From a virus, in IMG/VR virus record IMGVR_UViG_3300014827_000013, positions 1 to 30,904 of that record: 30,904 nt of DNA; one strand, given 5' to 3'. How positions within the stretch are numbered: position 1 is the stretch's first letter; every line of letters starts with the position of its first letter. Positions 1 to 30,904 of the stretch are shown here, in pieces. A program made the translations under genes and the position numbers. Under the pieces are notes generated by a model. That model worked only from the letters and a program-made list of their open reading frames with translations. It did not search any database and was not told the origin of the DNA.

Positions 1-1
1 G

Positions 2-205
2 CATTTCACCACTTGCTGTGAGGTCGCGATATGCGCAGATCAAGGGAGGTGCCCTCGCTGCGGGCAGATAGTAGAGCCTTCGGGAGATGGTGCTAGATTC
101 TGCGCCGCGTATGCACATGGAAATGGAAACTGGTATCCAAACCACGGCAAAGGGCGCGGATACTACGCTGCTAACGGCAATAAATATAAGCCGGAACATC
201 GATAA
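2..205 (+). CDS. 3' part of a Cys-containing (zinc-ribbon-like) protein
   Basis: An open frame enters from the left edge and stops at TAA 203-205, giving 67 residues with no start codon inside the window. It reads HFTTCCEVAICADQGRCPRC at the beginning and ends in a Gly/Asn/Tyr-rich basic tail (YYAANGNKYKPEHR). The Cys pairs (CC, C-x5-C-x2-C) resemble a small zinc ribbon. It ends 34 bases before the RecT start, so it may be the last part of the preceding operon gene. No function can be assigned. The frame could be chance, but its composition is protein-like. Confidence 0.45.
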   Translation, partial: HFTTCCEVAICADQGRCPRCGQIVEPSGDGARFCAAYAHGNGNWYPNHGKGRGYYAANGNKYKPEHR

Positions 206-239
206 TCACGCACAACCAACCATCAAAGGAGCACCACCC

Positions 240-1208
240 ATGGCAACGCAACTAGCCACCACGCAACGGCCATCCCTCGCATTTGAATTCGGCGGCAAGT
301 ATGGCGTCGAAGCGGCGAAGGTTTTTACGATCCTCAAAGAGACGGTCCTCAAGTCGAAAGATCCCATCACCGACGCCGAGGTTGCGGCCTTCATCATCGT
401 CTGCAACCAGTATGACCTCAACCCATTCACCAAAGAGATTTACGGCTTCATGTCGAAGGGCAAGATGCAGTATGTCCTTGGTGTGGATGGATGGATCACG
501 CTGTTGAATCGCCAGCCGAACAATAACGGCATCGAGTTCACAGAGCACTTCGACGGCGACGGGAAGTTCATCACGTCCATAACCTGCAAGATCCATCGCA
601 AGGATCGCGCTTTGCCGACGGTCGTCACGGAATACTTCTCCGAGTGCCGCCGCGATACGGACCCATGGAAGCAATCGCCGATTCGGATGCTTCGCCATAA
701 GGCATTGATTCAGTGCGCACGCATCGCCTTCGGGTTGGCTGGCGTGATGGATGAGGATGAAGCGGAGCGCATGGATGGTTTCAACGGCTACGCGGCCCCG
801 GTACTCGAGGCCCAGGTCGAAGGCGACGAAGAGCTTGACGCGTTGATGCAGAAGCTCCAATTCAACTCCACGAAGCGCCAGATGTCGTACCGCGCATTTG
901 GCAACCGGCGCGATGAGCACCTGTCCTACCTCCAAGCCGAGATTGCGAAGATGAGCACGCCATTCATGTCCACGGCGAAGACGAAGGCGGCAGCCAAAGA
1001 GAAGGCCGGCAAGCCCGAACTGGTAGCAGAGAAGAAGCCGGAGCCGCAGACAGAAGCAGTCGAAGGTGCTCAGCTATTCGCAACCGAGGCGAAGCCCGCA
1101 GACGGCCAATACTTCACCGCCGAAGACACCTCCCAGGAAGAGGCGCACCCGCAACCGCAGCAGCAGGAAGCCAATCCCGCAGCCGCCAAATCGAAGATGA
1201 ACTGGTAA
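240..1208 (+). CDS. recT: RecT/Bet-family single-strand annealing protein
   Basis: This is a 322-residue phage recombinase of the RecT/Bet family. Such proteins bind resected ssDNA and anneal homologous strands during phage recombination and replication. The core carries the family pattern: a helix with NQYDLNPFTKEIYGF, then MQYVLGVDGWITLLNR, a Cys-His pair in the strand region, and a late segment with PIRMLRHKALIQCARIAFGL. The last ~80 residues are a Lys/Ala/Glu/Gln-rich, probably disordered tail. The start at 240 is preferred over the upstream in-frame ATG at 87 because AAAGGAG lies 8-14 bases before it and homology begins there. The next gene is a Cas4-like nuclease 10 bases downstream, the usual annealase-exonuclease pairing. 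Confidence 0.93.
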   Translation: MATQLATTQRPSLAFEFGGKYGVEAAKVFTILKETVLKSKDPITDAEVAAFIIVCNQYDLNPFTKEIYGFMSKGKMQYVLGVDGWITLLNRQPNNNGIEFTEHFDGDGKFITSITCKIHRKDRALPTVVTEYFSECRRDTDPWKQSPIRMLRHKALIQCARIAFGLAGVMDEDEAERMDGFNGYAAPVLEAQVEGDEELDALMQKLQFNSTKRQMSYRAFGNRRDEHLSYLQAEIAKMSTPFMSTAKTKAAAKEKAGKPELVAEKKPEPQTEAVEGAQLFATEAKPADGQYFTAEDTSQEEAHPQPQQQEANPAAAKSKMNW

Positions 1209-1218
1209 GGGGGTCGCA

Positions 1219-2463
1219 ATGTCAGAACTTATTCAGATCCTCCCGCCACTCACGCAAAGCGATTGCAAGACGATGGCTTGCGGAGAATCGTATGTCGCTA
1301 TCGCCATTGAAGGCAAAGGTGGGGGCGACTCCGTACCTTCCGAGCGCGGGCGCGACGTCCACAACGTGATGAGCAACTATGTACGTCACTGCACCATGAA
1401 ACAGGTTCCTGCAGATTGGGAGGAGTTCAACCGCCTCGCCTCCGCATCGGGCCTTACGGCTGGGCGAATACTTGACGGGATGCGCGACAGCTACGTCGTC
1501 GACTGGCAGCACAGCTATGCCACCGAGCTTACGTTGGGCCTCGATGAGGATTTCAACCCGGCATATCGTCCACCTAATCACCGCCGCTATACCGTGGAAC
1601 TTGGACGGATTCCCGGCGTGGAGTATTCCGAGAAACCGATAGCCTCAATCGGTACGCTCGACCACCCGCTGCTCAGTGACGAAGGCGACCGCGCAAAGAT
1701 CGAGGACTATAAGTCGACGCAGAAGATCTTCGAAGCTGATGACGAAGTAGAGGGAGTGCAGGCCATCCTCTACGCGTTCATGGTCTTCAAACACTTCCCC
1801 GCCGTCAACCGCATCACGTTCGAGTTCATCTTCGTCCGCTACACGAATTCGCGCCGGTCAGTCGTCTTCAACCGGACGCAGATGCCGGAGATGCAAGCGG
1901 ACATCGCCAGGGCCAGAGAACGTCAGCGCATCATCCACGCGAACCCCGAGGCGGCGCTGGCGTTGCCGTGTAAGCAATGTGCCTACTGTCCCAAGGCGAA
2001 GGACCTCTCGTGCTCCATCGCTGATCAGAATGAGTGGACGACGCTCACCCCAGAGCAGCGGTTGATGTCGCTGGAGTTCTACCGCCGGATGAGCGAGATT
2101 CACAGGCCCATCTTGCGTGAGATTGCTGCGGTGCGCGGGCCGGTGAGCTACAGGGACGGCAATGGCCGGCTCTACGAGTACGGTCCGCATGATGTCGCTT
2201 CGACGCGCTATCCCTTGGAGGCTGCGACGCTCACAGTACTAGGCGAGTGGCTCGGTGCGACAGGGGAGAACCTGCTCGACGGGCGACTGAATATCAGCAG
2301 CACGAAGCTGAAGTCTCTACTGAAGACAAAGAAGCGCGAGGCCCTGCGTCAGCAGTTCGAAGACAGCATCGTCCAAACCGAGACGAAGCCACGGTATAGC
2401 GTGCGTACCCCAGATGAAGGAATTGTGGAGGATTTCAATGCATACGGCGAGCAGGAAGAGTAG
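1219..2463 (+). CDS. Cas4/RecB-like PD-(D/E)XK nuclease (DUF2800-like), likely RecT partner
   Basis: This 414-residue protein shows the RecB/Cas4 nuclease layout. There is a His in GRDVHNVM (H48), GTLD at 145-148, EDYK at 162-165 (the D...D/E-x-K metal site) and a Gln-Tyr helix QAILYAFM (Q181). Cys 251, 254, 257 and 265 may bind an Fe-S cluster or zinc together with Cys16 or Cys21. In annealase operons such nucleases resect dsDNA ends to feed the RecT-type protein, and its position directly after recT supports that role. It resembles DUF2800 phage proteins. The start at 1219 follows a GGGGG-type ribosome site. Substrate polarity cannot be read from the sequence. Confidence 0.82.
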   Translation: MSELIQILPPLTQSDCKTMACGESYVAIAIEGKGGGDSVPSERGRDVHNVMSNYVRHCTMKQVPADWEEFNRLASASGLTAGRILDGMRDSYVVDWQHSYATELTLGLDEDFNPAYRPPNHRRYTVELGRIPGVEYSEKPIASIGTLDHPLLSDEGDRAKIEDYKSTQKIFEADDEVEGVQAILYAFMVFKHFPAVNRITFEFIFVRYTNSRRSVVFNRTQMPEMQADIARARERQRIIHANPEAALALPCKQCAYCPKAKDLSCSIADQNEWTTLTPEQRLMSLEFYRRMSEIHRPILREIAAVRGPVSYRDGNGRLYEYGPHDVASTRYPLEAATLTVLGEWLGATGENLLDGRLNISSTKLKSLLKTKKREALRQQFEDSIVQTETKPRYSVRTPDEGIVEDFNAYGEQEE

Positions 2464-2529
2464 GATGGATGCATCGTCACCGATGGCCTGTCACGGCCTC
2501 TCTGGCGCAAAGACTCGGAGGAGTCACCG

Positions 2530-3069
2530 ATGCCCAACCAGTGTACGGCCAAGCGCCTTGTCATCATTCCAGTGGGGCCGTCCATCGCATATGTCCCGCT
2601 CACACACGGCGTATACGCGCTCATCGACAGCGAAGACGCTCCCCTTGTCCAACTGTGGGATTGGTCTGCTCATTGGGCTAAGAACACGCGGAGTTATTAC
2701 GCTATCCGCAGCATCATTCTTCCGAGCGGAAAGAGAATCACGGAATCCATGCACCAAAGGGTTTATCCAAATGTTCCATTGGGCTATCGAACAGATCATC
2801 GAAATATCAACACCCTAGACAATAGGAAATCAAACCTTCGTGCAGCCACTAGAGATCAGCAAAGCCAAAACCGAAGAAGGTTGTCTAGTAGTACATCGGG
2901 TTTCAAGGGAGTATCCCCACATAGTCAAATGCCAGGGAGATGGGTTGCAGAAATCAAGGTAAACAAGAAGCGCATTTACCTCGGTTTTTTCAGTGACCCT
3001 CAAAAGGCTTATGCAGCTTATTGTTCAGCAGCAACCAAGTATCACGGCGAATTCGCCAGAACGGAATAA
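2530..3069 (+). CDS. HNH-AP2 homing endonuclease (copy 1)
   Basis: This is a free-standing homing endonuclease of 179 residues. The N-terminus VIIPVGPSIAYVPLT is followed by an HNH nuclease core with H75, D89-H90-x-N92, N98 and N102 (TDHRNINTLDNRKSNLR). An AP2/ERF-like DNA-binding domain covers about residues 124-175 (SGFKGVSPH, GRWVAEIKV, YLGFFSDPQKAYAAY). GGAGGAG lies just upstream of the start. The gene sits between the nuclease and the SMC-like ATPase genes and is visibly more AT-rich than both, which fits recent arrival. It is a diverged relative of the gene at 12481 and shares part of its leader. Confidence 0.9.
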   Translation: MPNQCTAKRLVIIPVGPSIAYVPLTHGVYALIDSEDAPLVQLWDWSAHWAKNTRSYYAIRSIILPSGKRITESMHQRVYPNVPLGYRTDHRNINTLDNRKSNLRAATRDQQSQNRRRLSSSTSGFKGVSPHSQMPGRWVAEIKVNKKRIYLGFFSDPQKAYAAYCSAATKYHGEFARTE

Positions 3070-3071
3070 CC

Positions 3072-4970
3072 ATGCGCATCGACAGCATCACCCTTCAGAA
3101 TTTTCGTTCACACATTTCCACTTCGCTCGAGTTCAACCGGCTCACTGTAATTAGAGGGAAAAATTGTGCTGGTAAATCCAGTTTGGAACAGGCCATCGAA
3201 CTCACCCTCGCAGGACATGCGGAAGGAACCACGGCGGACGGCAAAGGCTCCGTCGGGCTCATCCGCCTGGGTGAGAAGAAAGCCCTCGTCGACGTCCACA
3301 TTGCCGACGGCGATAACGAGCGCCTGATTCAGATGGCGTTGAACGGCACCGCGCGCGACGTGCTGGTGACGAATCCGAAGGACCCGCAGTGGGTAGGCGG
3401 AGAGAAGATGCGGGAGTGGCTGAAGTTGAACCGCGAGACCATCTCATGCCTCTGCAACAACCGTTTCTTTGTGGATCTTGACGAGGACAAGCAGAAGGAC
3501 ATTCTCGCGGCGATTATCCTGCCGAAGAGCTATGAGTGGCCGGAGTGGGTGAAGCCGGCGGCCGCAGAATTCAAACTGGCGATTGATTGGACGGGTAGCC
3601 CGTTTGAGATTATCCAGAAGGGCTACGACCTGGCGTTCAAGGCGCGCACGGATGTCAACCGCGAAGTAAAGCAGCATGTAGTAGCCAGTGGCGACACTTC
3701 GGAGGCGGATAACGTCGAGACGTACACGGAGCGTCTGAAGTCGCGCGAGTCTGAGCTTGAGCAGTTGGTAAGGGCGAACGCAGGAGCGCTGGCAGCGTCT
3801 CAGGAGCGCGCGTCAGTAAAGATTCAGGCAGAGCGGCGCCGGGATGAAGCGAAGGCCCGCATAGCGCGTGAGGCGCGCGAAGTTGAGCAGGCGGAGTCGA
3901 AGCTACTGAGTAAGGCGAAGCTCGCGGAGGCTGAAAAGATCGCCAAGGGAGCGGCGAAGGCGAAGGAACTCGACGACAGCGCGGCGAAGCTATCGGGGCA
4001 AGTGGATGCCAAGCGTGCGGACCTGGCGAAGATCACGGCGCTGGCAAAGAATCCATCCTGCCCGACATGCGGAACCGTGCTGACCGAAGACCTTCTGGCG
4101 TCGATTGCCGCTCCGCTCAACTCTGAGATGACAGCGCTCTTTGAGAAGTACGATGCGGCGCTGGCGGAGCGTAAGGCGCTGGGCGATCCTGCCGGGGCTG
4201 CAAGGCTGGTGCAGGACCACAAGAGCGCAGAACAGGACATGGCCCGCGCGAAGCTGCGCATCAAAGACGATCAGGTGATTGTGCAGGATGCCGAGTCGAA
4301 ACTGGACACGCTGACCAACGTAACCGCGCCCGACACCAGCGAGACGAATGCGAAGATTGCCGAGGTTCGCGCGAAGATCGTCACCGGCAAGACGTTTGTG
4401 CAGAAGGCCAAAGACCATCGGGAGCTTGCCGACCGCATCAAACTGACGGCACAGCGCCGCGACAAACTGCAGGCCACGCAGAAGAACATCGAGCGGCTGG
4501 TGAAGTACTTCGGCGAAGAGGTCAAAGAGGAGTTGCTGGCGTCCTCCATCGGAGCGTTCACGGACGCGATGAACGCGGTGCTGGGCAACTGGGGCTACAC
4601 CTGCCAGATCAGCATCGAGCCGTACATCTTCGCAGTGCTATTTCGCAGCGACGATGCAACGCACCACATCCAACTCAAGTTCCTCTCGAAGTCGCAGCGG
4701 TACAGGTTCGCTACGGCCTTCCAGGTGGCACTGGCCATCGTGAGCGGCTTCGGTTTCGTGATCGTGGATGAGGCGGATATCTACGACAGCGAGGGCCGCG
4801 CCGGGCTGTACGAGGCGCTGCTGAGTGATGAGCTGGACCAGGCCATCGTGATTGGAACGGATGAGCGCATGGAGATTCCGCCAGTACCGGATGCCGTGTT
4901 CTATCGCTTCGACGATGTAGCGGAAGTGGGGATGATCCCGACCACCAAAGTCACACGGCTGGGCGCATGA
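3072..4970 (+). CDS. SMC/SbcC-like ABC ATPase with CxxC hook
   Basis: This 632-residue protein is a Rad50/SbcC-like DNA-repair ATPase. The N-terminus MRIDSITLQNFRSH is typical of the family. Walker A is GKNCAGKSS at 29-37. A long Ala/Glu/Lys/Arg-rich coiled coil spans about 220-490 and is broken by a CPTC motif (C330, C333) where a zinc hook would sit. A C-terminal ATPase half follows with a degenerate signature (FLSKSQRYR) and Walker B VIVDE at 563-567. The start at 3072 is 2 bases after the HNH stop; the upstream in-frame ATG at 3021 lies inside that gene. No SbcD/Mre11 partner is present. Instead the stop overlaps the start of an HNH nuclease gene (ATGA). Confidence 0.87.
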   Translation: MRIDSITLQNFRSHISTSLEFNRLTVIRGKNCAGKSSLEQAIELTLAGHAEGTTADGKGSVGLIRLGEKKALVDVHIADGDNERLIQMALNGTARDVLVTNPKDPQWVGGEKMREWLKLNRETISCLCNNRFFVDLDEDKQKDILAAIILPKSYEWPEWVKPAAAEFKLAIDWTGSPFEIIQKGYDLAFKARTDVNREVKQHVVASGDTSEADNVETYTERLKSRESELEQLVRANAGALAASQERASVKIQAERRRDEAKARIAREAREVEQAESKLLSKAKLAEAEKIAKGAAKAKELDDSAAKLSGQVDAKRADLAKITALAKNPSCPTCGTVLTEDLLASIAAPLNSEMTALFEKYDAALAERKALGDPAGAARLVQDHKSAEQDMARAKLRIKDDQVIVQDAESKLDTLTNVTAPDTSETNAKIAEVRAKIVTGKTFVQKAKDHRELADRIKLTAQRRDKLQATQKNIERLVKYFGEEVKEELLASSIGAFTDAMNAVLGNWGYTCQISIEPYIFAVLFRSDDATHHIQLKFLSKSQRYRFATAFQVALAIVSGFGFVIVDEADIYDSEGRAGLYEALLSDELDQAIVIGTDERMEIPPVPDAVFYRFDDVAEVGMIPTTKVTRLGA

Positions 4971-5335
4971 TCCGCAGAACTCCAATCAAGCGCAGCGGTC
5001 CCCCACGGAAGAAACGTCCGGGACCGCCGCGCGCTGGCCGGCTGGAAGGCGACGACCTTACGGGGCTCCGCGACGACTGCTTTGCGCGGGACTTTGGCAT
5101 CTGCCAAGCGATGATTCCCGACGGTCGCACGGCTTACCAGTGCGGTACTCAGACGTTCAAGGATCTGCCGCACACGGCCCCGAATTCGTATCACATGGCG
5201 CACGTTCAAGGAAAGCGCCGTGGTGGCGATTCGCTGCAGAACGTCAAAACCTTCTGCGGAGATTGCCATAGAAAGTTCCACAACTTCGGGCCATCCATGC
5301 AGAAGCCTTGCAAGTCGAAGCGGGAGTTGCTATGA
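4967..5335 (+). CDS. HNH nuclease, coupled to the SMC-like ATPase
   Basis: This is a 122-residue basic protein with a C-terminal HNH/zinc fold: H76 and H79 in YHMAHVQGKRRGG, N92 in SLQNV, C97-x2-C100-H101, then H105. C46 and C59 may complete a zinc site. The first ~25 residues are rich in Arg, Lys and Pro and probably contact DNA. Its ATG overlaps the ATPase TGA, so translation is likely coupled. It resembles phage HNH proteins near NinG-type recombination genes. Because it is not AP2-linked and is fused into the operon, it looks like a working partner of the replication/recombination module rather than a homing element. Confidence 0.75.
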   Translation: MIRRTPIKRSGPPRKKRPGPPRAGRLEGDDLTGLRDDCFARDFGICQAMIPDGRTAYQCGTQTFKDLPHTAPNSYHMAHVQGKRRGGDSLQNVKTFCGDCHRKFHNFGPSMQKPCKSKRELL

Positions 5336-5532
5336 ATTACTGCGGCGAATGTGGCCAGCGGCTCCCCGGCGCGAAGGGAATGATTTGTGCGGTATGCCAC
5401 AAGCCGATAAAGAAGCACCACCGCTGGCAGGTAGTTGGAAGCCTGGTGCAGCACAAACTTTGCAGCGATCCTAAGATGTCGAAGAACCCGCCGCAAGAGC
5501 AGGAAATGCTACTAGAGGAGACGCAATCGTGA
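5332..5532 (+). CDS. Small Cys-pair (zinc-ribbon-like) protein
   Basis: A 66-residue protein begins MNYCGECGQRLPG and contains a second pair CAVCHKP. The C-x2-C...C-x2-C spacing is that of a zinc ribbon. The C-terminal third is Gln/Glu-rich. The ATG at 5332 overlaps the preceding TGA (ATGA), and the stop overlaps the next GTG start (GTGA), so it is held inside a tightly coupled string of genes. It may bind nucleic acid or mediate protein contacts; no specific function is recognised. Confidence 0.7.
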   Translation: MNYCGECGQRLPGAKGMICAVCHKPIKKHHRWQVVGSLVQHKLCSDPKMSKNPPQEQEMLLEETQS

Positions 5533-6122
5533 CATCCATCAGCTTCACCGTCCATGAGCATCCAGAGAGCCAAGGATCGATCAAGTCGTTTTCGATGGTC
5601 GATAAGCCAGCCGTCGAAGCGTTGGCGAGGCTGTTCGCCAATCGGCCGCCGAACTACGATCAGGCCTGTGAGGCGATCATCGCGGTATGCAAAAAGACGC
5701 GCGCCATCCTCACCAGCGACAATCCGGACCTGAAGAAGTATCGCCAGAAGGTAGCGAAGGCCGCGACGGATGCGATCAAACTGGCTGGGCTCGCTATCCC
5801 GGTACTCGATAAGTCAGAGGCTGTGAACGTCACCATCCACTTCGTCTTCGTGCGACCTGAGAGCGTCAAGGCTTCAAAGCGTCCCTATCCGGTAGTGAAG
5901 CCGGACATCGACAAACTGATGCGCGCCGTACTGGACTCGCTGACGGATGTTGTCTATGTCGACGACTCGCAGGTAGTGGAAGCAAAGATCACGAAGGACT
6001 ACGGGCCGCATGAGAGTGTGACGGTGCGCGTTGATTCAATCGAGGACGCTCCGAGGTTGCCGTTGGATATCTCGATAGCGCCGCCTCCGCCCGTAGCAAA
6101 GAAGGAAGAGATTCCCTGGTAG
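5529..6122 (+). CDS. rusA: RusA-family Holliday junction resolvase
   Basis: This 197-residue protein has the RusA active-site region KPDIDKLMRAVLDSLTDVVY (124-143), followed by DDSQVVEAKITKDYG. The conserved Asp and Lys residues are present (D126, D128, D136, D145/D146, K153). RusA dimers cut four-way junctions symmetrically and can debranch replication intermediates before packaging. The protein is longer than typical RusA (~120 residues), with an extra ~60-residue segment near residues 25-85. Translation starts at a GTG overlapping the previous stop; AGGAG lies 9 bases upstream. Position among recT, ATPase and helicase genes fits the role. Confidence 0.88.
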   Translation: MTSISFTVHEHPESQGSIKSFSMVDKPAVEALARLFANRPPNYDQACEAIIAVCKKTRAILTSDNPDLKKYRQKVAKAATDAIKLAGLAIPVLDKSEAVNVTIHFVFVRPESVKASKRPYPVVKPDIDKLMRAVLDSLTDVVYVDDSQVVEAKITKDYGPHESVTVRVDSIEDAPRLPLDISIAPPPPVAKKEEIPW

Positions 6123-6161
6123 CAGGTAAGGGTGGCGACCATCGCCGGAAAGCAGGACAGC

Positions 6162-6686
6162 ATGGCAAAGAGGCTCACCAAAGAAACACTTTTTCTCCGT
6201 CACAACTTCACCCCCGAGGAGCGCCTGAAGATGGGCGATGACCTTGCGGCTGCATACAACCGCCAAGAGGATATCGACGCAGAAGAGGCTGTAGTCAAAT
6301 CCCAATTCAAAGAGCGCCGGGCCAGCGTTGAGCAAGCCATCAGTTCGCTCTCACGCAACCTCGGCAACCAGTTTGAGATGCGCAACATCGAGTGCCGCAT
6401 CGAGTACGACGTTCCGAACCCGAATGAGATGACCTACTTCCGCGTGGACAACGGAGAGGTTGCCAAGGTTCGCCCGCTGACCGAGGCGGAGCGTCAAGCC
6501 GAACTGCCGCTCGAAGGCGACACGCTGAGTGTCGAAGAGTCAATGCACAACGCAACGACGTTCTTTGGCCGGGGCGGAGATATCGAAGTGGTATCCGCGG
6601 AAGAGCTTGCAGCGGAAGTTCCCGTTCCCGATCCGAACAAGCCCGCAGATGTGGGAAGAGCAAAGAAAAACCTTCTCAAGATGTAG
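6162..6686 (+). CDS. Conserved phage hypothetical protein, early module
   Basis: This protein has about 174 residues. A charged helical N-terminal half (FTPEERLKMGDDLAAAYNRQ, then a Lys/Arg/Glu-rich stretch) could form a coiled coil. A compact middle follows around RNIECRIEYDVPNPNEMTYF and VDNGEVAKVRPLTEAERQ. The ATG at 6162 has AGGAC upstream; a GTG at 6132 in the same frame is an alternative start that would add ten residues. It lies between the resolvase and helicase genes, suggesting a part in DNA metabolism, but no known domain is recognised. Confidence 0.72.
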   Translation: MAKRLTKETLFLRHNFTPEERLKMGDDLAAAYNRQEDIDAEEAVVKSQFKERRASVEQAISSLSRNLGNQFEMRNIECRIEYDVPNPNEMTYFRVDNGEVAKVRPLTEAERQAELPLEGDTLSVEESMHNATTFFGRGGDIEVVSAEELAAEVPVPDPNKPADVGRAKKNLLKM

Positions 6687-6734
6687 TCAACCCGCTGGCC
6701 CCTGGCGGAAATCAGGGGCACCCCAAGGAACTAA

Positions 6735-8147
6735 ATGAACGTGTCGCCACAAAACGACGGGCTCCCGTCCTCGATCCAGACCGAGGTCACGGTCCTCGGC
6801 GCCATGATGCTCGACGCGGTCGCCATCACCGATGCCACCGCCAAGCTCCGCCCCGATGACTTCTCGCTTGACTCCCATCAGCGCATCTACCGCGTGATGA
6901 CCGACCTCATGGCGCAGGGCCACGCGGTCGATCTCATCACCGTCATGGACGCGCTGAGCAAACGCCGCGAGCTCGATGCCATCGGCGGAGCGGCGTACCT
7001 CGCCTTCCTCACCGAGGGCATTCCGCGCAATCCGAACATCGAGTCCTACGTTCGCATCGTCAAGGACAAGTCTCTGCTCCGCCAACTCCTCAGCATCCAC
7101 AATGACGGCATGGTGCAGGCCTCGGACCAGACCGAAGATGCCCATGACATGATCGACCAAACCATCGAACGTCTGCGCTCACTCAAGGAAGAGGACGCAA
7201 CGGGCGAGCTCATGTCAGCCGGCCAGTTCTTCGAGACGCTTGGCCCCCCAGAGCAGATGTTTGAACGCATCGCAACCCCCGCTGGCATTGACCTTGGATT
7301 CTCGCAGTTGCACGAGGCCACAGGAGGGCCCCAGGCCGGTGAACTTTGGATCGTCGCAGCGCGGCCTAGCATGGGAAAGTCTGCATGGATGGCGAACGCT
7401 GCCCAGCATTGCTCCCTTCTAGGCGTCCACACGGCCGTGGCTACCCTCGAGATGCCGAAGCTCGCAATCCTTCGCCGTATGCTCTCCTCATCCTCTCGCG
7501 TGGATTACAAGTCGATCCGGGAAAAGACACTGGATAAGCATGAGCGCGAACTCATCATCGAGCGCCGCGCACTCTTGGCCACAGCAACACTCTACCTCGA
7601 TGACAAGCCCAAACCCACCTTGGCGAGGCTACGTGACAAGCTGGGGCGCCAGAAGCGCAAGGTGGGCCTCGACATCGCCTTCATCGACCAACTTAGCAAG
7701 GTGAGCCGCAAGGGGCTTCCCAAGGGTATGCCAAAGCATGAGCAGGTAGGCGAGTTAACGGACGGGCTGAAGTTGATGGCCCAGGACCTTGCGATTCCGA
7801 TGATCGTCTTCAACCAACTCAAGCGGCCGGAGAATAAGCGCGACGTCCAACCGCCCACACTCTCGGACCTGAAAGAATCGGGAAACATCGAAGAGGATGC
7901 GGACGTGGTGGTACTGCTTCACCGGCCAGAGTATTACGACCGCGCAGCCCAGGAATTGAAGGGCAAAGGTCAGATGATCGTGGCGAAGAATCGCGAGGGC
8001 GAAACGAAAACTTGCCATGTGCATTACGACGGCCGCATCATGCGCTGGGAAGATCCAGGAGCTATGCAGGCCCAACTGGATGACGGGTACTATACAGACA
8101 TTCCTGATCCACCGACCTACGGAGAGGATCGGATCAGGTGGAGTTGA
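6735..8147 (+). CDS. dnaB: DnaB-type replicative helicase
   Basis: This 470-residue replicative helicase has an N-terminal DnaB domain (about 10-150; SIQTEVTVLGAMMLD) joined to a RecA-like motor. Walker A is RPSMGKSA at 210-217. Walker B-like IAFIDQLSKV has Asp317 followed by Gln, as in DnaB. Further conserved segments are FNQLKR, LSDLKESGNIEEDADVV and LIVAKNREG-like MIVAKNREG. As a hexamer it would unwind the phage replication fork. AAGGA precedes the start. No primase, loader or initiator gene is in view, so host or out-of-window factors must supply these. Confidence 0.95.
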   Translation: MNVSPQNDGLPSSIQTEVTVLGAMMLDAVAITDATAKLRPDDFSLDSHQRIYRVMTDLMAQGHAVDLITVMDALSKRRELDAIGGAAYLAFLTEGIPRNPNIESYVRIVKDKSLLRQLLSIHNDGMVQASDQTEDAHDMIDQTIERLRSLKEEDATGELMSAGQFFETLGPPEQMFERIATPAGIDLGFSQLHEATGGPQAGELWIVAARPSMGKSAWMANAAQHCSLLGVHTAVATLEMPKLAILRRMLSSSSRVDYKSIREKTLDKHERELIIERRALLATATLYLDDKPKPTLARLRDKLGRQKRKVGLDIAFIDQLSKVSRKGLPKGMPKHEQVGELTDGLKLMAQDLAIPMIVFNQLKRPENKRDVQPPTLSDLKESGNIEEDADVVVLLHRPEYYDRAAQELKGKGQMIVAKNREGETKTCHVHYDGRIMRWEDPGAMQAQLDDGYYTDIPDPPTYGEDRIRWS

Positions 8148-8185
8148 ATTTGGAGATAGAGAGGAGGTCGCGGGAAAGTCGCCAG

Positions 8186-8211
8186 AGCTGAAGGGTCCCC
8201 CGAAAGGGGGG
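8186..8211 (+). terminator. GAAA-loop hairpin after the helicase gene
   Basis: In the 97-base gap after the helicase gene, CCCCC-GAAA-GGGGG forms a strong stem that extends with wobble pairs outward to about 10 bp, closed by a GNRA-type loop. It is followed by CTTTC, which is too weak a T-tract for a clear intrinsic terminator. It could reduce read-through into the accessory genes or protect mRNA ends. Confidence 0.4.
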
Positions 8212-8244
8212 CTTTCAAACAAACCAAAATACACAGGAGACACG

Positions 8245-8535
8245 ATGAAGTATCTAGCGATAGCACTACTCGGATGCTCGATGGCAGCAATGGCGCAGAC
8301 AGCCAAGACCAACAGCCCTAAGCTCGACATGAAAATGGCGATCACTCAAAGCGCATTGTGGGATGAAATGAACAACTCCCCCAGCCTGAAGGATTGCCGC
8401 GACGCCGACTGGCCGGATACATTCGCTTGCAACTTTATGGCTCGGGCTACTCTACGGATCGCACGCGAGTATTGGGTGAGAGATCACGCAAAACACGTGT
8501 CCGCACCAAAATCGAAGCGCAAGGCAGAGCAGTAG
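8245..8535 (+). CDS. Small secreted protein of unknown function
   Basis: A 96-residue protein opens with a Sec signal peptide (MKYLAIALLGCSMAAMA, then Q at the likely +1 site). The mature part has two Cys (DCRDADW and FACNF) that could pair after export, and a basic C-terminus. AGGAG lies 6 bases before the ATG. It is the first gene after the helicase hairpin and starts the small accessory cluster. Exported early phage proteins sometimes block superinfection, but nothing in this sequence identifies such a function. Confidence 0.7.
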   Translation: MKYLAIALLGCSMAAMAQTAKTNSPKLDMKMAITQSALWDEMNNSPSLKDCRDADWPDTFACNFMARATLRIAREYWVRDHAKHVSAPKSKRKAEQ

Positions 8536-8548
8536 ACAGGAGATGATG

Positions 8549-9037
8549 ATGAGCGATAAGACGATTGAAGAAATGTGCGATTGGAATGGGTGCAAGCTAG
8601 CTAAACATTTGGGGCCGCATCAGTATAGCTTTCTCCCCACACCTGAGCCACAGGAAGCAGCCCCGCAAGCGCAGAAGAAGAGAGTTCGTATCCATACCGC
8701 TGAAGATGTATCTGTTTGTAGATTTGAATCAGATATTGCAGAAGCGCTCCAGCGTGCGGCCCCGCAGCCGAATAGCACTGCGCCAGAGAGACCGAAAAAG
8801 ATAGAAGGATGGGTCAACGCTCATGCACACGAAAAAATAGAAGCCTACATGGACGCCCTCGAAACCACCGTTGCCCAGCTACGCGCCGAGATAGCCAAGC
8901 ATGAGGTATTTTGGCCGTGTAGCGATGGCAACCACAGAGGCTGTGCCCAGAACAGAATGGTTGAGTGCGCCTGCTCCTGCCATCATAAACCGTTTCCGGC
9001 CCCACTATCCGAGCGCGATGCGCAGGAGGGGAAATGA
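8549..9037 (+). CDS. Accessory protein with N- and C-terminal Cys/His clusters
   Basis: About 162 residues. An N-terminal CDWNGCKLAKHLGPHQY motif and a C-terminal cluster (CSDGNHRGC, CACSCHH) look metal-binding. Between them lie a Pro/Gln/Ala-rich linker and a helix (HEKIEAYMDALETTVAQLRAEIAKH) likely to form a coiled coil. Three in-frame ATGs (8543, 8546, 8549) follow AGGAG; the third has normal spacing and gives the shared ATGAGCGA start. The stop overlaps the next ATG. Function unknown. Confidence 0.65.
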   Translation: MSDKTIEEMCDWNGCKLAKHLGPHQYSFLPTPEPQEAAPQAQKKRVRIHTAEDVSVCRFESDIAEALQRAAPQPNSTAPERPKKIEGWVNAHAHEKIEAYMDALETTVAQLRAEIAKHEVFWPCSDGNHRGCAQNRMVECACSCHHKPFPAPLSERDAQEGK

Positions 9038-9210
9038 GCGAACGCAAATGCCAAGCGTGCGGTAAAACCGAGCGCGAGGTTGAATTGATCGATACTGCAA
9101 TGTTCCCAATTTGCTCCGACCAAGACGAGTGCATTGCGGAGTTTAGCGGTTGGAATACTCCTGCCGAACCACCGAAACCGGCGACCGCGCCTAACACCGA
9201 CGCCGCGTGA
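9034..9210 (+). CDS. 58-residue Cys-pair protein
   Basis: The ATG at 9034 overlaps the previous TGA and is preceded by AGGAGGGG. The protein begins MSERKCQACGKTEREVELID and has a second Cys pair (ICSDQDEC), giving a C-x2-C...C-x5-C pattern like a small zinc finger. The C-terminal tail PATAPNTDAA recurs in part in the next genes. Function unknown. Confidence 0.6.
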   Translation: MSERKCQACGKTEREVELIDTAMFPICSDQDECIAEFSGWNTPAEPPKPATAPNTDAA

Positions 9211-9244
9211 TCCCAAGAAAGAGAGGTAGTGCAAGCATGAGCGA
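9196..9244 (+). repeat. Gene-junction repeat, copy 1
   Basis: This 49-base stretch spans the end of one small gene, the intergenic bases and the first 8 bases of the next gene. Its first 22 bases are identical to those at 9874, and the rest is similar with one offset gap. The AAAGAGAGGTAG..CAAGCATG part matches 10221-10242 at 21 of 22 positions. Confidence 0.85.
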
Positions 9245-9302
9245 ACCGATTCAATTTGTCACCACAGAGGCTAATCCGCGCAATACGCAGGAGGAGAGAT
9301 GA
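9237..9302 (+). CDS. Possible 21-residue leader peptide
   Basis: A mini-ORF (MSEPIQFVTTEANPRNTQEE, then R) has a GAGAGG ribosome site, shares the ATGAGCGA start of its neighbours, and its TGA overlaps the ATG of the DUF4326 gene. It might couple translation of that gene. It may also be the remnant of a deleted cassette gene. Confidence 0.35.
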   Translation: MSEPIQFVTTEANPRNTQEER

Positions 9303-9664
9303 CGTCAATTAGAATCCAACGTCGCCGAACTAAGGGCTGGCGGATGCCAGAAAACACGGTATGCGTGACGCGCCCCGGAAGATTCGGTAATCCTTGGACA
9401 GTGAAGATGTATTACGATGCTGGATATTCTGGGTCAAGCGAAGTTGCTTCTCAGCACTGCGTTGACGCATTCAAGGCTATGATGCTCGGTAAGAGGCATT
9501 GGGCGCATACTATTCCTCAACTTTTTCCGGTACCAGATATAACTGAGCTTCGCGGTAAGAATCTTGCTTGCTGGTGTCCGACTGGCTCGCCTTGCCATGC
9601 CGATGTGCTGCTGGAATTGGCTAATCAACCGACCGCGCCTAACCCTGAAAGGATAGAAGGATGA
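9299..9664 (+). CDS. DUF4326 family protein
   Basis: This 121-residue protein has both hallmarks of DUF4326: RPGRFGNPW (25-33) and GKNLACWCPTGSPCHADVLL (86-105), with C91, C93, C99 and H100 probably binding a metal. The family is common in phages and accessory DNA and its biochemical role is unknown to me. The ATG overlaps the preceding TGA and AGGAG lies upstream. The C-terminal tail NQPTAPNPERIEG resembles the tails of flanking unrelated proteins. Confidence 0.8.
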   Translation: MTSIRIQRRRTKGWRMPENTVCVTRPGRFGNPWTVKMYYDAGYSGSSEVASQHCVDAFKAMMLGKRHWAHTIPQLFPVPDITELRGKNLACWCPTGSPCHADVLLELANQPTAPNPERIEG

Positions 9665-9888
9665 GCGATTTTACGGAAGCTGACCGGAAGAAAAGTTCGG
9701 AAGAAAAGATGCTGAAAAGAATGGCCCTCGGCCCGTTTACGTTCAGCGATCTGTGGACGCCTTTCGGGGCATCATCGCCCGAATATAGGGAGGCCGATAG
9801 GCTCATCCAGCGTGAGCGGAAGGCCAGCAGAATCCGCTTGGGAATGAATAAAATATGGTATCCAACTCCCCCAACCGACGCCGCGTGA
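9661..9888 (+). CDS. Small charged protein, possible winged-helix fragment
   Basis: A 75-residue protein begins MSDFTEADRKKSSEEK, and its middle (FTFSDLWTPFGASSPEYREADRLIQRERK) could fold as a helix-turn-helix. Its ATG overlaps the DUF4326 stop (ATGA). The tail ends PPTDAA, as in the gene at 9034, encoded by the shared junction repeat. No family is recognised. Confidence 0.6.
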   Translation: MSDFTEADRKKSSEEKMLKRMALGPFTFSDLWTPFGASSPEYREADRLIQRERKASRIRLGMNKIWYPTPPTDAA

Positions 9889-9922
9889 TCCCAAGGAATG
9901 AGAGGTAGTAAAAGATGAGCGA
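9874..9922 (+). repeat. Gene-junction repeat, copy 2
   Basis: This is the second copy of the 49-base junction, spanning the TDAA-stop end of the previous gene and the ATGAGCGA start of the next. The first 22 bases are identical to 9196-9217. Confidence 0.85.
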
Positions 9923-10232
9923 TGAGATCTCAGATGTTAGGAAGCGTGCATGGGAGACGCGACGAAATAAGTATGGAAAGCACGGACACGGAGGCTCGTA
10001 TAAAGGATGTGCCCCCGTCTATCTCGCTCGCTGGAATGAGCGGATGAATTCGATGCAGGAAGCACTTATTAGGCTGTATCGGGAAGGGGTTCTATCTGAG
10101 GGGCAAGTATCCAAGGCAACCGGACTCGACCGAGTTACGTGCCGAGATCTTGCAATCAAACAAGCGGAGAAAGCTGATCCTAAGCCTGCCTCACGGCTTC
10201 GGGATGAGTCCCAAACAAACAAAGAGAGGTAG
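9915..10232 (+). CDS. Small DNA-binding (HTH-like) protein
   Basis: This 105-residue basic protein has a likely helix-turn-helix in its second half (LIRLYREGVLSEGQVSKATG, then LDRVTCRDLAIKQAE), where a recognition helix follows the Gly turn. The first 40 residues are Arg/Lys/Gly-rich. GAGAGG lies upstream. It may regulate the accessory genes or the early-late switch; this is inference from the fold only. Confidence 0.6.
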   Translation: MSDEISDVRKRAWETRRNKYGKHGHGGSYKGCAPVYLARWNERMNSMQEALIRLYREGVLSEGQVSKATGLDRVTCRDLAIKQAEKADPKPASRLRDESQTNKER

Positions 10233-10242
10233 CGCAAGCATG
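10221..10242 (+). repeat. Gene-junction repeat, copy 3 (partial)
   Basis: These 22 bases match 9218-9239 at 21 positions and include the ribosome site and ATG of the following short gene. The upstream half of the 49-base repeat is not conserved here beyond a CCCAA trace. Confidence 0.8.
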
Positions 10243-10365
10243 TGGGAAGCACATTTGAAGCTGAAGTTTATAGGGAAGTGGTGGAAGATATCGCTTCTGT
10301 GTAATCTTGCGAAGATCCTGCGACTAGAAACCCAGTTGTATTCTGGCGGGACGGGACGAGGATGA
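10240..10365 (+). CDS. 41-residue protein at the end of the plus-strand block
   Basis: A short ORF starts MWEAHLKLKFIGKWWKISLL and ends SGGTGRG. It uses the same repeated ribosome site as the gene at 9237. The Trp/Lys/Leu-rich helix could be amphipathic or membrane-binding. It ends 3 bases before the stop of the convergent minus-strand gene. It may be a real microprotein or a truncated cassette. Confidence 0.4.
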   Translation: MWEAHLKLKFIGKWWKISLLCNLAKILRLETQLYSGGTGRG

Positions 10366-10368
10366 GTC

Positions 10369-10860
10369 CTAGCCTACGGATGCGCTGTGATCCATGCAGC
10401 CCCAGAACTCCATCGAAAGGTGGAGCGTCTCTGGCGTCACCATCCATCCGTAGTCCGAGAGCACGTTTAGAGGCGGTCTCTCCCTCATGGCGGTCATCAC
10501 GTCAAATACATGGTGGCTACAGTCCTTCCGCCCCTTGCTGGTGCAGCCACGGATGCGCAGCATGATCCCGATGATTCCCTTGTAGTCGTACTTCACCCCT
10601 TTATCTGATTCTTGCGCCAGCATCGCACGCTCATACTCCTCCAACGTGCATGGCAGATCGTATTGTCGGCACCAGATCAGGTTCCTGTCCGCCCATCCAA
10701 GAGGCCGTGCTTCTACGCCAGTGCCAGCGTGCGCCCCTACCCACTTTGTGCGCGTCCTGTCCATCGCTTCGACGTGATCCATGAGCGAGAAGGTCTCTCC
10801 CGTAATCAGCCGTGAGACGAAGCCGCGTGTGTTGATGAACCTAACGGTCAAGACTGGCAT
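10369..10860 (-). CDS. YiiX-like (permuted NlpC/P60) cysteine peptidase, putative
   Basis: This 163-residue protein has a pattern like circularly permuted NlpC/P60 papain-like enzymes. A His (H29) sits in SLMDHVEAM, then VGAHAGTGVEARPL, a later YDYKGIIG segment, and a Cys (C114) in KDCSHHVFDVM. Such enzymes hydrolyse amide bonds in cell-wall or lipid substrates. GGAGG precedes the start at 10860; an upstream in-frame ATG (10917) has no good ribosome site. It is the last gene of the late strand, after the lysis genes. The assignment rests on the order of motifs and not on strong similarity. Confidence 0.55.
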   Translation of the reverse strand: MPVLTVRFINTRGFVSRLITGETFSLMDHVEAMDRTRTKWVGAHAGTGVEARPLGWADRNLIWCRQYDLPCTLEEYERAMLAQESDKGVKYDYKGIIGIMLRIRGCTSKGRKDCSHHVFDVMTAMRERPPLNVLSDYGWMVTPETLHLSMEFWGCMDHSASVG

Positions 10861-10921
10861 GGTTCCTCCAAAAGTAAAGGCGGACGAGGAAGAATCCCCA
10901 TCCGCCGTGGTGGTCAATCGG

Positions 10922-11092
10922 TTAGCGACGGAAGGATACGATGCCGCTCTGCATCAGGGGCATAGGTGTGAGGTCAAGTCCGCAGGTAACGCCAGGTCCG
11001 GGCTTGCAGGGAGGTCCAGAAAGGATCTGGGCTGAGGCGAGGGAAGCGAGGGAGGCGAGGGAGAGGGCGGCGAGGGAAAGCAGAGTCTTCAT
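10922..11092 (-). CDS. Tiny secreted protein (56 residues)
   Basis: The ORF starts MKTLLSLAALSLASLASLAS, a clear Sec signal peptide ending ASA before Q, leaving a mature peptide of only about 36 residues with two Cys (PPCKPG and VTCGLD) that could form one disulphide. AAGGA precedes the ATG. The signal region is a low-complexity Leu-Ala-Ser repeat at DNA level too. It lies downstream of a terminator, so it may have its own transcription or read-through. Function unknown. Confidence 0.6.
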   Translation of the reverse strand: MKTLLSLAALSLASLASLASAQILSGPPCKPGPGVTCGLDLTPMPLMQSGIVSFRR

Positions 11093-11232
11093 GGTGTCCT
11101 TTTTGGTTTGGGTTGATGTTTCGCAGCGGCCCATCCGAATGAGTATGGAGGCAAAGGTTCAGCATCCGAAGATGCCGAGTAATAGCGTTTTACTCCTATG
11201 CGCCATCACTCCATTGAACCGCTGCAAACTTG

Positions 11233-11278
11233 AAAAAAGACCGCGCCCCTCCTAGGTCCGTACTTTCGAGACGCGGCC
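11233..11278 (-). terminator. Intrinsic terminator of the lysis gene block
   Basis: Read on the minus strand, GGCCGCG pairs with CGCGGTC (one G-U) around a 26-base loop and is followed by six T residues. It lies 7 bases after the stop of the gene at 11285-11641, the expected place for a transcription end. Confidence 0.65.
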
Positions 11279-11284
11279 AAAGGG

Positions 11285-11641
11285 TTAGGTGATGGGTTGA
11301 AGCTGCGTGAGCTGCGTGGCGTCGAAGCCCTTGGTGGCCACTGCCAGCGCCGCGGTGAGCCCATCCTGAGCCGCCGTGAGGTGCACGTCCAGCTTTGCCA
11401 GAACGTCAGCAGGAACTCCCGGTACAGCCTTGAGCGTGTTGATGAGCGCGATCATGGCTCCGAATCCAGCAAGTACGTCGGAGGTCTTGGTTGCCCCGCT
11501 TGTGAACGATGCGATGAGTGGGTTGATGCCAGCCTCGAACGCAACCGCGAGGGGTGCGAAAGCGGCAGTGTAGGGGATAGCAGCCAGCGCGACATTCGCG
11601 GCCAGTTCAACGACTGAGGTAACTTGAGCGGCGGTTGCCAT
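11285..11641 (-). CDS. Hydrophobic phage protein of unknown function
   Basis: A 118-residue Ala/Val/Leu-rich protein. The middle (AIPYTAAFAPLAVAF, then LAGFGAMIALINTL) could form membrane or packed helices, and the C-terminal part is amphipathic. AGGAG lies before the ATG, which overlaps the lipoprotein gene's stop (TAATG), so the two are probably translated together. Position within lysis genes suggests a membrane or lysis accessory role, but no family is recognised. Confidence 0.65.
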   Translation of the reverse strand: MATAAQVTSVVELAANVALAAIPYTAAFAPLAVAFEAGINPLIASFTSGATKTSDVLAGFGAMIALINTLKAVPGVPADVLAKLDVHLTAAQDGLTAALAVATKGFDATQLTQLQPIT

Positions 11642-12027
11642 TATTTTGCTCCTGTGGTGATCGCGCTCTGCAACGCGGTCTGCTGGGCCGCTACGCTGTC
11701 CACGGCTGCCTGAGCCGCTGCCTGCGTTGCTGTGCCGTTGTGGAAGGCCAGATAGACCGTCTCCGCTGTGTTCACTGCCGAGGCGAAGGTGTTCAGGGCT
11801 GTCTTCTCCGTCGGGGCCGGGGTGAATTTGCCAGCCGCTACCTGCGCCTGAATGTTCAGATAAAATTCGTGGGCTCCCACAAGAACCTGATCCATCGTCT
11901 GATCGGCTTGGCTGGAGAATCCGGGCGCGAGTGCCGCTGGCGGTGTCGTGGAGGTCGGCGTCTTGCATCCCATCGGCAGGAATAATAGAGCCGCTGCTGT
12001 TGCTGTTACGAGAATGAGTCTCTTCAT
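11641..12027 (-). CDS. Putative lipoprotein (possible spanin component)
   Basis: A 128-residue protein has the N-terminus MKRLILVTATAAALLFLPMG followed by Cys21, a lipobox-like site although Pro at -3 is unusual. The mature part starts with a Thr/Pro linker and continues as Ala/Gln/Thr-rich helix, suitable for a periplasmic rod. Gram-negative phages use such lipoproteins as outer-membrane spanins, and its place after lysin and holin-like genes fits. It is longer than a classical Rz1, so another envelope role is possible. AGGAG precedes the ATG. Confidence 0.6.
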   Translation of the reverse strand: MKRLILVTATAAALLFLPMGCKTPTSTTPPAALAPGFSSQADQTMDQVLVGAHEFYLNIQAQVAAGKFTPAPTEKTALNTFASAVNTAETVYLAFHNGTATQAAAQAAVDSVAAQQTALQSAITTGAK

Positions 12028-12078
12028 GGGTGTCTCCTGATGCGATTGTAGGCGCGTCCAGCGCCGCTTGGCTAGATA

Positions 12079-12318
12079 TTATTTCGATACTACTGTGTCT
12101 GTCTGCGTATGCTGCACAGCCCCGACGTTGGCTGGCAGCTCGGGAAACTTTGCCTGCACCGCCGAGGTGATGTTTCCTGCCAGAATGTGCAGGCTGTTGT
12201 GCAGCCAGATGTATCCGGGGCTGGAGTTGATCTCAGGCGCGGGCATTCCCCCGACGATGGCCGAGAACAGCCAGTAGACAGCGATGACGGTGAAGGGATG
12301 AGCGGCGATGGTATTCAA
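12079..12318 (-). CDS. Small membrane protein, holin-like
   Basis: This is a 79-residue protein with one strong hydrophobic segment near the N-terminus (FTVIAVYWLFSAIVGG) and a polar C-terminal helix. The size and context next to a lysin suggest a holin or holin accessory, but one membrane segment alone is not diagnostic. It starts with TTG: GGAGG lies 7 bases upstream and the TTG overlaps a TGA (TTGA) that ends the lysin-gene remnant. That layout is the original translational coupling to the lysin gene, now cut off by the HNH insertion. Confidence 0.65.
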   Translation of the reverse strand: MNTIAAHPFTVIAVYWLFSAIVGGMPAPEINSSPGYIWLHNSLHILAGNITSAVQAKFPELPANVGAVQHTQTDTVVSK

Positions 12319-12428
12319 GTCGTTACCTCCGGCATGATGACACTGTAGTTGTGCTCAAGCTCTGCGCAGTACGCCACCACGCCGGGCCCAGGAGAGTTCA
12401 TGGGGCTTCCACCGTGGTAAAATATGCA
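12315..12428 (-). pseudogene. Displaced 3' end of the lysin gene
   Basis: Read on the minus strand, this segment encodes a C-terminus ending AELEHNYSVIMPEVTT that matches the end of the intact lysin (SELEHNYSVIMP at 12960) over 33 versus 32 codons. It still contains the ribosome site of the holin-like gene and overlaps its TTG start. It has no start of its own. It is best read as the ancestral lysin end, separated from the body of its gene by the HNH gene. Confidence 0.8.
12331..12428 (-). repeat. Diverged direct repeat A flanking the HNH-AP2 gene
   Basis: Direct repeat of about 98 bases, roughly 70% identical by eye to 12964-13058, with a one-codon length difference. Both encode the lysin C-terminus. 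The repeats bracket the HNH-AP2 gene. Confidence 0.8.
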
Positions 12429-12480
12429 TGTCGCAGAAGGCTTTGACGAGCCAGCGGCGCAAAGTCCAGAGGAGGACACC

Positions 12481-12963
12481 ATGCCTAAAAAGATTATCAT
12501 TCCTATTGGTCCATCCATCGCTTATGTACCTCTTACCCTTGGAAAGTTCGCGCTAATAGACGCGGATGATGCTAATCCGATTGGAGAACATAATTGGTGC
12601 GCTAGCCCCGTATATGCCGTTCGTAGAGAGTGGGGGACAGGAAAGCGCATTTATCTGCACAGGGTCATTGCTGAAAGCAACCCAGCATTGGACACCGACC
12701 ACAAGAACCGCAACCCACTCGATAATCGCCGTTGCAATTTGCGTGAAGCGTCTACCTCTCAGAACATCTGCAATAAACCACGACGGTCCTCTTCGGGGCT
12801 TCCGAGAGGTGTAGAGGTAAACCGCGAAGGCGTCATATTTTCGCGCATTAGGTCTGGCGGCGTTAGACATTATCTTGGGTCCTTTCTCTCTATCGAAGCG
12901 GCTGGTGAAGCATATCGGAAAGCTCAAATAGAAATGCATGGAGAGTTCGCCAACTTCGACTAG
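12481..12963 (+). CDS. HNH-AP2 homing endonuclease (copy 2)
   Basis: This 160-residue protein shares the N-terminus IIIPIGPSIAYVPLT with the gene at 2530. The HNH core has H60, D73-H74-x-N76, N82 and N86, and an AP2-like C-terminal domain covers about 105-158. AGAGGAGG lies upstream, and part of the leader (GGCGCAAAG...GAGGAG..CACC) matches that of copy 1. It is transcribed against the late genes around it. Its TAG stop overlaps the lysin stop on the other strand (CTAG). The nuclease probably cuts a lysin allele lacking the insertion, promoting its own spread. Confidence 0.9.
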   Translation: MPKKIIIPIGPSIAYVPLTLGKFALIDADDANPIGEHNWCASPVYAVRREWGTGKRIYLHRVIAESNPALDTDHKNRNPLDNRRCNLREASTSQNICNKPRRSSSGLPRGVEVNREGVIFSRIRSGGVRHYLGSFLSIEAAGEAYRKAQIEMHGEFANFD

Positions 12964-13436
12964 GGCATTATTACGCTGTAATTATGTTCTAACTCGGACA
13001 CGTACGCAGCCAGTCCGGGCGACATGTTCGTGACGGGACTGCCTGCGTTCCAAATGCAAGCGATGGTGAGCAGCGTGATGGGCTGGTACTCCCTGAGCTT
13101 CTTATTCAAGAACGATACCGAATAGGCTACTGCCGTGTCTGGGTCGCTAAACTCGTCCGGCGTTGCTCCCGTAGGGGCGTTGTCGAACATGATCTGGAGC
13201 GGCCCGTAGCTCATTGCGGCAGCGTTGCCGAACTGCTCACGCTTGGCTGGCATGTCGCCGTTCATAGTGTGCAGGTAGAAGGGCTCTAGCCGTGGCGTGG
13301 TGTTCTCGCCAAAGCTGGACTCGCATCCCCCGATTGCCCACAGGAGGAGTGTCCCTGAGAGCGTCTGGGGCAGCGGGCCAACCATCATCCCGTACTTGCG
13401 GCATAGTGCGGCGAACTGAATCTGTATGTCTGTCAT
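12960..13436 (-). CDS. Lytic transglycosylase/lysozyme-like endolysin
   Basis: This 158-residue protein has a lysozyme-like fold signature. The probable catalytic Glu39 lies in WAIGGCESSFGE, followed by AMSYGPLQIM (74-83), like the SYG-LMQI motif of transglycosylases, then a DPDTAVAYSVSFLNKKLREY helix and ACIWNAGSP. It would cleave peptidoglycan glycan strands at lysis. No signal peptide is seen, so a holin or a pore is needed. AGGAG precedes the ATG, which overlaps the XhlA-like gene stop (TAATG). The last ~32 codons are repeated at 12331-12428. Confidence 0.8.
   Translation of the reverse strand: MTDIQIQFAALCRKYGMMVGPLPQTLSGTLLLWAIGGCESSFGENTTPRLEPFYLHTMNGDMPAKREQFGNAAAMSYGPLQIMFDNAPTGATPDEFSDPDTAVAYSVSFLNKKLREYQPITLLTIACIWNAGSPVTNMSPGLAAYVSELEHNYSVIMP
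12964..13058 (-). repeat. Diverged direct repeat B, current lysin 3' end
   Basis: Partner of the repeat at 12331-12428. It supplies the functional last ~32 codons of the lysin and abuts the end of the HNH gene. Confidence 0.8.
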
Positions 13437-13678
13437 TATTTGCTCCTCGTCATGGCTTCGATGATGGCTCCAGAGATTCCGCCAACGGCACTGAAGACGA
13501 GCCCCACACCGATCAGCACATAGCGGAATCTTTCGAGGGTGGAGATGCGATTCTTGATGTCCATCAGCTCCCCCGGTTGCCCGTTCCCAAATAGCCGGTG
13601 CTGAATCGCTTCAATGTTCTCGCATATAGCTTTCTGTCCCTCTTCCATCCTTGCCATGCCTGCCGCTATGTCATACAT
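13436..13678 (-). CDS. XhlA-like coiled-coil membrane protein
   Basis: An 80-residue protein has an N-terminal heptad-like helix, the segment NGQPGELMDIKNRISTLERF, and one C-terminal membrane helix (YVLIGVGLVFSAVGGISGAI). This resembles XhlA/hemolysin-type phage membrane proteins that work with holins. GGAGG lies 7 bases before ATG 13678; the in-frame ATG at 13696 is an alternative. The stop overlaps the lysin start. It probably belongs to the lysis cassette. Confidence 0.7.
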   Translation of the reverse strand: MYDIAAGMARMEEGQKAICENIEAIQHRLFGNGQPGELMDIKNRISTLERFRYVLIGVGLVFSAVGGISGAIIEAMTRSK

Positions 13679-13758
13679 CTCTCGTCCTCCATTCACTCCC
13701 CACCTCTGGCCTTAGATTTTGCTCTGCGGTGAATCTCCTTACTGCGCTCTCGGTTGTC

Positions 13759-16098
13759 CTACTGGATGCAGGCGTAATCGAACTCTTCCCCGGTAGTCAG
13801 CGTTATCCCGGTCGTAATCGTGAGCGCGGTTGTGGTGCTTGTCCACGATGGAATAAAGAACGTAGCTCCACCGTTTTGCGTCACAGTGCAAACGGGAGCT
13901 GCCCCATACGCGGTTCCGAAGGTGACGACGGCGGCGGTGGTTGCGGAAGGAACACTCAGGCGCCCACGCATATCGAGGCATGTTCCTACGGCGCATGTTG
14001 GGGTGCCCCCTGTACCTGAAAGGGTGGCAGCGGTACCCGAAGCGATAATGTGTGGAACCGTAACTGAAGAGGGGGCAAGTATATTGTCATTAGCATCAAC
14101 AACAACCGCCGGTTTCCCCGAAGCGGCATTGCCTAAAAGAATCCTGTTGTTATAAGTCTGAAAGATGGCATCTCCATTCAAGGAGTTAGAAAAGTAAGCG
14201 CCAATACCGCTTTCGTTTACAAAGAAGGTCTGAAACGACGAGTTATTCGTCAACTGCAAAAAAGGGGTTGTTACTGATGTAGTCGTACTTATCGCTCCAT
14301 TGAATACATGGTTTCCGCCCCAATAGTTGATCGAGTTGGCGATCGCATCGATTCTTAGTCCGGTTGATGTACCAGAGTGCCCAGCGATCACTAGAGCCCC
14401 CGAATTAATCAATCCGTTGACATCAAAAAACAGTCCAGCATCTCCCGCTTGCGTTAGGTTGGAGAAAAATCCTGGGTAAAGATTGCTGTAGCCATGAAGA
14501 GTGGTCGTTGTAGAATTCGTAGTCAGTTGAAATGTGGGAGCTTGGATAACGTCCGCTGATTGCGTCCCGTTGGTATAGGTCGATGCAGAGCCAGAATTTA
14601 TCGAAGAGTAAGCAGCGCCAGTGTTGCCGGAGACTGTGTTTCCGAAGACGGACACGATAGGACTTCCAGCATAGCTAACTCCATTTGTCATTGTAGGGAT
14701 TGTACGATCATCCAAGAATCCATTGCCGCTGATCGTTACATTCTGATAGACCGCCGTGCCGCTCGAAGGGATGCTGTATTGTGAGACCACCATTCCAGCA
14801 CTCGGAGTGACGACGCCGGGATCGATGCATGTGTTACCCGCCACATTGATATTCTCCAAGAACGACCCCGGAGTGGTGGTAGAAATTGAACTAATCGCAA
14901 AGCACTCCTTATTTGTGTTTTTGGCGGTGTTGCCTGTGACTGTGATGTTTTTATCAATATCCAGATTTGCGGCGATAATGATGATTGCTTGATTATCAGA
15001 ACCGTCGATAGCGTTGTTTGCAATCGAAGCATTTGTCACGGCTTCAATTGCAATCTGGGTGGCGGACGAAGTTCCACCAGATATAGGGGTATCGTTGAAA
15101 ATGTTGTTTGCCAGAGTCAACCCGTTGCCAAGGACATCCTGAAAACCAAACGACCCAGTGCCAGAGCACGTTACATGGTTGTTCGTAAATACGATGTCGT
15201 TGGTTCCGTACTGAGCATTTGGGGGCGCAGGAACGCTGTTCAGCGTCGGCCCCGCCGCGAACCCACACGCCAATGCATTGTTGATGAAAGTGTTTCCATC
15301 CATCACATATCCACTTGCGCCAAATCCGAGCGAACCTATACCCGTATCCGTAGATGGGCCAAATGTGGAGTTTGTGATCTTGACGGTTTGCGCCGCAAGC
15401 GTAAGACTATCGTCATCATGGGCCAGGACTATTCCGGCATTGTGGAAATAATCATTGGAAAAGGTCAGATCGTGCTGGTAAGACGCGCATGTTAGGTCTG
15501 CCATATTGCTACACGCGATAGCTACGTCCGCGCCATTCACTTCTACTCCGCTAAAACTAGAGTAGGAGATATTGGAAAGGCTCATAGCCAACGTGTAGGC
15601 GGTCTGATTCGCAACGTTTAGGTCGAGAGTAAACCCCTCAAAATGGATATAACTATCAAGCGTCGTTGGGTTGATGAGAGACTGGCTCGCATTTACGATC
15701 GCAGCAGGAGACAGCACAGTATTTGCCCCGAGTCTCAGTATGGAAACTCCCATTCCTTGCCCCCGGATAGTGCAAAGCGTCGGGTCGGTGAGGGTTGTGA
15801 AGAAGTAGACCACGCCCGCCGGTAAAATGAATGTTCCCGGCGTTGCGCCATTGCAGACAGATGCGATGATGGCGCTCGTGAGGGTAGAACCGGCTGAGAC
15901 GGAGCTGACGCCAGGGCTATTCAGCGGCCCCGCCATCGTCTGCGGAGCGGTAGTTGAGGTGCTGACGCATGGCCCTCCAGGACAGGAAGACCCCTGCACA
16001 ATCTGTCCACCAGCACCCTGCACGAGCTGAGCCGAGGCCGCACCAGCGAGCAACCCAGCAATCGCCAACGCAACGAATATCCATAGCTTGTTCTTCAT
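13759..16098 (-). CDS. Signal-peptide-bearing right-handed beta-helix fibre-like protein
   Basis: A 779-residue protein. A Sec signal peptide (MKNKLWIFVALAIAGLLAGA, ASA before Q) is followed by a Gly/Ser linker and a beta-helix region of roughly 100-480 with repeated Asn-rich turns (ITNSTFGPS, VFTNNHVTCSG, VTGNTAKNTN, VAGNTCID), as in pectate-lyase-like depolymerases and tailspikes. The C-terminus (~690-779) resembles fibre tip domains (GRLSVPSATTAAVVTFGTAY). Several Cys pairs suit an exported, oxidised protein. AAGGAG lies before the ATG at 16098. It could be an extracellular depolymerase or an exported decoy fibre; virion tail fibres normally lack signal peptides. Confidence 0.75.
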   Translation of the reverse strand: MKNKLWIFVALAIAGLLAGAASAQLVQGAGGQIVQGSSCPGGPCVSTSTTAPQTMAGPLNSPGVSSVSAGSTLTSAIIASVCNGATPGTFILPAGVVYFFTTLTDPTLCTIRGQGMGVSILRLGANTVLSPAAIVNASQSLINPTTLDSYIHFEGFTLDLNVANQTAYTLAMSLSNISYSSFSGVEVNGADVAIACSNMADLTCASYQHDLTFSNDYFHNAGIVLAHDDDSLTLAAQTVKITNSTFGPSTDTGIGSLGFGASGYVMDGNTFINNALACGFAAGPTLNSVPAPPNAQYGTNDIVFTNNHVTCSGTGSFGFQDVLGNGLTLANNIFNDTPISGGTSSATQIAIEAVTNASIANNAIDGSDNQAIIIIAANLDIDKNITVTGNTAKNTNKECFAISSISTTTPGSFLENINVAGNTCIDPGVVTPSAGMVVSQYSIPSSGTAVYQNVTISGNGFLDDRTIPTMTNGVSYAGSPIVSVFGNTVSGNTGAAYSSINSGSASTYTNGTQSADVIQAPTFQLTTNSTTTTLHGYSNLYPGFFSNLTQAGDAGLFFDVNGLINSGALVIAGHSGTSTGLRIDAIANSINYWGGNHVFNGAISTTTSVTTPFLQLTNNSSFQTFFVNESGIGAYFSNSLNGDAIFQTYNNRILLGNAASGKPAVVVDANDNILAPSSVTVPHIIASGTAATLSGTGGTPTCAVGTCLDMRGRLSVPSATTAAVVTFGTAYGAAPVCTVTQNGGATFFIPSWTSTTTALTITTGITLTTGEEFDYACIQ

Positions 16099-16106
16099 AA
16101 TTCTCC

Positions 16107-17558
16107 TTACCACGCCGTCAGGTTATAGAGGTCGTAGTTGATTAGATTGCCTAATGCCGCGTTGGAATTGTGCAGCGTCGAAGTGCTGTTATCGATCTGG
16201 TGCTGAATATTGAGCTCCGCGAATGACGAACTGTGCCCCGGCTGCGCGTTGTAGGTGAGACCGAGGTTGTGGTAGACCGTCACGCCGTCGATCACGAACG
16301 TCTGGTAAGCGTAGGTGTGTGCCACTTGGTTATAGGTCACATGAATCTGGTAGTGATGCCATGTGCCCGTCGGCTGCGCTGCTGTGCAAGGGAAGTGAAC
16401 ACCAGGTTTCTCTACCCAGCTTCCATAGGGAGCCGGTGAGCCGCCAACCGTTCCGCCAGCAAACGAATTCCAGAAGAACCAGTTTCCCGCGCTTGTTCCA
16501 ATCTGCCTGCACTGCATCGAACCGAGCGACTGGTACGTGCCGTAGAACACGTCAGGATCAAACTCAAACGCCTGTAGAGTTTCGCCGCCCTGAATCTGGT
16601 AGTACATATCCTCCACCAGATTCGAGAGCGTCGCCAGATTGACTCCGCCGATGCTTACGGTGCCGTTTACGGTCTGCGAAGAGACTCCGTTGCTGTTCCA
16701 TGCCTTCACGACAAACGTGTGCGAGCCGGGGGATAGTGCGATCGTAGCCGTAGCGGGGGTGTAAGGCCCTGCGCCTGTGCCGTTGGTGTAAGCTGGGGGA
16801 CCCGACGCTCCATCGATGATGACTTGAATCGCCATGATGACGTAGGTGGTGTCCGAAGCCGACATGCCCGTAAGCGTGATCGACGTATTGTCGGCTGTCA
16901 CCGTTCCCGCGTGGACAGTCAGCGTGCCCGTCGTCACGTCAGGCGGTGTTACGGGGGCTACCGATGTGGGAAGGTAGCGATAGAACAGCGCGTTGCTCAC
17001 AAACGCAGTGGAGAATGTGACGCTGCTGCCCACCGTCGCTGAATTTGCAACAGTAAGCGGGATGGTCGTACTCGTCCCGTTCCAACTCAGGTCTATGGCT
17101 GCACCCGTACCGATGCCCGTTCCTGTCACCGTCGAGCCTGAAATGATGCCCGCAGCCGAAGTGACGACGATACTGGTAGCTCCGCTTGTGCCTGTCGCGC
17201 TTACCGTCACAGGCGGAATATTCGCTACTGCCGCCGACATGGACGCGCCTGATTGCGATGGCGTGGCGATGTTGAAGTTCAGGAGCGTAGGGGCCGCAAA
17301 TCCAGCTCCCGCAGCACCCGTAGCATCAACAGAGTTCGCTGTCCAGCAGTCCATCCCCTGCACCTGCGACCCCGGCGTGATGTAGGAGGGGCAGGTGGAT
17401 GCTTCGGTCTGGAGGTTGTTGTAGACGTAAGCCGTGGGTGGAGGGGCTGGGAAGATAGAACTGTTCGCCGTAGCTCCGCCGTTGAAGAAGCTGCTCTGCG
17501 CTTTGGCTCCGCATCCTACGGTAGAAAGCATCAGCGCCAGAAGAATAGGAGTCCGCAT
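16107..17558 (-). CDS. Signal-peptide-bearing protein with Ig-like and lectin-like domains
   Basis: This is a 483-residue protein with N-terminus MRTPILLALMLSTVGCGAKA before Q. It could be cut after AKA or, less likely, lipidated at Cys16. The middle is Thr/Ser/Val-rich with an Ig-like segment (ALSPGSHTFVVKAWNSNGV). The C-terminal ~170 residues resemble a concanavalin/LamG-like jelly roll (FEFDPDVFYGTYQSLGSMQC, WHHYQIHVTY, YQTFVIDG). It probably binds cell-surface or secreted sugars. The ATG overlaps the preceding TAA (TAATG), coupling it to the fibre gene upstream. Confidence 0.7.
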   Translation of the reverse strand: MRTPILLALMLSTVGCGAKAQSSFFNGGATANSSIFPAPPPTAYVYNNLQTEASTCPSYITPGSQVQGMDCWTANSVDATGAAGAGFAAPTLLNFNIATPSQSGASMSAAVANIPPVTVSATGTSGATSIVVTSAAGIISGSTVTGTGIGTGAAIDLSWNGTSTTIPLTVANSATVGSSVTFSTAFVSNALFYRYLPTSVAPVTPPDVTTGTLTVHAGTVTADNTSITLTGMSASDTTYVIMAIQVIIDGASGPPAYTNGTGAGPYTPATATIALSPGSHTFVVKAWNSNGVSSQTVNGTVSIGGVNLATLSNLVEDMYYQIQGGETLQAFEFDPDVFYGTYQSLGSMQCRQIGTSAGNWFFWNSFAGGTVGGSPAPYGSWVEKPGVHFPCTAAQPTGTWHHYQIHVTYNQVAHTYAYQTFVIDGVTVYHNLGLTYNAQPGHSSSFAELNIQHQIDNSTSTLHNSNAALGNLINYDLYNLTAW

Positions 17559-18925
17559 TATTGAGCCCCCACATTGATGCTCGCGGCGCCGGAAGTGATA
17601 CTCAGGCCGGTCGGGTTGCATAGCTTCGCGTTGAATTGATTGGCCGTGGGCCACGCAACAAGATTCAGACCACCGCTGCTGCCGTATCCCACCACCCCGG
17701 TTACATCGCCTACAAACGAATAGGTGAAGGTGCTACCGGGGGTACTACCTACGGGTGCAATCACTCCGGGCATGGAAGCGGTGAATGCTGTAGTGCTGCA
17801 CGTGCCAGCCAAAACTACTGCCGTAGGAAGCGCGACCATGACTTTAGCAATGCTTCCGACTGTTGGAGTTCCACATCCCGTCCCGTCAGCCTTGGCATAC
17901 TGACCGCTGCACCCGGGGATGGTGAGAGCAGATACGGATATCGCGCTTGCTCCCGACGATCCAGCGTGTACAAACGTGAGCGTAGAAGTGGGGTTTGTGC
18001 CCGAGCCAACAACATCCTGCTCAGTCCACGTATCATTGACAGGAATTGAACCGTTCCAGATACTTCCCTCTATCGTCGAGAGTGGCGAACTCTGATTCGA
18101 CGACGAAGTTGCCTGCGTCGTGTTTAGGAGAAGACTTGAAGCTGTACCAGCACCCGCTCCCTGAGCGGAAAGCTCCGTGCTGGATAGGGCCGTAAAGGCT
18201 CCGGTGCCCTGAGTCGTAGCCCCGATTCTGGTTCCATCGATTGCGCCGCCCGTGATGGCAACGGCATTCGCATTCTGCGTGGACATGGTGCCTAGTCCAC
18301 CACCACTCCCGTTGACGCACCCTGTGATCGTAAGCGCCCCGCCATATCCATTCGGGCAAACGGGCAACGTGGATGTCCCTGTCCCCGAAAGCACAAGAGG
18401 TCCAGTCATGGTGCCGCCGGTCAATGGCAAGCCTCCCAGCGATGATAGGAATGTCGCAGCCGTAGTGTCGTCATAGATGATATTTGCGGGGATGGCTGAC
18501 TGCGGACCTATCGCTACTTTGTAGCCATAGATGGGAGGCCCGACGGTTGCACTACCGGGGATGGCCAGATTGTTCCCTGTGGAGTCGACTGCGATGTTTG
18601 ACGGGCCGAGGGTTGTTCCGGTAGGAGAGGTTGAGTAGCTCGGAACCGCATACTGAGGACCAACGGTAGCCGCTCCGCTGCCGCCGCGGATTGCCCATCC
18701 GTCCGTTCCGCAGGTGTAATACGTGTTCGGCGTGACGACCGTGTCCTGGAAGGGCTGACCGTAATTCGCCGAGGTACATACGATGCTCAAGCTCGTAGGC
18801 GTACCGGCCCCGGTAAGCAGCGGCCAGTTGATCTGCGACACAGGATTGATCTTCGTCTGCGCGAGGCTGCCCATTCCTGCCATGCAGACAACCGCAAAAC
18901 CAAAGACCTTCAGAAACTTGCGCAT
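17558..18925 (-). CDS. Signal-peptide-bearing tail-fibre-like protein
   Basis: A 455-residue protein begins with a Sec signal peptide (MRKFLKVFGFAVVCMAGMGS, LA before Q) and then shows true phage fibre motifs: LPLTGGTMTGPLVLSGTG, and ITGGAIDGTRIGATTQGTGA followed by FTALSS. Gly/Ser/Thr-rich beta repeats fill most of the chain, with spaced Cys. AGGAG lies before the ATG. Such repeats form trimeric shafts in known fibres. The combination with an export signal is unexpected and is shared by its three neighbours. Confidence 0.75.
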   Translation of the reverse strand: MRKFLKVFGFAVVCMAGMGSLAQTKINPVSQINWPLLTGAGTPTSLSIVCTSANYGQPFQDTVVTPNTYYTCGTDGWAIRGGSGAATVGPQYAVPSYSTSPTGTTLGPSNIAVDSTGNNLAIPGSATVGPPIYGYKVAIGPQSAIPANIIYDDTTAATFLSSLGGLPLTGGTMTGPLVLSGTGTSTLPVCPNGYGGALTITGCVNGSGGGLGTMSTQNANAVAITGGAIDGTRIGATTQGTGAFTALSSTELSAQGAGAGTASSLLLNTTQATSSSNQSSPLSTIEGSIWNGSIPVNDTWTEQDVVGSGTNPTSTLTFVHAGSSGASAISVSALTIPGCSGQYAKADGTGCGTPTVGSIAKVMVALPTAVVLAGTCSTTAFTASMPGVIAPVGSTPGSTFTYSFVGDVTGVVGYGSSGGLNLVAWPTANQFNAKLCNPTGLSITSGAASINVGAQ

Positions 18926-18934
18926 TCCAATCTC

Positions 18935-19972
18935 CTAGTAACCCTTTGCGTGCCAGTCCAGATACATCGTCTGCGTAAAGTTCCCGCCTCCCGCGCCCGC
19001 TACGATGACGCGCGCCATGTAAGCGATAGCCCCGGTGGTTGACCTCGACTGCAGTTGAATACCAGCCGGCGTTGTCGAGTCATCCGTCGAGGATGGAAGT
19101 CCTACGCCGGCAATCGTCACCGAGGGCGTAGTCGTGAAGTTATGTGGGAAGGTGATGGATGCGGTGTTATAGGGCGAGTAGCTTGCCGGAACCGCCACCG
19201 TTCCCCAGCTATCAATCGTTCCATCCGCACCGATGGTGTAGCAGCCATTCGCATTGCATGTCCGGTTCGTTCCCAGCGTGCAAGCCGCACCCAGCGTGCA
19301 GACCGTTCCATTGATGGTCGCCGATGTATTCGCCAGTGCAGAATTTGGAATTGCCGTAACCGTCGCATTGATCGATGGCACCGTCGTCGGATTCGAGATG
19401 TTTGGAGCGAACCAGCTTGGCCATCCAGTCCCTACAGTTACGCTCGCCACGGTGCCTGTAGCGTAGCTGTTGCCGCAGGGGAAGGTAGTTGCTGAGACCG
19501 CCCCCAGGGCGCCTACCTGAAGGCAATGCGGCGAGCTGGTGGCCAGTCCCGTAATGCTCGCGCTGGGCATCACCCATTGCCCCGTTACGGTCCCGCCCTT
19601 CGACCAGTCATCGACCAGCGCAATGTCATTGACGAAGTAGGTGCCCTGCGATCCCGCGAGCATCAAAGCGTAGTGCCCGACGGATGCGCAGAAGAAATAA
19701 TTGCCGCCTACATCTGCTTGAAAAGGGTTGGTGGGGGTCGTAGTTGATAAGGCCGTAGATGTGAAGATCGGCTGCTTATTCGCCGTGCATGTCGATTGCG
19801 TTGACCCGGCAGAGCAGAGCGTCGCCAACGCAAACGGAACCGGCGCGGTATAGCCGTTGCTGATCGTCAGAGCAACGTTCGAGATGCACACGCCCCCCGG
19901 CGCGCTCTGGGCGTAGCATGTGGCGGCAAGGAATGAGGCGAAGGCGACGAAGGCAGAGAGTGTCCTCTTCAT
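18935..19972 (-). CDS. Signal-peptide-bearing Cys-rich fibre-like protein
   Basis: This 345-residue protein starts with a Sec signal peptide (MKRTLSAFVAFASFLAATCY, A before Q). The mature region has over ten Cys (CISN, LCSAG, STCTANK, FFCAS, VCTLGAAC, RTCNANGC), consistent with an oxidising compartment. The C-terminal ~90 residues (WGTVAVPASYSPYNTASITF, MYLDWHAKGY) look like a gp53-type tail-fibre tip. Its ATG follows directly after the TAA of the zinc-ribbon gene, with only a weak ribosome site. Probably a receptor- or sugar-binding protein. Confidence 0.7.
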   Translation of the reverse strand: MKRTLSAFVAFASFLAATCYAQSAPGGVCISNVALTISNGYTAPVPFALATLCSAGSTQSTCTANKQPIFTSTALSTTTPTNPFQADVGGNYFFCASVGHYALMLAGSQGTYFVNDIALVDDWSKGGTVTGQWVMPSASITGLATSSPHCLQVGALGAVSATTFPCGNSYATGTVASVTVGTGWPSWFAPNISNPTTVPSINATVTAIPNSALANTSATINGTVCTLGAACTLGTNRTCNANGCYTIGADGTIDSWGTVAVPASYSPYNTASITFPHNFTTTPSVTIAGVGLPSSTDDSTTPAGIQLQSRSTTGAIAYMARVIVAGAGGGNFTQTMYLDWHAKGY

Positions 19973-20200
19973 TTATTTGACCCCAGGAGTGCGTTCCATC
20001 CCTACCAGCTGCACGGAGATAATCTTGCGGCAGGGCGGATTTCCGCAGAAGAAGATGGTCCCGATAGCGCCGTTCGGGAATCGCTGCGTCATCAGGTGGA
20101 GTTTGGCCGGGTCGTCTCCGCAGTGCGGGCAGGCGGGCAGGATGACGGTGGGGGTTTCGGTGGACTCTTCCAGACCTGCGATTTCTTCAACTTCCTGCAT
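19973..20200 (-). CDS. Small zinc-ribbon protein
   Basis: A 75-residue cytoplasmic-type protein with ACPHCGDD and FCGNPPC, a C-x2-C...C-x4-C zinc ribbon. GAGGAG lies before the ATG. It is the first gene after the promoter-like sequence and inverted repeat, and leads into the four exported fibre-like genes. It might be a regulator of this sub-operon. No closer family is recognised. Confidence 0.65.
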   Translation of the reverse strand: MQEVEEIAGLEESTETPTVILPACPHCGDDPAKLHLMTQRFPNGAIGTIFFCGNPPCRKIISVQLVGMERTPGVK

Positions 20201-20220
20201 ATTTGCTCCTCAAAATGGAA

Positions 20221-20259
20221 AGGGTCGCCACAGCCTCGCAGAGAGACCATGGCGACCCT
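20221..20259 (-). terminator. 10-bp perfect inverted repeat (terminator, attenuator or operator)
   Basis: AGGGTCGCCA at 20221-20230 and its exact complement at 20250-20259 enclose 19 bases. On the minus strand the stem is followed by TTTCCATTTT, a weak T-tract. It may end transcription of the baseplate genes. Because it also lies some 25 bases after a promoter-like sequence, it may instead act as a leader hairpin or protein-binding site. Confidence 0.55.
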
Positions 20260-20286
20260 AGTTTGTTCTAGTAGCCGTCAGCGCTG

Positions 20287-20313
20287 AGTATACCAAACAG
20301 GAACGAACGTCAA
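20287..20313 (-). promoter_or_regulatory. Candidate sigma70-type promoter for the exported fibre genes
   Basis: On the minus strand TTGACG and TATACT each differ by one base from consensus, with a short 15-base spacer. The -35 box overlaps the stop codon of the tail I gene. It points to the zinc-ribbon gene and the four fibre-like genes, which would allow their separate control. Confidence 0.4.
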
Positions 20314-21470
20314 CTGCGATAGAAGGCGGTGTGTGCGCTCCCGGCGCTCGGAGCGATGATGTAGGTGATGGTTGCGCCCGAAAGCGTGTAGTCGATGTCC
20401 TTCGACATGAGCAGCGAAGCCCCTGGCGTGCCGAGATAAAGGCGAAGGCTTGCGGCTGGACTCGGGATCGCGGGGAGCGTGAAGGTTGTGTTGGTGCCGT
20501 CGATGGTTCCCGATGGCGTGATGTAGTCGGAGAACGCCGGGACAGTGCCGGAACCGACATACGTTCCCCACGCAACGAAGCTGTCTGAGCCCGGCGCAAC
20601 GGTCATAGTCGCCACCGCTCCGACCATCGTGTAATCCTTGCCCACTCCCTGCGTTTGATAAAGCCCATTCCGGTAGAGTTCGAGCGAGATGGGCGTCTGG
20701 GGAAAGGTCAGCGTCGATCCGCTTACGGTTGGGACATTCGCGTCGAAGAACTCAGGGTAGGACGATGTGATGGAGTCGAGCAAGCATCGAGCGGCCTTGA
20801 AAAAGTTGATGATCGTGGTGACGTAGCCCAGATTGAGCGGAGAGACACCACTGGTCCGGAATGCGGAAGAAAGCGTCTCACCTGTCAGCGGCGCGAAGGT
20901 GTTGGTCGTGATGGCCGTTCCAACATTCGAGAAGTCGACCACCGGACGTAGTAGCTGGCCGTTGTAGAACATCCGCAGCGAGTTTGTATCCGGAGTAGAT
21001 GAAATGGTGAAGTGCGTGTTTGCGCTGTCGATGAGTCCGGAGACGGCCTGGCCGAAGAGCGCGCCCTCCGCGATGCCTGGAATGTTGACGCGGAAGACGG
21101 CCCATCCTTGGCTCGCAGGATACGAAGATCCTCCCCACGATGCCTGTCCTTCGGAGAGCGTGACGCCCGCATATCCGCAAAGTGCGAGAGCGTTGATGAT
21201 GGATGCTGGCGTGCCCATGATCTTGTGCAGCGGGAGAGCATTTTGCACGACAGCCAAAGGTGTCACACCGAGTCCCACCATGGCGACGCCGGGAATCATC
21301 ATGTCGTACTGCCAGATGAGGTACGGGAGGATGGACGTCGGGATGTTGGAGCCGAGGGTGTAGATCAGCAGCGGCGTCAGATCCAAACTCTCAAGGCGCG
21401 CGGAGAGGACCATGTGCGCCTTGGTGCGGAGGTCGTTGATGGAACTCGGCGGTCTGAGGTTATTGGCCAT
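20310..21470 (-). CDS. I: Tail protein I-like, with C-terminal fibre-type extension
   Basis: A 386-residue protein. The N-terminal ~200 residues resemble P2 gpI-type baseplate proteins (LRTKAHMVLSARLESLDLTP, NIPTSILPYLIWQYD), which link baseplate wedges to the fibre. The remaining part contains two similar beta segments (PISLELYRNGLYQTQGVGKD, ASLRLYLGTPGASLLMSKDI), each with a short L-x-L-Y core and a D-Y-T strand, as in fibre-attachment or sugar-binding repeats. It lies directly after J, as in P2-like phages. Ribosome site weak; coupling to J is likely. Confidence 0.78.
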   Translation of the reverse strand: MANNLRPPSSINDLRTKAHMVLSARLESLDLTPLLIYTLGSNIPTSILPYLIWQYDMMIPGVAMVGLGVTPLAVVQNALPLHKIMGTPASIINALALCGYAGVTLSEGQASWGGSSYPASQGWAVFRVNIPGIAEGALFGQAVSGLIDSANTHFTISSTPDTNSLRMFYNGQLLRPVVDFSNVGTAITTNTFAPLTGETLSSAFRTSGVSPLNLGYVTTIINFFKAARCLLDSITSSYPEFFDANVPTVSGSTLTFPQTPISLELYRNGLYQTQGVGKDYTMVGAVATMTVAPGSDSFVAWGTYVGSGTVPAFSDYITPSGTIDGTNTTFTLPAIPSPAASLRLYLGTPGASLLMSKDIDYTLSGATITYIIAPSAGSAHTAFYRS

Positions 21471-21473
21471 CGG

Positions 21474-22754
21474 CTAGCTCGTCGCCTGATTCTTCGTGCC
21501 GTTGATGATGGTTAGCGAGATTGCGGTGCAGTTTGCCCACTGCCCGACCCCTAGAACAAAGCTGCCGTCGGAGGTAGGCACCAGCGGCGTTCCGCCAACG
21601 TTTGCAGCGAGCACGATGTCTACGTCGTAGACGCCCTGCACCGAGAGCGCTGCCTCCCATTGTGACTGCACGATGTCCTGGGAGATGCTGGCGGCGAGAG
21701 CGAGCGCCATGGCTTGCGCGGCCGCTGTAACGCCTGCGGATAGGGTTGCGTAGTTGGCGTTGGCATAGAGGGTGATGGCGCCGGTGACGGTATAGTCGAC
21801 TTCGATCACTGGCTGCACCACCACGCTATCGCACAGGGGGCGGACGGTCTGGGCACTCAAAGCGGCGGTGACGGTCGAGATGAGGCTTCCCGACGCGATG
21901 CCGGCGGTATTGGGTGTAGCGGCGGGCTGGCTTACGGGGCCAGTCAGGATGTAGACGGTGACGGTGCCGGGGGTTACTGGCGTGGTGGGAATCTGCGCGT
22001 CGACGATGGTGTCGCTGACGTCGAGGGCCAGGGATCGGTATTGGTTCGAAGGTCCGGCAGTGGTGAGATTGTTTGGCGCGGCCTGGATGCGGGTGCGGAA
22101 GTGGTTGTCCGTTTCGAGGTCATTTCCGTTCGCCGTCGTGACCGTATTTCCAGCCGTCGAGACCAATGGCAGACTGCCCAGAATGATGCTCACCTGGGGC
22201 GGCGTGGTGCTGGCAAGGTATCCGTTGCCGCCAGAGCCTGCCGTAGTGCATGCGGCGTTCACGGAGCCCGTCAAGCCGCCCGCGGGGATGACAAGGGCCT
22301 GTGTGGTGTAGAAGACGTAGGTGCCGTCCGTGGTGCCCACAAGGCTGTTCTGCGGGATGGTGGTCGCCGAGACCTGTGCGGCCGAGAGCGTGAATAGGAT
22401 CGTGGTCGTCGCGGGCTGGGCGGGAAGCCGCGGGCAGTTCAGGTATTCTCCGAGGTAATCCATCATCGGGTATGCCGCGAAGGCGAGAAGGTTCTGCACT
22501 CCGCACCCTTGGATGGCATTGCGAATCAGCGTCTCGCGATAGGCGTAAAGGTCGATGAGAAGTTGCTCCACCTGTGCCGGATAGAGCGTACGGCTGGTGG
22601 CGAGTTCGTAGGCGGCCACCATGTCATTGAGGACAAGGGATGGGTTGAGGCCGTCCGCATCGTTGACGAAGGAAGGGATGGGGAGGTCGACGGGCACCAC
22701 CTGGGGCGTGCCTGTGAGGGGAGCGAGCAGATTGGCTGGCACTATAACGGGCAA
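21474..22754 (-). CDS. J: Baseplate assembly protein J
   Basis: A 426-residue protein of the gpJ/gp47 (Mu) baseplate family, which forms the wedge of the contractile tail. Features include an early helix region (LYPAQVEQLLIDLYAYRETL), YLGEYLNCPRLPAQPA, a middle beta domain around QNSLVGTTDGTYVFYTT, ETDNHFRTRIQAAPN and a C-terminal domain of repeated strands ending near VYDVDIVLAAN. Position between W/gp25 and I is the standard order. Confidence 0.9.
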   Translation of the reverse strand: MPVIVPANLLAPLTGTPQVVPVDLPIPSFVNDADGLNPSLVLNDMVAAYELATSRTLYPAQVEQLLIDLYAYRETLIRNAIQGCGVQNLLAFAAYPMMDYLGEYLNCPRLPAQPATTTILFTLSAAQVSATTIPQNSLVGTTDGTYVFYTTQALVIPAGGLTGSVNAACTTAGSGGNGYLASTTPPQVSIILGSLPLVSTAGNTVTTANGNDLETDNHFRTRIQAAPNNLTTAGPSNQYRSLALDVSDTIVDAQIPTTPVTPGTVTVYILTGPVSQPAATPNTAGIASGSLISTVTAALSAQTVRPLCDSVVVQPVIEVDYTVTGAITLYANANYATLSAGVTAAAQAMALALAASISQDIVQSQWEAALSVQGVYDVDIVLAANVGGTPLVPTSDGSFVLGVGQWANCTAISLTIINGTKNQATS

Positions 22755-22755
22755 T

Positions 22756-23205
22756 TTAGTTTCCCCCTACTGCGATGGTTGTCGTCTGGGTTCCGATGGC
22801 GGTATTTGGTTGGCTCAGCAGTCCAAGGTTCGGCTGCCATGTGATCGTGACAAGCAACTGGCCGATGAGGTTGGGGTTCAGCGCCGCCACCACGCTCACG
22901 ACGCTGATGCGCGGCTCCCATGCCTGAATTGCGCCGCTCACCGCCGCCACGATAGCAGGAGCCGCAACAGTGAGGGGCTTATCGAGCCATGTGGTCAAGT
23001 CGCAGCCAAAGGTGGGGCGGAATGGATCTTCGCCGGGGATGGTCGTAAAGATGATCTTGAGCGTCTGATGAACGTCCGCGAGCGCCTGCGTTACCTGCCC
23101 AATACCAGACCCTGGGCCTCCGCCCGCAGTGGAATCGAGCATCAGCTCCCAACTGGAAGATTGGATGTTGGAGAGCGTCGCGTAGGGGAAGGTTGAAGTC
23201 GACAT
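22756..23205 (-). CDS. W: Baseplate protein W (gp25-like)
   Basis: This 149-residue protein belongs to the GPW/gp25 family: a helix VTQALADVHQTLKIIFTT, the key IPGEDPFRPTFGCDLTTWLD segment, a helix (AAVSGAIQAWEPRISV) and C-terminal strands. gp25 proteins start sheath assembly on the baseplate. The EDPFRPTFGC motif replaces the usual E-x-R-x-P-x-x-G form. It overlaps gene V by one base. Confidence 0.87.
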   Translation of the reverse strand: MSTSTFPYATLSNIQSSSWELMLDSTAGGGPGSGIGQVTQALADVHQTLKIIFTTIPGEDPFRPTFGCDLTTWLDKPLTVAAPAIVAAVSGAIQAWEPRISVVSVVAALNPNLIGQLLVTITWQPNLGLLSQPNTAIGTQTTTIAVGGN

Positions 23206-23840
23206 TAGTTATCCGTCTTGAAGAGTGGGCTGGCTACGGTTGCGGCGGTCCATGGCACCGTTGGAGGCGGTCCGGGGCTTAGAACTGGACCATGGGTGTG
23301 CAAGTTGAAGGCGGCAATCAAAAGACTGACGAGGGGCAGTGCGTCGGTGAGCGATCCGCCCGCAGCGGAAAGGGTGATGCTAGAGGCCGCTTGCAGGACG
23401 ATGTTTCCGGTGGCGTCGAGGGTGATGGCGCCGCCCGCCGGCTGGGTGAGCGTGAACGCCGCTCCGGTGCCCAGAGTAACCGTCAGTTCGTGCGAGGTGC
23501 GGTCGTACTTTACCGATGTCCCATCGTGGAATCCCACGTAGAAGATGCCCGGCCCGAATCCCGCCGGAGCCTGATCGACGCTCGAAGGGACGCTTCCCAC
23601 CACGTAGCCGTCTTCATCGTGCGTGTCCATGATGACCGCAACCTGCTCGCCAATGTCCGGCTGCCAGAAGAACTTGTCATCCTGGATCTTCGGAACGATG
23701 ACGGGAAGCCAGTACGAAACGAGGTTATCGCGATCAGGAAATTGCACGCGCACGCGGTACGGCGGCACCGACTCCAGAGCGTAAACGACCGCTGTCCGGT
23801 AGGGTGGGTTGTACTGCCGCGTGTATTTCTCGTCTTCCAT
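23205..23840 (-). CDS. V: Baseplate spike protein V
   Basis: A 211-residue central spike. The N-terminal OB-fold (about 15-90; YRVRVQFPDRDNLVSYWLPV, GEQVAVIMD) is followed by a beta-strand repeat region (TLDATGNIVLQAASSITLSA) and a tip with His181-x-His183 in FNLHTHGP, the pair that binds iron in P2 gpV-type spikes. The spike pierces the outer membrane when the sheath contracts. Its stop overlaps the W start and its start overlaps the D stop. Confidence 0.92.
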   Translation of the reverse strand: MEDEKYTRQYNPPYRTAVVYALESVPPYRVRVQFPDRDNLVSYWLPVIVPKIQDDKFFWQPDIGEQVAVIMDTHDEDGYVVGSVPSSVDQAPAGFGPGIFYVGFHDGTSVKYDRTSHELTVTLGTGAAFTLTQPAGGAITLDATGNIVLQAASSITLSAAGGSLTDALPLVSLLIAAFNLHTHGPVLSPGPPPTVPWTAATVASPLFKTDN

Positions 23841-24892
23841 CAGTTCTCATCCTCATCCGAGATGATCTGCACGGACCCGGTAGCCGTCACCGTCGTCCGC
23901 AAGTCGAGCTCCGTCACGTATCCTTCGTGGTCGATTGAATGCTTGGCTTCTTTCACAATGAATTTTACCGTACTGAATGCGTGTCCGAATCCGGTGAGCG
24001 TAACCGCGTTCCCGGTGCGGTAGGCCATCGTTCCTGGAATCGTCATCTCCGCTTTGATCTGGTGCATGTTCGCGGCGTGGAGATGAGACTGAGCCCGGAG
24101 TGCGCCTTGCTGCTGGTTCTCGATGCGCTCGATGATCTTGAGGGTGTCCGCAGAGGTGGCGTTCGGGTCCGTCGCGGTCGCGGTGAGCAACTGCTTCGAC
24201 ATCGAATCGTAGTAGGTGGTGATTCCCGAGCCGTAACTGCGCTTGCCGAGGTGCTGCATGTGGATGCGGTAGCGGAGGCAGTTCGTTTTGTCGATTGGGA
24301 TTCCGGTAGGCGCGGCGCTGTCGAGGGCTGTCCGGCTGTAGAAGTAGAGTTGCGTTCCGCGAATCTTGAACTCGTAGTCGTGAGCGTTGGCGATGCGATG
24401 CAGGAATCCGAGGTCGCTCTCCATTCGCTGCGTGAGCCGCGCGTACACCACGTCCGGGTTCACCGCATCCGTGAGCACCGTCATCCCGTACCGCGATGCG
24501 ATGGTGGTTGCGATCGATGTGAGCGTCTGCCCTTCGTAGGCCATCGACTTTGGCGTGCGCAACGCGTGCGTAAGGCCTGCCTGGATTGCTTTGAGCGTAA
24601 ACGTGTCCGGGGGGCCGTCGGATTCCCACTCATCCACTTCGAAGTTGCCGCATGAGGTGAGCGGCATCCCCTGATAGCCGATGGCCAAGCTCATCGCGGT
24701 GCCAACCTTCGGAGGGTTGTCCTGGAAAGCGTGGTGGACGTCTTCGAGAACGACTTCGATGGTGCTGGCCTTTCCGCTCAGAGCTTCGTTGTACTTGACG
24801 TGCAGCGCGTGGGGAAAGAGATTTCCCGTTATATTCACAGATCCTGCAAATAACTGCCAAGCTGGGACGTAAATGCTTGAATTTGCGCTCAT
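23840..24892 (-). CDS. D: Tail protein D (late control gene D family)
   Basis: This is a 350-residue protein of the gpD/gp44-like hub family, which joins spike and tail tube. It contains LSGKASTIEVVLEDVHHAFQ-type strands, a LysM-like AYEGQTLTSIATTIASRYGM, and LTQRMESDLGFLHRIANAHD, a family hallmark. The start at 24892 (MSANSSIYVP) is preferred over ATG 24967, which lies within the HNH insertion region. AGGTG upstream is a weak ribosome site. Because X was probably its direct neighbour, the inserted HNH gene separates X from D. Confidence 0.9.
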   Translation of the reverse strand: MSANSSIYVPAWQLFAGSVNITGNLFPHALHVKYNEALSGKASTIEVVLEDVHHAFQDNPPKVGTAMSLAIGYQGMPLTSCGNFEVDEWESDGPPDTFTLKAIQAGLTHALRTPKSMAYEGQTLTSIATTIASRYGMTVLTDAVNPDVVYARLTQRMESDLGFLHRIANAHDYEFKIRGTQLYFYSRTALDSAAPTGIPIDKTNCLRYRIHMQHLGKRSYGSGITTYYDSMSKQLLTATATDPNATSADTLKIIERIENQQQGALRAQSHLHAANMHQIKAEMTIPGTMAYRTGNAVTLTGFGHAFSTVKFIVKEAKHSIDHEGYVTELDLRTTVTATGSVQIISDEDEN

Positions 24893-24910
24893 GCAGCACC
24901 TACAATGAAA

Positions 24911-24943
24911 GAGCCGAGGCGCTCGCGAAAGCGCACCCGGCTC
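24911..24943. repeat. Interrupted hairpin between HNH gene and tail gene D
   Basis: GAGCCG pairs with CGGCTC, and inside it GCGCT pairs with AGCGC around the loop CGCGAA. On the minus strand it is followed by TTTCATT, too weak for a confident terminator. It sits in the leader of both divergent genes, the HNH gene and D, and may be an end of the inserted element. Confidence 0.5.
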
Positions 24944-24969
24944 AACACCGAAGTTCTGAGGGAACAACG

Positions 24970-25431
24970 ATGCCCGGTATCAAGTCTAGACATATTCCGT
25001 GGATTGAACAATCTATAAAAACTCACAATTCTGATGAGTGCCTGCTTTGGCCATTTGCTAAAGGTAAAGGGGGGTACGGCCATCTCAAATACGAGGGGCG
25101 TTTCGTAGATGTTCACCGACTGGCTTTCTTTCTCGCCAATGGCCGATGGGCAGACCCCGAAACGCGTCACACCTGCGACATCCGGCTTTGCTTCAATCCG
25201 CGACATCTTATCGAGGGCACCCGTATCCAAAACGCTGCAGATGCGGTCGCCCGTCAGAGAACGTCGCGGGGAACTGATCGTCCAGAGTCGAAACTGAATG
25301 AGCATCTCGTGCGCAAGATGCGCGCCGAGCGTCCATCCTTCACCTATCGAGAATTGGGAGACAGATACGGCGTGTGCGAGATGGTGGCTTACGCGGTGGT
25401 CAACCGAAGAACATGGCGTCATGTTGAATAG
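24970..25431 (+). CDS. HNH endonuclease with C-terminal HTH (homing-type)
   Basis: This 153-residue protein has an HNH core of the type with C69 and C74: H49 in VHRLAFF, H67, then CDIRLCFNPRHL with N76 and H79. Residues 105-150 (LNEHLVRKMRAERPSFTYRE, YGVCEMVAYAVVNRRTW) look like a DNA-binding helix-turn-helix often seen in such homing nucleases. It is plus-strand within the minus-strand tail operon, between X and D. AGGGA precedes ATG 24970. It is not closely related to the two HNH-AP2 genes. Confidence 0.87.
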   Translation: MPGIKSRHIPWIEQSIKTHNSDECLLWPFAKGKGGYGHLKYEGRFVDVHRLAFFLANGRWADPETRHTCDIRLCFNPRHLIEGTRIQNAADAVARQRTSRGTDRPESKLNEHLVRKMRAERPSFTYRELGDRYGVCEMVAYAVVNRRTWRHVE

Positions 25432-25433
25432 CC

Positions 25434-25724
25434 TCATCCGAACGGGCTAAGTACTGATTGCGTGGTAATAGTCGGGGAAATCAATGGGACAAAAACTTGA
25501 GTCCCGGCATCCACTATGTCTTGGATCAAAATTCCTGAATTGTTGGCGATGAGCGTTCCAACTTCGAAAGGCGTGCCGTACATTTTGAAGGAAATTGCAT
25601 CCCACCGCTCGCCCTTCGAGATGTAGATGACGCCAGAGGACGGCGGCACCGGGTTGACGTACTTCGAGACGAGTCCGGGTAGGACTGCGCCTGCACCGCC
25701 ATCGGGGATGATTACGTTGGGCAT
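25434..25724 (-). CDS. X: Tail protein X (LysM-like)
   Basis: This 96-residue protein belongs to the P2 gpX family, with a LysM-like core YISKGERWDAISFKMYGTPF followed by LIANNSGI and a Pro-strand end (QVFVPLI). gpX proteins bind near the hub in tail assembly. A Gly/Ala-rich N-terminal extension of ~25 residues precedes the core. It is directly joined to U (TAAATG). Confidence 0.85.
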   Translation of the reverse strand: MPNVIIPDGGAGAVLPGLVSKYVNPVPPSSGVIYISKGERWDAISFKMYGTPFEVGTLIANNSGILIQDIVDAGTQVFVPLISPTITTQSVLSPFG

Positions 25725-26309
25725 TTAGTTCCACCTCGCAATCGTCGTCAGCGGCACGTTGTTGTAGTTGTTGGTGAACGGGATGCCGGACGGGGAGGCG
25801 GTAGCAGGCGAGACCACCAGCGTAGACCCTGGGGCCGGTGCCTGCGACGTCGTGAGGCCCGGAGGATTGACGGGTGCGCCAATCTGCGGGTTGCCGATGT
25901 ACGTTGGAACCGGAGCGCCGCCTGGAAGCGGAGACGAGATCCACTCCGTAAGCTCGATATCCATCTCCGCAAATATCAGGTTGCCGTTGTCCGCCTGCCA
26001 CTTGTACCGCGTGCGTGCGTTCGAGATGACGAACTGGCCAAGGTTCTGATTGTTTCCGTAGACGAACATCTGCGGTTGGTGGTAGTCCGCTGCCGTGTTG
26101 ATGGCGTCGATGCACTTCTGGGGGTTGCACCACAGTTGATGGAACGAGATGCTGAGTTGAATGATGCGAAGGTCGTCATTGATCCATTGCAGGATGGGTG
26201 GTGCGCCGATGACCTTGAGTGCCTGGAAGTGATACTTCTTCTCAATCTCCTGCTTTGTTGGAGAGGCGATCACCGCGAACGAGATTGGGCCAAACGCTGC
26301 AAAACTCAT
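25725..26309 (-). CDS. U: Tail protein U-like, with Pro/Gly/Ala-rich tail
   Basis: This 194-residue protein shows gpU-type motifs: FGPISFAVI at the start, then KKYHFQALKVIGAPPILQWI and LRIIQLSISFHQLWCNPQKC. gpU caps or ends the growing tail. The core ends near residue 130, and an extra ~60 residues rich in Pro, Gly, Ala and Ser are not usual for the family. The order T-U-X-D matches P2. Confidence 0.85.
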   Translation of the reverse strand: MSFAAFGPISFAVIASPTKQEIEKKYHFQALKVIGAPPILQWINDDLRIIQLSISFHQLWCNPQKCIDAINTAADYHQPQMFVYGNNQNLGQFVISNARTRYKWQADNGNLIFAEMDIELTEWISSPLPGGAPVPTYIGNPQIGAPVNPPGLTTSQAPAPGSTLVVSPATASPSGIPFTNNYNNVPLTTIARWN

Positions 26310-28048
26310 CAGTGCCCTCCCGCAAGCATCGGATCGCCGAAGCTGGTGCGCATATCTTGCTGGTGGACCTGCTGCAGCATCTTCTTGAGCGCGTCACCAT
26401 GGATGCTCATCTGGTTTGCAACCGCCCCTGCTACCGCGTGAGGATCGGTGCCGGGACCGACATTGACATGCACTGTAGGTGAGTAGTGAACCTCTGACCT
26501 TCCCTTGACGCCCGCAAAATCAACTCCGGCCATCGCAAAGTTTCCCGTCGCGACATCTCCAATCTCTTTCAGCCAGTCCTTGCCGGTGGCATTGTGCGCG
26601 AAGGATACGGCCGCATCGGCAGCGCGGTGGATGGCTCCGGTGATTTGGTCCCAATGCTTGTAAATCTCATACAGCGCGACGACTACTAGTCCGAGCGCCG
26701 TCAAGATGATTCCGATGGGATTGGTGTCGAAGGCGATGGCGGCGGCGGTGCCCACCTCTGCGAATCCTTCGGTCAATGCGGTCTGGAGAACGAACCATAT
26801 CTCAGTCAGTCCCGAGAGTTTGATCCCGAGTTCAATCACGCCCGCGATAATCTCCGCGAAGTGGAATAGTCCAGCGAGCGTCAGCAGCGATGCGATGATG
26901 GCGATGAAGTCGCCCACCATTCGAAGCAACACAGGATGTGCGTCTGCAAGTTTATTTATACGATTCATCATTTCTGTTAGCCATCCCACAACTGCAATCA
27001 CTTGCGGCAATAGTTGTGTGCCGATCTTGTCGGCTAAATTCTGAAGGGTATTCACGAGACGCTCCATCCTCCCTTCTGGAGTATTTGCCAGTGCTGCCGC
27101 CGCCTTCTCCATCTCGCCGCCAGAGCCTTGGAACTGTCCCATCGTGTCGCGGATGTCTTTGATGTGGTCTGCCATCTCCACCAGAACCTTTGCTTGGCCG
27201 GGAAGTTCGGCGAACATCTTCATCTTCCCCGCCTGCGACATGCGGTTGATGCGCTCGAGCGTCTGAATGATGTTCACGCCACCCTTGGATGTGTGAACAA
27301 CTTGCAGCCCAGCCTTTTCGAGTTCCTTGCTGCTCTTTGCCAGCGTGTCCAACAATCCGGCCTCGACCATACCGAACCCGCGTGGGCCTCCCGCGTGCAA
27401 CTTGTTTCCTTCAGCCCAGATTGCGAACATCTGATTCTGACTTACGCCAGCGGCTTGCGCAGACTTGCCGATGCGCTGGATATCGCGCTCGAGGTTGGTC
27501 GCCTCCCCAGGCTTCAGGAAGCGATCTTTCAGCAGCGCGAGTTTGTCACCGATCACGCCAAGTTGCTCGCTGAGCGGCTTCGACTTGTCTCCCAACTGCT
27601 CATACGCCGAGGCGAGAACGTTGGCTCCGGCTGTAGCTTTCACGCCCAATACGGTTGCCAACTTTGCCGCCATGGTGGTGACTTGCTCAATGTCAGCAGT
27701 GTTCCCGAATGTCTTGTAAAGTTCCTCTTGCGCACCGGTGATTTCTTCAATGCTCTGCGGCATCGTCGTAGAAAGTTTCTCGGCTTGATCCTTCAACTCG
27801 GCCAGTTTATCCGCGCCGAAACCAGTGGCAAGAGCTAGATGTTCTTGAGCCTGCGCCATGTCCATGGCTGGCTCGACGAGACCTTTGATCGCCTCGTAGC
27901 CGGCAAAGACTTCCGCCCCCGCAGCCCAGATTTGATGCACGCTGTTCGAGAACTCGTCGAAGTCATCTTTGATGGAGCGCAGCGGCTCACTTACTTTATC
28001 GACGATTTCGACGATGACCTGAAGGACGGATTTTTCTTCGTCGGCCAT
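26309..28048 (-). CDS. T: Tape measure protein T
   Basis: The 579-residue tape measure sets tail length and is ejected ahead of DNA. It starts with helices typical of the class (EEKSVLQVIVEIVDKVSEPL), has long charged coiled coils, and two hydrophobic stretches (FIAIIASLLTLAGLFHF and IGIILTALGLVVVALYEIY) as expected for membrane interaction. A C-terminal part is Val/His/Gly-rich. At ~1.5 Angstrom per residue it predicts a tail near 85-90 nm. The GGAG ribosome site overlaps the end of the E' frame. Confidence 0.92.
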   Translation of the reverse strand: MADEEKSVLQVIVEIVDKVSEPLRSIKDDFDEFSNSVHQIWAAGAEVFAGYEAIKGLVEPAMDMAQAQEHLALATGFGADKLAELKDQAEKLSTTMPQSIEEITGAQEELYKTFGNTADIEQVTTMAAKLATVLGVKATAGANVLASAYEQLGDKSKPLSEQLGVIGDKLALLKDRFLKPGEATNLERDIQRIGKSAQAAGVSQNQMFAIWAEGNKLHAGGPRGFGMVEAGLLDTLAKSSKELEKAGLQVVHTSKGGVNIIQTLERINRMSQAGKMKMFAELPGQAKVLVEMADHIKDIRDTMGQFQGSGGEMEKAAAALANTPEGRMERLVNTLQNLADKIGTQLLPQVIAVVGWLTEMMNRINKLADAHPVLLRMVGDFIAIIASLLTLAGLFHFAEIIAGVIELGIKLSGLTEIWFVLQTALTEGFAEVGTAAAIAFDTNPIGIILTALGLVVVALYEIYKHWDQITGAIHRAADAAVSFAHNATGKDWLKEIGDVATGNFAMAGVDFAGVKGRSEVHYSPTVHVNVGPGTDPHAVAGAVANQMSIHGDALKKMLQQVHQQDMRTSFGDPMLAGGH

Positions 28049-28051
28049 CGC

Positions 28052-28560
28052 CTATCGCTCCTTCGGTGCTGTCGCCTTTTGGTAAGCCACAATCACCTGA
28101 TACCAGCCAATCACATCCGAGATGCTCATCCGGTCGATACTCTCCGGACTCACACCCATTTCGACCATCGCCCCAATATCCGCGAGGCTCAGAACTACTG
28201 CAGCGTGTCGTCCTCTTCCGTCTCTGGCGCCGATTCCTTCACCGTCGCCTTCTTCGTAGGGTTTAGCAGCCCACCGACCTCTTCCACGATCTTCATGCAG
28301 TCGTCGAAGTCCAGATTGTCATAATCCTCGACGCGCAACTTCTTTCCATCCACCAGGCAGAGCCGGGATGCGATGCCGTAGATCATCTTGAACTTGTCAG
28401 CCTTCTCGCCGGACGCCAGAAGTCCTTGGCGCATGTCGCGGCCAGTCCCACGAAGGACGATGACGTGTTTTCCTGAAAAGGGGAGGTCGAACTCGGCGCG
28501 AATCTGTTCGGGGGTGGGGGCTTTTGTTGCGGGTGCTTCCATCACAACGGGGTCTGACAT
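28052..28560 (-). CDS. E': Tail assembly chaperone E+E' (predicted -1 frameshift product)
   Basis: Ribosomes slipping -1 on AAACCCT (28264-28258) after codon 101 of E would continue for 68 codons to TAG at 28052-28054, giving 169 residues. The -1 frame has no stop over this stretch and encodes a plausible domain: LADIGAMVEMGVSPESIDRM, then VIGWYQVIVAYQK. P2-like phages make E and E+E' by such slippage, both needed to load the tape measure. Not annotated by simple gene finding because it has no own start. Confidence 0.72.
28195..28560 (-). CDS. E: Tail assembly chaperone E
   Basis: A 121-residue tail chaperone placed between tube and tape measure genes. It contains a helical core (MIYGIASRLCLVDGKKLRVE, MKIVEEVGGLLNP) and an acidic end. 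AGGAG precedes the ATG. Its end overlaps a second frame that yields the E+E' product. It helps keep the tape measure soluble during assembly; it is not in the virion. Confidence 0.8.
   Translation of the reverse strand: MSDPVVMEAPATKAPTPEQIRAEFDLPFSGKHVIVLRGTGRDMRQGLLASGEKADKFKMIYGIASRLCLVDGKKLRVEDYDNLDFDDCMKIVEEVGGLLNPTKKATVKESAPETEEDDTLQ
28258..28264 (-). promoter_or_regulatory. Slippery heptamer A-AAC-CCT for -1 frameshift
   Basis: On the minus strand the sequence CT-A-AAC-CCT lies in the E frame, so A-AAC-CCT fits X-XXY-YYZ. The -1 frame is open from here through 28055. A downstream stimulating structure was not established. Confidence 0.7.
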
Positions 28561-28609
28561 TTGAAACTCCTGACTCGGATTGTCCGATATCGTTGGGCCA
28601 GCTTGCGGT

Positions 28610-28903
28610 CTACGTTCCTTCGGAGACGTTCAGCCGGGCGGGGAATTGACCCTCAGAGCACGCTCCGAGGAAAGTGTTTGATCCGACCGTAAGAAACTCT
28701 GCGGGCGCTCCGGGTTGAATGGCAAGCCCTGTCAGCGGCTTCACGGCGGCAGCGGCAGCCTGCGTGGTCGCCAGCAGCACGTAGGCGATGTTGGGCCCGA
28801 CGTTGATGATGCGCAGCGTGGTGCCGGTGATGGCAGCCGTTACGCCGCCAGGACTGGCAACCACTTGGAACGACGAGGAAGGTGCGTAGCCGTTGGCTGC
28901 CAT
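28610..28903 (-). CDS. Small structural-type protein between FII and E
   Basis: A 97-residue protein, mostly predicted beta strand (GVTAAITGTTLRIINVG, AYVLLATTQAAAA, GAPAEFLTVGSNTFLGACSE). It has the look of a small phage decoration or adaptor protein but no named family. GGAG precedes the ATG. In P2 no gene lies between FII and E, so this is an added gene; its product might be part of the virion. One Cys near the C-terminus. Confidence 0.65.
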   Translation of the reverse strand: MAANGYAPSSSFQVVASPGGVTAAITGTTLRIINVGPNIAYVLLATTQAAAAAVKPLTGLAIQPGAPAEFLTVGSNTFLGACSEGQFPARLNVSEGT

Positions 28904-28906
28904 GGT

Positions 28907-29428
28907 TTACGCTCCGTTGAACGCGCGGAACAGCGCGAGTTGATCGATGCCATTCACGAAGTACTGATTCGAGAACGCATCGAAGAGGTAAATCTGCTGT
29001 CCACCGACGGAGAGGTCGACGTGCCACACATCAAAGGAAGTGGTGAACTCGGCCAGCTCCTGAGCCTTCACCGCCAAGTCGCCAACTTCGAAGGGAAGCC
29101 CGACGAAGTTGTAGATGACTGGCTGCTCAAAAACCTCGCCGGCGGCAGAGATGGTCTGAAGATCACCGAGGCAACTGATGCTGCACGCGGAACTGGAGAG
29201 CGCAACCTGCCCGATGGTGTCCGCGTCGAAGCTCGACCACTTGATGGTCGACTCCATCGCATCCCAGCCCGTAGGGATCTTGATGCGAGCCGCCATGCCC
29301 AGGCCCTTGTAGTCGGTGCGTATGCGCTTCGGCTGCGGAATCTTTACCTCAGCGGCACGGCCCAGAAGGCTGTAGCCATTGATGTAGACATTCATATTGG
29401 ATAGCGAATTGACGACGAGACTTCCCAT
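28907..29428 (-). CDS. FII: Major tail tube protein FII
   Basis: A 173-residue protein of the P2 FII tail-tube family: NMNVYINGYSLLGRAAEVKI, then a loop, WDAMESTIKWSSFDADT, and a segment CLGDLQTISAAGEVFEQPVI typical of tube subunits. The hexameric rings form the inner tube around which the sheath contracts. GGGAG precedes the ATG. It follows the sheath gene by 13 bases. Confidence 0.88.
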   Translation of the reverse strand: MGSLVVNSLSNMNVYINGYSLLGRAAEVKIPQPKRIRTDYKGLGMAARIKIPTGWDAMESTIKWSSFDADTIGQVALSSSACSISCLGDLQTISAAGEVFEQPVIYNFVGLPFEVGDLAVKAQELAEFTTSFDVWHVDLSVGGQQIYLFDAFSNQYFVNGIDQLALFRAFNGA

Positions 29429-29441
29429 AATTCATCTCCCT

Positions 29442-30904
29442 CTACAGCAGAACTGTCTGCGCACTGTTGGCAGACGTGGTTGCGGGTCCCAGATTCGAAA
29501 GTAGGCTGGTAGTGACCGCGAAGTTGTAGACGATGTTTTCAGCCGGCGGCGGTGGCATCACATTCACTTCGAAAACGAGTTGACCATTCGCCAGATTCGC
29601 CGCAGGATTGTCAGCCGGGTTGTATTTGATCGCGCTTCCAGCAATCAACGCGCCCTTCTGCACCAGCGTGTTGATAAACCCGTTGACGCTCTGAAGGATG
29701 CTGTTGATAAGCCCGTTGGTGATGGGCTTGTCCAAGAATGGCAGCGAGGCGAACTGGATGCTCTGCTCGACTACATCCAAGGTGCGGCGTACCGCGATGA
29801 AGGTGGTGACAGCGCCGCTCGATGGGAAGCTCGATGCACGATTGCCCCATGTCCGGTAGCCGGTGCCGTAGCCGTTGAACACGGTGAGGATGCCAGCGGC
29901 GTTCAGAAGGTTCGTGTCCGCCGTCGTATCGTAGGCGCTCATGTACATCCCGATGTCCGGCCCGAGGACGCCGTTGATCTGGACATTCGAGGGCGAGAAC
30001 CAGAATCCATTCGCCAGGTCATTCGCCGCCGCCGCGCCCGCCACCCACTGGCAGTAGGGGCTCTCGACGGTGCCGGTGACGGTTGCGTAGCCGATGTTGC
30101 CCTGCGCGCTCACCGTGACGCCTGTGGGGTTGATGGCGCTGCCCGTCTTCAGTTCATACGGGCCAGTCAGCACCAGCCGATCGCTCGCCTGATTCCAAGC
30201 ATTGCCAGCCGCTCCGCGGTTCGCCACCATCGTCGCCACCGTCGTCTGCCGGGGTGCATCGGTGAAGGCAATCGCCTTGATGGAGGTTGCAGCCGCAAGC
30301 AACGCCGCGCTGGTGGCCAGGTCCTCAAAGGTTGGCGCGATGAGGAGCTTCGCAAAGAAGCCCATCGTGTTGAAGGTTCCCAACAGCGCCTGGATGCCGG
30401 TGCGGACGCTTCCGACGGTGGTTCCGATGATGTCGCTCGGGGCTACCTTGGACGGGTCGCAGTAGGTTGCCGTGACCTTGAGCGCCTGAGCGGCCGCAAT
30501 CGCGCCGCCCGCCTTGGTGTACAGCAAGCCGTTGATGTAGTCGATGGTGTAGTCGGTGCCCTCGACGTAGGTCGTGCTGAGCGCCGAATTCTTGACCACC
30601 ACGCTCGACGGAGGTCCGCCAAAGGTGATGGTGAAGGATGCGCCGGTGCCGACTCCGCTGGTGGCGGATTGCAGAACAGGGTTGGATGGAACGGTTGAGT
30701 AGCTGCCCGCTGTGGTGATTGTCGCTGCATTCACGCCGAAGATGCCAGCGTTGAAGGTTGCACCGAGCCCGACGCCGGAGGTAGCGGACTGCGTGAAGGT
30801 TGCCGAGTTGACGGTGAAGACGCCGGGGTTCACGACGTTGAAGGTAGAGACGCCCATCACGATCGCCAGAGTCGCGCCGGTGAGCCCCGCACCCGTTACA
30901 GGCC
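29442..30904 (-). CDS. FI: Tail sheath protein FI (5' end outside window)
   Basis: The frame is open to the right edge, giving at least 486 residues, so the GTG/ATG starts at 30860 and 30857 are internal or alternative. The C-terminal ~400 residues carry sheath features (FEDLATSAALLAAATSIKAI, VRRTLDVVEQSIQFASLPFL, NPADNPAANLANGQLVFEVN). Near the visible N-terminus lie repeats of Gly/Ala/Thr-rich strands (PGVFTVNSATFTQSATSGVG, then ASFTITFGG), an insertion-like beta domain. The sheath contracts to drive the tube through the envelope. Confidence 0.85.
   Translation of the reverse strand, partial: PVTGAGLTGATLAIVMGVSTFNVVNPGVFTVNSATFTQSATSGVGLGATFNAGIFGVNAATITTAGSYSTVPSNPVLQSATSGVGTGASFTITFGGPPSSVVVKNSALSTTYVEGTDYTIDYINGLLYTKAGGAIAAAQALKVTATYCDPSKVAPSDIIGTTVGSVRTGIQALLGTFNTMGFFAKLLIAPTFEDLATSAALLAAATSIKAIAFTDAPRQTTVATMVANRGAAGNAWNQASDRLVLTGPYELKTGSAINPTGVTVSAQGNIGYATVTGTVESPYCQWVAGAAAANDLANGFWFSPSNVQINGVLGPDIGMYMSAYDTTADTNLLNAAGILTVFNGYGTGYRTWGNRASSFPSSGAVTTFIAVRRTLDVVEQSIQFASLPFLDKPITNGLINSILQSVNGFINTLVQKGALIAGSAIKYNPADNPAANLANGQLVFEVNVMPPPPAENIVYNFAVTTSLLSNLGPATTSANSAQTVLL

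Follow-up and report, generated by a model that had tools for sequence, protein, structure and literature searches.

Why should genes that occupy the place of tail fibres in a phage genome encode proteins with secretion signals, when the cytoplasm is regarded as the site where such fibres are produced and attached? This question is raised by the window analysed here, the whole 30,904-nt record IMGVR_UViG_3300014827_000013 from a contractile-tailed soil phage. A contractile-tail module lies on its minus strand, with sheath, tape measure, hub, baseplate assembly, wedge, J and Tail_P2_I genes (PHROGs and Pfam assignments). After Tail_P2_I, the order on this strand is 18935-19972 (fibre 1), 17558-18925 (fibre 2), 16107-17558 (protein 3), 13759-16098 (protein 4) and then the presumed lysis genes, placing the four genes in the late block next to the baseplate and tail genes (Table 1). 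In the Tail_P2_I-like protein, LxLYxG..DYTxxG units are repeated in a long C-terminal extension, which may be a docking site or adaptor for fibres.

Table 1. Features of the tail, fibre and presumed lysis region of the window (SP, signal peptide; each listed SP is followed by Gln after the predicted cut).
Feature	Position	Strand	Evidence
SP fibre 1, 345 aa: SP, virion-binding-like N-domain with 4 invariant Cys, fibre tip	18935..19972	-	SD and ATG, homologues, fold
Predicted SP of fibre 1, MKRTLSAFVAFASFLAATCYA	19910..19972	-	scorer; chance 19/5000
Mature N-domain of fibre 1, Cys 8/32/41/74 invariant in 29 sequences	19595..19909	-	alignment, fold search
SP fibre 2, 455 aa: SP, QTKINP-QINWP module with conserved Cys pair, trimer motif, fibre-type tip	17558..18925	-	
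Predicted SP of fibre 2, MRKFLKVFGFAVVCMAGMGSLA	18860..18925	-	scorer and chance test
SP protein 3, 483 aa: SP, Ig-like/linker region, jelly-roll-like C-terminal domain (about 16107-16583)	16107..17558	-	
Predicted SP of protein 3, MRTPILLALMLSTVGCGAKA	17499..17558	-	scorer and chance test
SP protein 4, 779 aa: SP, fibre-like linker, beta-helix-like middle (by eye), fibre-tip-like end	13759..16098	-	
Predicted SP of protein 4, MKNKLWIFVALAIAGLLAGAASA	16030..16098	-	scorer and chance test
Tail_P2_I-like baseplate protein with C-terminal extension, without SP	20310..21470	-	PF09684 E 7e-5, phrog_5726
Baseplate J, without SP	21474..22754	-	PF04865 E 5e-43
Baseplate wedge/assembly, hub, tape measure and sheath genes (block cut by window end), none with SP	22756..30902	-	PHROGs
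Presumed lysis genes, 3' of the fibre block	12960..13678	-	sequence and order, by eye
Single-TM protein, presumed lysis	13436-13678	-	by eye
Lysozyme/transglycosylase-like protein, presumed lysis	12960-13436	-	by eye; homologues in G002, G004, G008

The original prediction held that the four consecutive genes each encode a Sec signal peptide, and this was confirmed: all four carry Sec/SPI-type signal peptides that end in Ala before a Gln, at supported ATG starts. Two starts were corrected. Protein 4 begins at ATG 16098 (SD AAGGAG) instead of GTG 16113, and protein 3 at ATG 17558, which overlaps the upstream stop codon (TAATG), instead of GTG 17654. With these corrections the signal peptides stand exactly at the N-termini, and the ATGs are SD-preceded or stop-coupled. 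The calls were made with our own rule-based scorer, which flagged 4/4 genes with scores of 12.4-16.1 and found a positive n-region, a hydrophobic core and an AxA-type cleavage site at the true N-terminus. Of 5000 random N-termini with matched composition, 0, 1, 6 and 19 reached the scores observed for the four genes (0 to 0.4% per gene). Gln at +1, the Bacteroidetes-type Q-rule, occurs in nearly all of the signal peptides among those listed, and [AG]Q near the cut was seen by eye in about 10 of 19 strong signal peptides of a Granulicella plasmid. Sec export of the four proteins is well supported by these predicted features.

Elsewhere in the window, a small 96-aa protein (8245-8535, plus strand), directly after a DnaB-like helicase gene and distant from the fibre block, has a signal peptide of its own (MKYLAIALLGCSMAAMA, followed by QTAK after the cut). 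A lipoprotein-like protein of 128 aa (11641-12027, minus strand; ..LLFLPMGC..), possibly a spanin or surface lipoprotein, was missed by the scorer because of its unusual lipobox. Signal peptide calls at 2530-3069 and 12481-12963 (both plus strand) were judged by eye to be false positives; these genes encode related HNH/AP2-like proteins with a common IPxGPSIAYVPLTxGxxALIDxxD segment, possibly homing endonuclease copies.

A comparison of homologues had been called for together with the prediction. For each of the two fibres, IMG/VR was queried with the mature N-domain, the signal peptide being excluded from the query, and a signal peptide was found directly upstream of the mature domain in nearly all relatives. 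It was present in 24/24 distinct homologues of fibre 1. For fibre 2, the scorer found it in 25 of 28 distinct homologues, and two more were recognised by eye (MKRLAALLFLISSTLMFA before Q), giving 27/28; the last was cut by the contig end. Among the fibre 2 relatives the signal peptides are 16% identical in sequence, compared with 65% for the first 21 mature residues, so the signal peptide is kept as a type and not as a sequence. Proteins that share only the trimer motif of fibre 2 had a signal peptide in 0/43 distinct N-termini, a few of which were fragmentary. The N-modules of fibres 1 and 2 are widespread. Relatives of proteins 3 and 4 are few or absent: the protein 3 query returned only the known locus among viral contigs and no match among plasmids, and the protein 4 query gave no match in viral contigs and no database relative. 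Queries of phage records with baseplate J, fibre 1, the fibre 2 module and protein 3 gave distant J matches only, or none.

The trait is specific to fibre genes. In seven mapped myovirus records, comprising the window and six relatives, the count after J took in the genes encoding 200 aa or more in the following 12 kb, with Tail_I left out. Signal peptides were found in 23/29 genes after J, versus 0/56 head and tail genes before J (p = 1e-15). The six genes after J that have no signal peptide are not fibre-like by length and sequence. Every gene recognisable as a fibre by position and type carries a signal peptide, and no fibre without one was recognised in the seven phages. Three relatives (G002, G004 and G008) have a signal peptide-bearing fibre between J and Tail_I, inside the baseplate gene order. 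The fibre 2 module, together with its signal peptide, also occurs in other phage types (G013, G014, G015 of 231 kb, G017, G018 and G019). In a low-GC phage of 125 kb (G020), a signal peptide-bearing fibre (L228:16673-18085) is fused to the C-terminal 127 aa of the clade's baseplate J, with 72% identity, and is followed by a signal peptide-bearing relative of fibre 2; the fusion is a sign of exchanged receptor-binding cassettes. Two other signal peptide-bearing proteins from fibre blocks resemble cellular exported proteins: L231:19474-23028 has chitobiase-type and Ig-like domains by Pfam, and L212:2146-7977 has similar repeats by eye.

The four proteins had also been said to contain Cys in a manner suiting an oxidising compartment. 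Their mature chains contain 0.9-2.9% Cys, and the claim is strongly supported by two comparisons of proteins with and without signal peptides. First, signal peptide-bearing genes of at least 250 aa encode 2.18% Cys (n = 30), whereas motif-matched fibres without signal peptides have 0.15% (n = 36), with no overlap (p = 3e-12). In the same phages, Cys makes up 0.0% of the tape measure, 0.25% of the sheath, 0.47% of Tail_I and 1.2% of J, and 0-0.57% of labelled window genes. Second, in a repeat common to both groups, copies from signal peptide-bearing proteins have Cys in place of Val/Thr, reading NSSTTVNGQNCVLGSNCTI, against NSSITINGNAVSLGGSTTV in the others; two fixed Cys flank an LG turn in 7/7 of the former versus 0/9 of the latter (Fisher p about 9e-5, our arithmetic). 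This is the pattern that a cross-turn disulphide formed in an oxidising compartment would leave. Four Cys are invariant across 29 fibre 1 domains. A general Cys-richness of exported host proteins was considered as the cause and rejected: signal peptide-bearing proteins of the Granulicella plasmid have only 0.67% Cys, so export alone is insufficient to explain the enrichment. A DNA pattern for the Cys hairpin matched four loci, none with the peptide motif, and a query of phages with the repeat gave no match, perhaps owing to the low-complexity filter.

The fibre identity of these proteins was approached through motifs and folds; Pfam and PHROGs gave nothing clear for the four. The motifs GGTMTGPL and GGAIDGTRIGATT were found in fibre 2 as predicted, and its trimer motif is common to many viral contigs. 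Fibre tip motifs are present in the block, for protein 4 by eye only. Of the fold readings proposed originally, the jelly-roll-like end of protein 3 recurs in signal peptide-bearing genes of two relatives (G011 and L004), and the beta-helix of protein 4 was seen by eye only. The tip of fibre 1 (mature residues 214-324) matched AP22 gp53 (4mtm, Z 5.0) and R-pyocin fibre tips (Z about 4) in a fold search. AlphaFold models were made of its mature chain (pLDDT 51) and of the N-domain alone (pLDDT 61), and for both the top 14 structural matches were tail structures of P22, Sf6, Pan3 or Pam1 (Z 5.5-8.1), mostly the virion-binding domains of tailspikes. A PDB profile search gave no P22-type sequence match for this N-domain. 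With moderate confidence, given the middling Z scores, the models suggest that the mature N-domain of fibre 1 is a tailspike virion-binding domain of the P22/Sf6 type. The order of binding domain, linker and tip is also shared with such tailspikes. In known tailspikes the binding domain comes first and folding is cytoplasmic, whereas fibre 1 has a signal peptide before this domain and the four invariant Cys within it. Similarly, the gene order and neighbours match those of P2-type tail fibre genes, which follow gpJ and gpI, but every fibre recognised here has a signal peptide. No fibre-assembly chaperone was named by PHROGs among the window genes scanned.

A similar arrangement exists in culture. 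Five phages have been isolated on Tunturiibacter, a member of the Acidobacteriota (PMC11924767). In the short-tailed Tunturi 1 and 2, signal peptides are predicted on ORF12, 13, 14, 16 and 17, with 0.8-2.7% Cys, and these genes include an annotated tail spike, tail fibre and virion structural protein. As in the window, they form a Cys-raised run of spikes and fibres between a tail gene and lysis genes; unlike the window phage, Tunturi 1 and 2 are podophages, and their proteins have almost no sequence similarity to the window fibres. In Tunturi 3, 4 and 5 no signal peptide was found in the fibre genes examined (first 50 kb of Tunturi 4 and first 100 kb of Tunturi 5). As three of five Acidobacteriota isolates do not have the trait, it is not a host-wide need. 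By sequence, the trait is common to unrelated phages, not universal among them, and present in a plaque-forming system. The main text of the paper on these phages does not mention signal peptides, and no virion proteomics was found in the paper (PMC11924767). We infer that the host of the window phage is probably an Acidobacteriota bacterium; scans of genome contigs with baseplate J and the fibre 1 domain, in search of prophages, found no relatives. The fibres of Bacteroides phage B40-8 have no signal peptide. Porphyromonas gingivalis phages carry five genes with Q-rule signal peptides, of unknown function and not described as fibres; the exposure of an N-terminal Gln by a phage signal peptide is alike, but the hosts are Bacteroidetes (PMC10367356).

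Gene position, motifs, the fold match and the cultured relatives support fairly well that the four genes are the fibre block of the phage and that their products belong to the virion. We consider it the probable reading that they are virion fibres or spikes which undergo export, acquire their disulphides outside the cytoplasm and become attached to particles during lysis or later. The export part of the original prediction is strengthened by the signal peptides across homologues and by the Cys contrast; its preferred suggestion, that the proteins are secreted as depolymerases, decoys or receptor blockers and act at the cell surface or in the matrix outside any virion, now appears less likely than its alternative of joining virions outside the cytoplasm. 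Such secreted proteins would explain the signal peptides, and related signal peptide-bearing proteins have enzyme-like domains (GDSL hydrolase, pectate-lyase and chitobiase-type). A secreted tailspike-like enzyme is also known in bacteria: WceF of Pantoea stewartii is a tailspike-like trimer with a signal peptide, although it is a bacterial gene outside any phage and its signal is of the Tat type (PMC7949094). ORF17 of Tunturi 1, in which Pfam identifies chitobiase-type and Ig-like domains, resembles cellular exported proteins, and some such proteins of these blocks might not be virion parts. Virion membership is nevertheless preferred because the genes occupy the place of tail fibres, replacing the ones expected there; because all recognisable fibres in the seven mapped myoviruses have signal peptides; because the domain directly after the signal peptide of fibre 1 resembles the attachment domain of P22/Sf6; and because the arrangement recurs in plaque-forming isolates whose signal peptide-bearing genes are annotated as spike, fibre or virion protein. 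The trimer motifs, the fibre tips and the signal peptide-bearing fibre within the baseplate gene order likewise argue against purely secreted proteins, which we regard as unlikely.

Proteins 3 and 4 may have a role different from that of fibres 1 and 2. In a mixed block, fibres 1 and 2 would join virions and others, such as proteins 3 and 4, would be released, for example for matrix loosening before or at lysis. The differences in domain make-up and conservation fit such a division, but all four genes lie in one tight block and have the same type of signal peptide and raised Cys, making this improbable. It is very doubtful that the hydrophobic N-terminus is not for export and is retained in the virion, for example with a membrane-active or tail-anchoring function: a hydrophobic peptide could in principle stay uncleaved, but the cleavage-type residues and +1 Gln are conserved while the rest of the signal peptide drifts, and the enriched and paired Cys would have no reason in a cytoplasmic protein. 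Lysogenic-conversion cargo, namely exported adhesins of bacterial origin carried on a phage, is equally implausible, for although some domains are of cellular type, the genes lie within the late tail block, and Tunturi 1 and 2 form plaques and have no annotated integrase or recombinase, unlike Tunturi 3-5 (PMC11924767).

In the favoured route of export and late joining, the four tail fibres or spikes would be synthesised as Sec pre-proteins, the signal peptide would carry them over the inner membrane, and signal peptidase I would cleave between Ala and Gln. Folding, trimerisation and disulphide formation of the fibres would take place in the periplasm; meanwhile, heads and contractile tails would assemble without fibres in the cytoplasm. 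Lysis would then merge the two compartments, and the fibres would dock via their N-terminal virion-binding domains, rendering the particles infective. Export, cleavage and disulphides would follow from the signal peptides and the Cys enrichment, both apparent in the sequence; docking at or after lysis is inferred. Late attachment is known to work for T4 tail fibres and P22 tailspikes, both of which can join particles in vitro. It counts against late docking that fibres diluted at lysis must still reach the particles. The gains may be stability in soil, the separation of sticky proteins from precursors in the cytoplasm, or an early effect on surface polymers, all of which are guesses. The broader proposal, in which particles form in the cytoplasm while all receptor-binding proteins take the Sec route, are stabilised by disulphides outside the cytoplasm and reach the particles at lysis, and in which this two-compartment assembly has spread among unrelated Acidobacteriota phages, is in our view slightly better than an even prospect.

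No earlier account of signal peptide-bearing tail fibres was found in the papers searched, a coverage mostly outside subscription journals. In sum, the analysis suggests that in related and unrelated phages the receptor-binding parts may mature beyond the inner membrane and be attached to the virus when the cell lyses. If whole phage groups export their fibres, the last assembly step would occur outside the cytoplasm and progeny would become infective only at lysis. Receptor-binding proteins could then have disulphides, which would be useful in harsh soils, and a signal peptide in phage annotation would not exclude a virion role. The phage-host pairs of Tunturi 1 and 2 are in culture, which makes the idea directly testable.
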